From assembly GCA_008501585.1 (NCBI GenBank), contig QQUN01000044.1, positions 1 through 60,747 of the forward strand: a stretch of DNA of 60,747 bases. The letters run 5' to 3'. Shown piece by piece: positions 1 to 60,747 of this stretch. Source of the stretch: Pseudomonadota bacterium (GTDB lineage: Bacteria; Pseudomonadota; Gammaproteobacteria; Burkholderiales; Rhodocyclaceae). Positions within the stretch are counted from its first letter, which is position 1, and each line of letters opens with the position of its first letter. Below the pieces are notes generated by a model that made no database searches, had not been told where the DNA came from, and was given only the letters and a program-made list of their open reading frames with translations. The translations under genes and the position numbers were made by a program.

Positions 1-254
1 ATCTTGGTGTCGGGGGCCAGGGCCAGCATTTCCTGCAGCAGCGCAAAGCCCTCGCCGACGCCATCGGGCTCGGGCGGCAGGCCGAGATCCATGGTCACCA
101 CGGGCGGCTCGTGACGGCGCAACTGCGCGATGGCGCTCTCCCGGTCACTGGCCAGGACGGTTTCAAAATCGCCAAACGCCCAGCGCATCTGCTTTTGCAG
201 CGCGGGGTCGTCTTCCACCACCATCAAGGTGCGTTGCTTCTCGGTCATGGTCAT
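1..254 (-). CDS. prsR: PrsR, PEP-CTERM system sigma-54 response regulator (N-terminal part)
   Basis: Only the first 84 codons are present; the gene runs off the left edge. The visible part is a receiver domain: an acidic cluster VVEDDP near residues 12-17 and the phospho-acceptor segment TMDLGLPPEP, typical of the response regulator paired with PrsK. In this family the missing part would be an AAA+ sigma-54 activator domain and a Fis-type helix-turn-helix. The ATG at 254 overlaps the prsK stop as ATGA, so translation of the two is probably coupled. The regulator is expected to act with RpoN on exopolysaccharide and PEP-CTERM protein genes. Confidence 0.88.
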   Translation of the reverse strand, partial: MTMTEKQRTLMVVEDDPALQKQMRWAFGDFETVLASDRESAIAQLRRHEPPVVTMDLGLPPEPDGVGEGFALLQEMLALAPDTK

Positions 255-2335
255 GAATCTGTGTGTGCGACGGCCGCCGCATCGCTGGCGGCCCGTTGTG
301 ACATCGGCAGCACGAGCTGCATGGTGGTGCCGACATCGGGCGTGCTCTCGACCCGGATGTCGCCGCCCAGCTCGCGCAGGTACTGTCGCGCCTCGAAGAC
401 GCCGATCCCCATGCCGCTGGCCTTGGTTGTCTGGAACGGTCGGAACAGCTGATCACGCATGAACTCGGGCGACATGCCGCATCCGGTATCCCTGACTTCG
501 ACCAGTGCGCGGGTGTCGTCGAGACGGCGAAGGCATGCCGTCACCATACCATCGTCCGCCGTCGCGTCGAGGGCATTTTGCACGATATGCCCCACCACGC
601 GTTCGAGCCGCTCGGCGTTGGCCTGCACCATGACGGGCGAGGCTTCGAGCACGACGGACACGGCCGGCTTGAGCTGTGCGCGCTGCTTACGGATACGCTC
701 GAGCAGCTGCCCCAGCTCCACCGGACGGTCTCGCTCGATGGCGGTCTTTTTCTGCAGCTGCTGCATCAGGTCTCGCATCTTCTGCTCGACATGCGCCACC
801 GTGTCGAGCATGTCGGCCTGAAAGTCCGGGTTGTCCTTGTGGCGTTCGGCGTTCTTCAGCATCAGCGACAGCTGGGCGACGAGGTTCTTCAAGTCGTGCA
901 CCACAAAGGCCGACATGCGATTGAAGGCGTCGAACTTGCGCGCCTCGATCAAGGCCTCGGCCGCCTGCATGCGCGCCAGGTAGCTCGCCGCCTGGCGCTG
1001 GGCGCTCTTGAGCAGGTCGAGCACCTCCCAGTTGATGTCGACCGGCGTCCGCGGCGCCAGCAGCACGACAAAGCCGATCAGCGTCTCGCCCGCGGTCAGC
1101 GGCACGACGAGCCAGGCATCCTCCATTTCCGACAACCACCGGGGCGGCGTGAGCTGACCGTAGGTCTTGGGTCGCATCCGGTACTCTTCCAGATTGAAGA
1201 CCCAGCCCTCCTCCGCCAGAAACCGGCATAGCGGGTCATCGGCCGACTCCTCGATCGTCGACTCCGGCATGTTCAGCCGCGCCCGCATCACGAAGCGCCC
1301 GTGGCCATCGTCCAGCCACAACCCGCCGCCGGCACTTTCCACCAGATCCGCCAGTGCACCGATGGTCGTCTGGCCAAGATCCTGATGATCGCCACTGGCC
1401 GACAGCGCGCGGGTGAACTTGAGCCACTCAATGCGGTAGTCGTAGCGATACGGAAACAGGTGCTTGTTGAGCCATACCCGCAGCCGCGCCCGTTGCGTTC
1501 CCGACACGGCCACCACACCCAGCAGCAGCAGCGCGGCAAAGAACAGGGTCACCTGCAGCGCCCGCCCCCAGTCGCCGCCGAAGTAGCGCACGTAGTAGCC
1601 CGCCGCGGCCACCAGCAGCAGGTACAGCCCCGAGGCGGCCAATGCGGTGGAATGAAAGACCATCTCGCGCGACACCGACAGGCGGATCGCCCATCCGGGC
1701 ACGCGGGAGGCCGAAATGGCGATCAGCGGCAACACCAGCGCGTGAGCCAGGCCACGGATGCTCCAGATATCGCGGTCGATGGCGCCAAACAGGAAGGCAT
1801 CGGCATACAGGTAGAGATCAAAGACCGCCGATGCGGCCATGGCCAGGCAGAAGGGCTTGAGCCCCCAGCGCGACTCCGAGGGCAGCAGCCGGTAGAGCTG
1901 CTCGACCAGCACCAGGGCATACACCGCCGCCACCAGATGCAGGAAGATCGCCGCGCGTTGCGGATCGACCGGCCAGGCCATGTCCAGCATGGCCATGAGC
2001 GCCGTGGCGACGCGCAAGGCCACCACCCCGACCGCCACGCGCAGGGGCCAGGTGCGCCGGCTACCGTCGATTTGCCGGATCAGGCCGACCACGAAGGCCA
2101 GCCAAGCGGCATCGCGCACCACCGACAGCACGTTCGCCAGCATGTCGGCATAGGCCAGGCCCGAGATCATCGCCGCACAGGCTACACACCAGAGTGCGCT
2201 GGCCCCCACGGCGACCAGCAAGCGCCCGCCCGCGCCCTTGCCGCGCCAGGCTGCCGCGAGATACACGCCGAACAGCCCGAACGCCGCGGCAGCCAGGACA
2301 TAGCCCCAGACGGCCACGCTCGTCAGTTCAACCAT
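251..2335 (-). CDS. prsK: PrsK, membrane histidine kinase of the XrtA/PEP-CTERM system
   Basis: 694 residues. The N-terminal ~300 residues are a run of hydrophobic segments (about eight membrane spans), followed by a GAF-like region (about 310-460). The transmitter has an H-box with FVVHDLKNLVAQ near residue 475, an N-box VGHIVQNALDA, and G-boxes DTGCGMSPEF and GMGIGVFEARQYL. This layout and length match the kinase that partners PrsR in exosortase-A genomes. It should autophosphorylate on the H-box His and pass the phosphate to PrsR, encoded immediately downstream with an ATGA overlap. It lies 47 nt after the sugar transferase gene, probably in the same transcript. Confidence 0.9.
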   Translation of the reverse strand: MVELTSVAVWGYVLAAAAFGLFGVYLAAAWRGKGAGGRLLVAVGASALWCVACAAMISGLAYADMLANVLSVVRDAAWLAFVVGLIRQIDGSRRTWPLRVAVGVVALRVATALMAMLDMAWPVDPQRAAIFLHLVAAVYALVLVEQLYRLLPSESRWGLKPFCLAMAASAVFDLYLYADAFLFGAIDRDIWSIRGLAHALVLPLIAISASRVPGWAIRLSVSREMVFHSTALAASGLYLLLVAAAGYYVRYFGGDWGRALQVTLFFAALLLLGVVAVSGTQRARLRVWLNKHLFPYRYDYRIEWLKFTRALSASGDHQDLGQTTIGALADLVESAGGGLWLDDGHGRFVMRARLNMPESTIEESADDPLCRFLAEEGWVFNLEEYRMRPKTYGQLTPPRWLSEMEDAWLVVPLTAGETLIGFVVLLAPRTPVDINWEVLDLLKSAQRQAASYLARMQAAEALIEARKFDAFNRMSAFVVHDLKNLVAQLSLMLKNAERHKDNPDFQADMLDTVAHVEQKMRDLMQQLQKKTAIERDRPVELGQLLERIRKQRAQLKPAVSVVLEASPVMVQANAERLERVVGHIVQNALDATADDGMVTACLRRLDDTRALVEVRDTGCGMSPEFMRDQLFRPFQTTKASGMGIGVFEARQYLRELGGDIRVESTPDVGTTMQLVLPMSQRAASDAAAVAHTDS

Positions 2336-2382
2336 CTCGCATCACCTTGACCGGAAGTCCAGTCAGCATGAAAAGGGCCGAT

Positions 2383-3768
2383 TTACTGCGCACCCTCGCC
2401 GGTCAGCACCACGCGCACGGTTTCGGCCAGGACGACGATGTCCAGCAGCAGGGTGTGATTCTTGACGTAGTACAGATCGTACTGGAGTTTCTGCACGGCA
2501 TCATCCACGGAGGCGCCGTACTGGTAGCGCACCTGCGCCCAGCCGGTCACGCCCGGCTTGACGCAGTGGCGCACCGCATAGAAGGGGATTTCGGCGGTGA
2601 GCTGATCGACAAAGAACGGCCGCTCGGGCCGTGGCCCCACCAGGCTCATCTCGCCCATGAACACGTTGAACAGCTGCGGCAGTTCGTCGATGCGCAGCTT
2701 GCGGATGATGCGGCCGACACGGGTGACCCGGTTGTCGTTGGACTGCGCCCAGCGGGGCTTGCCGTCCTTCTCCGCGTCGGTCCCCATGCTGCGGAACTTG
2801 ATGACCTTGAACTGACGCCCGTTCTGGCCAACCCGCAACTGCCGGTAGAACACCGGCCCGCCGTCTTCGAGCAGGATGAGCAGTGCGGTCAGCAGCATCA
2901 CCGGCAAGGCCAGCACCAGCAGCACCAGCGAGGCGAGCAGGTCGAAGCAGCGCTTGACCAGGCTGCGCCAGAAGCCCTGGCGGAAACCGTCGCCGAAGAT
3001 CAACCAGCTGGCTTTCAGCGCATCGATGCGCACCTGGCCGCGCACGCGCTCGTAGAAGGTCGACAAGTCGTAGACCTTGACCCCGCGCATCTTGCAGTCG
3101 AGCAACTCGCGCAGCGGCAGCACGCCGCCGCGGCGCTCGCGCACGGCAACGATGACTTCATTCACGCCCAGTTCGTCGACCACGTCGACCACCGCACCGC
3201 GCTGGGTCAGGATCTGATCGGCGGCCACCGAGGGCGCGTCCTCATCGCCGGTGGGCAGGAAACCGACGAATTTCAGGCCACGGGCGTCCGGATCGCGCAG
3301 CACCCGCTCGACCGACTCCGCCTCGGCACCGGTGCCCAGCACCAGCACCCGCCGCGACAGGAGTGCGCCGAGGCGCCCACGATTGGCAAATCCGCGCATC
3401 AGCAAGATCAACCCCAGCAAGAGGATCACCGAGACTTCGACCGCTTCCGAAGCGAATTCGCCCCACGGAAGCACCCGGAACACGCCGTAGGCTACCGGAA
3501 TACTGACAACGATGCCGACCAGCACGCGCGCCACCACGTCCTTTGTCTGTCGCCCGGCCACCGGGCGATAGAAGCCGGTCAGCGTGTTCAGCACGATCAT
3601 GGCGATGGCAAAGAACAAGGCTGACGGCACAATCGTCCGCCAGTCCTCGATACCGACATCCGGCTGCAGCACGATCGCGACGACCACGCCGGCGAACAGC
3701 ACGATGGCGTCAAAAATGATCTGGTACAGCGTCGTGGCAGGAAAGTAGTGACTGAACACTTTGAGCAT
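2383..3768 (-). CDS. PEP-CTERM-associated undecaprenyl-phosphate sugar transferase
   Basis: 461 residues from the ATG at 3768, which has an AGGA Shine-Dalgarno 6 nt upstream; an in-frame ATG at 3789 lacks one. Membrane spans occupy residues ~10-110, a CoA-binding-like Rossmann stretch ([17 protein letters not shown]) is near 150, a further membrane helix ([16 protein letters not shown]) is near 275, and the C-terminal bacterial sugar transferase domain has [16 protein letters not shown] and GPRPERP. It is expected to move a sugar phosphate to undecaprenyl phosphate as the first step of exopolysaccharide repeat assembly at the inner membrane. Synteny with prsK-prsR supports the exosortase-associated subtype. 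It ends the EPS locus against the nir cluster. Confidence 0.9.
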
Positions 3769-3857
3769 GATTCGTCCTCGCCGGCCCATTGTGCGCCGAC
3801 ATGTCGCGACACGGGAACCAACCTGATATGGACGAACAATACCCGAGCGCGATTCTG

Positions 3858-3883
3858 CGGTGCGTGAACCAGATCACGCACCG
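3858..3883. promoter_or_regulatory. 26-nt inverted repeat upstream of the sugar transferase gene
   Basis: Perfect 10-bp arms CGGTGCGTGA / TCACGCACCG separated by the 6-nt spacer ACCAGA, in the 201-nt gap between nirN and the sugar transferase gene. There is no T-run on either side, so it is not a standard intrinsic terminator. It could be an operator for a dimeric regulator or a nirN 3' stem-loop. On the minus strand it also contains a GG-N10-GC arrangement (3870/3869 and 3858/3857) that loosely resembles a sigma-54 promoter, but the -12 element is poor. Confidence 0.4.
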
Positions 3884-3969
3884 GATTGTCATGGCCGGGC
3901 GGCGCACGGCAAAGGCGTCAGAAAATCACACTTTTCAACGTTCAATCAATAACTTGCAGTCACACCCCG

Positions 3970-5538
3970 TCAGTGACTCGTTCCCGACGAACGTGTGATT
4001 TTGTTGTGCAGATTGTACTTGCCGACCGGGCGCCGCGCGGGCAGGCGCTTGACCTCCTTGAGCGTGACGGCGTCATAGACGATCAGCGCGCCATCATCTT
4101 CCCACAGACTGGCCAGGGCATAGCGCCCGTCGCGGGTGAACTCGATGTGGGCCAGCGTCTTGCCGGGCTCGGGCGTCAGTTGGGCAACCACCTCCAGGCT
4201 GTCCTTGTCGATGACCTGCAAGGTATCGCGCGCCGTGGGGCTCATCATCGAGTCGGTCCAGGCATAGCGCGAGTTCTCGTGGCTGCGCATGAAGAAGCCC
4301 GGCCCGAGGGTCTTGATTTCCTTGACCACCGACCAGTCCTTGACGTCGATGACCGTGATCTTGCCCTCTTCGAGATTGGGTGAGGCCATGACGGTCCGTC
4401 CCCGCCACTCCCAGGTGATGCCGGAGCCCAGGTGCGGCATGCCGCCGAGGTCCAGATCCGCAATCTTCTTGCGCACATCGAGATGCACGACCTGGCCTTT
4501 CTTGTCGGCCCGGGTGGCCCCGATCAGCTCCGAGTAGTCCTGGGTAAAGAAGAAGTCGTCCAGTACATCGGCCAGCGGGGTGCGGCGCGGGTTGAGGTAG
4601 CCGCGGATGAAGGCGCCCTCCTTGTACTTGAAGTCGTGAATCAGCCCCACGGGGATGTCCTCGACGGTCGGGTCGTAGCTGATCTCCCACACCTCGGGCA
4701 CATCCTTGAGCGCCGCGACAAAGCTCTTGCGCGGCGCCGCGTCGTACACCGCGGACACCCGCGAGGACTGCTTGCCTTCCTTGTCGGTCACGTCCATCAC
4801 CTTGATCAGGTTCAGGTCGCCATCGAGCAGGACCAGCGAATGCGGCAGATAGTTGGCCACGGCCACCACGGCGCCGTCGGACGACACGGCCAGGTTGCGG
4901 GTGTTGATGCCGGCGCGCACTTCGGCCACCGGGGTGAGGTTCCAGATGTCGTACTTGGTGACCCAGCCGTCGCGCGAAGCGAAATACACGAAACGCCCAT
5001 CCGGGCTGAACTTGGGCCCGCCATGCAGCGCAAAGCGTGAGGGGAAGCGGTGGATGCGCTCGAGCTTGTCGCCATCGAGGATGGAGACATGATGGTCGCC
5101 CGCCTCGACCACGATGAACAGGTTCATCAGGTCGGCGTCAAACACCGGCTTGGCCGGCAAGGCCGCCACATCGGCATGAACGATGCGCGAGGCGTTGATC
5201 TGCTCGGCACCCCATGTCGGCGGCGTGGCCGTCGGCTGGTAGATCCAGGCCACCAGCGCGTCGATCTGCGCATCGTCCAGGGTGGTGCCAAAGGCCGGCA
5301 TCTGCGTGGCCGCCCGGCCATTGACCACCACCTCGCGCGCGGCCTTCTTGCGCAGGCGGGAGAGGTTGTCGGGCAGCAAGGCCGGCCCCATGGCGCCAAG
5401 CCGGTCCGCGCCATGACAGCTGGCGCAATGCTGGCCGAACAGGGTGGCGGCATCGGCGGGTGCGGGGGCGGCGGCCGAGGCATGGCTGACGAACAGCGAC
5501 ACCGCGAGCAGGATGGCAACGTGGATCAGTGTGTGCAT
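3970..5538 (-). CDS. nirN: NirN, c-type/d1 cytochrome, dihydro-heme d1 dehydrogenase
   Basis: 522 residues: signal peptide (1-~22), a cytochrome c domain with CASCH at 38-42, then a d1-type eight-bladed propeller ending in GKYNLHNKITRSSGTSH. The C-terminus separates it from NirS, whose tail is NTQHDIY. In the characterised pathway NirN is periplasmic and oxidises dihydro-heme d1 to heme d1 before insertion into NirS. It starts 7 nt after the nirJ stop, so the two form an operon. No U-rich terminator follows the gene. Confidence 0.92.
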   Translation of the reverse strand: MHTLIHVAILLAVSLFVSHASAAAPAPADAATLFGQHCASCHGADRLGAMGPALLPDNLSRLRKKAAREVVVNGRAATQMPAFGTTLDDAQIDALVAWIYQPTATPPTWGAEQINASRIVHADVAALPAKPVFDADLMNLFIVVEAGDHHVSILDGDKLERIHRFPSRFALHGGPKFSPDGRFVYFASRDGWVTKYDIWNLTPVAEVRAGINTRNLAVSSDGAVVAVANYLPHSLVLLDGDLNLIKVMDVTDKEGKQSSRVSAVYDAAPRKSFVAALKDVPEVWEISYDPTVEDIPVGLIHDFKYKEGAFIRGYLNPRRTPLADVLDDFFFTQDYSELIGATRADKKGQVVHLDVRKKIADLDLGGMPHLGSGITWEWRGRTVMASPNLEEGKITVIDVKDWSVVKEIKTLGPGFFMRSHENSRYAWTDSMMSPTARDTLQVIDKDSLEVVAQLTPEPGKTLAHIEFTRDGRYALASLWEDDGALIVYDAVTLKEVKRLPARRPVGKYNLHNKITRSSGTSH

Positions 5539-5545
5539 GGCAAAC

Positions 5546-6745
5546 TCAGGCGCGACGGCGCGCGAAAGGGGTCACGGTCAGGCGGGGGCGGATGGCCTCG
5601 TCCGGGTTGAGGCCGATCTCGGCGTCGTCCAGATAACAGGCGGGATCCTCTTCCCAGGCATCGCCGCTGGTCTGCTGGGCGCGCACGCGCGTGTTGCCGC
5701 CACAGATGTCGAAATGCGCACAGGCGCCGCAACGCCCCTTGACCTGACGCGGCCGCGCCTTGAGCCCGGCCATCAGCGGATCGGAGGTGTCCGACCAGAT
5801 CTCGGAGAACGGGCGCTTGCGCACGTTGCCGATGGTGTGGTGCCACCACATGGTGTCGGGGTGCACATTGCCGAGGTTGTCGATGTTGGCCACATTGACG
5901 CCGCTGGCGTTGCCGCCCCACTGCACCAGCTTGGCGCGGATGTGCTCGGCCTGGTCGGGGAAGCGGCGCGCCACCCACTGGTAGAAGTACACGCCGTCGG
6001 CATCGTTGTTGCCAGTGGTGAACTCGCGCACCCGGCCGGTTTTCAGGTCATCCAGACAGGTCTCGAAGAGCAGGTCCATGGCCCAGCGGGTGAGCTGGTG
6101 CTGGGCGTCGTCCTTGCGGTTCTTGTTGCCCCGGCCCGCGTAGTTCAGGTGCGAGAAGTAGAAGCGGTCGATACCCTCGTCGGCCACCAGTTGCAGCAAG
6201 GCGGGCAGGTCGGCGGCATTGTCCTGGGTCATGGTGAAGCGCACGCCCACCTTGAGCCCACGGTCGCGGCACAGCCGGATGCCGTCGAGCGAGGCCTCGA
6301 AGGCGCCCTTCATGCGGCGGAATTCATCGTGCGTCTCGCGGATACCGTCGAGGCTGACGCCGACATAGTCATAGTCGATCTCGGCGATCTGGTCGATATT
6401 GTCTTTGGTGATCAGCGTGCCGTTCGAGGACAGCGCGGTGTAGAACCCCATCGACTTCGCGCGGCGGGAGATCTCGAAGATGTCGGGCCGCAGCAGCGGC
6501 TCGCCGCCGGAGAGGATCAGCACCGGCACCCGGTAAGCCTTGAGGTTGTCCATCACCGAGAACACCTCCGGCGTATCGAGTTCGCCGGGAAAGTGGGTGT
6601 CGGCCGAGATCGAATAACAGTGCTTGCAGGTCAGATTGCAGCGCCGGATCAGGTTCCAGATCACCACCGGGCCGGGCAGGTCACGGCGGGGGCCCACGGC
6701 GGTGGGGTGCTCAAGTTCATGCATGTACTGCGACAGTCGGAACAT
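5546..6745 (-). CDS. nirJ: NirJ, radical SAM heme d1 biosynthesis protein
   Basis: 399 residues from the ATG at 6745; upstream in-frame codons run into the promoter. The radical SAM motif RRCNLTCKHCYS (CxxxCxxC) lies near residue 35, SGGEPLLRP follows, and the C-terminus has an extra cysteine cluster (RCGACAHFDICGG and DPACYL) of SPASM type for an auxiliary iron-sulfur cluster. NirJ removes propionate side chains and installs the oxo groups on didecarboxysiroheme in the cytoplasm. It leads the nirJ-nirN operon. A -10-like AAGAAT (6780-6775) is centred 32 nt downstream of the FNR box centre, the usual class II geometry. Confidence 0.94.
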   Translation of the reverse strand: MFRLSQYMHELEHPTAVGPRRDLPGPVVIWNLIRRCNLTCKHCYSISADTHFPGELDTPEVFSVMDNLKAYRVPVLILSGGEPLLRPDIFEISRRAKSMGFYTALSSNGTLITKDNIDQIAEIDYDYVGVSLDGIRETHDEFRRMKGAFEASLDGIRLCRDRGLKVGVRFTMTQDNAADLPALLQLVADEGIDRFYFSHLNYAGRGNKNRKDDAQHQLTRWAMDLLFETCLDDLKTGRVREFTTGNNDADGVYFYQWVARRFPDQAEHIRAKLVQWGGNASGVNVANIDNLGNVHPDTMWWHHTIGNVRKRPFSEIWSDTSDPLMAGLKARPRQVKGRCGACAHFDICGGNTRVRAQQTSGDAWEEDPACYLDDAEIGLNPDEAIRPRLTVTPFARRRA

Positions 6746-6802
6746 CGGTACGACTCCAGATTCGGGCTTCGGGCATTCTTGCCCGCCCCCCTGCCCCCCG
6801 CG

Positions 6803-6816
6803 TTGATTGCGGTCAA
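6803..6816. promoter_or_regulatory. FNR/Anr/Dnr box shared by nirJ and the HD-GYP gene
   Basis: TTGATTGCGGTCAA matches the TTGAT-N4-ATCAA consensus in nine of ten defined positions. For nirJ (minus strand) the centre at 6809.5 predicts transcription from about 6768, with AAGAAT as the -10, 23 nt before the ATG. Toward the plus strand TATTGG at 6836-6841 is a poorer -10, leaving about 50 nt before the ATG at 6900. Anaerobic or NO-responsive activation in at least the nirJ direction is likely. Confidence 0.8.
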
Positions 6817-6899
6817 CCGCATGGTCAGAAGCCGGTATTGGTGCTACCGTGCAAGCACTCCAACAAGACGCATTCGCAATACCGGACCCTCGCCCCACC

Positions 6900-8033
6900 A
6901 TGGACCCACGGCGTCTGTCGCCCATCGACCACATCGATCACGCCCTGCTCGACGCGTTCGTGCAGAACGCACTGCCGGACTTGCTCGAGCCGCTGCAGCG
7001 CAAGCTGATTGAACGCCTGCCGCACCCGTGCCGGCTGGCGGTCATCTGGCTTGATGACGACGGCACGCGCATCGCCGCAAGCATCGACTCGATGGGCCGG
7101 CGCAAGACGCCCGGCGACAACGACACCACCCATGTGGCCGACAGCCCCACCCTGCGCCAGTGCCTGGCCACGGGCTGCCTGCAGCGCATGCCGCCCCTGG
7201 GCGACCCGCTCATCCGCTGGGTGGCCGAAGACACCTGCGAGCCGCTGCTGTGCCTGCCGCTGACACGCAGCGGCGAGCCCTTGGGCGCCTTGCTCGTCAT
7301 GCAGCGCGCCGGGTTCGACACGCCGCCGGCCCGGCTCACCGAGCTGGCCTGCTGGGCGCCCTTGATGGCCGAGGTGCTGGTCCATGAGATCGACGCCATC
7401 CACGGCCTGTTCGGCGCCGTCCGCTTCGCCCGCGATTTCACCCTGATGCGCGACACCGAAACCGGCCAGCACCAGCTGCGCCTCGGCGGCTATGCCGGCC
7501 TGCTGGCCCAGGTGATGGGGCAGGCGCACGGGCTGGACGAGAGCTTCTCGCAGGAGATCGCGCTCTACGCCCCGCTGCATGACATCGGCAAGATCGGCAT
7601 CCCCGACGAGATCCTGCTCAAGCCGGGCAAGTTCGACGACGCCGAACGCGAGCGGATGAAGATGCATGTCACCAATGGCGCGGCGCTGATCGACCGGCTG
7701 GTGGAAGATTTCCGCCTCGAGCACAACCCGCGCATCAAGGCCTTGCGCGCGGTGGTGGCCTGGCACCATGAGTATCTCGACGGCAGCGGCTACCCTGAAG
7801 GGCGTGCCGGCGACGACATCCCCCTCGAAACACGGGTCATCACGGTATCGGACATCTTCGACGCACTGACCAATGTCCGCGCCTACAAGCAGCGCTGGTC
7901 ACTCGACGAAGCGTTCGATCTGCTCCGCTCGATGGCCGGCACGCAACTGGACAAGGAATGCGTGCTGGCCTTCATCAGCGAGCGCAAGCAGATCACCGAG
8001 ATCTGGCAGCACTACGCCGCCAACGGCGCGTAA
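6900..8033 (+). CDS. GAF-like/HD-GYP cyclic-di-GMP phosphodiesterase within the nir cluster
   Basis: 377 residues from the ATG at 6900. The frame stays open to a TTG at 6807 and a GTG at 6849, but both lie in or at the promoter. Residues ~1-160 look like a divergent sensory (GAF-type) domain. The C-terminal HD-GYP domain has ETGQHQLR (His ~191), HDIGKIGIPDEIL (~227), HHE (~289) and a canonical DGSGYP (~294-299), so the catalytic residues are intact. It should hydrolyse cyclic-di-GMP in the cytoplasm; there is no receiver domain or membrane span. It is the only plus-strand gene inside the nir block, divergent from nirJ and convergent with nirH, 154 nt from nirJ with an FNR box between. The start codon is uncertain because no strong ribosome-binding site is visible. 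Confidence 0.85.
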   Translation: MDPRRLSPIDHIDHALLDAFVQNALPDLLEPLQRKLIERLPHPCRLAVIWLDDDGTRIAASIDSMGRRKTPGDNDTTHVADSPTLRQCLATGCLQRMPPLGDPLIRWVAEDTCEPLLCLPLTRSGEPLGALLVMQRAGFDTPPARLTELACWAPLMAEVLVHEIDAIHGLFGAVRFARDFTLMRDTETGQHQLRLGGYAGLLAQVMGQAHGLDESFSQEIALYAPLHDIGKIGIPDEILLKPGKFDDAERERMKMHVTNGAALIDRLVEDFRLEHNPRIKALRAVVAWHHEYLDGSGYPEGRAGDDIPLETRVITVSDIFDALTNVRAYKQRWSLDEAFDLLRSMAGTQLDKECVLAFISERKQITEIWQHYAANGA

Positions 8034-8089
8034 TCCCGCGCCGGCCCACAGACCTCACGGCCCGGCGCCACCGAACACGCCAGGCGCGC

Positions 8090-8578
8090 TCAGCCGACCA
8101 GGCGCAAGCCGGTTTTCTTCAGGATTCTGGAACTGAACAACACATCGCGGGCACGCACGGCATCGCCGAGGCGCTGCGCGATCAGTTCGGCCTGTGCCAG
8201 CACCTCGTCGCGGTCATGGCCATGGACCATGGCAAACAGGTTGTAGGGCCAGTCGGGCAGGTGGCGCGGGCGCTGGTAGCAGTGCGTCACGCAGGGCATC
8301 TGCCCCACCGCTTCGCCGAGGGCGTCGATCTGCGCGTCGTCCACATCCCACACCGTCATGCCGTTGGCCACATAGCCCAGCGCATAGTGATTGGGCACCG
8401 CCCCGATGCGGCGGATGACGCCGCGTTCGAGCAGGCGCGCCATCCGGCGCTGCACCTCGGCCGCCGGCAACCCCAGCGTCTCGCCCAGCGCCTCGTACGG
8501 CCGGCTCACCAGCGGCAAGCCGCCTTGGGTGGCGACGATCAGCGCACGGTCAATGGCATCGATGGTTTCCATCGTCAT
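8090..8578 (-). CDS. nirH: NirH, siroheme decarboxylase subunit
   Basis: 162 residues. N-terminal winged helix of Lrp/AsnC type (DAIDRALIVATQGGLPL) followed by an AhbB-like half with HCYQRPRHLPDWPYNLFAMVHG, the CYxR/NLFxMxHG signature of the NirH/NirL branch. With NirG and NirDL it forms the siroheme decarboxylase that makes 12,18-didecarboxysiroheme. Its ATG overlaps the nirG stop (TGATG), so it is the last gene of the nirCFDLGH unit. NirH rather than NirL is assigned by position and by the separate L half in nirDL. Confidence 0.88.
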   Translation of the reverse strand: MTMETIDAIDRALIVATQGGLPLVSRPYEALGETLGLPAAEVQRRMARLLERGVIRRIGAVPNHYALGYVANGMTVWDVDDAQIDALGEAVGQMPCVTHCYQRPRHLPDWPYNLFAMVHGHDRDEVLAQAELIAQRLGDAVRARDVLFSSRILKKTGLRLVG

Positions 8579-9048
8579 CAGGCCTTGAGCTTCATTTCAA
8601 CAAAGTACTCCTTCAACTTCGGGAAGGGGTACACCGGCAAACCGGTATCGGCTTCGATCCGGGCCACGGCGGCATCGATGCCGCCCGGTGTTTCCGTCGC
8701 CAGCACGAACCACATGTTGAAGGCATGCTCCCGACGATAGTTGTGCGCCACTTCCGGCAAGGCATTGACCTGGGCATTGACCACGTCGAACTGCGCCTCC
8801 GGCACCGCCATGGCGGCCAGCACGAAACGCCCGCCCATGCGCTCGACCTGGAACATCGGGCCGAAGCGGGTCAGCACGCGGGTGTCGAGCATCGCGCGCA
8901 GGCGATCGAGCAGCGCCGACTCGCTGATGCCCAGCGTCGCGGCGACATCGGCATACGGCGTGTCGGTCAGCGGAAAGCCCCCTTGCAGGGCGTTGATGAT
9001 CTGCCGGTCCAGATCGGACAGCGTCACCGGTGCCTGGCGCTCAGTCAT
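8578..9048 (-). CDS. nirG: NirG, siroheme decarboxylase subunit
   Basis: 156 residues from the ATG at 9048, which overlaps the end of nirDL by 8 nt; the frame stays open further upstream only inside nirDL. Lrp-type helix-turn-helix (SDLDRQIINALQGGFPLTD) and the AhbA-like motif HNYRREHAFNMWFVLA, the same class as the NirD half of NirDL. Expected partner: NirH. Together they decarboxylate the acetate side chains of siroheme in the cytoplasm. Confidence 0.88.
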   Translation of the reverse strand: MTERQAPVTLSDLDRQIINALQGGFPLTDTPYADVAATLGISESALLDRLRAMLDTRVLTRFGPMFQVERMGGRFVLAAMAVPEAQFDVVNAQVNALPEVAHNYRREHAFNMWFVLATETPGGIDAAVARIEADTGLPVYPFPKLKEYFVEMKLKA

Positions 9049-10078
9049 TGCGCGCCGGGTCCGCGGCATAGCGCGCACCACACTGCTTGAAACGCTGGGT
9101 GGAAAACAGCACTTCGGCCGGGAACGGCGCCAGCCCGCACTGCGCCACAATGGTCGCCAGCTGTGCGCGCACCGCCGCCTGGTCATGGCCGTGGATCATG
9201 CAATACAGGTTGAAGGGCCAGGCCTCGGCACGCGCCCGGCGATAGCACAGGTTCACCCCGTCGGCCGCCGCGAGGCGCTCGCCCAGCGCGTCGACCTGGT
9301 CGTCCGGCACATTCCAGACACACATCGCATTCGCCCGGTAGCCCAGCTCATGGTGGCGCACCACCACGCCGAAACGCTTGACGATGCCGCGGGCGATCCA
9401 GTCGCGCACCGTGGCGAGCACCACCGACTCGCTCACCCCGGCGCTGTTGCCCACACTGGCAAACGGCCGGCTCACCAGCGGCAGCCCGGCCTGCAACACC
9501 TGCATCACCGCCACCTCGGTGTCGGTCAGCACTTCGGGCTCGACCGGGCCGTAGCTCACCTGCGTGGGGGTCCGCCCCTTGCCGGCCAGATCGAAGCCGA
9601 GGTCGATGTGGTATTCCACCCGCAGCGGCAGGGCGATCACCGGGCACCCCGTCTCGCGACGGATCTCGCGCAGCACCCGCGCCAGCGCCACGGCGTCGGG
9701 CGCGGCCACGACGAACCACAGGTTCCACTCGTGCTCGCGTGCGTAATTGTGGTTGATCTCCGGGTGCGCGCTGACCACGGCGGCGATGTCGTCGAGGTGA
9801 TCCGGCGGCGCCTTCAGCGCAGCCAGGGTGCTCGCGCCAATGCGTCGCGGCGAAAACACCGGCCCCACGCGGCTGACCGTACCGCCCTCGCGCAGACCGG
9901 TCAGCCGGGACAGCACGCCGGCCTCGGTCACGCCCAGATCCGCCGCAATCCGCGCAAACGGACGGGTCACCAGGGGAAAGTCGCGCTGGAAGTCGTTCAG
10001 CAAACGAAAGTCCGCTTCGTCGGAAAACACCGGCTTGAGTCTCATCATCGGCGCACGGGCATCGAGCAGCATGGTCAT
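9041..10078 (-). CDS. nirDL: NirDL, fused siroheme decarboxylase
   Basis: 345 residues, about twice the size of NirG or NirH. The first half (to ~165) has HNYAREHEWNLWFVVA (NirD type). The second half (from ~185) has CYRRARAEAWPFNLYCMIHG (NirL type). Each half begins with an Lrp-like winged helix (DFQRDFPLVTRPF and VLQAGLPLVSRPF). The fusion ties the A- and B-type subunits of the decarboxylase into one chain; it is known from several denitrifiers. It begins 3 nt after the nirF stop. ATGs at 10078 and 10072 are both possible starts. Confidence 0.92.
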   Translation of the reverse strand: MTMLLDARAPMMRLKPVFSDEADFRLLNDFQRDFPLVTRPFARIAADLGVTEAGVLSRLTGLREGGTVSRVGPVFSPRRIGASTLAALKAPPDHLDDIAAVVSAHPEINHNYAREHEWNLWFVVAAPDAVALARVLREIRRETGCPVIALPLRVEYHIDLGFDLAGKGRTPTQVSYGPVEPEVLTDTEVAVMQVLQAGLPLVSRPFASVGNSAGVSESVVLATVRDWIARGIVKRFGVVVRHHELGYRANAMCVWNVPDDQVDALGERLAAADGVNLCYRRARAEAWPFNLYCMIHGHDQAAVRAQLATIVAQCGLAPFPAEVLFSTQRFKQCGARYAADPARND

Positions 10079-10081
10079 CCC

Positions 10082-11257
10082 TCAGAATCCAATCCGCGCA
10101 GCCCGGTGGCTAAAGAAAATGCCCGACGGCGCAGTCGCCGGCAGCGTCTGGCGCACCTCAAAGCTGGCGGTATCGAACACCGTCACCTTGTTGTCGTCGC
10201 GCGCCGACACCCACACCTCGTCACCGCGGGGGGTGAATTCCATGTGCAGCACCGCCTTGCCCGGCGCCAGCGTCTTGACCACCTCGCGCGTGGGGGTGTC
10301 GATCACCTGCACCCAGCCGTTGTCGGGGAAGGCGAAGTTCACCCACACCTGGCGGCCATCCGGCCGGGCCATCACGAACACCGGCTGCCCCTTGACCGCC
10401 ACCCGGGCGGCCTCGGTCCATGTCCGCGTATCGACCACCAGCACCTCGTGGCGACCGATGGCCGGCAAGAACGCAAACCCGCCCGCCATGGCCCAGCCGC
10501 GCAGATGCGGCATCTTGTAGACCGGCAGCTTCTCCTCGCCGCGGCCGTAGCCATCGAGAATCTTGCGCACGCCCTTCTCGGGATGCCACAGATCGAGCAG
10601 CGCGATGCCATCCTCGCCAAACAGGCCGGCCATGAAATAGCGCCCGTCCGGGGTGACCAGGCCATCATAGGGTTGCTTGCCCGCCGGGTAACGGGTGGTC
10701 TTGGGCTGCCTGGGGTCGGTGAAATCGGTCACCCAGATCTCACCCGCCTCGAACAGCGCATAGACAAATTTCTGCCCCGGCACATCGGCCAGGCCCACCA
10801 CCTTGGAAAACTGGCCCGGCGCATACTCGGCCGGCACTTCGGAGACGAGTTCGAGCGTCTCGGCGTCAAAGGCCTTGATGCCGCCGGGCTGGTAGTTCTG
10901 CGCCACCACCAGGCGACCGTCCTGCGAGACCGAGCCGCCAATCGAGTTGCCGGCCTGGATCACGCGCTTGACGATGCGCTGGGTCAGCAGGTCGACCTTG
11001 GTCAGCCCGCCATCGCGGCCAAACACGAAGGCATAGCGCGCATCGCGCGAGTACGTGACATGGGCATGCGACAGGTCACCCAGCCCGGGCACCGAGCCCA
11101 GGCTCGTCCGGCCGCTGTGCTCAACCACCTGCACCGCCCCGGTCGCGCGTTCGATCACCACGCCCATGTCGCCTGTCCCCCGCAACGCCGGCGTCTGGGC
11201 ACACCCCGCCAGCAATCCGAGCGACAACACCCCCGCTCCCAGCATCCGACCCATCAT
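10082..11257 (-). CDS. nirF: NirF, d1-type propeller lipoprotein of heme d1 synthesis
   Basis: 391 residues from the ATG at 11257, which overlaps the nirC stop as ATGA. A lipoprotein signal peptide ends in GLLAGC (Cys ~17), so the mature protein should be anchored on the periplasmic side. The rest is a propeller related to the NirS/NirN d1 domains (YSRDARYAFVFGRDGG, HMEFTPRGDEVWVSARDDNK) with no c-type heme motif. NirF binds late heme d1 intermediates and is essential for the pathway in model denitrifiers. It lies between nirC and nirDL in one transcription unit. Confidence 0.93.
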   Translation of the reverse strand: MMGRMLGAGVLSLGLLAGCAQTPALRGTGDMGVVIERATGAVQVVEHSGRTSLGSVPGLGDLSHAHVTYSRDARYAFVFGRDGGLTKVDLLTQRIVKRVIQAGNSIGGSVSQDGRLVVAQNYQPGGIKAFDAETLELVSEVPAEYAPGQFSKVVGLADVPGQKFVYALFEAGEIWVTDFTDPRQPKTTRYPAGKQPYDGLVTPDGRYFMAGLFGEDGIALLDLWHPEKGVRKILDGYGRGEEKLPVYKMPHLRGWAMAGGFAFLPAIGRHEVLVVDTRTWTEAARVAVKGQPVFVMARPDGRQVWVNFAFPDNGWVQVIDTPTREVVKTLAPGKAVLHMEFTPRGDEVWVSARDDNKVTVFDTASFEVRQTLPATAPSGIFFSHRAARIGF

Positions 11258-11616
11258 TTCGACGACTCCAACTGTTGCGCCACGGGCGGAAAGCCCTGCA
11301 TCAGGCGCGCGACAATCCATTCGGCTTCCTGCTCGCTCATGAACGGCGCCCAGCCCGGCATGGCCGTGCCCGGGCGCCCCATCATCACCGTCGCCACCAG
11401 CGACTCGGCCGGCTTGTCTTTGAGCACCGCCGGCAGCAGCGCCGGCCCGAGGCCGCCCTGCAGCGTCAGGCCATGACAGGACCCACAGTCCTGCCGCACC
11501 ATGTTGACGAGTTCCTGCTGCCGCGCGGTGGCCGGCTCGGCATGCGCCGTCGCCGCCACGGCAGCGACGCCCAGCAGCACGACTACATGAACCCAAAGGG
11601 ATCGATCGACGGCCAT
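11254..11616 (-). CDS. nirC: NirC, periplasmic mono-heme cytochrome c
   Basis: 120 residues from the ATG at 11616, preceded by a strong GAGGAGG 5 nt upstream; the frame extends to 11643 without such a site. Signal peptide through AATAHA, then one heme motif CGSCH (C44, C47, H48) and a distal Met region (GTAMPGW). NirC is a small cytochrome c55x that can donate electrons to NirS and may take part in heme d1 maturation. First gene of nirCFDLGH, under its own FNR-type promoter. Confidence 0.92.
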   Translation of the reverse strand: MAVDRSLWVHVVVLLGVAAVAATAHAEPATARQQELVNMVRQDCGSCHGLTLQGGLGPALLPAVLKDKPAESLVATVMMGRPGTAMPGWAPFMSEQEAEWIVARLMQGFPPVAQQLESSK

Positions 11617-11643
11617 CACAGCCTCCTCGCTTGCAATGCCCAC

Positions 11644-11685
11644 ACATTAGGGGAAGCCTGCGGGGGAGCCCTTGACAGTTGTCAA
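11644..11685 (-). promoter_or_regulatory. FNR/Anr/Dnr-dependent promoter of nirCFDLGH
   Basis: The box TTGACAGTTGTCAA at 11672-11685 is a perfect palindrome of TTGAC-N4-GTCAA type. On the minus strand a -10 hexamer TAATGT (11649-11644) is centred 32 nt downstream of the box centre, exactly the class II activator layout. Predicted start about 11637, giving a ~20-nt leader to the nirC ATG. This separates nirC from the nirSTB transcript, which ends at the terminator just upstream. Confidence 0.85.
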
Positions 11686-11736
11686 AGCCCACACCTTTGG
11701 CGGGGACATCGCGCGGCAGCGGCGCGCCAGTCGACG

Positions 11737-11760
11737 AAAAAGGGCGCCCGCAGGCGCCCT
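11737..11760 (-). terminator. Rho-independent terminator after nirB
   Basis: Stem AGGGCGCC / GGCGCCCT (8 bp, loop CGCA) at 11741-11760. On the minus strand it is followed by a T-run (plus-strand A-run from 11737). It lies 22 nt past the nirB stop and closes nirSTB. Confidence 0.85.
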
Positions 11761-11782
11761 CGTGCCACATGCCAACCGCCAG

Positions 11783-12658
11783 TTACTGCTTGGCAGCGAC
11801 GATATCCGCCTTGGCATCGATGCCCAGGGTATAGCCCATGGACACCTGGTGGAAACGGCCCTTGGCATGGTCGTCATGCACCGCGAAGCCGAAGTTGTAG
11901 GTCTTGCCCGTGGCCAGGGCGATGTCGCCCTCGCCGCCACCGGCGAGCTTGCGGGTGAACACCACGGTCCAGGTGTCGCCGTCTTTCTTGCCCTCGGCAC
12001 TGACCAGCCCCTTGCCGCCGTCCATGACGCGCTTGTCAGCCACGTAGCCGTCATGGGCCTCGCCCTTGCCGCTGCGCCACTGGATCAGGTCGTAGTACTT
12101 GCCGCTGGCCAGGTCGCCGCCTTTGACATACTTGGTTTTCTTGTCATCGGCGCCCGGCATGGTACGTGCGTCGCCATGGCAGGTTTCCCAGCAGCCGGAC
12201 TGATCGGCCCGCTCGACCTTGTTGGCTTCGAGCATGACCGCGAGCTTGACCTGGTTGTCGGCATCCATCTTGGCGGCGCCGGAGGCTTTCGGCTCTTTCC
12301 AGCTGAAACGCAGGTAGAGGTTCTCGCCGTCATGCGCTGCCTGGACGTTGACCGGGATGGCCGCAGCCTTGCCGGCGATCGGGGTCGGCTCGATCTTGCT
12401 GCCGCTGGCCATTTTCTGCCCCATGTCGGCCAGCTCTTCCTCGTGGCAGCCAACACAGGTCTCGCCTTTCTTCAGCAGACGGGCACCGCCGTGGTCGCTG
12501 CCCTTGGTGATCCACTCGATGGGCGACACGCCCGGGTAGAACACGGTGATTTTCTTGGCGGCGACCTTGCTCCAGTCAGCCGGCGCAGCGGCGCTGGCAG
12601 CGCCGGTGCCCAAGGCCAGCATGGCGCCCAGTGCGATTGCGGAAAACTTGATGCTCAT
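11783..12658 (-). CDS. nirB: NirB-like diheme cytochrome c-552
   Basis: 291 residues from the ATG at 12658 (AGGGGA 7 nt upstream; the open frame to 12724 has no such site). Signal peptide through GAASA. First heme site CVGCH (68-72). A second site reads GCWETCH, with three residues between the cysteines (C156, C160, H161), i.e. CxxxCH. The C-terminal half resembles the cytochrome c-552/ethylbenzene dehydrogenase heme-binding fold. By sequence type and position after nirT it corresponds to NirB of Pseudomonas stutzeri, a periplasmic electron carrier for nitrite respiration. Closed by the terminator downstream. Confidence 0.82.
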   Translation of the reverse strand: MSIKFSAIALGAMLALGTGAASAAAPADWSKVAAKKITVFYPGVSPIEWITKGSDHGGARLLKKGETCVGCHEEELADMGQKMASGSKIEPTPIAGKAAAIPVNVQAAHDGENLYLRFSWKEPKASGAAKMDADNQVKLAVMLEANKVERADQSGCWETCHGDARTMPGADDKKTKYVKGGDLASGKYYDLIQWRSGKGEAHDGYVADKRVMDGGKGLVSAEGKKDGDTWTVVFTRKLAGGGEGDIALATGKTYNFGFAVHDDHAKGRFHQVSMGYTLGIDAKADIVAAKQ

Positions 12659-12713
12659 GTTGTGTCCCCTGTAGGTCATTGGGTTTGCTGCATGGTCGGC
12701 GGTTGCCCGCCAA

Positions 12714-13322
12714 TCAACCTTCATCTTCTTCAGTCATGCCTTCGGGCTTGTTATGTGCAATCCCCTTGTGGCAGTCGATGCAGGTCATGTTGTCTTCGAT
12801 GGCGAACGTGTGGCTCTTCTGCGCACGCTTGGCCTGCGCTTCCGGGTTCATGCCATCGAAGCTGTGACAGTTGCGGCACTCGCGCGAGTCAGAGGCTTTC
12901 ATCCGTGCCCACTCGTTGCGCGCCAGACGCAGGCGATGCTCTTCGAATTTTTCCTTGGTGTCGATGGTGCCCATGATCTTGCCCCACACTTCCTTGGAGG
13001 CCTGGATCTTGCGGATCATCTTGTGCGTCCAGTCCTTGGGCACATGACAGTCGGAGCACACGGCACGGACGCCGGTGCGGTTCGAGTAGTGGATCGTCTG
13101 CTTGTATTCCTGATACACGTTGTCCTTCATCTCGTGGCACGAGATGCAGAACTCCAGCGTGTTGGTCGCTTCCATTCCGGTGTTGAAACCGCCCCAGAAA
13201 AGGATGCCCGAAACGAAGCCGACGACGAGGAGGGTCAGCAGCGAATACTTGGCACTCGGACGGCGCAAGCTCGCCAGAAAGCCTGTCTTCCGCTCCGCAT
13301 TCTCGTTGGATTGATCCGTCAT
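12714..13322 (-). CDS. nirT: NirT, NapC-type membrane tetraheme cytochrome c
   Basis: 202 residues: one N-terminal membrane anchor (~27-48) and four heme motifs CISCH (59), CSDCH (89), CRNCH (149) and CIDCH (181), the NapC/NirT pattern. It takes electrons from the quinol pool and passes them to periplasmic acceptors, here probably NirB/NirC and NirS. AAGGA lies 6 nt before the ATG. It sits between nirS and nirB in one unit, with a hairpin in the nirS-nirT gap. The charged C-terminal tail (GMTEEDEG) is unremarkable. Confidence 0.92.
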   Translation of the reverse strand: MTDQSNENAERKTGFLASLRRPSAKYSLLTLLVVGFVSGILFWGGFNTGMEATNTLEFCISCHEMKDNVYQEYKQTIHYSNRTGVRAVCSDCHVPKDWTHKMIRKIQASKEVWGKIMGTIDTKEKFEEHRLRLARNEWARMKASDSRECRNCHSFDGMNPEAQAKRAQKSHTFAIEDNMTCIDCHKGIAHNKPEGMTEEDEG

Positions 13323-13383
13323 TTTTGGTCCTTCTCTGTTTTGCCCGAAACGGCAAGCGTTGCTATGTCAATCGATGATGAAT

Positions 13384-13403
13384 CCGGGGGCCGAAGCCCC
13401 CGG
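13384..13403. other. nirS-nirT intercistronic hairpin
   Basis: Perfect 8-bp GC-rich stem CCGGGGGC / GCCCCCGG with a CGAA tetraloop, 28 nt past the nirS stop, without a following T-run. Best read as an mRNA-stabilising or partial-attenuation structure that would favour nirS message over nirTB. Confidence 0.6.
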
Positions 13404-13430
13404 GGGTCAAACGTCTACCGGATAGTGCTC

Positions 13431-15101
13431 TTAGTAGATGTCGTGCTGCGTGTTGTACAGGTTGAACTTGCCGGTCGGGGTGATCATCTTCGGATCGGTG
13501 ATCACTTTCTTGACCTTCAGCGTCGCGTCGTCATACACCACGATCGCGGACTGGTCGGTCTTGCCGCCCCACAGCGAGATCCACACTTCGGTACCGTCAG
13601 CCGAGTATTCCGGATGCACGGCACGCTTGATGGCCTTGGTTTCCGGCAGGCCGGAGTCCTTGGCAACGTTCAGCATGACCGGCGGCTTGGACAGGTCGGC
13701 GATCGAATACACGGCAACCGATTCAGCCAGGGACTTTTCCGGGTTCTGCGGCGCGTCAGCCCACAGGTGCTTGGACTTCGGGTGGGTCTTGACGAACAGG
13801 TTGCCGGCACCAACGTGCTTGACTTCCTGAACCACCTTCCAGGCGTTGTCCTTGTGCTTCTCCGGATCGGTACCGATCAGGGTGATCACGTCGGCGCCCA
13901 GGTGACCGGTGGTCCACACGGGGCCGTAGGTCGGATGCACGAAGTTGGCGCCACGGCCCGGGTGCGGGATCTTGGCGGTGTCGACCAGCGCGGCCAGCTT
14001 GCGATCCACGGTGTCGACCACGGCGATCTTGTTGGAGGCGTTGGCGGCCACCAGGAAGTAACGCTGAGTGGAATCCCAGCCGCCGTCGTGCAGGAACTTG
14101 GCGGACTCGAAGGTGGTTTCCTTCAGGTTCTTCAGGTCGGAGTAGTCAACCAGACGGATCTGGCCGGTTTCCTTGATGTTGATAACCCATTCCGGCTTGG
14201 TCTGCGAGGCCACGATGGAGGCCACGCGCGGCTCGGGGTGGTACTCGCCATCGACGGTCATGCCGCGGGTGCTGACGATCTTGAGCGGCTCGAGCGTCGC
14301 GCCGTCCATGATCGAGTACTGCGGCGGCCAGTAACCACCGGCCACGGCGTACTTGTCCTCGAAGCCCTTGAACTTGGAGGTATCGACCGAGCGAGCGTCG
14401 AAGGCCACCTTGACTTCGGCAACCACGGCGGGCTTCTCGAGCCACAGGTCGATCAGCGACAGACGACCGTCGCGGCCGATCACGTACACATAGCGGCCCG
14501 ATGCCGAGATACGCGAAATGTGCACCGCGTAGCCGGTCTTGACGATGCTGACGATCTCCTTGGTGTCGCCGTCGATCAGCGCCACTTCACCGGTATCACG
14601 CAGGGTGACCGAGAAGATGTTCTTCAGGTTGATCTTGTTCATCTGCTTGGTCGGACGCTTGTCGACCGGCAGCATGACCTTCCAGGTTTCCTTCATCTCG
14701 GCCATCGAGAACTCGGGCGGAACGTCCGGCGTGTTCTGGATGTAGCGAGCCATCAGGTTGATTTCATCCTTGGTCAGGATGTCGTCGAAGTTCACCATGC
14801 CGCCTTCGGTACCGTAGGCGATGATCTTCTCAAGACGGTTCTGACCCAGCTTCAGCGTACCGCCTTCCAGCTTGGAGCCGTCCTTCAGGGTCTTTTCCCA
14901 GTGCGGCTCGAGGTTCTTGCCGGTTGCGCCTTTACGCAGCACACCGTGACAGCCAGCGCAGCGCTCGAAGTAGATTTTTTTGGCGGTTGCCTTTTCGGCA
15001 TCCGTCATGCTCGGTGCATCAGCTGCAAAGGCACTGCTGATGGCCAACGGCATTGCCGCCATCGCCAGCGCGCTCGCCAGCCAGGTTCCACGGGTCTTCA
15101 T
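13431..15101 (-). CDS. nirS: NirS, cytochrome cd1 nitrite reductase
   Basis: 556 residues from the ATG at 15101 (GGGAG 8 nt upstream). Signal peptide through ISSAFA, heme c motif CAGCHG (C48, C51, H52), then the d1 propeller, including RISASGRYVYVIGRDG and HPEYSADGTEVWIS, ending in GKFNLYNTQHDIY. It is the periplasmic homodimeric enzyme reducing nitrite to nitric oxide. Heme d1 comes from the nirE/DL/G/H/J/F/N products in this window. Transcribed ahead of nirT and nirB, with an FNR-type box 82 nt upstream. Local codon use is slightly less GC-extreme than its neighbours, as often seen in highly expressed genes. Confidence 0.97.
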   Translation of the reverse strand: MKTRGTWLASALAMAAMPLAISSAFAADAPSMTDAEKATAKKIYFERCAGCHGVLRKGATGKNLEPHWEKTLKDGSKLEGGTLKLGQNRLEKIIAYGTEGGMVNFDDILTKDEINLMARYIQNTPDVPPEFSMAEMKETWKVMLPVDKRPTKQMNKINLKNIFSVTLRDTGEVALIDGDTKEIVSIVKTGYAVHISRISASGRYVYVIGRDGRLSLIDLWLEKPAVVAEVKVAFDARSVDTSKFKGFEDKYAVAGGYWPPQYSIMDGATLEPLKIVSTRGMTVDGEYHPEPRVASIVASQTKPEWVINIKETGQIRLVDYSDLKNLKETTFESAKFLHDGGWDSTQRYFLVAANASNKIAVVDTVDRKLAALVDTAKIPHPGRGANFVHPTYGPVWTTGHLGADVITLIGTDPEKHKDNAWKVVQEVKHVGAGNLFVKTHPKSKHLWADAPQNPEKSLAESVAVYSIADLSKPPVMLNVAKDSGLPETKAIKRAVHPEYSADGTEVWISLWGGKTDQSAIVVYDDATLKVKKVITDPKMITPTGKFNLYNTQHDIY

Positions 15102-15182
15102 GCTCGGTCTCCCTTTTAAGAAAACGCAGTTGCGGGTCATTCCGCTGGAGACGAAGGTTGAACCTCGCGAACCGCTGCGTCT

Positions 15183-15196
15183 TTGACTCCAATCAA
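15183..15196. promoter_or_regulatory. FNR/Anr/Dnr box between nirS and nirE
   Basis: TTGACTCCAATCAA, a near-consensus half-site pair. Toward nirE a -10-like TACAGT at 15220-15225 is centred 33 nt from the box centre, close to class II spacing. Toward nirS the matching region has only a weak TTCAAC. One box may serve both genes. It partly overlaps a second symmetric element ATCAATCTTGAT (15192-15203). Confidence 0.75.
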
Positions 15197-15255
15197 TCTT
15201 GATCCGATAGAAGGGTTGTTACAGTCATACCCCATCGAACTAGAGGATCTCGACC

Positions 15256-16197
15256 ATGGCCGGCACGAATAGCAGTCTGACCTGTGGCAACGAACTGAAA
15301 GGCCCGGCGCTGTCTTCGCTGCTCAAGCGGATCGTCGACCGGCTCGAGGCACGCGGCATCAGCGGCCGCCCCATTCCGCCACCGGCCGTGACGACACCCC
15401 CGCCGGCCGACGGCATGCCGACCCACAACGGCGGCATCTCGGGCCGGGTCAGCCTGGTCGGCGCCGGCCCGGGCGATCCGGAACTGCTCACCCTGCGCGC
15501 CGCCCGGCTGATCGCCGCGGCCGACGCCGTGGTCTATGACCATCTGGTTGGCGAACACATCCTGACCCTGATCCGCAGCGACGCCGAGCGTATCTATGTC
15601 GGCAAGGAAGCGGGCAACCACACCCTGCCGCAGGGTGAAATCAACACCTTGCTGGTGCGGCTCGCCCAGGCAGGCAAGCATGTGGTGCGACTCAAGGGCG
15701 GCGACCCGTTCATCTTCGGGCGCGGCGGGGAAGAAATCGAAGAACTGGTGCAGTCCGGCGTGCGCTTCGAGGTGGTGCCGGGCATCACCGCCGCCTCGGG
15801 CGTGTCGGCCTATGCCGGCATCCCGCTCACGCACCGCGACTATGCCCAGTCCTGTACTTTCGCCACCGGCCACCTGCAGGACGGCACCGCCGACCTCGAC
15901 TGGGCCGCGCTGGCGCGACCGCATCAAACCGTGGTGATCTACATGGGGATCGGCGCGTTGCCGCAGATTTCCGCCCAGCTCATCGCCCACGGCGTACCGG
16001 CCGACACGCCCGCCGCGGCAGTGCAGAACGGCACCACCGACCACCAGCGCACCGTCGTCGCCACGCTCGGCACGCTGGCCGACGCGCTGGCCGAGGCCGG
16101 CCTGCGCCCGCCGGCCTTGCTGATCGTCGGGCAGGTCGTCCGGCTGCATCACCGGCTCGACTGGTATCAGCACGCCCTGGCCGCCGAAACCGCCTGA
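15256..16197 (+). CDS. nirE: NirE, uroporphyrinogen-III C-methyltransferase
   Basis: 313 residues. The SUMT core begins near residue 62 with [19 protein letters not shown] and continues with [38 protein letters not shown] and VIYMG, the SAM-dependent methyltransferase signatures. It makes precorrin-2, the first committed step toward siroheme and heme d1. The ~60-residue N-terminal extension (Pro-rich near 40-50) is longer than in typical NirE. It is divergent from nirS, with an FNR box between, and is followed by an intrinsic terminator. Confidence 0.92.
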
Positions 16198-16222
16198 GCA
16201 ACTCTACTGCCGGACTCCACCG

Positions 16223-16246
16223 ACGCCGCACGCTGTGCGGCGTTTT
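16223..16246 (+). terminator. Rho-independent terminator of nirE
   Basis: 9-bp stem ACGCCGCAC / GTGCGGCGT with loop GCT, followed by TTTT on the plus strand, 25 nt after the nirE stop. It abuts the convergent esterase gene. Confidence 0.88.
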
Positions 16247-17197
16247 CTATTGCCCCGCCAGCGCCTCGGCCAGATCGGCCGCCACCTGTGCCACGGCGGC
16301 ATTGGCCTGCGGAAAATAACCGCCCAGCGTGAAGAAGCCGTGCACCATGCCGTCGTAGGCGTGATGACGCACCACGCCCCCCTCGCTCACCATGCGCTCG
16401 GCAAAGGCCAGGCAGTCGTCGGTCAGCGGATCGCAGCCGGCCGTGACCAGCGTCATCGGCGGCAGGCCGGCCAGGGTCTCGGCGCGCATCGGCGAGGCGC
16501 GCCAGTCTTCCGACTCGCCATTGGGCAGGTAGCGCTCGAAGAACCAGCGCAGACTCTCGCGATCCAGAAAATACCCGTCGCCATAGGTTTCGCGGCTCGG
16601 CCGCGTGCTGTGGATTTCGGTGCAGGGATAGATCGCCGCCAGATAGCGCAGTGCCGGCAGGCCGGTATGCGTGCGCCAGGCCAGCGCCACGGCCAGCAGC
16701 AGGTTGCCGCCGGCGCTGTCGCCGCCAAGCGCCACACGGTCGGGGTCAATCTCCAGCAGATCGGCGTGCTCGATGGCCCAGGTCGGCGCCTGCAGCGCAT
16801 CGTCGTAGGCGGCCGGGAACGGATGCTCCGGCGCCAGCCGATACTCGACCGACAACACCGCGCACCCCGCACCGTTGGCCAGCTCGCGACACACCACGTC
16901 GTAGGAAGGCACGTCTCCGACACACCAGCCACCGCCGTGGTAGAAGACCAGCAAGGGCAGCACCTGGCCCGCCGCTGCCTGCAAGGGCCGGTACAGACGG
17001 GCCATCAGGGCCGAGCCGTCGGCGCGCGGAATCGGCACCTCGGTCACCGAGGCGACCGGCGGCGCGTCCGGACGGAAAGCGAACATCAGCTTTTCCGACG
17101 CACGGCGGGCCTGGAGCACATCGAGTTCATGAAACCGCGGCGCGCCCACGCGATAGACCATATCGAGCAGCCCACGGGCCTTGGGGTCGAGCGCCAT
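16247..17197 (-). CDS. Alpha/beta hydrolase of the hormone-sensitive lipase (HSL) family
   Basis: 316 residues from the ATG at 17197, which has GGAG 9 nt upstream; the in-frame ATG at 17206 lacks usable spacing. The oxyanion motif HGGGW lies near residue 87, the nucleophile motif GDSAGG near 160, and the C-terminal DPLTDD and HGFF supply the Asp and His of the triad. Probably a cytoplasmic carboxylesterase on short acyl esters; the substrate cannot be predicted. It is not functionally linked to its neighbours, and tRNA-Leu lies upstream on the same strand. Confidence 0.88.
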   Translation of the reverse strand: MALDPKARGLLDMVYRVGAPRFHELDVLQARRASEKLMFAFRPDAPPVASVTEVPIPRADGSALMARLYRPLQAAAGQVLPLLVFYHGGGWCVGDVPSYDVVCRELANGAGCAVLSVEYRLAPEHPFPAAYDDALQAPTWAIEHADLLEIDPDRVALGGDSAGGNLLLAVALAWRTHTGLPALRYLAAIYPCTEIHSTRPSRETYGDGYFLDRESLRWFFERYLPNGESEDWRASPMRAETLAGLPPMTLVTAGCDPLTDDCLAFAERMVSEGGVVRHHAYDGMVHGFFTLGGYFPQANAAVAQVAADLAEALAGQ

Positions 17198-17301
17198 GAC
17201 GCACATCTCCGCTGGATTCTGTCGGGGCCGCTGCCGCTGTACTTGGCAAGGCCGTCAGGTGACAGATAAGATTCGGGGCTTTTTCGCCCGCGATGAAGCG
17301 C

Positions 17302-17388
17302 TGGTGCCGGGAGAGGGACTCGAACCCTCACAGTGTCACCACCGGCGGATTTTGAATCCGCTGCGTCTACCGATTCCGCCATCCCGGC
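17302..17388 (-). tRNA. tRNA-Leu(CAA)
   Basis: 87 nt including the encoded CCA. Acceptor stem GCCGGGA / TCCCGGC, D-loop with GGTAGACGC, anticodon stem GCGGA / TCCGC around TTCAAAA (anticodon CAA, reading UUG), a long type II variable arm (CGGTGGTGACACTG) and T arm GAGGGTTCGAGTCCCTC. The long variable arm fixes it as a leucine tRNA. No integrase or attachment repeat is seen beside it. Confidence 0.97.
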
Positions 17389-17434
17389 TGGCTAGCCGCG
17401 CATTATCGCCAAAACAGAACGCCGCATCAAGCAC

Positions 17435-19584
<2,150 letters not shown>

Positions 19585-19596
19585 GTGGCCCGCAAC

Positions 19597-19605
19597 TGCT
19601 ATACT
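19597..19605 (+). promoter_or_regulatory. Extended -10 promoter candidate for yajC-secDF
   Basis: TGCTATACT (TGn + TATACT, 5/6 to consensus) in the 57-nt tgt-yajC gap, predicting a start near 19612. No good -35 is seen. Confidence 0.45.
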
Positions 19606-19641
19606 TGCCGCCTTTTCTTTGAAACGTGATCGGAGTCCAAC

Positions 19642-19965
19642 GTGCTGATTTCCAATGCCTACGCTCAAGCCGCCGGCGCGGCAGACCCCAGCGGTGGTTT
19701 CATGGGCCTGCTGCCCCTGCTGCTGATGTTTGCGGTGCTGTATTTCGTCATGATCCGCCCGCAGATGAAGCGCGCCAAGGAGCACAAGGGCATGGTCGAA
19801 GCCCTGGCCAAGGGCGATGAAGTGATCTTCGCCGGCGTGGTCGGCCGGGTCACTAGCGTGGGTGACACCTACTGCGAGGTCGAGGTGGCCGAGAACGTAA
19901 ACCTCAAGATCCAGAAGCTCGCCGTGGCCAACGTCTTGCCCAAGGGCACCATCAAGAGCATCTAA
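19642..19965 (+). CDS. yajC: YajC, Sec translocon accessory subunit
   Basis: 107 residues from a GTG start with GGAG 7 nt upstream. One membrane helix (GLLPLLLMFAVLYFVMI), then RPQMKRAKEHKGMVEALAKGDEVIFAGVVGRVTSV, characteristic of the family. It associates with SecDF at the inner membrane. Confidence 0.94.
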   Translation: MLISNAYAQAAGAADPSGGFMGLLPLLLMFAVLYFVMIRPQMKRAKEHKGMVEALAKGDEVIFAGVVGRVTSVGDTYCEVEVAENVNLKIQKLAVANVLPKGTIKSI

Positions 19966-19979
19966 GTCTTCGCATCGTA

Positions 19980-19998
19980 CGGGCGGCCTGGCCGCCCG
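19980..19998 (+). other. yajC-secD intercistronic hairpin
   Basis: 7-bp stem CGGGCGG / CCGCCCG with loop CCTGG, followed only by CTCCGTTTCT. A weak attenuator or processing structure, not a full terminator. Confidence 0.45.
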
Positions 19999-20036
19999 CT
20001 CCGTTTCTGATTCACGCCAGCTCAGGCGACCCGCCC

Positions 20037-21899
20037 ATGAACCGTTATCCCCTCTGGAAAAACCTGATGATCGGCATCGTGCTGATCTTCGGTCTCCTCT
20101 ACACCCTGCCCAACTTCTACGGCGAAGTGCCGGCCGTCCAGGTCTCCAGCGGCAAGGCCACGCTCAAGCTGGACCCGGCGCAGATGGAAGCCCGTGTGGC
20201 CGAGATCCTGAGCGCGGCCAACCTGTCCCACACCGGCATCTTCTCCGATGCCAACAGCGTGCGCGCCCGCTTCGAGACGACTGACCAGCAGCTGCAGGGC
20301 AAGGACGCCATCGAGCGCGCCCTCAACCCGGACGCCGCCGACCCGAGCTACGTCGTCGCGCTCAACCTGCTGTCCGCCTCGCCGAACTGGCTGACCTCGC
20401 TCGGCGCACTGCCGATGTACCTGGGCCTCGACCTGCGCGGCGGCGTGCACTTCCTGCTCGAAGTGGACATGGACGGCGCGCTGACCAAGCGCATGGACGC
20501 CACCGCCGGCGACCTGCGCACCCTGCTGCGCGACAAGGATGTGCGCCATTCCGGCATCCGCCGCATCAGCAATGTGGTGGAAATCCGCTTCCGCGATGCC
20601 GACGTGCGCGAAGCCGGCCGCAAGGCCATCCTGGCCAGCACCGCCGACCTGCAGCTGGTCGATCGCGATGAGGACGGCCAGGCCAGCCTGACCGCCACGC
20701 TCACCCCGCAAGCGGCCAAGACGCTGCAGGAATTCGCCATCAAGCAGAACATCACCACCCTGCACAACCGGATCAACGAACTCGGCGTGGCCGAGCCGGT
20801 CATTCAGCAGCAAGGCGCCAACCGCATCGTGGTGCAGCTGCCCGGCGTGCAGGACGTGGCCAAGGCCAAGGACATCCTCGGCCGCACCGCCACGCTCGAA
20901 GTGCGCATGGTCGACGACACCGCCGGCCGCCTCGAAGAGGCCCTGGCCGGCCGCGTGCCCTTTGGCACCGAGCTGTACACCGAACGCGGCGGCAACCCGC
21001 TGCTGGTCAAGAAGCAGGTCGTGCTCACCGGCGAGCGCCTCACCGACGCCCAGCCCGGCTTCGACGGCCAGACCCAGGAACCGGCGGTACACCTGACCCT
21101 CGACTCGGCCGGCGCCCGCATCTTCCGCGATGTCACGCGCGAAAACGTCAACAAGCGCATGGCCATCCTGCTGATCGAGAAGGGCAAGGGCGAGGTCATC
21201 ACCGCGCCGGTCATCCGTGGCGAGATCGCCGGCGGCCGGGTACAGATCTCCGGCCGCATGAGCACCCAGGAAGCCACCGACGTGGCCCTGCTGCTGCGCG
21301 CCGGTTCGCTGGCCGCGCCGATGGAGATCATCGAAGAGCGCACCGTCGGCCCGAGCCTGGGCGCCGAGAACATCGAGAAAGGCTTCAACTCCACGCTGTG
21401 GGGCTTCGTCGCCATCGGCGTGTTCATGATCGCCTACTACATGCTGTTCGGCTTCGTGTCGGTGGTCGCCCTGTCGGCCAACCTGCTGCTGCTCGTCGCG
21501 CTGCTGTCGCTGCTGCAGGCCACGCTGACGCTGCCTGGGATCGCTGCCATCGCGCTCACCCTGGGCATGGCCATCGACGCCAACGTGCTGATCAACGAGC
21601 GCATCCGCGAAGAACTGCGCAACGGCTCCTCGCCGCAGGCAGCCATCACCGCCGGCTACGACCGCGCCTTCGACACCATCCTTGACTCCAACGTCACCAC
21701 CCTCATCGCAGGCATTGCGCTGCTGGTGTTCGGCTCGGGTCCGGTGCGTGGCTTCGCCGTGGTGCATTGTCTCGGCATCCTGACCTCGATGTTCAGCGCC
21801 ATCCTGGTCTCGCGTGCGCTGGTGAACCTGATCTACGGCCGCCGCCGCAAAGTCGCCGCCCTGTCCATCGGGCAGGTGTGGAAGCCGAGCAACAACTGA
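20037..21899 (+). CDS. secD: SecD, protein translocase subunit
   Basis: 620 residues. N-terminal helix (NLMIGIVLIFGLLYTLPNFYGE), a large periplasmic domain (about 30-440) containing YLGLDLRGGVHFLLEVD, and five C-terminal membrane helices starting near FVAIGVFMIAYYMLFG, including GMAIDANVLINERIREE. RND-like proton-driven motor that pulls exported proteins into the periplasm with SecF. Confidence 0.97.
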   Translation: MNRYPLWKNLMIGIVLIFGLLYTLPNFYGEVPAVQVSSGKATLKLDPAQMEARVAEILSAANLSHTGIFSDANSVRARFETTDQQLQGKDAIERALNPDAADPSYVVALNLLSASPNWLTSLGALPMYLGLDLRGGVHFLLEVDMDGALTKRMDATAGDLRTLLRDKDVRHSGIRRISNVVEIRFRDADVREAGRKAILASTADLQLVDRDEDGQASLTATLTPQAAKTLQEFAIKQNITTLHNRINELGVAEPVIQQQGANRIVVQLPGVQDVAKAKDILGRTATLEVRMVDDTAGRLEEALAGRVPFGTELYTERGGNPLLVKKQVVLTGERLTDAQPGFDGQTQEPAVHLTLDSAGARIFRDVTRENVNKRMAILLIEKGKGEVITAPVIRGEIAGGRVQISGRMSTQEATDVALLLRAGSLAAPMEIIEERTVGPSLGAENIEKGFNSTLWGFVAIGVFMIAYYMLFGFVSVVALSANLLLLVALLSLLQATLTLPGIAAIALTLGMAIDANVLINERIREELRNGSSPQAAITAGYDRAFDTILDSNVTTLIAGIALLVFGSGPVRGFAVVHCLGILTSMFSAILVSRALVNLIYGRRRKVAALSIGQVWKPSNN

Positions 21900-21941
21900 T
21901 AAATCCGGCCGGCGCATGCGCCGGCAGCAAGGACTGCGAAC

Positions 21942-22874
21942 ATGGAATTTTTCCGCATCAAGAACGACATCCCGTTCATGAAGCACGCGCTGGTGTTCAA
22001 CATCATCTCGTTTGTCACCTTCGTGCTGGCAGTGCTGTTTCTGCTCACCCGCGGGCTCAACCTGAGCGTCGAATTCACTGGCGGCACGCTGATGGAGGTG
22101 AACTACGCCGAGGCGCCGCAGGTGCAGCTGATTCGCGACGCCCTGGGCGAAGGCGGCTACCCCGACGCCCAGGTGCAGAACTTCGGCAGCGCCCGCGACA
22201 TCCTCATCCGCCTGCCCAATCGCGATGGCCTGGACAGCAACCGCGTCTCCGCGCAAGTGACGGACATGCTGACCAAGGTCGATGGCCCGAAAGGCGAGCT
22301 GCGACGCGTCGAGTTCGTCGGCCCGCAGGTTGGCAAGGAGCTGGCGGCCGATGGCGGCATGGCCTTGCTGCTGGTGATCGTCGGCATCATGATCTACCTG
22401 GCGCTACGCTTCGAGTGGCGCTTCGCGGTGTCGGCGATCATCGCCAACCTGCACGACGTGATCATCATCCTCGGCTTCTTCGCCTTCTTCCAGTGGGAGT
22501 TCTCGCTGGCCGTGCTGGCCGCCGTGCTGGCCGTGCTGGGCTACTCGGTGAACGAATCGGTGGTGGTCTTCGACCGGGTGCGTGAAACCTTCAAGAAAAA
22601 GCGCGCCATGGAAACACCCGATGTGCTCAACCATGCCATCACCCGCACCATCTCGCGCACCGTGATCACCCACGGCAGTACCCAGATCATGGTGTTGTCG
22701 ATGCTGCTGTTCGGCGGCGAAACGCTCTACTACTTCGCCCTCGCGCTGACCATCGGCATCCTGTTCGGCATCTACTCGTCCGTGCTGGTCGCCAGCCCCC
22801 TGGTGATGTGGCTGGGCGTGTCGCGCGAACAGTTCATCCAACCGAAGAAGACGAAGGAAGAAGCGGTCGTCTAA
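21942..22874 (+). CDS. secF: SecF, protein translocase subunit
   Basis: 310 residues with six membrane helices, the periplasmic VEFTGGTLMEV motif after helix 1, and the GYSVNESVVVFDRVRE signature. AAGGA precedes the ATG. Partner of SecD, 42 nt downstream of it. Confidence 0.97.
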   Translation: MEFFRIKNDIPFMKHALVFNIISFVTFVLAVLFLLTRGLNLSVEFTGGTLMEVNYAEAPQVQLIRDALGEGGYPDAQVQNFGSARDILIRLPNRDGLDSNRVSAQVTDMLTKVDGPKGELRRVEFVGPQVGKELAADGGMALLLVIVGIMIYLALRFEWRFAVSAIIANLHDVIIILGFFAFFQWEFSLAVLAAVLAVLGYSVNESVVVFDRVRETFKKKRAMETPDVLNHAITRTISRTVITHGSTQIMVLSMLLFGGETLYYFALALTIGILFGIYSSVLVASPLVMWLGVSREQFIQPKKTKEEAVV

Positions 22875-22901
22875 GCCCGCCCTCCAACAAGGAAGCGTCT
22901 C

Positions 22902-23276
22902 ATGGAAGTCAATTACTACGTCCTGCCGCTCTACCTCGGCCTGTTCGGGCTGGCCGGACTGATGCTGTCGCGCGCCTGGCGGATCGGCAAACGCAACCGG
23001 CTCGATCTCGTCGCCAACTGGAGCAGCGTCCAGCTTGAGCAGCCGGAGCGCTACAAGCCGATCTACATCACGGTCAACCTGGTCGGCGGCATCGCGCTGC
23101 TGGCGCTGGCCGGGCTGGTGCTCGCCGTCGGCCTGCCCTTCGGCACCTGGGTGTCGCTGGCGGCACTGATCTTCTGGAGCTACTTCTTCGCCTACCAGTT
23201 CCTTGCCTGGAACGCCAAGAAGAACGCCCACAACGAAGCCAAGGCGGCAGAGCGGGCCAAGCAGGCGAAACGCTGA
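22902..23276 (+). CDS. Small membrane protein of unknown function after secF
   Basis: 124 residues, not recognised. One hydrophobic segment at ~5-22 and two more at ~56-105, with a positively charged Lys/Ala-rich tail (AKKNAHNEAKAAERAKQAKR). AAGGAAG precedes the ATG, and it is 27 nt after secF, so it is probably co-transcribed with secDF and ended by the terminator at 23292. A role near the translocon is only guilt by association. Confidence 0.7.
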   Translation: MEVNYYVLPLYLGLFGLAGLMLSRAWRIGKRNRLDLVANWSSVQLEQPERYKPIYITVNLVGGIALLALAGLVLAVGLPFGTWVSLAALIFWSYFFAYQFLAWNAKKNAHNEAKAAERAKQAKR

Positions 23277-23291
23277 GCCGCGGCTGCCAGC

Positions 23292-23330
23292 CAACAAAAA
23301 GGGGATGCCGAGCGCATCCCCTTTTTGTTG
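23292..23330. terminator. Bidirectional intrinsic terminator
   Basis: 17-bp perfect stem from CAACAAAAAGGGGATGC to its complement with loop CGAGC; A-run on one side and T-run on the other. It serves the secDF unit (plus) and the DUF2322 gene (minus). Confidence 0.93.
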
Positions 23331-23342
23331 CGCGAGCGCGCA

Positions 23343-23660
23343 TTACACAGCGAACACCTGCTTCACGCGCAAGGTCTCGCCCCGCTCCATCAGCCCGATC
23401 AGGCGGTCGATGTTCGGGTGTTTGCCCGGATTGAGCCGCGCATCTTCCGTATGCTCGGCGTACAGCTCCAGGCCTTTCTTGGCCGCATCCGGCGAAACCG
23501 CGCCGTAGAGCTGGGCCAGATGGTTGTACACCACCAACGAGCCCGCCTGGCCGGGTTTGTTCTCGATCGTCGCCACTTCTGCGCCGTCGGCGTCGATCAA
23601 GGTCAATGCAGCCAAGTGCGACACCTTGGGCAACTGCTTGAGGGTTTCGGCAAAACTCAT
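23343..23660 (-). CDS. DUF2322 family protein
   Basis: 105 residues from the ATG at 23660, with AGGAG 5 nt upstream; the preceding ATG at 23663 is too close to it. Soluble and small, with IENKPGQAGSLVVYNHLAQLYG at its centre, which I associate with the uncharacterised DUF2322 family (from memory, not searched). It has its own terminator downstream, and the purB terminator lies upstream. Confidence 0.7.
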   Translation of the reverse strand: MSFAETLKQLPKVSHLAALTLIDADGAEVATIENKPGQAGSLVVYNHLAQLYGAVSPDAAKKGLELYAEHTEDARLNPGKHPNIDRLIGLMERGETLRVKQVFAV

Positions 23661-23683
23661 CATCTCTCCTGCGCACAAAATGG

Positions 23684-23705
23684 AAAAGGCGCCCTTACGG
23701 GCGCC
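23684..23705 (-). terminator. Rho-independent terminator after purB
   Basis: Stem GGCGCCC / GGGCGCC with loop TTAC, followed by TTTTCC on the minus strand, 20 nt after the purB stop. Confidence 0.82.
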
Positions 23706-23725
23706 CGGATCGGCACGTTGCGGTC

Positions 23726-25156
<1,431 letters not shown>

Positions 25157-25162
25157 TCACAC

Positions 25163-25666
25163 CTACGAACCAGAGCACTTGATCCCCCGCCCAGGCGTGA
25201 CGGAATCACACCCAGTTCCCGTCAAATTCCAATCGATCGCTCCGGTTCCGGAGGTGGTTTGAACGGGCGTCATCGTAACGATAAGCTTTACTCCAGCGGC
25301 GTCGGTCGCCGTAGTGGTTAGTTGAATCACACCATCGACGACGGTCAGGCCATCCACAAACGCAATCGCCGCACCGTTGTTGTTTGCAGCAACGCCAGGA
25401 GGGATTTCCCGCGCACTCGCGTTGCAACCCGTCAAAACGCCTAGATCGGCGATGCATTGCGCCACCCCGACCTTATATGCCCCGGCCCCGCTTACCGCCC
25501 CCGCCACCTTGGTCCGCTGCTGGTAGTCCGCATACTGCGGAATCGCGATCGCAGCCAGGATCCCGATGATGGCAACCACGATCATGAGTTCGATCAGCGT
25601 AAAACCCGTTGCTCCTGCTCGCCACCGAGTATCGCAAAGCATTCCGTTCTTTCTCGCTTGCATCAT
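25163..25666 (-). CDS. Second type IV pilin (PilA/PilE family)
   Basis: Up to 167 residues with prepilin cleavage site [33 protein letters not shown], and two C-terminal cysteines (GTGCD...GIKCSGS) for the disulfide loop. The leader is long (21 residues) if the ATG at 25666 is used. 25663 has better spacing to GGGGG, and an internal ATG at 25642 would give 13. It closely resembles the pilin encoded just upstream, so it is a tandem duplicate. It lies directly behind that gene's terminator with no visible promoter. Confidence 0.88.
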
Positions 25667-25672
25667 TCGCCC

Positions 25673-25703
25673 CCAAAAAAAGAGGGCCGGCGAACCGGCC
25701 CTC
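25673..25703 (-). terminator. Intrinsic terminator between the two pilin genes
   Basis: 9-bp perfect stem GAGGGCCGG / CCGGCCCTC with CGAA tetraloop (25682-25703), followed on the minus strand by seven Ts. It ends just before the second pilin's start, overlapping its ribosome-binding region. Confidence 0.88.
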
Positions 25704-25746
25704 CTCTGCGATGCCCGGCCTCAAATTCCTGCCGGCAGCACGCGTC

Positions 25747-26217
25747 TTAGTTACCCGCGCACTTGATACTACGACCTGCGGTAGTACAACCCGAACCAGT
25801 CAGGTTCCAGTCAAGCGCACCAGAACCACCCGCGTTGCTCTGGACCGGCGTCAGGGTCACGACCATATTGGCGCCACCGCTCGTCACACCCGTAGTCGTC
25901 AGCGTAATGACACCGTCCGCAACAGTGAGCTCGTCCACATAGGCAATCGTAGCGCCTGCATTGCCAGAGGCAATGGTGGGTGGAATGCCGTTAGTGTTGT
26001 GATCGCAACCGGTCAACACTCCCAGGTCAGCCAAACACATTGCAACCGCGGTCTTGTACGCACCGATGCCCGCCACAGCACCTGCCACCTTGGAGCGCTG
26101 TTGGTAGTCGGCATATTGCGGAATTGCGATCGCAGCCAGAATACCGATAATCGCCACAACGATCATCAGTTCGATCAGGGTGAAGCCCTGCTGGGCGCGC
26201 TTGAGAGTCTTGTTCAT
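25747..26217 (-). CDS. pilA: First (major candidate) type IV pilin, PilA/PilE family
   Basis: 156 residues from the ATG at 26217 (AGGAG 7 nt upstream; the ATG at 26223 is only 1 nt from it). Short leader [11 protein letters not shown], then [30 protein letters not shown], and a C-terminal disulfide pair ([16 protein letters not shown]). Processed by prepilin peptidase and assembled in the periplasm. It has a sigma-54 promoter upstream and an intrinsic terminator downstream, fitting a highly expressed major pilin. Symbol assigned by family only. Confidence 0.9.
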
Positions 26218-26278
26218 GGTCATACTCCTCGGAGAGAGATTCGGTCAGACACGGATGGGATCCGCTCGGGAGTAGCTA

Positions 26279-26294
26279 TGCACTCGACGTGCCA
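26279..26294 (-). promoter_or_regulatory. Sigma-54 (RpoN) promoter of the pilin gene
   Basis: Minus-strand TGGCACGTCGAGTGCA matches TGGCACG-N4-TTGCA with one difference. The invariant GG (26293/26292) and GC (26281/26280) are exactly 10 nt apart. It predicts a start near 26268 and a ~50-nt leader. The upstream AT-rich stretch (26305-26335) could hold sites for PilR or another activator. Confidence 0.82.
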
Positions 26295-26425
26295 GCTTTT
26301 GCGCCATCAAATAAATTTCAATATTTTCAACAACATCGGGTGTTGGCCAATTTTTCCCGTGATGCACTTCACGCCCAGACAGGCCCGAAAGTGACCATTT
26401 ACGTCACCCATGTTGACGTCATACG

Positions 26426-28807
26426 TCAGCGCACACACACCTTGCGCACCTGCTTGATGTCGGTGGTGCCGTCGAGCACTTTCTCGATGCCGTCCTGACG
26501 CAGGGTGCGCATACCTTCGTTCAGGGCGAGCACCAGCAGGTCGGCGACGCGGGCGTGTTCCTGGATGAGTTTCTTGGCGCCATCGGAGCCGAGCATGAGT
26601 TCGTGCAGGCCGACGCGGCCGCGGTAGCCGTTGGTGCAGTCGGCACAGCCGACGGCCTTGTAGAGGGTGAACTGGCCGTCCTTGTTTGCGAACTCCTGCT
26701 GCCAGCGACGGGCGACGGCTTTGCGCGCGCCTTCGGCGTCGGCGACGAAGGGGGGCGTGCTCTGCAGGTCGGCGCAATATTCGTCGAGCAGGCTGGAGAG
26801 TTCGTCGCTGCCGGGGTGGTAGGGGCTCTTGCACTTGGGGCACAGGCGCTTGGCCAGGCGCTGGGCGAGGACGCCGAGCAGGGCGTCGGCGAAGTTGAAG
26901 GGGTCCATGCCCATGTCGAGCAGGCGAACGATGGACTCGGGCGCGCTGTTGGTGTGCAGGGTGGAGAACACGAGGTGGCCGGTGAGCGAGGCTTCGAGGC
27001 CAACCGACACGGTTTCGCGGTCGCGCATTTCGCCGACCATGATCACGTCGGGGTCGGCGCGGAGGAAGGCGCGCATCATGGTGGCGAAGTCGAGCCCGGC
27101 CTTGCGGTTGACCTGCACCTGGCGCAAGCCCTTCTGGGTGATTTCGACCGGGTCTTCGGCTGTCCAGATTTTGGTCTCGGGCGTGTTGATGTGGCCGAGG
27201 ATGGAATGCAGCGTGGTGGTTTTACCCGAACCGGTGGGGCCGCAGACGAAGAAGATGCCGTAGGGCTGGCCGATGGCGCCCTTGAGGCGCTCGAGGTTGT
27301 GCGGCGACAGGCCGAGCTTGTCGAGCGGGATGGGTTCGCTGTTGGCGAGGATGCGCATCACCACGTCTTCCATGCCCCCCGCGGTGGGGATGGTGGCGAC
27401 ACGCAGTTCGATGTCGAGCGCGGCGTACTTGCGGAACTTGATCTTGCCGTCCTGCGGCTTGCGACGCTCGGAGATGTCGAGGTCGCACATGATCTTGATG
27501 CGGGTGACCAGCGGGTTGCGGTAGCTGGCGGGCACTTCGATGTAGGGCACCAGCGTGCCGTCCTTGCGGAAGCGGATCAGCGTCTTGACCTTGCCGGGCC
27601 GGGGTTCGATGTGGATGTCGGAGGCGCCCTGCTTGTAGGCGTCGATGATGATCTTGTTGACCAGCTTGACCAGTTCGTTGTCGGCCGCGGCCGACAGCTC
27701 TTCGGCCATCGAGCCTTCCTGGTCTTCTTCGGTCAGGTCGGACAGCAGGTCGTCCACCGAGCCCAGGTCGAGGCTGGCTTCGAAGAACTGGTCGATCGTT
27801 TTGTTGAAGTCGCGATGGGTGGTGGCGCGAAAGGCGATCTTCTTGTTGGGAAACACGTTGTGCGCAACGCGGGAGGCGCGCGTCTGCTCCGGGTCGGTCG
27901 CCATCACGACGATGCCTTCCTCGGTTTCTTCCAGCGGCAGCCAGTGGCTTTGCTCGACGAAATCGCGCTTGATGTTGCGCAACAGGTCGACCGGCTTGAT
28001 CCGGTCGCCCCGGAACGGCTCGTAGGGCACACCGAAACACCGGGCAACGGCCTCGCCCACGTCGGCCAGCGCCAGGCCCATGTCGTCGACCAGCACCTCT
28101 TCGGTGGTCACCTTGCGATCGCGCGCCTTGTGACCGGCCGCCTCAAGCTCTTGCGCGGACACCTGGCCATCGGCCACCAGCAGGTCGTACCGCGACCGTG
28201 GCTTGCCCTGCTTGCGGGCACGCTGCGCAAAGGCGACGCCGAGGGTCTGGGCCAGGCCGAGCAGGCCTTCCTCGGCCACGGGAGAAAACGGCTTGCCATC
28301 GGTCGCGTTGATCAGCTGGAGCACGCCCAACAGCTCGCCGGCCTCCGAGGCGAGAATGGGGGCCACCAGCATTTGATGGCTCCGGTAGCCGGTGACTTCG
28401 TCCACTTCCTTGCGGAATTCGAGCTTGGGCGAGATGGCCTTGAGCGCCGGCGCGTCGTAGACGTCCGGCAGATTCAGCATTTTCTTGGTGTAGGCAACAT
28501 AGCCTGCCACGCTGTTTTCGGAGATCGGCAGGCGAATGCTGTTGACCGAATGCAGGCCGGTCTTCACCTTGGAAACGATCGCGGTGCGCGATTCATCCAG
28601 GGTGTAGATGGTGAGTCGCTCGGCACCGAACAGATCACACAAGTCCGCCGACAGTTCGAAGATGATCTCGTCGATGTTCTGGGTGGCGTGGATCCGGTTG
28701 GTGACCGCCTGCAAGCCCTTGAAAAAGGCGAGGCGGCTGGTCACATCCCCACTCGAGGGGTATTTGCCGGAAGCTTTCATGGCGCTCGGTCCCTGCACTA
28801 GAGGCAT
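26426..28807 (-). CDS. GAF-domain GspE/PilB-type secretion ATPase
   Basis: 793 residues; the ATG at 28780 is an alternative start. The N-terminal ~190 residues form a GAF domain, followed by an MshEN/GspE N-terminal-like region (about 205-360) and the ATPase: GPTGSGKTTTLHS (Walker A), DPVEITQKG (Asp box), DPDVIMVGEMRD (Walker B), TLHTN (His box) and a zinc-binding set CPKC...CADC. It powers pilus assembly or type II secretion at the inner membrane. The GAF fusion is not typical of PilB. It lies just upstream of the pilin pair, but no PilC or PilD follows. Confidence 0.88.
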   Translation of the reverse strand: MPLVQGPSAMKASGKYPSSGDVTSRLAFFKGLQAVTNRIHATQNIDEIIFELSADLCDLFGAERLTIYTLDESRTAIVSKVKTGLHSVNSIRLPISENSVAGYVAYTKKMLNLPDVYDAPALKAISPKLEFRKEVDEVTGYRSHQMLVAPILASEAGELLGVLQLINATDGKPFSPVAEEGLLGLAQTLGVAFAQRARKQGKPRSRYDLLVADGQVSAQELEAAGHKARDRKVTTEEVLVDDMGLALADVGEAVARCFGVPYEPFRGDRIKPVDLLRNIKRDFVEQSHWLPLEETEEGIVVMATDPEQTRASRVAHNVFPNKKIAFRATTHRDFNKTIDQFFEASLDLGSVDDLLSDLTEEDQEGSMAEELSAAADNELVKLVNKIIIDAYKQGASDIHIEPRPGKVKTLIRFRKDGTLVPYIEVPASYRNPLVTRIKIMCDLDISERRKPQDGKIKFRKYAALDIELRVATIPTAGGMEDVVMRILANSEPIPLDKLGLSPHNLERLKGAIGQPYGIFFVCGPTGSGKTTTLHSILGHINTPETKIWTAEDPVEITQKGLRQVQVNRKAGLDFATMMRAFLRADPDVIMVGEMRDRETVSVGLEASLTGHLVFSTLHTNSAPESIVRLLDMGMDPFNFADALLGVLAQRLAKRLCPKCKSPYHPGSDELSSLLDEYCADLQSTPPFVADAEGARKAVARRWQQEFANKDGQFTLYKAVGCADCTNGYRGRVGLHELMLGSDGAKKLIQEHARVADLLVLALNEGMRTLRQDGIEKVLDGTTDIKQVRKVCVR

Positions 28808-28874
28808 TGTTACCCCGGCGCGTGTGCGCCGGATCCTGACATTCTAGCGGCATCCGGCCACGCTGAGGCAGCGC

Positions 28875-29642
28875 TCAGAAACTCAGGACCTGCCCATTGG
28901 CCAGCATGGTGGGCCGCAGCGGCCCGCCGTACATGCCGACCTCGGCCATGGTGCGCTCGACATGCCCGGGCTTGAGATGGCTGATATGCACATCCGGGCG
29001 GCAGGTCAACGCATCCAGGAAACGCGCCAGCAGACTGGGGCACAGGTGACGGGAGGCCATCGCCAGGCCATGCTGCGCATCGGAGAACGCGGTTTCGATC
29101 ACCAGGTGACGAAGCGCCGGCTGGCGATTGATGGCGTCGATCAGCGCCGGGCAGTAGGTGGTGTCGCCCGTGTAGATGAGCTGGGCGTCGCCACTGTCCA
29201 GGCAATAGGCCGCGGCGGGAACCGTATGTAACGCCGGCAAGGCGGTGATCCGGCGGCCATCGAGGGCCACGGATTCGCCCACCTTGAGAACCTGGAAGCG
29301 CATGAATGGCCGGTGGCGATCAGGGATGGCGCTGAAATCCGGCCACACCAGCCAGTTGAAGATATGGGAGCGCAGAATGCGGATGGTCTCGACCGTACCG
29401 TAGACGGTGATCGGCGAGCGGCGATCGTTGCCGACAGTATCGACCAACAGCGGAATGAAGCCGATGTGATCGAGGTGCGCGTGCGTCACGAAAATGTGAT
29501 CGATCCGCAACAGCTCGTCGTAGGCGAGCACACCGACACCGGTGCCGCCATCGATCAGCACATCGTCATCGACGAGAAACGCCGACGTCCGTGCCTCTTG
29601 GCCGCCAATGCCGCCGCTACACCCCAATACCCTGAATTTCAT
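28875..29642 (-). CDS. Class II 3',5'-cyclic nucleotide phosphodiesterase (metallo-beta-lactamase fold)
   Basis: 255 residues. Metal-binding THAHLDHIGF near residue 54, further ligands at ALHTVP and YTGDTTY, and ISHLKPGH near the C-terminus. HAHLDH is the class II cyclic nucleotide phosphodiesterase signature, so cAMP is the likely substrate, although other MBL-fold hydrolases remain possible. It is the last gene of a PP2C-FHA-phosphodiesterase set, but the repeat element at 29770 lies between it and the FHA gene. Confidence 0.82.
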   Translation of the reverse strand: MKFRVLGCSGGIGGQEARTSAFLVDDDVLIDGGTGVGVLAYDELLRIDHIFVTHAHLDHIGFIPLLVDTVGNDRRSPITVYGTVETIRILRSHIFNWLVWPDFSAIPDRHRPFMRFQVLKVGESVALDGRRITALPALHTVPAAAYCLDSGDAQLIYTGDTTYCPALIDAINRQPALRHLVIETAFSDAQHGLAMASRHLCPSLLARFLDALTCRPDVHISHLKPGHVERTMAEVGMYGGPLRPTMLANGQVLSF

Positions 29643-29769
29643 TGCAGAAGCCCGCGCCCGGCATGTGTGCCGCCCATCGGGGATACCCCGGATCCGTCGA
29701 GGCTAGCACCGCCGCCGCCCTGCCACCGCGAACTATGTCACGGCACGGCAAGTGCGTTGGGTGCGGGCC

Positions 29770-29938
29770 GGCTCAGCGCCTGAGCGTTTTTCGGGCGTGG
29801 CCGAGCGGCGCCCCAAAGGCGGCCTGATCCAGGCGCAAAGCACAGCCATAGCTCGGGCTATGGCGCGCATTTGCAACGACGAGCGGGTCGTCTTTGGGGG
29901 GATGAGCGGGCATGAAAGAAAGACGCTCAGGCGCTCAG
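29770..29938. repeat. 169-bp imperfect inverted-repeat element, copy A
   Basis: Same length as copy B at 39237-39405, about 87% identical by hand count, no gaps, and identical over the first 38 nt. The ends are inverted repeats (left CTCAGCGCCTGAGCGTTTTTC, right in reverse CTGAGCGCCTGAGCGTCTTTC). Inner arms share CCCCAAAG in inverted order. The centre is the hairpin CCATAGC-TCGG-GCTATGG, so the unit can fold end to end. The left end (GCTCAG-CGC-CTGAGC-GTTTTT) resembles a plus-strand terminator. The right end carries the stop codon of the FHA gene. The remaining gap (29643-29769) shows nothing recognisable. Confidence 0.85.
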
Positions 29939-30732
29939 GCGTCGCTGCGCAGGAAAAACTCCATTTTCACCCCGGCGATCTCGATGATGTCGTGATCACC
30001 CAGGTGGTGTGCCTGCGCGCCGAGCGGGTTGCCATTGACCACCGGAAAGCTCGAGCCTTCCACATGGGTGATGAAATAACCATGCGGCCGGCGCGTGATG
30101 ACAGCCACCTGCACGCCCGGCTTGCCGAGCGTGGTCAGGGATTTCTTCAGTTCCAGTTCCCGCCCGACGTTCGGCCCCGACAACACCTGGATCATGCCCG
30201 CACCGCCCTCGCTGGCCGGCGGCGCAGAGGGCTTGGCGGCCTGCGGCTTGGCCCCCGCAGCGGCGCCCGCCCGATCGAGAATCTGCGTCGCCTCGGCATC
30301 GATGGCTTCGAGCGCGTCATCCGCCCCGACGACCGTGTCCGTGGCCGCCACTTCAGGCACGGCAACATCCACTTCCGGCTCAGCCATGACCGGCTTGAGC
30401 GCGGCGGTATCGACGAAATCGGTGAGCGGGCCGGAAGCGGCCACCGGATCGACCACGAACTTGATCCGGTACTTGCCCAGCTCGACCACGTCGTTGTTCT
30501 GCAGTGCGCACTTCTTGACCGGCTGGCCGTTCACATAGGTGCCATTGGTGCTGTTGCGGTCTTCGAGAAAGGCGTCGTCAAGGATGGCGGTGATCACCGC
30601 GTGCTCGCCGCTGATCGCCAGATTGTCGATCTGGATATCGTTGTGCGGCTTGCGCCCGATGGTCGTCCGCTCCTTGGTCAGCGGAATTTCCTTGAGCACC
30701 AGCCCGTCCATGCTGAGGATCAGTTTCGGCAT
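29935..30732 (-). CDS. Protein with two FHA domains
   Basis: 265 residues. A classical FHA domain at ~22-95 (TIGRKPHNDIQIDN, SGEHAV, EDRNSTNGTYVNG), an Ala/Pro-rich linker (~105-180), and a second, more divergent FHA-like domain (~185-262, lacking the SxxH/NG pair in full). FHA domains bind phosphothreonine peptides. With the PP2C phosphatase 32 nt upstream it suggests Ser/Thr phospho-signalling. The stop codon lies inside repeat copy A. Confidence 0.88.
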   Translation of the reverse strand: MPKLILSMDGLVLKEIPLTKERTTIGRKPHNDIQIDNLAISGEHAVITAILDDAFLEDRNSTNGTYVNGQPVKKCALQNNDVVELGKYRIKFVVDPVAASGPLTDFVDTAALKPVMAEPEVDVAVPEVAATDTVVGADDALEAIDAEATQILDRAGAAAGAKPQAAKPSAPPASEGGAGMIQVLSGPNVGRELELKKSLTTLGKPGVQVAVITRRPHGYFITHVEGSSFPVVNGNPLGAQAHHLGDHDIIEIAGVKMEFFLRSDA

Positions 30733-30764
30733 CGTATTGTCCGTCCACTCCCGGGAGGCCCCGG

Positions 30765-31541
30765 TTACGTCCTGCGGGCCGGAAACGGCTGCAGCACCTT
30801 GATCAAAACCACGGTGATGTTGTCACGACCGCCCCGGTCATTGGCAAGCTGGATCAGATGATCTGCCGCCAGCACCAGATTAGCGGACAAGGTTTCGCAC
30901 ACCAATGCGATGTCGGCATCCTCGAGCATGTCCGTCAGGCCGTCGGAGCACATCAGGTAGACATCGCCCGGCCGGACCTCATGCAACGCCACATCGGGCA
31001 CCACCGCGGGCTCGACACCCAGCGCCCGCGTGAGCAGGCTGCGCCCGGGGGCCACCCGCGCCGCATCTGCGCTCATCATGCCGCCATCGACCTGCTCCTG
31101 CAACAAGGAATGGTCGCGCGTCAGCTGCACGAGTTCGTCGGGGCGGTAGCGGTACATTCGCGAATCGCCGACATGCGATACCAGCAAGGTGTTGTCATGG
31201 AAGCGCGACGCCACCACGGTCGAGCCCATGCCGTGCAGCTCGCGGTCCTTGCGGGCGGCCGCGATCACCTCGGTGTTGGCCCGCGACGTGGCCTGGCGCA
31301 GCTCGGCCAGCATCTGCGAGACGGTCGTCGCCTCGCTCGCGCGAAGACTCTCCGCCAGGCTCTCGACCACCAGCCGCGACGCCACATCGCCGCCCTGGTA
31401 GCCGCCCATGCCATCGGCGAGCACCGCCCAGCGCGACACATCGTCAAAGAGGCAAGCGTCTTCGTTGCGCTGACGCAACCGGCCCGTATCGGTCCGCGAC
31501 GCCATCAGCAATGCCGCCGTCTCCTGCTTCAGGGAATCCAT
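30765..31541 (-). CDS. PP2C-family protein serine/threonine phosphatase
   Basis: 258 residues from the ATG at 31541. The GTG at 31547 is better spaced from GGAGAG and may be the true start. Motifs: RTDTGRLRQRNEDA, VLADGMGGYQGGDVAS, GSTVV, SHVGDSRMYRYR, TRDHSL, DVYLMCSDGLTDML and RGGRDNITVVLIK, the metal-binding Asp residues of bacterial PP2C (Stp/PrpC). It dephosphorylates Ser/Thr residues in the cytoplasm. No cognate kinase is encoded in the window. Confidence 0.92.
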   Translation of the reverse strand: MDSLKQETAALLMASRTDTGRLRQRNEDACLFDDVSRWAVLADGMGGYQGGDVASRLVVESLAESLRASEATTVSQMLAELRQATSRANTEVIAAARKDRELHGMGSTVVASRFHDNTLLVSHVGDSRMYRYRPDELVQLTRDHSLLQEQVDGGMMSADAARVAPGRSLLTRALGVEPAVVPDVALHEVRPGDVYLMCSDGLTDMLEDADIALVCETLSANLVLAADHLIQLANDRGGRDNITVVLIKVLQPFPARRT

Positions 31542-31750
31542 CAACACACCATGCTCTCCGGGCAGCCCGCTTGCCGCCCCTGCCACCTGCCATATCCCGG
31601 TTATCGTCCGCTCGGCGCGGCGACACCCAAATTACGGCACCTGGCCGCAAGACTTCACCGTCACCGAAAAGAGACGGCCACACATTCTCACACAACCGCC
31701 CCGCCTTTCGCGCCAAAAAATATAACGAAAGTCAGAGAACCAACAGGCCC

Positions 31751-31781
31751 GCAAAAAGAAAAACGCCGGCTTGCGCCGGCG
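31751..31781 (-). terminator. Rho-independent terminator of sucCD
   Basis: 7-bp stem CGCCGGC / GCCGGCG with loop TTGC at 31764-31781; on the minus strand it is followed by TTTTTCTTTTTG. 23 nt after the sucD stop. Confidence 0.9.
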
Positions 31782-31804
31782 CTTTTCATCCGAGTGGCGG
31801 ATGC

Positions 31805-32698
31805 TCAGAGCTTGGCTTTGAGCAGCTTGGCCATTTCGGACGGGTTGCGGGTCACGGTGAAGCCGCACTCTTCCATGATGGCGAGTTTGGCATCGGCGGT
31901 ATCCTCGCCGCCCGAGATCAGCGCACCGGCGTGGCCCATGCGCTTGCCTGCCGGGGCAGTGACACCGGCGATGAAGCCAACCACCGGCTTCTTCATGTTG
32001 TCCTTGCACCAGCGCGCGGCTTCGGCTTCGTCCGGACCGCCGATCTCGCCGATCATGATGACCGCATCGGTGTCGGGATCGTCATTGAACATGCGCATCA
32101 CGTCGATGTGCTTGAGGCCGTTGATGGGGTCGCCACCAATGCCGACAGCGGACGACTGGCCCAGGCCGATTTCGGTCAGCTGTGCCACGGCTTCGTAAGT
32201 CAGCGTGCCGGAACGGGACACCACGCCGATACGGCCCTTGCGGTGGATGTGACCCGGCATGATGCCGATCTTGATTTCGTCCGGCGTGATCAGGCCCGGG
32301 CAGTTGGGGCCGAGCAGCAGCGTTTCCTTGCCGCCGGCTTCGACCTTCTGGCGCATCTTGTTGCGCACGGCCAGCATGTCACGGACCGGGATGCCTTCGG
32401 TGATGCAGATGGCCAGATCGATGTCGGCCTCGCAGGCTTCCCAGATCGCGGCAGCGGCGCCCGCGGGCGGCACATAGATGACCGACACGGTGGCACCGGT
32501 CTCGGCGGCGGCTTCTTTCACCGACGCATAGATGGGCACACCGAAGATGGCCTCACCCGCTTTCTTGGGATTCACACCGGCGACGAAGCAGTTCTTGCCG
32601 TTCGCGTACTCGATGCACTTCTCGGTGTGGAACTGACCGGTCTTGCCCGTGATGCCCTGGGTGATGACCTTGGTGTCTTTGTTGATCAGGATAGACAT
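31805..32698 (-). CDS. sucD: SucD, succinyl-CoA ligase alpha subunit
   Basis: 297 residues. CoA-binding N-terminal fold ([14 protein letters not shown]), [10 protein letters not shown], and the phospho-His region [17 protein letters not shown]. With SucC it makes succinate, CoA and ATP/GTP in the citric acid cycle. GGAGAG precedes the ATG. 12-nt gap from sucC, terminator after. Confidence 0.97.
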
Positions 32699-32710
32699 TC
32701 GAAACTCTCC

Positions 32711-33871
32711 TTACTTGACCGCTTCGACGACCTTGGTCGCGGCTTCGGCCATGCTGTCGGCGGAAATGATGGGCAAACCGGACTCGGCGAGAATCTTCTT
32801 GCCGATGTCTTCGTTGGTTCCCTTCATGCGCACCACCAGCGGTACGGAGAGATTGACTTCCTTGGCTGCCGCGACCACGCCGGTAGCGATGGTGTCGCAG
32901 CGCATGATGCCGCCAAAGATGTTCACCAGGATGCCCTTCACCTTGGGGTTCTTGAGCATGATCTTGAAGGCTTCGGTCACCTTCTCGGTGGTGGCGCCAC
33001 CGCCCACGTCCAGGAAGTTGGCCGGCTCGGCGCCGAACAGCTTGATGGTATCCATGGTCGCCATGGCCAGGCCGGCACCGTTGACCAGGCAGCCGATGTT
33101 GCCATCGAGGCTGATGTAGGCCAGGTCGTACTTGGAGGCTTCGATTTCGTCAGCGTCTTCTTCGTCCAGGTCGCGGTACTCGACGATCTCGGGATGACGG
33201 TACAGCGCGTTGGAGTCGAAGTTGAACTTGGCGTCCAGCGCCTTGATGTTGCCGTTGCCTTCCAGGATCAGCGGGTTGATTTCCGCCAGCGAGGCATCGG
33301 TTTCCATGTAGCAGGTGTAGAGCTTCTTGAGCGCATCGACACACTTGTCGATGGAACCGGCAGGCACGCCGATACCCTGGGCCAGCTCGGTCGCCTGCGC
33401 ATCGGTCAGGCCGACGAGCGGGTCGACGAAGACCTTGATGATCTTCTCCGGCGTCTTGGCAGCCACTTCCTCGATGTCCATTCCGCCTTCGGACGAGGCC
33501 ATCATGGCAATCTTCTGGGTCGCGCGATCGGTCAGCGCAGCCACGTAGTATTCTTTCTGGATGTCAGCGCCTTCTTCGATCAGCAGACGGCGAACCTTCT
33601 GGCCGGCCGCACCCGTCTGATGGGTCACCAGCTGCATGCCCAGGATCTGCCCTGCCAGCGCCTTCACCTCGTCGATCGATTTACCCAGCTTCACGCCGCC
33701 GCCCTTGCCGCGACCACCCGCGTGAATCTGCGCCTTGACCACCCAGATCGGTCCGCCCAGCTCTTCGGCCGCTTTGACCGCCTCGTCCACCGAGAAGCAC
33801 GGAATGCCACGCGGGGTGACGACGCCATACTTTCTCAGCAGCTCTTTTGCCTGATACTCATGAATCTTCAT
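32711..33871 (-). CDS. sucC: SucC, succinyl-CoA ligase beta subunit
   Basis: 386 residues from the ATG at 33871 ([22 protein letters not shown] 6 nt upstream). ATP-grasp domain ([19 protein letters not shown]) and C-terminal [26 protein letters not shown] and GIMRCD. First gene of sucCD, not linked to sucAB here. Confidence 0.97.
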
Positions 33872-34066
33872 GGTTGCCCTTCGATGGAAGCCGCGTCTCC
33901 ACAAAGAGAACACGGACATTTAGGTTGAACGGGTCAATTCGGGGCCACACCCCACGACAGCTGCCGATCTCCCTCGTCCGGCAGACACCGCTGCAGCGGC
34001 GGCAAGCGCCGATGCGTTCGACACATTCGCAAGGCGCATTGAGTTACGCAAGGCGAAAGCCCCGTA

Positions 34067-34072
34067 ATTATA
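34067..34072 (-). promoter_or_regulatory. -10 candidate for sucCD
   Basis: Perfect minus-strand TATAAT in the 263-nt gap upstream of sucC, predicting a ~190-nt leader. No matching -35 was found, so assignment is tentative. Nothing else is recognised in 33872-34134. Confidence 0.35.
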
Positions 34073-34134
34073 ACTGAATTCCCGTCGCCCGCGACCCTTC
34101 TGCGTGCAGTGCAGCACGAAGCCGCCACACAGAC

Positions 34135-34716
34135 TCAGGCCTCGCCATCGTCAGCCTCGCCCGACGCCCGCCCGGGCGCACGGTACCAGGCCGGATAGTA
34201 CTGCCGCACGGTATCGCCATCGGTCGCCAGGGCATGGCAGCGGTCGAGCTGGAAGGGCTTCTCGGCCGAGTCGGCATTGTCTTTCATGAAGGTCGCAAAG
34301 GTCTGCACCGCCGCGGTCGGCAGGCTCAGCAGGAGCTCCGAGATATGGCTACAGCCCTCGATGCCGAAAAACCGGGCCCGCACCGCATCGCGAAACCCCT
34401 TCATCAGATTCATCCCGACCAACGCGCCGTAGGCCGGCGCGATCCGCTCGCAACTGCCTGGATAAGGCACCCATTCCGACTCGGCGCGCGCATCCAGAAT
34501 GGTGCACGCCCGATCGATCAGCACCGACACTCGCATCCGGTGCACCGGATCCCCCTTTTTGCGCACCCCGGCGGCAAGGGGGTAGTCGATGTCCTTGACG
34601 TCGACCAGCGTCGCCTCAAGCTCGACCAAGCCGTCATCCCGGAAATAGCCCTCGATTTCGATGCGCCTCACCTGGGCGCGCTGGCGGCCGACGCCGCCGG
34701 AAAGTTTGGCGTTCAT
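34135..34716 (-). CDS. DUF2889 family protein
   Basis: 193 residues, soluble. RRIEIEGYFRDDGLVELEATLVD at the N-terminus, HRMRVSVLIDRACTILDARAESEWVPYPG and FFGIEGCSHISELLL match my memory of the uncharacterised DUF2889 family. Function unknown. Divergent from the fimV-like gene, with a 199-nt gap holding a -10-like TACAAT at 34855-34860. Confidence 0.75.
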   Translation of the reverse strand: MNAKLSGGVGRQRAQVRRIEIEGYFRDDGLVELEATLVDVKDIDYPLAAGVRKKGDPVHRMRVSVLIDRACTILDARAESEWVPYPGSCERIAPAYGALVGMNLMKGFRDAVRARFFGIEGCSHISELLLSLPTAAVQTFATFMKDNADSAEKPFQLDRCHALATDGDTVRQYYPAWYRAPGRASGEADDGEA

Positions 34717-34915
34717 AAAACGTACGCACTCGTATGGAACACCGGACCATCATACCGCGACTCGCCGCACGCCAGCGCCTACGTCGACAAAAGCCGATGT
34801 GTGCATTTTTGTGCACGAAGCCATGACAAAAGGCCACAACGCCGACAACTTCATTACAATGTGCTTCAAATAATTTCGCGATCACCCGAATTCATAAGGC
34901 TTTTCTGATTGAACG

Positions 34916-37213
34916 ATGAAGTTGTCGCCTGTTAAGTCCCTGCTGCTGCATTGCATTCTGGCGTTCAGCGCCAGCGCAACGCACGCCATCGGCTTTGGCG
35001 ACATCCTCAGTCAATCCGCCATCGGCGCCCCCTTTCGCGCAGAGATCCGCCTGCACGGCATCAAGGCCAACGAAGGCGCCGACTGTCTGCGCGTCGTACC
35101 CGGCGACTCGGCCGACGGCATCCCCGCGCTGCGCAATGCGCAAGTCACCATCGGTTTGCGAAATGGCGTGCCTGTGGCCGTGGTTTCCCGCCCGCAGGCG
35201 GTTCACGACCCCATCCTCCGCCTGACCGTCGAAGAAACCTGCAGCGCCCGCTTCAAGCGCACCTACACCCTGCTCCTTCCCTCGCCGGTCAGCGCACTGA
35301 CACTGCCGGCCACCGTGGCGCCCACCCCCCGGCCAGCCGCAGCCCCCGCGCCGGCCCAGCCCCCTGCAACGCCGCTGGCAGCAAGCGACCTGGGTCGGGC
35401 ATGGACACTGCCCGAAGGCGCCTCGATCAACCAACTCGCGCGCCAGCTCTACCCCTCGAGTCGCAAGGATCGCATCGGCTTCATTCGCGCCACCCGCGCC
35501 CTCAACCGCGCCGATCGCAGCATCCGCTCCTCCCGACAAACCCTGGCCGCCGGCACCACGCTCGTGCTGCCCGACCGCGACGCGATCGTCGCCGCCCACC
35601 CGGCACCGGAAGCGCCCCCCGCACCGAAGGCAAGCACGCCCCCGCCACCACCGGCCGCAGCCGCGCCAATGCCGGAGCCGGCTGCGCCCCCGCCGCCGCT
35701 CCCTGCCGCCCCGCCCCCTGTGCCGGACACCCCTGCGCCGCCCTCGGGCGACCGCCTCAGCCTGTCGGGTGACAGCGCGGGCCTCGATGGCTTCAAGCTG
35801 TCGCATCAACTGGGCGACCCCGGCCTGGTCGACCGCACCACAGACACGGAACGCGAGCTGCTGCGCCGGGAACAACGCCTGATCATGGCGCTGGATCAAC
35901 ACATTACCGCCCGCCTTGAACTCACCGACCGCATCGAGCGTATCGAAGCACTCCAGCGAGCGCTGGCAGCGGAAATGGCGCAACAGGGCACTGGCGCCAC
36001 GCAACCGCCGGCCGCCACCCCGCCCGCGGCTGCGCCCGCCTCGCCACCGCCCGTGCCCGCCGCCGCCCCTGTGCCGACAGACACCTCTGCCGCGCCCGGG
36101 TGGCAAGGCCTCCAGTCATGGTTGCCGGCCATATTCGCCGGCGTGCTCGCCCTTGCGCTCGCCGCGTGGCTGGTCCGCCGCCGGCGCCCGCAGGCCAGCG
36201 ACGGTCTGGATATCGAAAGCCTCGACACCGAAACACCGGGCGACACGCTGGCCCCCGATCCGGACGGCCCACCTCCCGCCCAAGGGCGAGGCAGCTTCGA
36301 TTTTTCTCCGATCGAATGGGACGGATCATCCCCGGCCGAGCTCCACGAAAGCATCGCCCCCATCACCATCGAAGAAGCCGACCTCTCGGCCGAGCACGAA
36401 TCCGCCGTCGAGCTGGCCGATATCATGATGTCCTTCGGCCGCATCCAGGGCGCGGCCGAAACGCTGGCCGAGTTCATCCGCAGTAACCCCAAGCAAGCCG
36501 TCGCTCCCTGGCTGAAGCTGCTTGAGGTCTATCGCGCGGCCGACATGCGCGAGGACTTCGAAGTCATCACCCGGCAGCTCAACAAGACCTTCAACGTCAA
36601 GATTGTCGACTGGGACGACTTCGACACGGCGCGCCAGACCACCGAAACGGTCGAGCAGATGCCGCATATCGTCAAGATGCTCACCGACACCTGGATGAGT
36701 GCCGACTGCCAGGCCTATATCCAGCGCCTGCTGCGCGACAACCGCGATGGCGCCCGACAGGGCTTTCCGATTGCCGTGGTCGACGACCTGCTGATGCTCA
36801 TGGCCGTGCTCGAAGACCAGCTCGGCCCCTACACCGGCAGCGTTGACATTCCGCCGCCGGCCGCCGTCGTTCCCGAGCGCCCCGCGCCGGCAGAAGCCGA
36901 GGCAGCACCGCCGGAAGAGCCGCCCATCGACTTCAGCGCGCCGCTCGACACCGACACTGCCGAGCCGATCTTCGATTTCGACGACACCGACATCCCGCCG
37001 TCGCTATCGGAAACCACGCTGCCCGATCTCGACTTCCATCTTGAATCGGGCGACACGCCGCCGCCCGAGGACATGGCCGAACCGGAAGCCGACACCCCGG
37101 CGCCCACCCACACGCCACCGACCAAACCGGCCGGTCTCGACGGCGACGGCGACGACGACGGCTTTACCGCCACCGAACTGCTCGGCGGCTTCAACCGCAA
37201 ACGCGACAACTGA
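34916..37213 (+). CDS. fimV: FimV-like polar hub/type IV pilus assembly protein
   Basis: 765 residues. Signal peptide, the FimV N-terminal domain (GFGDILSQSAIGAPFRAEI), a LysM-like region (TLPEGASINQLARQLYPSS ~165), Pro/Ala-rich linkers, a coiled coil (~300-345), one membrane helix (SWLPAIFAGVLALALAAWLV ~400), an acidic cytoplasmic part with a TPR-like segment (VELADIMMSFGRIQGAAETLAEFI), and the C-terminal motif DGFTATELLGGFN of the FimV C-terminal domain. Expected to organise pilus machinery at the cell pole. Confidence 0.88.
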   Translation: MKLSPVKSLLLHCILAFSASATHAIGFGDILSQSAIGAPFRAEIRLHGIKANEGADCLRVVPGDSADGIPALRNAQVTIGLRNGVPVAVVSRPQAVHDPILRLTVEETCSARFKRTYTLLLPSPVSALTLPATVAPTPRPAAAPAPAQPPATPLAASDLGRAWTLPEGASINQLARQLYPSSRKDRIGFIRATRALNRADRSIRSSRQTLAAGTTLVLPDRDAIVAAHPAPEAPPAPKASTPPPPPAAAAPMPEPAAPPPPLPAAPPPVPDTPAPPSGDRLSLSGDSAGLDGFKLSHQLGDPGLVDRTTDTERELLRREQRLIMALDQHITARLELTDRIERIEALQRALAAEMAQQGTGATQPPAATPPAAAPASPPPVPAAAPVPTDTSAAPGWQGLQSWLPAIFAGVLALALAAWLVRRRRPQASDGLDIESLDTETPGDTLAPDPDGPPPAQGRGSFDFSPIEWDGSSPAELHESIAPITIEEADLSAEHESAVELADIMMSFGRIQGAAETLAEFIRSNPKQAVAPWLKLLEVYRAADMREDFEVITRQLNKTFNVKIVDWDDFDTARQTTETVEQMPHIVKMLTDTWMSADCQAYIQRLLRDNRDGARQGFPIAVVDDLLMLMAVLEDQLGPYTGSVDIPPPAAVVPERPAPAEAEAAPPEEPPIDFSAPLDTDTAEPIFDFDDTDIPPSLSETTLPDLDFHLESGDTPPPEDMAEPEADTPAPTHTPPTKPAGLDGDGDDDGFTATELLGGFNRKRDN

Positions 37214-37250
37214 TCCTGCGGCGCCGCCGCTCACCAGGCCGAGCGCCAGC

Positions 37251-37997
37251 TCAGACCGGGTTATCCACATCCACAAACGGACACTCCAGGCCGAACTGTC
37301 TGGCCAGATGCTCGCCCAGCGCCTGCACCCCGTAGCGCTCGGTGGCATGATGCCCTGCGGCGATGTAAGGCACACCGGATTCGCGCGCCAGATGCACGGT
37401 CGGCTCGGAGATTTCACCGGAGACGAACACATCGCAACCGGCGGCGATCGCCGACTCGAACATCGACTGGGCCGCACCGGTGCACCACGCCACCCGGCGC
37501 ACCGGGCGCGCGCCATCGCCAACCCGCATGGCCTCGCGTCCGAGCACCGAGCCAAGCTGCTCCGCCATCTCGTCCGCACTCATCACCTGCGTCACCTCAC
37601 CGATCAGCCCCAGCGACTGCTCACCGAAACTGCCCGTCGTCGTCCAGCCCATGCGTCGCGCCAGCTGCGCGTTATTGCCCAGCTCAGGGTGCGCATCCAG
37701 CGGCAGGTGGTAGGCAAGCAGGCTGATATCGTGGGCCAGCAAGGTGCCCAGCCGGCGTTTGCGCAAGCCCACCACGCGCGCATCCTCGCCGCGCCAGAAG
37801 TACCCGTGGTGCACCAGCACCGCGTCAGCGTCCTGCGCCACGGCGGCATCGAGCAGAGCCTGACTGGCGGTGACGCCGCAGACGATGCGCCCCACCTCCG
37901 GCCTTCCTTCCACTTGCAATCCGTTTGGGCAATAATCCTTCATTGCCGCCACATTGAGCAGCGTATCGAGATAGCGCTGCAGCTCACCCAGTTGCAT
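37251..37997 (-). CDS. Nif3-like dinuclear metal centre protein (YbgI family)
   Basis: 248 residues. DYCPNGLQVEG, LVHHGYFWRGED (metal-binding His pair), AYHLPLDAHPELGNNAQLA and GHHATERYGVQAL. Hexameric toroid with a dinuclear metal site; exact reaction uncertain in the family. Convergent with fimV, divergent from the protease gene. Confidence 0.92.
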   Translation of the reverse strand: MQLGELQRYLDTLLNVAAMKDYCPNGLQVEGRPEVGRIVCGVTASQALLDAAVAQDADAVLVHHGYFWRGEDARVVGLRKRRLGTLLAHDISLLAYHLPLDAHPELGNNAQLARRMGWTTTGSFGEQSLGLIGEVTQVMSADEMAEQLGSVLGREAMRVGDGARPVRRVAWCTGAAQSMFESAIAAGCDVFVSGEISEPTVHLARESGVPYIAAGHHATERYGVQALGEHLARQFGLECPFVDVDNPV

Positions 37998-38047
37998 ATG
38001 AACACACTCCTTTCGCTCGGTCGGCAGGCCATCGTGATGCGCCGACC

Positions 38048-39223
<1,176 letters not shown>

Positions 39224-39236
39224 GCGAGAGCGCCAC

Positions 39237-39405
39237 GGCTCAGCGCCTGAGCGTTTTTCGGGCGTGGCCGAGCGACACCCCAAAGACAGCCTGATCGAGG
39301 CGCAACGCACAGTCATAGCTCGGGCGATGGCGAGCATTTTCAAGGACGCGCTGCTCGCCTTTGGGGGGGCGAGCGGGCGTGAACGAAACACGCTCAGGCT
39401 CTCAG
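39237..39405. repeat. 169-bp imperfect inverted-repeat element, copy B
   Basis: Same element as copy A (29770-29938). The left end GGCTCAGCGCCTGAGCGTTTTT is identical and would act as a hairpin/T-run terminator for the protease gene. The right end CTCAGGCTCTCAG contains the tatC stop codon. The central hairpin is TCATAGC-TCGG-GCGATGG, less perfect than in copy A. No transposase, no obvious target duplication. Confidence 0.85.
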
Positions 39406-40169
39406 CTGCGGGGGACCTCGCTGCCCGCCGCGTCGGCGGCGGCATCGCCGCTCGATGGCGCGACGAAACGGGCGCAGACGATCCCCAGTTCGTAGAGCAG
39501 CCACATCGGCACGGCGAGCATGAACTGCGAGATGACGTCCGGCGGTGTCACCACCGCGGCGATGACGAAGGCGCCGACGATCACGTAGGGGCGGGCCTCT
39601 TTCAGCTTGGCCTGGTTCACCACCCCGAACTTGGCCAGCAGTACCACGGCCACCGGCACCTCGAAGGTCAGACCGAAGGCCATGAACAGCGTCATCACGA
39701 AGGACAGGTACTGCTCGATGTCCGGCGCCGGCGTGATGCTCTTGGGCGCAAACTCGTTGATGAAGGCAAACACCATCTTGAAGACGAAGAAGTAGCAGAA
39801 CGCCATCCCCGCCAGAAACAGCAGCGTGCTGGCCACCACCAGCGGCACGGCCAGGCGCTTTTCGTGCGCGTAGAGCCCGGGAGCAATGAACGCCCAGGTC
39901 TGGTACAGCACCACCGGCAGCGCACAGACGAAGGCCACCATCAGCGTCACCTTGACCGGCACGAAGAACGGCGTCACCACACCGGTGGCGATCATGCGCG
40001 TGCCTTCGGGCAGCGACTGCATCATCGGCAGGGCCAGCATGTCGTAGATCTGCCCTGCCCACGGCATCAGGCAGAAAAACACCAGCAATACGGCACCGAC
40101 GGCGCGCAACAGACGGTCGCGCAGCTCGATCAGGTGAGCAACAAAGGTTTCCTGGCTGGACTCGCTCAC
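39402..40169 (-). CDS. tatC: TatC, twin-arginine translocase receptor subunit
   Basis: 255 residues from a GTG start overlapping the tatB stop (GTGA). Six membrane helices; FVAHLIELRDRLLRAVG at the N-terminus and FGLTFEVPV are typical. Binds twin-arginine signal peptides. Its stop codon is inside repeat copy B. The C-terminal ~25 residues after the last helix are Ala/Asp-rich. Confidence 0.97.
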   Translation of the reverse strand: MSESSQETFVAHLIELRDRLLRAVGAVLLVFFCLMPWAGQIYDMLALPMMQSLPEGTRMIATGVVTPFFVPVKVTLMVAFVCALPVVLYQTWAFIAPGLYAHEKRLAVPLVVASTLLFLAGMAFCYFFVFKMVFAFINEFAPKSITPAPDIEQYLSFVMTLFMAFGLTFEVPVAVVLLAKFGVVNQAKLKEARPYVIVGAFVIAAVVTPPDVISQFMLAVPMWLLYELGIVCARFVAPSSGDAAADAAGSEVPRS

Positions 40170-40669
40170 GCCTTCGACTCCTTCTTCGGCGCGGTCGCCG
40201 CCGTGTCGGCATCCAGACCCAGATCCAGCTGGTTATCGTCGCGCGACGCGGCCGCATGACCGGCCGCGATGTCGTCGGCGACGGTCTGCGCGATGGCCCG
40301 CTCGGCGTCCTTCAGGGCGGCCTGCGCTTCATCGAGAGGCGCATCGATACGGGGGTCTTCCGACACGCCGGCCGCGGCGCTGTTGACGGCCTTGGCGGTG
40401 TCGTCGAGGTCGGCCTTGACCGAGGCCGCCTGGGTCCGCAGACCGTTCTCCAGGTCACGCGCCGAGTCGGTCATTTCTTTCTGCAGCTTCTTGAGGTCTT
40501 CGAGGTGCATTTCGCGCTGGATGTCGGACTTCACGTCGCCCACGTAGCGCTGCAGACGCCCGAGCATGTGGCCGACCGTGCGCGCCACCTTGGGCAGGCG
40601 CTCGGGACCGATCACCACCAGGCCGACGATGGCGATGATCATGAGTTCGGTGAAACCGATATCGAACAT
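40166..40669 (-). CDS. tatB: TatB, twin-arginine translocase subunit
   Basis: 167 residues. N-terminal membrane helix with Glu (MFDIGFTELMIIAIVGLVVIGPERLP), amphipathic helix, then a long charged, Ala-rich tail. Forms the receptor complex with TatC, coupled to it by a 4-nt overlap. Confidence 0.96.
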   Translation of the reverse strand: MFDIGFTELMIIAIVGLVVIGPERLPKVARTVGHMLGRLQRYVGDVKSDIQREMHLEDLKKLQKEMTDSARDLENGLRTQAASVKADLDDTAKAVNSAAAGVSEDPRIDAPLDEAQAALKDAERAIAQTVADDIAAGHAAASRDDNQLDLGLDADTAATAPKKESKA

Positions 40670-40691
40670 GGTGTTCCTGCGCAGACGAAAG

Positions 40692-40725
40692 CAAAAACGA
40701 GGGGCCGAGCCGTCGGCGCCCTCGT
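40692..40725 (-). terminator. Terminator-like hairpin between tatA and tatB
   Basis: 12-bp stem (left arm ACGAGGGGCCGA at 40697-40708, right arm to 40725) with one bulged base and loop GCCG, followed on the minus strand by TTTTTGC. It sits in the 73-nt tatA-tatB gap inside an otherwise tight operon, so it is probably a partial terminator. Confidence 0.7.
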
Positions 40726-40742
40726 ATCAGACCCGCGATCGA

Positions 40743-40967
40743 TCAAGAATTGTTGATCTTTTCCTTGGCTTCCGCGTTGATGGTCTTGCCATCGAGCTGC
40801 TCGGGCTGGGCCGCATCCTTGCCGCTCTCCGCCTCACGCACGCCTTCCTTGAACCCCTTCACCGCACCGCCCAGATCCTGACCGATGTTGCGCAGCTTCT
40901 TGGTGCCGAAAACAAGCATCACGATGACCAGAACGATCAGCCAGTGCCAGATACTGAATGAACCCAT
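40743..40967 (-). CDS. tatA: TatA, twin-arginine translocase pore subunit
   Basis: 74 residues: [36 protein letters not shown], the membrane plus amphipathic helices of TatA, then a short acidic/charged tail. 10 nt after hinT. Confidence 0.96.
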
Positions 40968-40977
40968 CTATTACTCC

Positions 40978-41325
40978 TTAACGCTTCAACATGGGTGGCA
41001 ATACGTCCGGCCCACCAACAAAATGAATGTGCAGATGATACACCTCCTGCCGACCGACCCGCCCCGTGTTGACCAGGGTGCGGAAACCGTCGGTGCAGCC
41101 CTGCGCGATCGCCATTCGGCCCCCGACCTGCAGCAGCTTGCCGATCACCGGCGCGTCCTCGGGGGTCGCCTCCGCGAGCGAAGCGATGTGCTTTTTGGGG
41201 ATGGCCAGCAGATGCACCGGGGCGACGGGGTTGATGTCGTGAAAGACAATCATGTCCTCGTCTTCGAAGACCTTCTTGGCCGGAATGTCTCCAGCCACAA
41301 TTTTGCAGAAGATGCAGTCTGACAT
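40978..41325 (-). CDS. hinT: HinT, HIT-family purine nucleoside phosphoramidase
   Basis: 115 residues. CIFCKIVAGDIPAKKV at the start and the histidine triad HLHIHF near 97-102. Hydrolyses AMP-linked phosphoramidates. Sits between hisE and tatA, its normal position in betaproteobacteria. Confidence 0.95.
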   Translation of the reverse strand: MSDCIFCKIVAGDIPAKKVFEDEDMIVFHDINPVAPVHLLAIPKKHIASLAEATPEDAPVIGKLLQVGGRMAIAQGCTDGFRTLVNTGRVGRQEVYHLHIHFVGGPDVLPPMLKR

Positions 41326-41334
41326 AAGCCTGGT

Positions 41335-41661
41335 TTACCCTGCGTTACGCGATTTTTTCTCGTCGATACCGGACACGCCTTCGCGCCGGCGGAACTCGGC
41401 CAGCACGTCATCGACGGTCAGTCCGAAGTGGGCGAGCAGCACCATGGTGTGGAACCACACATCGGTCACTTCCCAGACCAGGTGCAGGCGGTTGCCATCC
41501 TTGGCGGCCATGATCGTCTCGGCGGCTTCCTCGGCCACCTTCTTGCAGATCGCGTCCGTGCCCTTGGCGTAGAGGCTGGATACATAGGACGCGTCGGGGT
41601 CGGCCGCCTTGCGCTCGGCCAGGGTGGCAGCCACGCGGTGCAGCACTTCGATATCGATCAT
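41335..41661 (-). CDS. hisE: HisE, phosphoribosyl-ATP pyrophosphohydrolase
   Basis: 108 residues from the ATG at 41661 (AAGGAG 8 nt upstream), which overlaps the hisI stop as [19 protein letters not shown] and [17 protein letters not shown] carry the metal-binding Glu/Asp residues. Second step of histidine synthesis. Confidence 0.95.
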
Positions 41662-42052
41662 CCGTAAATCTCCTTCGGGTCTTTCAGAACCGGATCGGCC
41701 GCTTCCCACTGCCCGGACTCACCCAGGCGCTGATAGAAGCAGCTCTTGCGTCCCGTGTGGCAGGCGATGCCGCCCGCTTGCTCGATCTTGAGCAGCACCA
41801 CGTCGTTGTCGCAGTCGGTGCGGATCTCGAGCACTTTCTGGATGTGGCCGGACTCCTCGCCCTTGTGCCACAGCTTGCGCCGCGAGCGCGACCAATACAC
41901 CGCCTCGCCGCGCTCGGCGGTGAGTGCCAGCGCCTCGCGGTTCATGAAGGCGAACATCAGCACGTCGCCGGTGGCGGCGTCCTGGGCGATGACCGGCACC
42001 AGGCCCTGGTCATCCCAGACGATGTCGTTGAGCCAGCGGCTGGGCAGGTCGA

Positions 42053-42056
<4 letters not shown>
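41658..42056 (-). CDS. hisI: HisI, phosphoribosyl-AMP cyclohydrolase
   Basis: 132 residues from a GTG at 42056, overlapping the hisF stop as [43 protein letters not shown] and [11 protein letters not shown] (zinc-binding Cys) define the family. HisI and HisE are separate, not fused. Confidence 0.95.
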
Positions 42057-42811
<755 letters not shown>

Positions 42812-42813
42812 GT

Positions 42814-43554
42814 CTAGCCTGCCAGTTCGTCGGCGCGGGCCTGCGCGGCCCGGAAGTCGAGCGTGCCTTCGTAGATGGCGCGGCCGGTGATCGCACCGGT
42901 CACGCCCTCGTGCTCGACCGCACACAGCGCGTCGATGTCGGCCATCGCAGCGATGCCGCCGCTGGCAATGACCGGCACCCGCAGCGCTTGCGCGAGGCGA
43001 ACCGTGGCCTCGACGTTGACGCCCGAGAGCATGCCGTCACGGCCGATATCGGTGTAGATCACGCCTTCGACGCCGTAGTCTTCAAATTTCTGGGCCAGAT
43101 CCACCACATCATGTCCGGTAAGTTTCGACCAGCCATCGACCGCCACCTTGCCGTCCTTGGCGTCCAGGCCGACGATGATGTGGCCGGGGAAGGCGCTGCA
43201 GGCGTCCTGCAAAAAGCCCGGGTTCTTGACCGCCGCGGTGCCGATGATCACATAGCTGATGCCGTCATCGAGATAACGCTCGATGGTGTCCAGGTCACGT
43301 ATACCGCCGCCAAGTTGCACCGGAATGTCATCGCCGACGGCCTGCACGATCTGTTTGATCGCCTCTTCGTTGACCGGCTTGCCGGCAAAGGCGCCGTTGA
43401 GGTCCACCAGATGCAGGCGGCGCGCGCCCTGGGCAAGCCAGTGGCGGGCCGTCGCCGCGGGATCTTCGGAGAACACGGTGGCATCGTCCATCTCGCCCTG
43501 TTTGAGGCGGACGCAGTGACCGTCCTTGAGGTCGATAGCAGGTATGAGCAGCAT
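42814..43554 (-). CDS. hisA: HisA, ProFAR isomerase
   Basis: 246 residues. [19 protein letters not shown] (catalytic Asp ~8), [22 protein letters not shown] (second Asp ~130) and IASGGIAA. A 59-nt gap separates it from hisH, larger than elsewhere in this run. Confidence 0.97.
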
Positions 43555-43613
43555 ACGGTTGGTGTGGATCGTCTAGACGTGAGGAAAAGTCTGGCTGGCG
43601 CCCTCTCAGGCTC

Positions 43614-44252
43614 TCAGGGGTTCCAGTGCATGAAGTTGGTCAGCAGTTGCAACCCGGCGCGCGCGCTCTTCTCGGGGTGGAACTGAACCGCAAAAATGTT
43701 ATCCCGTGCCACCGCACTGGTAAAGCGCAGGCCGTAATCGGTATGGGCGGCAGTTACCGCCGGATCTTCCGGATCCACATAGTAGCTATGCACGAAGTAG
43801 AAGCGGTCGCCGTCCGGAATGTCGCGCCAAAGCGGGTGTTCGCCGTGGTGCCACACCTCGTTCCAGCCCATGTGCGGCACCTTCAGGCGCAGCCCTGCGG
43901 CGTCGATCATCTTGTCGTCGGGGAAGCGGCGCACCTGGCCGGCAAAAATGCCCAGCCCGGTCACGTCGCCCTCCTGGCTGTGGTCGAACAGCATCTGCTG
44001 GCCGATGCAGATCCCCAGAAACGGCTTCTGCGCCGCCGCGGCCACCACCGCCTGATGCAGGCCGCGCGCCTCCATCTCGGCCATGCAGTCGGGCATCGCG
44101 CCCTGGCCGGGGAAGACCACCCGGTCGGCACGCATCACCACGTCCGGATCATCGGTGACCCGGACCTTGGCGCTGCCCGCGACGTGTTCGATCGCCTTTT
44201 CGACCGAACGCAGGTTGCCCATGCCGTAGTCGATGACGGCTACATCAGTCAT
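43614..44252 (-). CDS. hisH: HisH, imidazole glycerol phosphate synthase glutaminase subunit
   Basis: 212 residues from the ATG at 44252 (MTDVAVIDYGMGNLRSV). Class I amidotransferase: Cys in FLGICIGQQMLF, His-Glu in VQFHPEKS. Its stop codon lies in CTCAGGCTCTCAG (43605-43617), identical to the terminal 13 nt of repeat copy B. Confidence 0.97.
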   Translation of the reverse strand: MTDVAVIDYGMGNLRSVEKAIEHVAGSAKVRVTDDPDVVMRADRVVFPGQGAMPDCMAEMEARGLHQAVVAAAAQKPFLGICIGQQMLFDHSQEGDVTGLGIFAGQVRRFPDDKMIDAAGLRLKVPHMGWNEVWHHGEHPLWRDIPDGDRFYFVHSYYVDPEDPAVTAAHTDYGLRFTSAVARDNIFAVQFHPEKSARAGLQLLTNFMHWNP

Positions 44253-44297
44253 GGTAGTGCTCGCATGCAAGAACAACGAAAAGGGAAAGAGATCGAA

Positions 44298-44885
44298 TCA
44301 GAGCGCGCCCTTGGTCGAGGGCACGACGCCCGCCAGGCGGGGGTCGACTTCAGCGGCCGCGCGCAGCGCCCGGCCAAAGGCCTTGAAGATGGTTTCGCAC
44401 TGATGGTGGGCATTGTCGCCGCGCAGGTTGTCGATATGCAGCGACACGCCGGCATGATTGACGAAGCCCTGAAAGAACTCGCGCGCCAGGTCGACATCGA
44501 AATTGCCGATGCGCGCCCGGGTGTACTCGACGAAATAATGCAGGCCCGGACGGCCGGAAAAATCGACCACCACGCGCGACAGCGCCTCGTCGAGCGGCAC
44601 ATAGGCATGGCCGTAACGGCGGATGCCCTTCTTGTCGCCCAGCGCCTTGGCAAAGGCCTGGCCTAGCGTGATGCCGACATCCTCGACGGTGTGGTGGTCA
44701 TCGATATGCGTGTCCCCCTCGCAGGTGATGGCCAGGTCGATCACGCCATGACGGGCGATCTGGTCGAGCATGTGATCGAGAAAAGGCACGCCGGTGTTCA
44801 ACTCGGCGGCACCGCTGCCATCGAGGTTGATGCGCACCGAAATCTTGGTTTCCAGGGTGTTACGGGTGACGTCCGCTTGCCGCAT
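44298..44885 (-). CDS. hisB: HisB, imidazoleglycerol-phosphate dehydratase
   Basis: 195 residues from the ATG at 44885 (GGAAG 8 nt upstream). This is the normal monofunctional length, and the upstream ATG at 44942 overlaps the promoter. Metal-binding [24 protein letters not shown] and [10 protein letters not shown] motifs. Leads hisBHAFIE-hinT-tatABC. Confidence 0.95.
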
Positions 44886-44940
44886 GATGAGGGCTTCCGG
44901 GCGCGTTCGCCCCCGGCCAATGCTGGTGGTTAAGGCGGTC

Positions 44941-44949
44941 ATGATACCA
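44941..44949 (-). promoter_or_regulatory. Extended -10 promoter candidate for hisB
   Basis: Minus-strand TGGTATCAT (TGn plus TATCAT, 5/6) in the 112-nt hisB-hisC divergent gap. Weak -35 (GAGACA). Predicted start ~44934, ~50 nt before the hisB ATG. Confidence 0.5.
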
Positions 44950-44997
44950 TCGCCCACGCCGAGTTTGTCTCTTTCACTGCCCGCCAAAACCCACGCC

Positions 44998-46053
44998 ATG
45001 AGCCGATTCTGGAGCGACACCGCCCGCCGCCTGACCCCTTACGTCCCGGGCGAACAACCCAAGCTGGACAAGCTGGTCAAGCTCAACACCAACGAGAGTC
45101 CCTACGGCCCCTCGCCGCGCGCCATCGAGGCCATCGCGCAGGCGGCCAGCGAGGACCTGCGCCGCTATCCGGACCCCAACTCCGACGCCCTCAAGGCCGC
45201 GCTGGCCCGCTACCACAGCGTGGCGCCAGCGCAGGTGTTCGTCGGCAATGGCTCGGACGAGGTGCTGGCGCATGCCTTCGTGGCCCTGCTCAAGCACGAC
45301 GCGCCGCTGCGTTTCCCCGACATCACCTACAGCTTCTACCCGGTGTATTGCGGGCTGTTCGGCATCGAGGCGACGTCGATCCCGCTCACCGACACGCTCG
45401 AGATTGATCCGGCGGACTATGCCGGCGCCGACGGCCCGATCATTTTCCCCAACCCGAACGCCCCGACTGGCCGGCTGCTGCCGCTGGCCACCATCGAGCA
45501 GATCCTGGCCGCCAATCCGGGCGTGCCGGTGGTGATCGACGAAGCCTACATCGACTACGGCGGCGAATCGGCCATCCCGCTGGTCGACACCCACCCCAAC
45601 CTGCTGGTCACCCGCACCTTCTCCAAGTCGCGTGCGCTGGCCGGGTTGCGGGTCGGTTATGCGGTCGGCAGCGCCGAGCTGATCGAGGGCCTCGAGCGAG
45701 TCAAGAACAGCTTCAACTCCTACCCGCTGGGCCGCCCGGCCCAGGCCGGTGCGATTGCCTCGGTGGAAGACGAGCCGCATTTTCGCGACAGCTGCGCGCG
45801 CGTCATCGCCAGCCGCGAGTGGCTCGACCGCGCGCTGACCGAGCTGGGTTTCGAGGTGCTGCCCTCCGGCGCCAACTTCGTCTTCGCCCGCCACCCGAAG
45901 CATGCCGGCGCGACGCTGGCCGCGGGCTTGCGCGAGCAGGCGATCATCGTGCGCCACTTCAAGCTGCCGCGCATCGACGACTACCTGCGCATCACCGTCG
46001 GGACCGACGAGGAGTGCGCAGCGCTGGTCGAGGCCCTCAAAACCCTGGTGTAA
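44998..46053 (+). CDS. hisC: HisC, histidinol-phosphate aminotransferase (inverted within the his operon)
   Basis: 351 residues from the ATG at 44998. [30 protein letters not shown] and [17 protein letters not shown] (PLP lysine in SK). PLP-dependent conversion of imidazole-acetol phosphate to histidinol phosphate. It occupies the usual slot between hisD and hisB but points the opposite way, so it is divergent from hisB and convergent with hisD. No clear promoter or ribosome-binding site is seen. A strong hairpin follows. Confidence 0.96.
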
Positions 46054-46070
46054 GTCCGACGGCGTCAACG

Positions 46071-46099
46071 ACAACAGGCCGCGTGCCGCGGCCTGTTGT
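46071..46099. terminator. Strong hairpin between hisC and hisD
   Basis: Perfect 13-bp stem ACAACAGGCCGCG with loop TGC, between the convergent stops of hisC and hisD. No T-run on either strand, so termination may be Rho-assisted or the stem may only protect 3' ends. Confidence 0.55.
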
Positions 46100-46145
46100 G
46101 TGATTGGGGCACGCCGAATCAGCCTGCCTTCGGCCTGCATCCGGG

Positions 46146-47453
46146 CTACGCTTTCACCCGATAGCGCGCCGATGCCGCGTGCGCCTGCAAGCCCTCGCCA
46201 TCGGCGAGCGTCGCGGCGATCGGGCCGAGCGTCTGCGCGCCAGCCTCGGACACCTGGATCAGGCTGGTCCGCTTCTGGAAGTCATACACCCCCAGCGGCG
46301 AGGAGAAGCGCGCGCTGCGCATGGTGGGCAGCACATGATTGGGTCCGGCGCAGTAGTCGCCCAGCGCCTCGACCGACCAGTGGCCGACGAAGATCGCACC
46401 GGCGTGGCGGATCTTGCCGATCCAGGTCTCGGCGTCTTCCATCGACAGCTCGAGGTGCTCGGGCGCGATGCGGTTGGCGATGGCGCAGGCCTCGTCCAGG
46501 TCGCGGACATGGATCAGCGCACCGCGGTTGGCCAGCGAGGTGGCGATGGTCTGGCGACGCGGCATCTCGGGCAGCAGCTTGGCGATGGACGCCGCCACCG
46601 CGTCGATGAAAGCGGCGTCGGTGCACAGCAAAATCGACTGCGCCAGGTCGTCATGCTCGGCCTGGGCAAAGAGGTCCATGGCCACCCAGTCCGGGTTGCC
46701 GCTGCCATCGGAGATGACCAGCACCTCGGAGGGGCCGGCGACCATGTCGATACCCACGGTGCCGAACACGCGCCGCTTGGCCGAGGCCACGTAGGCGTTG
46801 CCCGGCCCGACGATCTTGTCCACCTGCGGAATGGTCTGCGTGCCATAGGCCAGCGCCGCCACGGCCTGGGCGCCGCCGATGGTGAACACCCGGTCCACCC
46901 CGGTGATCGCCGCAGCGGCGAGCACCAGCGGATTGCGCTCGCCGTCGGGCGTGGGCACCACCATGATCAGCTCGCCGACGCCGGCCACCTTGGCGGGGAT
47001 GGCGTTCATCAGCACCGAGCTGGGGTAGGAGGCGCGGCCGCCGGGCACATACAGGCCGACCCGATCGAGCGGCGTGACGATCTGGCCCAGGCGCGTGCCG
47101 TCGGCTTCGGTGTAGTCCCAGGATTCGGCAACCTGCCGGCGATGGTAGGCCTCGACCCGGCTGGCGGCCACCTCGAGGGCGGCGCGCTGGGCCTCGGGCA
47201 GGGTTGCCAGCGCGTCTTCGAGCACATGCCGCGGCAGCTCCAGCGCCGACATGTGGTTGACGTCCAGCCGGTCGAAACGACGGGTGTAGTCGATCACCGC
47301 CGGATCGCCAACCGTGCGCACCGCGGCGAGGATGTCGGTGACCGCATTTTCGATCTGCGTGTCGGTGCCGCTCTCGAAGGCCAGCAAGGCATCGAGCGTG
47401 GCGAGGAAATCGGGCGCACGGGAATCGAGGCGACGGATCTGAGCGGCGTTCAT
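46146..47453 (-). CDS. hisD: HisD, histidinol dehydrogenase
   Basis: 435 residues. [44 protein letters not shown] and AGPNHVLPT are family signatures. Final two oxidations to histidine. ATG overlaps the hisG stop (ATGA). Last gene of the upstream his segment because hisC is flipped. Confidence 0.97.
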
Positions 47454-48094
47454 GGCGTGACGGCTCCGGCAAAGGCGTCGATCACCGGCTGCAGCAGCTC
47501 GCGCTTGACCTTGAGCGCGGCCTGGTTGACCACCAACCGGGAGCTGATCGAGATGATGTCCTCGACCGCCTCCAGGTTGTTGGCGCGCAGGGTGCCGCCG
47601 GTGGAGACGAGGTCAACGATCGCGTCGGACAGGCCGACCAGCGGCGCCAGCTCCATCGAGCCATACAACTTGATCAGGTCGACATGCACGCCCTTGCTGG
47701 CGAAATGCTCGCGCGCGATCTTGGTGTACTTGGTGGCCACGCGGATGCGGCTGCCCGGCAGCGAGGCCCGCGCGTAGTCGAAGCCCTTGGGCACGGCCAC
47801 GCACATGCGGCAGCGGGCGATGTTCAGATCCAGGGGCTGGTACAGGCCGGCGCCGCCATGCTCGATCAGCACGTCGCGCCCGGCGATGCCCATGTCGGCC
47901 GCGCCGTACTGCACGTAGGTCGGCGTGTCGCTGGCGCGCACGATGACCAGCTGCACATCGGGTCGGTTGGTGCCGATGATCAGCTTGCGCGACTTTTCCG
48001 GGTCGTCGGTCGGTGTGATGCCCGCGGCGGCCAGCAGCGGCAGCGTCTCTTCGAAGATGCGACCCTTGGACAGGGCGATCGTGATGCCGGACAC
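47450..48094 (-). CDS. hisG: HisG, ATP phosphoribosyltransferase, short form
   Basis: 214 residues. [34 protein letters not shown] and [14 protein letters not shown]. It lacks the C-terminal regulatory domain of long HisG, so it should need HisZ, which is not in this window. First step of histidine synthesis. Confidence 0.96.
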
Positions 48095-48139
48095 AGGAAT
48101 TCCTCGGTTTCGTCCAAAAAAGCAGATGTTACCGGAGCC

Positions 48140-49402
<1,263 letters not shown>

Positions 49403-49660
49403 TTACAGCCCCAGTTCCTGGCGCACCGTAGCCCATTGCTCGGGCGTGTAGGTCTGCAGTTGCAGGGCGTGGATCTCGTTGCCCATCAGCGGCCCGAGCG
49501 TGGCATACACCGCCTGGTGCTGGCGCACCTTGGGCTTGCCGGCGAACTCGGCGCTGACCACCACGCCGGTAAAGTGGACGCCGTCGTCGCCCTGGATCTG
49601 GACGAATTCGCAGGGCAGGCCCTGCTGGATCAGGCGGGTGATTTCGGTGGCTTCAAACAT
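49403..49660 (-). CDS. BolA/IbaG-family protein
   Basis: 85 residues. DDGVHFTGVVVSAEFAGKPKVRQHQAVYATLG and EIHALQLQTYTPEQW match the IbaG branch of BolA. Usually partners a monothiol glutaredoxin. In its standard place before murA. Confidence 0.92.
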   Translation of the reverse strand: MFEATEITRLIQQGLPCEFVQIQGDDGVHFTGVVVSAEFAGKPKVRQHQAVYATLGPLMGNEIHALQLQTYTPEQWATVRQELGL

Positions 49661-49714
49661 GTGAATACTTCCTGCAGCGATCGATCAGATCGCGAATGGT
49701 AAGGCATCGCGCGT

Positions 49715-50491
49715 TCAGGCGCGCAATTTGTAGCCGCGCGCGAGCATCGACAAGGTGAGCACGGCGAGCACGACGAAACAGGCGAGCACCACGCCCAGGC
49801 TGATCCACGGCGACACATCCGACTGGCCGAAGAAGCCGTAGCGGAAGCCGTCGATCATGTAGAAAAACGGGTTCAGGTGCGACACCGTCTGCCACACCGG
49901 CGGCAGCGAGTGGATCGAGTAGAACACGCCGGAGAGCATGGTCAGCGGCATGATCAGGAAGTTCTGGAAGGCGGAGAGCTGGTCGAACTTGTCGGCCCAG
50001 ATGCCGGCGATCATGCCAAAGGCGGCGAGAATGGCGCCCCCGAGCAGCGCGAAGGCGACGATCCAGCCCGGCGCCACCACCGGCAGCGACACCATCAGCA
50101 GCGACACCGCGATCACCCCCACGCCGACGAAGGCGCCGCGCACGATGGCCGCCAGCACATAGGCGGCAAAGAACTCGCGGTAGCTGATCGGCGGCAGCAG
50201 CATGAACACGATGTTGCCGGTGATCTTGCTCTGGATGAGCGAGGAGGAGGTGTTGGCAAAGGCGTTCTGCAGCACCGACATCATCACCAGGCCGGGCACC
50301 AGGAACACCGTGTAGGGCACGTCGCCATAGACCGTGACATGGCGGTCGAGCACATGCGAGAAGATCAGCAGGTAGAGCACGGCGGTGAGCACCGGGGCCC
50401 CTACGGTCTGGAAGGACACCTTCCAGAAGCGCAGGATCTCCTTGTACAGCAGGGTGCGAAAGCCGGCGAAGCGGACGGTCTCAGGCGCCAT
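49715..50491 (-). CDS. ABC-2 type transporter permease (YadH-like)
   Basis: 258 residues with six predicted membrane helices and LLYKEILRFWKVSFQTVGAPVLTAVLYLLIF, MTMLSGVFYSIHSLP. Overlaps the ATPase gene by 11 nt. Exporter of unknown substrate. Confidence 0.92.
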   Translation of the reverse strand: MAPETVRFAGFRTLLYKEILRFWKVSFQTVGAPVLTAVLYLLIFSHVLDRHVTVYGDVPYTVFLVPGLVMMSVLQNAFANTSSSLIQSKITGNIVFMLLPPISYREFFAAYVLAAIVRGAFVGVGVIAVSLLMVSLPVVAPGWIVAFALLGGAILAAFGMIAGIWADKFDQLSAFQNFLIMPLTMLSGVFYSIHSLPPVWQTVSHLNPFFYMIDGFRYGFFGQSDVSPWISLGVVLACFVVLAVLTLSMLARGYKLRA

Positions 50492-51380
50492 GCATCACCC
50501 CCATGAAGACCTTTTCCAGGTCGGGCTCACCGAGCACCATCTCCTCGATCTGTCCGCCGGTGAGGCGGATGCGCGAGAGCATGTCCTCGACCTCGCCATA
50601 GGACTCGAAGGGCACCTCCACCCAGCCGTGCCCGGCGTCGCGCGCACCGGGCAGGAAGTCCAGCCCGATCGGCGCGCCGAGGCGCACCCGCAGGGTGTGC
50701 GAGGTGAAGCGCTTGAGCAGGTTGTCGGTGGTGTCGAGCGCCACCACCCGCCCCGCCTTGAGCATGGCGATGCGGTTGCACAGGGTCTGCGCCTCTTCCA
50801 GATAGTGCGTGGTCAGCACGATGGTGTGGCCATCGGCATTGAGCCGGCGGATGAACTGCCACAGGCCCTGGCGCAGCTCCACATCAACACCGGCAGTCGG
50901 CTCGTCGAGCACGATCACCGGCGGGCGGTGCACCAGCGCCTGGGCCACCAGCACGCGGCGCTTCATGCCGCCGGAGAGCATGCGCATGTTGGCGTTGGCC
51001 TTGTGGGTCAGGTCCAGGCTGGCAAGGATCTCGTCGATCCAGGCATCGTTGCGGCGGATGCCGAAATAACCGGACTGCAGCCGCAGCGCCTCGCGCACGG
51101 TAAAGAAGGGGTCGAACACCAGCTCCTGCGGCACCACGCCGAGCTTGCGCCGCGCCTGTCGGTAGTCGGCCACCACGTCGTGCCCCATCACCGACAGCTC
51201 GCCCTCGTCGGCCCGTGTCAGGCCGGCCAGCGCGGAGATCAGCGTGGTCTTGCCGGCGCCATTGGGGCCCAGCAGGCCAAAGAATTCGCCCTGGTGCACT
51301 TCCAGGTCCACACCGTCGAGCGCCTTGAGCGCGCCGTAGCGCTTGCGCACCCCGGCAATACGGATCGCCGCGTCGCTCAT
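50481..51380 (-). CDS. ABC transporter ATP-binding protein (YadG-like)
   Basis: 299 residues. Walker A LLGPNGAGKTTL, signature LSGGMKRRV, Walker B PPVIVLDEPTAGVD, H-loop TTHYLEEAQ. Pairs with the adjacent ABC-2 permease. ATGA overlap with mlaB. Confidence 0.94.
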   Translation of the reverse strand: MSDAAIRIAGVRKRYGALKALDGVDLEVHQGEFFGLLGPNGAGKTTLISALAGLTRADEGELSVMGHDVVADYRQARRKLGVVPQELVFDPFFTVREALRLQSGYFGIRRNDAWIDEILASLDLTHKANANMRMLSGGMKRRVLVAQALVHRPPVIVLDEPTAGVDVELRQGLWQFIRRLNADGHTIVLTTHYLEEAQTLCNRIAMLKAGRVVALDTTDNLLKRFTSHTLRVRLGAPIGLDFLPGARDAGHGWVEVPFESYGEVEDMLSRIRLTGGQIEEMVLGEPDLEKVFMGVMHGA

Positions 51381-51673
51381 GCGCCCGGTGCCGCCTCGGC
51401 CAGGGGCAACAGGTCGGTCACGCCATAGAGGTCGGCCAGGCTGCGCAAGCCGGCCGGCATGCCGACGATGTCGAGTGACTGCTCACGCCGGGCGGCCTCG
51501 CGCACGATATCGAGCAGCACGGCCAGTCCGGCCGAATCGGCCTGAGGCACGCCCGACAGGTCGACGCGCGACGCACCATCGGCCACTGCACGACGCGCCT
51601 CGGCCAGGGCCGCGCCCGCCGTCTCCAGCGTCAGGGGGCCGGTGGGCCGCCAGCCGGGCGTACCTGCCGTCAC
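51377..51673 (-). CDS. mlaB: MlaB, STAS-domain protein
   Basis: 98 residues. STAS fold with VDLSGVPQADSAGLAVLLDIVREA. Cytoplasmic regulator of the MlaFEDB importer. Start overlaps the mlaC stop (ATGA). Confidence 0.9.
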   Translation of the reverse strand: MTAGTPGWRPTGPLTLETAGAALAEARRAVADGASRVDLSGVPQADSAGLAVLLDIVREAARREQSLDIVGMPAGLRSLADLYGVTDLLPLAEAAPGA

Positions 51674-52284
51674 TTGGCGGGTCCGGCCAGCGTGTCGTTC
51701 TTGGCCTCGAGCGCCTTGATCAGGCCATCGATGCCACCACTGCGGATTTCCGTGGCAAACGAGCTGCGGTAGTTGGTCACCAGCGACACCCCGGCCACGA
51801 TCACATCGTAGACCTTCCAGTTCTCGCCCTGCTTCTCGAGCGCGTAGTCGATCTCGACCGGCTTGGCGCCCGGCTGGCGCACCTCGGTGCGCACCGTCAC
51901 GTCGGTGTCGCCGGCCTTGGCGCGCAGGGGCTTGAAGTCGATCTGCTGGTCGCGGTACTGGGTCAGCGCATTGGAATAGGTCCGCACCAGCAGCGTACGG
52001 AACTCGCCGACCAGGCGGTCGCGCTGGGCCGGCGTGGCCTGACGCCAGTCGCGACCGACGGCCAGCGAGGTCATGATGCGGAAGTCGAAATGCGGCAAGA
52101 CCTTTTCATCGACCAGCGCGGCAGCCCGCGAGGCATCGCCCGACTGGATGGCCTCGTCCTGGCGCACGATCTCGAGCACCTCGTCCATCACCGTACGCAC
52201 CAGCGCATCGGGCGACGGTGCCGCCCAGGCGCTCATGCTCATCAGCCACACCAGCCCGATCACCAGGGCTTTACGTCCAAACAT
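51670..52284 (-). CDS. mlaC: MlaC, periplasmic phospholipid-binding protein
   Basis: 204 residues from the ATG at 52284 (AGG 7 nt upstream; the ATG at 52290 is too close, and the longest frame opens at a TTG at 52299). Signal peptide through SAWA, then KVLPHFDFRIMTSLAVGRDWRQATPAQRDRL and YALEKQGENWKVYDVIVAGVSLVTNYRSSF. Shuttles lipids between MlaA and MlaD. Confidence 0.93.
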   Translation of the reverse strand: MFGRKALVIGLVWLMSMSAWAAPSPDALVRTVMDEVLEIVRQDEAIQSGDASRAAALVDEKVLPHFDFRIMTSLAVGRDWRQATPAQRDRLVGEFRTLLVRTYSNALTQYRDQQIDFKPLRAKAGDTDVTVRTEVRQPGAKPVEIDYALEKQGENWKVYDVIVAGVSLVTNYRSSFATEIRSGGIDGLIKALEAKNDTLAGPAK

Positions 52285-52321
52285 GTTCATGCCTGCCAAT
52301 TCTCGTGTTCTTGTTGATTCG

Positions 52322-53143
52322 TCAGTGGCCGGATCCGGTCAGGCCGGCCAGTTCGAGGCGCATCGCGCCCGCGGCCACGCCATCGGCTTCGATGGCGTGG
52401 ATCGCGTGTTGTTCCGCCGCCGGGGCCCGGGCGTCGTCAAAGCGCTCGCGCGGCGGGTTGCCATCGTAGATTTCGTACCGGCGTTGCTGCAGGTAGAAGT
52501 CGCGGATGTAGGCGTATTTGTCGAGGCTGCCCTGCGAGGCCGCCCGGTCGGCGCCCAGCAGGCTCGCCCGGGCATGCACCATTTTCAGGCCGGTGGCCGA
52601 ATTGCGCGCGGCGATGTCGGCCGGCTGCGCCCAGCTGTTGCCGTACAGGTCGGCCGGCAAGGCGGCCGCGTCGCGCAAGGTGCGCGGGCCGAAGAACGGC
52701 ACCACGAAGTACGGCCCGTCGCCAACGCCCCACACTGCCAGCGTCTGGCCCAGATCCTCGTCGTGCTTCTCGATGCCCATCTCGGTGGCGACGTCAAAGA
52801 CCCCGAAAATGCCCAGCGTGGTGTTGATCAGCACACGCCCCAGATCGGAGGCGCCGTCGCCCCCCTTGCCCTGGAGCAGGTTGTTCACACCGGTCCAGAC
52901 ATCCTCGATGTTGCCGAAGAAGTTGCCCACGGTGACCTTCACCGGCAGCGGGGCCACCTCGTCGTAGCCGATCGCCAGCGGCTTGAACACCGCCTTGTCC
53001 ACGCCCTCATTGAAGGAATACATGGCGCGGTTATAGCCTTCCCACGGATCGCGCGGGTCGTTGCTGGTCGTCGCACAGCCGGCCAGCGCCACGGCGGCGA
53101 GCAGCGCCACCAGCGGCTTGAGGAAATTCGTCGTGTCGGTCAT
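52322..53143 (-). CDS. mlaA: MlaA (VacJ), outer-membrane lipoprotein
   Basis: 273 residues from the ATG at 53143 (GGGTGAG just upstream). Lipobox VALAGC, then DPWEGYNRAMYSFNEGVDKAVFKPLA and GPYFVVPFFGPRTLRDA. Removes mislocalised phospholipids from the outer leaflet. Placed between mlaD and mlaC in this operon, as in other betaproteobacteria. The C-terminal ~40 residues are Ala-rich and divergent. Confidence 0.93.
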   Translation of the reverse strand: MTDTTNFLKPLVALLAAVALAGCATTSNDPRDPWEGYNRAMYSFNEGVDKAVFKPLAIGYDEVAPLPVKVTVGNFFGNIEDVWTGVNNLLQGKGGDGASDLGRVLINTTLGIFGVFDVATEMGIEKHDEDLGQTLAVWGVGDGPYFVVPFFGPRTLRDAAALPADLYGNSWAQPADIAARNSATGLKMVHARASLLGADRAASQGSLDKYAYIRDFYLQQRRYEIYDGNPPRERFDDARAPAAEQHAIHAIEADGVAAGAMRLELAGLTGSGH

Positions 53144-53156
53144 ACGCTCACCCATA

Positions 53157-53624
53157 TCACTGCTGCGGCGCCTCGGCCGCCTTGTCGAACAGGAACTGAC
53201 TGATCAGTTTCTCTAGAACGACGGCCGACTGCGTAATCTTGAGGGTATCGCCCGCCTGCAGGTTGCGCTCGTCGCCGCCGGGCTCCAGTCCGATGTATTG
53301 CTCGCCGAGCAGGCCGGAGGTGAGGATGGCGCCGATGGTATCGCGCGGGAAGGCGTAGCCACTCTCCAGCGCCAGGCTCACCACCGCCTCGAAGCGCTCG
53401 TTGTCGTAGCGGATGTCGGACACCCGCCCCACCACCACCCCGGCCACCTTCACCGGCGCGCGCACCTTGAGCCCGCCAATGTTGCTGAAGCGTGCCTCGA
53501 TGGTGTAGTTCTCGGCAAAACTCGAGGCGGACAGATTGCCCACCTTGAGCGCCAGAAACAGCAGGGCAGCACAGCCCATCAGGACGAAAATCCCGACCCA
53601 CAGGTCGATCGTTGAGCGGCTCAT
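53157..53624 (-). CDS. mlaD: MlaD, MCE-domain substrate-binding protein
   Basis: 155 residues. N-terminal anchor ([20 protein letters not shown]), MCE domain with [25 protein letters not shown] and [14 protein letters not shown]. Periplasmic hexameric ring on MlaFEB. ATGA overlap with mlaE. Confidence 0.95.
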
Positions 53625-54397
53625 GACTGGCCCCGGAACATGAAAGATGTCAGCACGAAGTCCAGCGCCAGGATGGCCAGCGCCGAACTCACCACAGTGC
53701 GGGTGATGGCCCGCGAAACCCCTTCGGCCGTGGGCACGCAGTCGTAGCCCTCGAAGACGGCGATCAGGGACACCGCCACACCGAACACGAAACTCTTGAT
53801 GACCCCATTGAGGATGTCATAGCGGATGTCCACCGCGGCCTGCATCTGCGACCAGAACGCGCCGTCGTCAACCCCGATGAAGGCCACCCCGATCAGCCAG
53901 CCACCGAGGATGCCCATCGCCGAGAACAGCGCGGCCAGGATGGGCATGGAAATCACCCCGCCCCAGAAGCGCGGCGCGGCCACGCGGGCGATCGGGTTGA
54001 CCGCCATCATGTCCATCGCCTTGAGCTGCTCGGTGGTCTTCATCAGGCCGATCTCGGCCGTCACCGCCGAACCGGCGCGGCTGGCAAACAGCAGACCGGC
54101 CACCACCGGCCCCAGTTCGCGCGTCAGCGACAAGGCCACCAGCACGCCGAGCGCCTCGCTCGAGCCGTAACGCTGCAAGGTCTCGTAACCCTGCAGGCCG
54201 AGCACCAGGCCAACGAACAGGCCCGACACCAGGATGATCAGCAGCGACAGCACGCCGCTGAAATAGATCTCGCGCAGCGTCAGGTGCAGGCGCCCGAAGG
54301 ACTGCCCCGAGTAGCGTAGCAGCAGCAGCAGGAAACGGGTCGCGAACCCAAGCCGCCAGATGCCGTCGATGAGCATCGCACCAATGCGCCGGATCAT
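53621..54397 (-). CDS. mlaE: MlaE, ABC transporter permease
   Basis: 258 residues, five or six membrane helices; [61 protein letters not shown]. Inner-membrane component of the lipid transporter. ATGA overlap with mlaF. Confidence 0.96.
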
Positions 54398-55212
54398 GAA
54401 GCCACCTTGCCCATCAACACATCCCCAATCGGCTCGGCGGCCATGTGGAACGGCACCGGCCCGTCGGGCTCGGCATGCACGAACTGGTGCACGAAGTCGT
54501 CCTTCGAGGCGCGGATCTCATCCGGCGTGCCCTGCGCCACGATGCGCCCGTTGGACACGAAATACACGTAATCGACGATCGACAGCGATTCCACCACATC
54601 ATGGGTGACCATGATCGAGGCCGCGCCGAGCGCGTCGTTGAGGCGGCGGATCAGCTGCCCGATCACCCCCAGCGAGATCGGATCGAGACCGGCAAACGGC
54701 TCGTCGTACATGATCAGCATCGGGTCCAGCGCGATCGCCCGCGCCAGCGCCACCCGACGCGCCATGCCGCCCGACAGCTCGGACGGCATCAGCGCATGGC
54801 CGCCGCGCAGGCCAACCGCCTGCAGCTTCATCAGCACCAGGTCACGCAACATCGATTCGGACAGGCGAGTGTGCTCACGCAGCGGGAAGGCCACGTTGTC
54901 GAACACCGACATGTCCGTAAACAGGGCGCCAAACTGGAACAGCATGCCCATGCGGCGGCGCAGCGCATACAGCTGCGCCGTGCTCAACGCACCGAGTTCC
55001 TGCCCGTCGACCCGCACCGATCCCGCCGAGGCCTTGAGCTGGCCGCCAATCAGGCGCAGCAGCGTGGTCTTGCCACAGCCGCTGCCCCCCATGATCGCCA
55101 CCAGCTGGCCACGATGGACGGTCAGATCAATGCCCGACAGGATCTCGCGCTCGCCATAGGCGAATCGCACCTGCCGCAGCTCGACCAGCGCCTCTTCCTC
55201 GCGATTTGCCAC
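54394..55212 (-). CDS. mlaF: MlaF, ABC transporter ATP-binding protein
   Basis: 272 residues. Walker [16 protein letters not shown], signature [14 protein letters not shown], Walker [16 protein letters not shown]-loop MVTHDV. First gene of mlaFEDACB. Short leader from the promoter at 55243. Confidence 0.96.
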
Positions 55213-55242
55213 GAAACGCTCTGATATCGTTGAAAAAGCGGC

Positions 55243-55251
55243 ATTCTAGCA
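55243..55251 (-). promoter_or_regulatory. Extended -10 promoter of mla operon
   Basis: Minus-strand TGCTAGAAT (TGn plus TAGAAT, 5/6), predicting a start near 55236 and a ~24-nt leader to the mlaF ATG. The nearest -35-like TTGTCG is 20 nt away, too far. Confidence 0.5.
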
Positions 55252-55351
55252 GAGCGTCCCACACATGCCGACAAGATGCGGCAGTGCATCACGACTGCAG
55301 TGTGTCGATTCCGCTACACTGGCTTGTCCGATCACCCTGCCCGACACCCCC

Positions 55352-56794
55352 ATGCCCCAGCGCCCCGCCCTGCTGATTGTCGACGACGACGAGCTGATCG
55401 TCGAAACGCTCGGCGCCTTGCTGGAGGCCGATTTCACCATCCTCTCGGCCCCCACGCGCCGGCAGGCCATCGACCTGGTCCGCACCCTGCCCGCGCCGCC
55501 GCCGCTGGCCCTGGTGGACCTCGGCCTGCCGCCGGTGCCGCATCGTGCCGACGAAGGCTTCGCGCTCATCGGCGACCTGCTCGCGCATGCCCCGCAAATG
55601 CAGATCATCGTCCTCTCCGGCCAGAGTGAAGAAGGCAACGCCCGCCACGCCCGCACGCTCGGCGCGCTCGAATTCGTCGCCAAGCCGGCCGACCCGGCCG
55701 ATCTGCGCAAGATCCTCCACGACGCTCTCGACGCCGGCCGCGCCGGGCCGGGCGCCCGCGCCACCGACGGCGGCCTGATCGGCGTCAGCCCCGCCATGCT
55801 CACCGTGCTCGACCGCATCCAGCAGTTCGCCGACGCCCCTTTCCCGATCCTGATCGAGGGCGAATCCGGCGCCGGCAAGGAGCGCGTCGCCAAGCAACTG
55901 CATGCCGCCAGCGCCCGCGGCGAACGCCCCTTCCTGACGCTCAACTGCGCCGCCATCGCCCCCACGCTGATCGAAGCCGCGCTGTTCGGCCATGCCCGCG
56001 GCGCCTTCACCGGCGCGTCCGGCCAACGTGCCGGCTACTTCGAAGAAGCCGGCGACGGCTGCCTGCTGCTCGACGAAATCGGCGAGCTGCCGCTCGAACT
56101 CCAGCCCAAGCTGCTGCGCGTGCTGGAAAACGGCGAATTCCAGCGGGTCGGCGAAACCCAGACCCGCTTCAGCCGCGCCCGCGTGCTGGCGGCCACCAAC
56201 CGCGACCTGCGCGCCGAAGCCCACGCCGGGCGGTTCCGGGCCGACCTGTACCACCGGCTCAGCGTGTTCACCCTGCGCGTCCCGCCCCTGCGCGAACTCG
56301 GCCACGACCGCCTGCTGCTGCTCGACCACTTCCGCGCCCGCTTCGCCGCACAGACCCGCCAACCCGCCTTCACGCTCGACGAAGCCGCCCGCGACCTGTG
56401 GCTCGACTACGACTTTCCCGGCAACGTCCGCGAGCTGAAAAACATCGTCATCCGGCTGCAGACCAAGCACCCCGGCACCAGCGTCAGCGCCGCCCTGCTG
56501 GCCGGCGAACTCGACCGCGACCACCGCGCCAGCGCACCGCCGCCCCCGTCCGCCCCGCACGACACCTTCGACAGTCTGGTGTCCGACGCCACCGCCGAAC
56601 TACAAACCGCGCCAACCTTCAGCCTCGATGACGCCCTCCGGACCCAGGAGCGCGCCTATGTCGAAGCCGCGCTGCGCCTGGCCGACGGCAATGTCAGCAA
56701 GGCCGCGCGCCTGCTCGGCATCAACCGCACCACCCTGTACAACCGCATGGACACCCTCGGCCTGCCCCGGCCGCAGGGCAGCCCCGTTCAGTAA
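55352..56794 (+). CDS. PrsR-like sigma-54 dependent response regulator
   Basis: 480 residues from the ATG at 55352. The receiver has [10 protein letters not shown] and [18 protein letters not shown], resembling PrsR at the other end of the window. The AAA+ domain has GESGAGKE (Walker A), GAFTGA (sigma-54 contact), [10 protein letters not shown] (Walker B) and [11 protein letters not shown]; the C-terminus is a Fis-type helix ([20 protein letters not shown]). It should activate RpoN promoters. It ends 11 nt before the MshM/ExeA-like gene. No sensor kinase is adjacent. Confidence 0.92.
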
Positions 56795-56805
56795 GGCCTG
56801 CCGCC

Positions 56806-58419
56806 ATGTACCTCGACCACTACGGCCTGCGCGAAGCCCCCTTCCGCCTCACGCCCCTCACCGATTTCTTCTTCACCGGTGCCCAGCGCGGCGCCACCGT
56901 CGATGCGCTGCTCTATGCCGTGCTGCACGACGAGGGCATCGTCCAGGTCAGCGGCGAAGTGGGCGCCGGCAAGACCATGCTCTGCCGGGTCCTGCTCGAA
57001 CGCCTGCCCGACACGGTCGACACCGTCTACCTGGCCAACCCCAGCCTCGCCCCGGATGACCTGCTGCAGGCCATTGCCACCGAGCTGGGCCTGTCGCTGG
57101 GCAGCGACCGCGCCGGCGCGCTGCTCGGCGCCGTGCAGGACGACCTCGTGCGCCGCCACGGCGATGGTCGCCGGGTCGTCGTCCTCATCGACGAGGCGCA
57201 CGCCATGCCGGCCGCCTCGCTCGAACAGATCCGCCTGCTGTCCAACCTCGAGACAGGACGCCACAAACTGCTGCAACTGGTGTTGTTTGGTCAGCCCGAA
57301 CTGGACGCCCTGCTCGGCGGGCGCGACATGCGCCAGCTCAAGGACCGCATCACCCACCATTTCCGCCTCAGCCCGCTGCCCCCCGACGAAGTCGCCGCCT
57401 ATCTCGACTTCCGCATGCATGCCGCCGGCTACCGCGGCCCCGCGGTGTTCAGCCCCGCCGCCGCGCGCCAGATCGCCCGCATCGCCGAAGGCCTGACCCG
57501 GCGCATCAACGTGCTGGCCGACAAATCCCTGCTCGCGGCCTACAGCCAGAACCGGCATGTGGTTGCCCCCGCCCACGTCACCGCCGCCGCCCACGACGCC
57601 GAGTACATCCCGGCCCGCCCACCACGGCGGGTCTGGCCCCTGGCTGCCGCGGCCCTGGCCGGCGCGATGGCAGCCACCGTCATTCCGCGCTGGTTCACCC
57701 ACGAGGCACCATCGCACCCCGCCGACATGGCGCTGGCCACGCCACCGACCAACACCCCGCCCGCCGACACACCACCGGCGGCCCCGCCGCCCGCCAAGGC
57801 GCCACAACCCGAGGCCGAACGCCCGGCACCGCCTCCGCCAGCCAAAGCCAAGGCACCGCCCGCACCGGCCGCCCCTGCGCCGGCCCCCGCTGCGCCGGCA
57901 CCCGCCACGTCGACACGCCCCGCGCCGCCCGACGCGCCCCCCGCCAAACCGGTCGTCAACCAGGTCACGACCACCCTCGCCGCCGAGGCCGGACCGGCCG
58001 CCGCAACGCTCGCCACCATCGCCGAGCCCCCGGCAACCGTCGCCGCCCGCGCGCCGGTCAACACCGCCCCCGCCACGGACAGCGACACGGACGCCCCCGA
58101 TTTCGGCCCGCTGGCACGCGCCGCCCTCGCCGCACAAACCCAGTGGATGCCCACCGCGCCAGACGCGCACTGGTTCATCCAGCTGCACACCAACACCGAC
58201 CTCGATTACACCTACCTCGAACACCAGCTCGAGGCCGCCCGCAGCGCCCTGCCCGAGGCCGACATCCGCATCTACAGCACCCACCTGGGCGAGCGCCACC
58301 GGGTCGGCGTCATCACCGGCAGCTACGCCACCGAGCAGGACGCCATGGCCGCGCTGCGAGCCCTGCCGGACACCTACCGAAAAGCCGCCTACATCCGCCA
58401 GGTGCGCCGCTTGCGCTGA
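56806..58419 (+). CDS. MshM/ExeA-type AAA ATPase with C-terminal SPOR-like domain
   Basis: 537 residues. YLDHYGLREAPFRLTPLTDFFFTG at the start, Walker A SGEVGAGKTMLCR, Walker B VVVLIDEAHAMP, LLSNLETGRHKLLQLVLFGQPEL, one membrane helix (PLAAAALAGAMAATVI ~275), a long Pro/Ala-rich periplasmic stretch (~300-415) and a C-terminal SPOR-like domain (HWFIQLHT...GVITGSYATEQDAMAAL). Peptidoglycan-linked assembly factor for the secretin encoded next. Confidence 0.88.
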   Translation: MYLDHYGLREAPFRLTPLTDFFFTGAQRGATVDALLYAVLHDEGIVQVSGEVGAGKTMLCRVLLERLPDTVDTVYLANPSLAPDDLLQAIATELGLSLGSDRAGALLGAVQDDLVRRHGDGRRVVVLIDEAHAMPAASLEQIRLLSNLETGRHKLLQLVLFGQPELDALLGGRDMRQLKDRITHHFRLSPLPPDEVAAYLDFRMHAAGYRGPAVFSPAAARQIARIAEGLTRRINVLADKSLLAAYSQNRHVVAPAHVTAAAHDAEYIPARPPRRVWPLAAAALAGAMAATVIPRWFTHEAPSHPADMALATPPTNTPPADTPPAAPPPAKAPQPEAERPAPPPPAKAKAPPAPAAPAPAPAAPAPATSTRPAPPDAPPAKPVVNQVTTTLAAEAGPAAATLATIAEPPATVAARAPVNTAPATDSDTDAPDFGPLARAALAAQTQWMPTAPDAHWFIQLHTNTDLDYTYLEHQLEAARSALPEADIRIYSTHLGERHRVGVITGSYATEQDAMAALRALPDTYRKAAYIRQVRRLR

Positions 58420-58519
58420 CCGGCGCCGCATGCCAAACGATTGTTTCACCGCCTCACGAAAGGATTGAAGTTCAAGCACAAACGTTTAACATGACCGGGC
58501 GACCCTTGACGGCACCTGA

Positions 58520-60265
58520 ATGAACACACGCTTAGCGCTGGCCCTGTTCCTGCCCCTCTTGATCACCGCGTGCGCACAGGCCCCGCGGCCGGCGCCGCCA
58601 CGCGGCCATCTCAAGGCAGACGACGCCAAAGTGGCTGCGGCCCCCATTGCCGCCCCCATCCCCGCCCCCGTCCAGCGCAGCTTCACGCTACCGCCGCCCG
58701 AACCGGCGCCCAAGGCCGACACCTACTCGGTGGTCGTCCGCGACGTCGATGTGCGCGAACTGCTCTTCGCACTGGCCCGCGACGCCAAGCTCAATGTCGA
58801 CGTACACGCCGGCCTCACCGGCCGGGTCACGCTCAACGCCATCAACCAGACCCTGCCGCAGTTGCTCGACCGGATCAGCCACCAGGTCGACATGCGCTAC
58901 GAGCAAAACGGCCCGAACCTGATCGTCATGCCCGACGCGCCTTTCCTGCGCGCCTACAAGATCGACTACGTCAACATCAGCCGGTCCGTCACCGGCACTG
59001 TCGCCACCAACACCCAGATCGCCACCCAGTCAGCGGCGACCACCGGCAGCGGGCAAGGCGCCGGCAACATCTCCAGCATCCGCATCGAAAACGCCTCGCG
59101 CAACGAGTTCTGGGGCTCGATCGAAAAGAACATCAAAGACCTCCTGCGCGAGACCGACAAGGTGTTCCCCGCCGAAGCGGCCGCCGGCAAAGCCACGCCA
59201 CCGGCCGACCGGGGGCTCATCGACACCCTCGGGGCCGCCGCCGGCGCCACGCCGGCCACGGAACAGGGCACCACTGCCGGAGGCTTTCGCGAGGCGGCCT
59301 CGGTCATCATCAACCGCGAAACCGGCGTCATCAATGTCCGCGCCACCGGCCGCCAGCACGCCCGCGTGCGCGACTTCATCGACCGCGTGATCGCCTCGGC
59401 CCGCCGCCAGGTGATGATCGAAGCGACCATCGTCGAAGTCGCCCTCAGCGACGGCTATCAGCAAGGCATCGACTGGTCGCGCATCGGCGGCAAGACCTGG
59501 GGCGTCAGCCGCCCCGGTCTGGGCAGCAATGTGGGCAACTCGCTCACGCCGTTCTCCATCACCTACCTGAGCGGCAACCTCGACATCAACATCGACCTGC
59601 TCGAAGCCTTCGGCACCGTCAAGGTGCTCTCCAGCCCGCGCCTGTCGGTGCTCAACAACCAGACCGCGATGCTCAAGGTGGTCGACGAGTTCGTGTACTT
59701 CAACGTCAAGGCCGAAACCGTCTCCACCGCCAACGTCGACAGCCGTACCACCTTCACCACCACCCCGCAGTCGGTATCGGTCGGCCTGGTCATGTCGATC
59801 ACCCCGCAGGTGGCCGACAGCGGCGAGATCACCCTCAACGTCCGCCCGACCATCTCCAGCATCTCGGACCTCAAGGAAGACCCCAACCCCAACCTCGCCG
59901 CCGCCAACATCAAGAACCTGGTCCCGCAGATCCGCACCCGCGAGATCGAATCCGTCCTGCGCCTGCGCAGCGGCCAGGTGGCGATCCTCGGCGGCCTGAT
60001 GGAAGACCGCATCGACTACACCACCGGGCGCATTCCGCTCGTCGGCGCCGTCCCGGTCCTGGGCGAAGCCTTCACCTCGCGCGACAACGCCATCGAAAAA
60101 ACCGAACTGGTGATCTTCCTGCGCCCGGTCATGATCGGCGACGGCCCGATCCCGACCGACCTGGCCGAGCACCTGCCCGACGCCAGCTTCTTTGCCCGCG
60201 ATCCGGTGCCCGGCACGCGCAACTTCGACAGCGTGCTGCCGGCCACCCAGCCCCTCCGGCCATGA
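58520..60265 (+). CDS. MshL-type pilus/type II secretin
   Basis: 581 residues. Lipobox LLITAC, N-terminal secretin/TonB short domain (VRDVDVRELLFALARDAKLNVDVHAGLTGRVTLN), a Ser/Gly loop, then the secretin core (VMIEATIVEVALSDGYQQGIDWS, VLSSPRLSVLNNQTAMLKVVDE, RSGQVAILGGLMEDR). Outer-membrane channel of an MSHA-like pilus. The 100-nt gap upstream holds a possible TTGAAG-N16-TAACAT promoter. Confidence 0.92.
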   Translation: MNTRLALALFLPLLITACAQAPRPAPPRGHLKADDAKVAAAPIAAPIPAPVQRSFTLPPPEPAPKADTYSVVVRDVDVRELLFALARDAKLNVDVHAGLTGRVTLNAINQTLPQLLDRISHQVDMRYEQNGPNLIVMPDAPFLRAYKIDYVNISRSVTGTVATNTQIATQSAATTGSGQGAGNISSIRIENASRNEFWGSIEKNIKDLLRETDKVFPAEAAAGKATPPADRGLIDTLGAAAGATPATEQGTTAGGFREAASVIINRETGVINVRATGRQHARVRDFIDRVIASARRQVMIEATIVEVALSDGYQQGIDWSRIGGKTWGVSRPGLGSNVGNSLTPFSITYLSGNLDINIDLLEAFGTVKVLSSPRLSVLNNQTAMLKVVDEFVYFNVKAETVSTANVDSRTTFTTTPQSVSVGLVMSITPQVADSGEITLNVRPTISSISDLKEDPNPNLAAANIKNLVPQIRTREIESVLRLRSGQVAILGGLMEDRIDYTTGRIPLVGAVPVLGEAFTSRDNAIEKTELVIFLRPVMIGDGPIPTDLAEHLPDASFFARDPVPGTRNFDSVLPATQPLRP

Positions 60266-60747
60266 GCCTGCTGATCGACGCCCTGCGCAAGGCCGAACAG
60301 GACCGCGCCCAGGCGCAGGACGGCGCCTCGCCACGCATCGACGCGCTGAGCCTCGAGCCCATCGAGCCGGCCATCCGCCCCGACGCCGCCCCCGGTGGCA
60401 CCCGCCCCACCCCGATCGACGCCGATCGCGCCGCGGCCGCCAACCTGTTCGCCGTCAAGCAAACCGCTCACGCCCATACCCGTCTGCGCTGGATCGGGGG
60501 CCTTGGCCTGCTCGCGGCCCTGGGCATCGCCGCCTATGTCTGGTGGCAATGGCCAGCGCCCCGCCCTGCGGCCCCGGCGCCCATCGCCCGCGTACCCGCC
60601 ACGCCGACCCCGACGGCCCCCGCCCCCCAGCCGCCGCCCGCAGAGCTGGTGGCACTCACCCCGCCACCGCCGGCCAGCCCCCCGCCCCGCCCGCCACAAC
60701 GCCAGGCGCAGCGCGGCGCGCTGGGTGAGCCTCCGCCCCCGCCGGCC
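60262..60747 (+). CDS. GspB/MshN-like inner-membrane protein (N-terminal part)
   Basis: 162 codons, open to the right edge. Starts MSLLIDALRKAEQDRAQAQ, a cytoplasmic helix typical of GspB/MshN proteins, then one membrane helix (WIGGLGLLAALGIAAYVWW ~82-100) and a Pro-rich periplasmic linker. The ATG overlaps the secretin stop (ATGA). The part that would decide between GspB and a TPR-bearing MshN is outside the window. Confidence 0.8.
   Translation, partial: MSLLIDALRKAEQDRAQAQDGASPRIDALSLEPIEPAIRPDAAPGGTRPTPIDADRAAAANLFAVKQTAHAHTRLRWIGGLGLLAALGIAAYVWWQWPAPRPAAPAPIARVPATPTPTAPAPQPPPAELVALTPPPPASPPPRPPQRQAQRGALGEPPPPPA

Follow-up and report, generated by a model that had tools for sequence, protein, structure and literature searches.

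The HD-GYP gene embedded in the nir cluster of Denitromonas is probably a long-standing resident of its site: the nir genes would have moved in once around it, the FNR-type box beside it would be the activating site of nirJ itself, and the HD-GYP gene would be transcribed from a promoter of its own. We hold this reading with moderate confidence, based on the comparison of genomes within and outside the genus. The analyzed window, a stretch of 60,747 nucleotides (contig QQUN01000044.1), carries a heme d1/cytochrome cd1 cluster, identified by profile searches, which runs along the minus strand and begins with nirS (13431-15140) and ends with nirN (3970-5538) (Table 1). Located between nirJ and nirH, the HD-GYP gene is the sole plus-strand gene among those assigned between nirN (3970) and nirS (15140). 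The genes for prsK and the TIGR03013 glycosyltransferase, the combination by which PEP-CTERM exopolysaccharide loci are recognized, are also located side by side in the window.

Table 1. Annotated genes and candidate regulatory sites of the window
Feature	Coordinates	Strand	Evidence and remarks
prsK, XrtA/PEP-CTERM histidine kinase	251..2335	-	TIGR02916, 852 bits (cut-off 300)
epsB-type XrtA/PEP-CTERM glycosyltransferase	2383..3789	-	TIGR03013, 532 bits (cut-off 393); adjoins the HD-GYP gene in G002 and G008
nirN-type cytochrome c/d1 protein	3970..5538	-	PF02239, E 1.1e-105
nirJ, heme d1 radical SAM protein	5546..6745	-	TIGR04051, 635 bits (equivalog cut-off 515)
Candidate -10 hexamer AAGAAT of nirJ	6775..6780	-	32 bp from box center; in 8/8 genomes with the layout; inferred
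FNR/Dnr-type box TTGATTGCGGTCAA, assigned to nirJ	6803..6816		Identical in 8/8; position relative to nirJ retained in G002 and G008
Weak candidate promoter of the HD-GYP gene, TGGTCA-N17-TACCGT	6822..6850	+	TANCGT in 8/8, 36-38 bp from box center
GAF-HD-GYP protein, probable c-di-GMP phosphodiesterase (E-T-G group)	6900..8033	+	377 aa; Pfam HD_5; PDB relative PmGH (4mcw); metal ligands
nirH-type siroheme decarboxylase	8090..8578	-	NF040707, 174 bits (cut-off 125)
nirG-type siroheme decarboxylase	8578..9186	-	NF040708, 105 bits (below cut-off 140); true start uncertain
nirDL-type fused siroheme decarboxylase	9041..10078	-	NF040707 and NF040708, both over cut-off
nirF-type d1 beta-propeller	10082..11250	-	PF02239, E 2.8e-111, within open frame 10082-11770; start approximate
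nirC-type cytochrome c	11254..11643	-	PF13442, E 1e-10
Ethylbenzene-dehydrogenase-type heme protein in nir cluster	11783..12724	-	PF09459, E 3.8e-43
NapC/NirT-type cytochrome c	12714..13322	-	TIGR02161, 312.4 bits (cut-off 310.6)
nirS-type cytochrome cd1 nitrite reductase	13431..15140	-	PF02239, E 1e-147, and cytochrome c domain
cobA/nirE-type uroporphyrinogen-III methyltransferase	15256..16197	+	TIGR01469, 316 bits (cut-off 185)
Alpha/beta hydrolase	16247..17206	-	PF07859, E 5.2e-69; homolog adjoins the HD-GYP gene in G002, G008 and 6 g82 loci

The HD-GYP gene is contained in a plus-strand open frame (6807-8033), and the conserved start, ATG at 6900, yields a protein of 377 amino acids. This protein matches the Pfam family HD_5 (PF13487; E 2.6e-29; 102.6 bits, over the curated cut-off of 27.2), the match of its N-terminal part to GAF_2 (PF13185) falls below the curated cut-off (E 3.3e-4; 21.3 bits, cut-off 28.6), and its closest solved structure by sequence is PmGH (PDB 4mcw; E 2.1e-33, residues 180-361). 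Residues E187, H191, H227, D228, H256, H289, H290, D318, K231 and G297-Y298-P299 are kept in 10 of the 10 proteins of the genus, all of which accordingly possess the eight metal-ligand positions, the HD pair, the conserved lysine and the GYP motif (residue roles follow PMC4159591). The 11 nearest relatives outside the genus retain all these residues with the exception of E187, which is E in eight, D in one and another residue in two; hence, an acidic ligand at this position is absent from 2 of the 11. The dN/dS values of the gene range from 0.04 to 0.33 over 12 pairs, so the HD-GYP protein is under purifying selection; NirJ (0.009-0.19) is held more tightly in each pair. Judged by these features, the protein is most likely a phosphodiesterase that acts on c-di-GMP, and its N-terminus resembles a GAF domain. 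The preliminary description had portrayed the gene as intact, and its product does look like an intact enzyme of this kind.

The structure model of the HD-GYP protein was built from three aligned sequences and has a mean pLDDT of 55.3. Its HD-GYP half is poor, so the N-terminal part alone was used, in which residues 31-160 show block pLDDT values of 70-89. In a Foldseek search with this low-confidence model, 4mcw ranked first (E 8e-10), and GAF structures were among the matches. Heme-based GAF gas sensors carry a conserved axial ligand, such as histidine, in the GAF part. Across the ten proteins of the genus, no His, Met or Tyr is invariant in the GAF-like part (residues 1-175); among His, Cys, Met, Tyr and Trp, the only invariant residues there are W50, W107, C118 and W152. 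By this measure, a classic heme gas sensor is not indicated.

The source genome contains 10 HD-GYP matches. The possibility that this is a plasmid gene was considered and rejected: 59 plasmid records match at E up to 1e-30, all of them at less than 60% identity, the top-ranked one at 34% over 93%. As a member of a known enzyme family, the window gene is ordinary; its place is unusual and has a history that can be read. In its gene map, the preliminary description was accurate in reporting an HD-GYP gene with a GAF-like N-terminus (open reading frame 6900-8033) as the only plus-strand gene among the assigned nirN-nirS genes, and in placing an FNR-type box (6803-6816) in the gap towards nirJ. 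The range given there for the gene, 6746-8089, corresponds to the entire interval between nirJ and nirH and not to the gene itself.

Both the HD-GYP gene and nirJ are present in all 10 Denitromonas genomes searched, with the HD-GYP proteins 66-93% identical, and two layouts can be distinguished. In 8 of the 10 genomes, the HD-GYP gene is divergent from nirJ across a gap of about 150 bp, and the gene order prsK-epsB-nirN-nirJ-HD-GYP-nirH is the same in these eight, so that the layout is not unique to one strain, a possibility that the preliminary description had allowed for. In the two others (G002 and G008), the HD-GYP gene is located between epsB/prsK and an alpha/beta-hydrolase gene, and nirJ lies 438 and 546 kb away, respectively. 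The eight nir-linked genomes form one clade in the HD-GYP tree (support 100/95), which meets G002 and G008 in an open three-way fork. These layouts, as well as the gene content, its conservation and the position of the box, are read directly from the genomes.

The box, TTGATTGCGGTCAA, is near-symmetrical and one mismatch away from TTGAT-N4-ATCAA. At one mismatch or fewer, the window contains three boxes, where chance alone would give 0.51, and at least three also turned up in 3 of 100 shuffles. A single box by itself is weak statistically; its identity in 8 of the 8 genomes with the layout speaks more strongly for a genuine site. In the window, the box extends to 71 bp upstream of the nirJ start at its far edge, and in the nine other genomes of the genus, G002 and G008 included (start at -72), the box is found in the same place relative to nirJ within 1 bp. 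All ten genomes have the box center 64-65 bp upstream of nirJ, with the HD-GYP gene adjacent or not; this includes 8 of the 8 other members in which nirJ is not directly behind nirH, and in G002, where it is, the box starts at -72. Conversely, no box at one mismatch or fewer was found upstream of the HD-GYP gene within 480 bp in G002 or 330 bp in G008, where the poorer matches are at -381 (three mismatches) and -329 (two mismatches) in G002 and at -244 (two mismatches) in G008. When the regions upstream of nirJ in G002 and G008 were compared with those of four reference genomes, the local alignments extended as far as the edge of the box or a little beyond (-71 to -84) in six of the eight comparisons and stopped at -14 in the other two.

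The association of the box with nirJ extends beyond the genus. Outside Denitromonas, we examined 67 nirJ neighborhoods of the family, one of them too short, out of 178 genomes with a nirJ match. Where nirJ is apart from nirH, a box is present within 150 bp in 39 of 48 neighborhoods at two mismatches or fewer (28 of 48 at one or fewer), and 27 of these 39 boxes are centered 61-66 bp upstream of nirJ. Where nirJ is directly behind nirH, the corresponding numbers are 7 of 18 and 3 of 18. Shuffled nirJ-upstream stretches contained a box at one mismatch or fewer in 3 of 2400 cases. In the sample of the class (65 neighborhoods listed in addition to the window, 60 fetched and 59 usable, one being too short), a box at two mismatches or fewer was detected in one of the six cases with nirJ apart from nirH and in 5 of the 53 with nirJ behind nirH; at one mismatch or fewer, there was none. 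The box is frequent in the family and rare in the class sample, so a box upstream of nirJ is a rule of the family, not of the class. Taken together, these comparisons suggest that the box goes with nirJ rather than with the HD-GYP gene.

The spacing of candidate promoter elements points in the same direction. In class II geometry, the box is centered about 41.5 bp upstream of the transcription start, which places the -10 hexamer 32 bp from the box center; among FNR-activated Escherichia coli promoters with a known start, the site is within 4 nt either side of -41.5 in 19 of 23, according to PMC3688515. On the nirJ side, AAGAAT, which matches TATAAT at four of six positions, lies exactly 32 bp from the box center in all eight genomes with the layout, and GACAAT was located by eye at 32 bp in G008 and 33 bp in G002. 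As predicted from the candidate -10 hexamer, the spacing towards nirJ would be exactly that of class II. On the HD-GYP side, a conserved TANCGT is found 38, 37 and 36 bp from the box center in six, one and one of the eight genomes, respectively. If this is the -10 element of the HD-GYP gene, the box center is near -47.5 in six genomes, -46.5 in G007 and -45.5 in G005, the last of which falls inside the 4-nt range around -41.5 of the E. coli promoters (PMC3688515), so that the box might activate the HD-GYP gene after all, and the box edge is 3-5 bp from the possible -35 element. The ten-base word TGCTACCGTG occurs also in G002, at nearly the same distance from the HD-GYP start and with no box there. 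A consensus promoter scan returned none on either strand, the HD-GYP candidate being below its threshold, and local alignments upstream of the HD-GYP gene showed homology with G002 only to between -1 and -3 and none with G008 above the shuffled maximum. Given the empty scan and the end of upstream homology by -3, TGGTCA-N17-TACCGT is a weak promoter, a candidate only.

The preliminary description had the box shared by the two genes, such that FNR/Dnr would respond to falling oxygen or rising NO by turning on the two genes together, and c-di-GMP would be lowered as denitrification starts. This model draws on the near symmetry of the box, its identity in 8 of 8 genomes and its edge 3-5 bp from the possible -35 element; the layout has, moreover, persisted in eight members of the genus, two other genera also have an HD-GYP gene divergent from a boxed nirJ, and the binding regulator could be among the nine Crp/Fnr-type HTH matches detected in the source genome. 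We nevertheless consider it unlikely, given that the box fits class II for nirJ and is off towards the HD-GYP gene, at about -47.5 in six of the eight genomes; that in G002 and G008 the box occurs without an adjacent HD-GYP gene and the HD-GYP gene without a box nearby; and that, outside the genus, only 2 of the 65 usable nirJ neighborhoods of the family contain an HD-GYP gene. From the sequence comparisons, shared anaerobic control of nirJ and the HD-GYP gene by one box would be less probable than the preliminary description supposed and, on balance, the less probable case.

The opposite sign of control is conceivable as well: the box and its bound regulator might repress or displace the HD-GYP promoter, whereby c-di-GMP hydrolysis would fall as denitrification begins. 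Sites just upstream of -35 can repress, as at the FNR-repressed ndh promoter of E. coli with a site at -50.5 (PMC3688515), and the box center is estimated at -45.5 to -47.5 relative to the candidate start of the HD-GYP gene. However, this position is only an estimate, and nirJ fully explains the place of the box, which makes repression very unlikely.

Which of the two layouts is older can be judged from relatives outside the genus. Among 297 genomes of the family that were searched for relatives of the HD-GYP gene, the best matches are 8 places in genera g82 and g27, with 44-46% identity over nearly the full length, followed by three weaker relatives in g58, g60 and g62 (39-42% identity). The same hydrolase gene is the convergent neighbor of the HD-GYP gene in six of the eight g82/g27 loci; in L136, kup lies between the two genes, and no hydrolase gene was detected in L133, which is close to the end of its contig. 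None of the three weaker relatives has a hydrolase neighbor, and no nir genes were matched in the 10-15 kb fetched around the 11 outside loci. Thus, the HD-GYP gene with the hydrolase beside it and without nir genes is common to G002, G008 and six loci of genus g82, and the layout in which nir genes interrupt the neighborhood of this HD-GYP gene was found in the eight Denitromonas genomes only. The pair being common across genera and the interrupted form confined to a single eight-genome clade, we infer that the nir genes moved in once; by parsimony, the interrupted form would be the derived one. Among 17 outgroup prsK loci, epsB is beside the hydrolase in L083, in the order epsB-cobA-hydrolase in L092 and beside cobA in L095, with no nir genes between; in the other 14, neither the hydrolase nor the cobA arrangement with epsB was matched. 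The HD-GYP gene was probably tied to the exopolysaccharide locus and the hydrolase gene before the nir genes arrived.

The converse history, in which the genus started out with the window layout and the nir genes later disappeared from this place in G002 and G008, which kept the HD-GYP gene and carry nir elsewhere, appears quite improbable. The three-way fork of G002, G008 and the eight genomes in the HD-GYP tree leaves room for it, and cobA adjoins nirS in G002 as it does in the window. It requires, however, two deletions, one on either side of the HD-GYP gene, and runs against both the HD-GYP-hydrolase pair without nir genes in G002, G008 and the six g82 loci, which by parsimony makes the interrupted form derived, and the three outgroup loci (L083, L092 and L095) in which epsB is accompanied by the hydrolase or cobA with no nir genes between.

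Under the favored reading, in which the nir genes moved in around a resident gene, the ancestral place of the GAF-HD-GYP gene would be beside the alpha/beta-hydrolase gene and, in Denitromonas, also beside epsB and prsK. The nir genes would have moved here in the ancestor of eight of the ten members of the genus examined and now flank the HD-GYP gene, with nirJ-nirN on one side and the genes from nirH to nirS on the opposite one. As the activating site of nirJ, the FNR-type box would have come with nirJ and ended up beside the HD-GYP promoter, and transcription of the HD-GYP gene would most likely proceed from its own promoter and not be activated from the box in class II fashion. The HD-GYP protein would most likely be intracellular and lower c-di-GMP, perhaps gated by a ligand or partner of the GAF-like domain, and through c-di-GMP it may affect exopolysaccharide or motility. 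The direction of the move, the enzymatic activity, the promoter and the physiological role are our interpretation of the locus.

HD-GYP genes beside nirJ, the arrangement to which the preliminary description gave regulatory weight, are thus the prevailing state in the genus (8 of 10 genomes) and rare beyond it: within 2.5 kb upstream of nirJ, they were found in 2 of the 65 usable neighborhoods of the family outside the genus (L055 and L078) and in none of the 59 usable neighborhoods of the class sample. Both L055 (genome G082) and L078 (genome G061) have their HD-GYP gene in the gap between nirH and nirJ, divergent from nirJ, which is itself preceded by a box. In the HD-GYP tree, the G061 gene groups with G033, and the G082 gene with G200 and G243; neither joins the window clade, nor do the two group together, which makes three separate origins of the HD-GYP/nirJ neighborhood likely; no nir genes were matched in the 12-15 kb fetched around the G033, G200 and G243 loci. 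A single ancient nirH-HD-GYP-nirJ operon was rejected, given that the G061 and G082 genes belong to other HD-GYP lineages and that 0 of 59 class neighborhoods show an HD-GYP gene there. If HD-GYP genes are assumed to make up 0.25-0.5% of genes, the chance of at least 2 of 65 is P 0.012-0.042, a guide only, as the genomes are related; HD-GYP genes in the nirH-nirJ gap of other genera would thus be somewhat above the rough chance estimate.

Recurrence of this kind could have regulatory meaning: a c-di-GMP phosphodiesterase gene would have landed beside an FNR/Dnr-type nirJ promoter at least three times independently (Denitromonas, G061 and G082), with a different HD-GYP lineage in each case, and each time c-di-GMP would change as denitrification sets in, as a recurrent wiring of NO-forming respiration to biofilm release. 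We regard this proposal as rather doubtful. The nirH-nirJ joint may simply tolerate insertions, nirJ having its own promoter, so that this spot would be open to whatever gene arrives, and HD-GYP genes would have come there by chance, without regulatory meaning. Kup-type potassium transporter genes are found in the joint in L042, L059 and, by eye, L065, and G008 has several genes there; in 53 of the 59 cases of the class sample, nirJ comes immediately after nirH. The two HD-GYP genes among 65 neighborhoods exceed the rough expectation, with the reservations on gene share and relatedness given above, and eight genomes have kept the HD-GYP gene, both of which tell against pure chance. A tolerant joint is a realistic possibility that falls somewhat short of being probable; it is compatible with the movement of the nir genes around a resident HD-GYP gene, and the likelihoods of the two overlap.

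A single box between two divergent genes invites a regulatory interpretation, and this locus shows how such an idea can be tested in genomes that have the neighbors separated; in this case, the box remains with nirJ. The locus also provides a natural before-and-after pair: within one genus, two members have the HD-GYP gene at the exopolysaccharide locus and eight have it surrounded by nir genes, which allows one to ask whether the adjoining nir promoter put c-di-GMP turnover under anaerobic control. A literature search covering mostly sources outside subscription journals found no publication that joins HD-GYP with nirJ or Denitromonas with c-di-GMP, or that, going by its listing, concerns such a nirS/HD-GYP cluster.

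Among known systems, PmGH of Persephonella marina (4mcw), a GAF-HD-GYP c-di-GMP phosphodiesterase, has the same GAF-helix-HD-GYP order as the window protein and shares with it the E-T-G signature and all eight metal-ligand positions (roles as given in PMC4159591), whereas the GAF sequences differ and the activity of the window protein is a predicted one. A link between HD-GYP and NO biology is provided by NosR of Burkholderia pseudomallei, the HD-GYP output of the NO-sensing NosP-NosK system via phosphotransfer (PMC12570481). The corresponding profile, NF053512, matches residues 183-365 of the window protein with 82.8 bits versus a cut-off of 400, and no receiver domain was matched, so the window protein was rejected as a NosR-type NO response regulator. 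The nir clusters of G061 (L078) and G082 (L055) resemble that of the window in that an HD-GYP gene occupies the space between nirH and nirJ, divergent from nirJ, and that nirJ has a box; they differ in that their HD-GYP genes belong to other lineages. Finally, the site is flanked by genes characteristic of PEP-CTERM/EpsH exopolysaccharide loci (prsK, prsR and epsB): prsK and the TIGR03013 glycosyltransferase gene in the window, and in G002 also a prsR homolog behind prsK (TIGR02915, 751 bits, cut-off 503). In the window, unlike in such loci, nirN-nirJ separate prsK/epsB from the HD-GYP gene, the product of which may act on the PEP-CTERM exopolysaccharide system.

The NirT-type cytochrome and the ethylbenzene-dehydrogenase-type heme protein are part of the nir cluster in the window, and neither was matched in the fetched stretch of G002, a Denitromonas genome in which the HD-GYP gene lies far from nirJ (loci compared, L030 and L031). 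The nirS product of G002 shows only 59% identity to that of the window, and a 110-residue piece from G008, another such genome, shows 51%. These differences point to a possible exchange of nirS between members of the genus, one that did not include nirJ.

In two outgroup genera (L092, L095), cobA adjoins epsB, an exopolysaccharide gene that flanks the nir cluster in the window, and no nir genes were found in the fetched stretches of these loci; cobA may mark the place where the nir block entered. A second FNR-type box was detected next to cobA in the window. The other flanking gene, prsK, was matched in genome G001 as two overlapping pieces, with the alignment to the family model running only to position 536, which suggests a frameshift, either in the gene or in the assembly.

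The nirJ-nirH gap, occupied by the HD-GYP gene in the window, holds a kup-type gene in three further genomes from this family. Among the HD-GYP relatives outside Denitromonas, kup adjoins the gene in G161 (L136, by profile) and in G191 (L133, by eye).

Coordinates of the features discussed
Feature	Location	Strand or context	Basis
NirT-type cytochrome and ethylbenzene-dehydrogenase-type heme protein	window 11783-13322	nir cluster	
Second FNR-type box, TTGACTCCAATCAA, 1 mismatch	window 15183-15196	between nirS and cobA	
cobA	window 15256-16197		
prsK of G001	L032:4957-7039		
kup-type potassium transporter	L042:8078-9982	nirJ-nirH gap, nirJ strand	profile
kup-type potassium transporter	L059:4412-6310	nirJ-nirH gap, nirJ strand	profile
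kup-type potassium transporter	L065	nirJ-nirH gap, nirJ strand	by eye
HDOD-domain gene, G090 (genus g82)	L134:6087-6962	immediately upstream of HD-GYP relative	

An HDOD-domain gene apparently also precedes the HD-GYP relative in G161, as judged by eye. In other genera, nirJ genes with an upstream FNR/Dnr-type box are adjoined by signalling-type genes, whose translations, assessed by eye, look like response regulators with kinase-like parts and sensor-type proteins; these are divergent from nirJ in L048 and L063, and lie upstream on the nirJ strand in L046 and L062.
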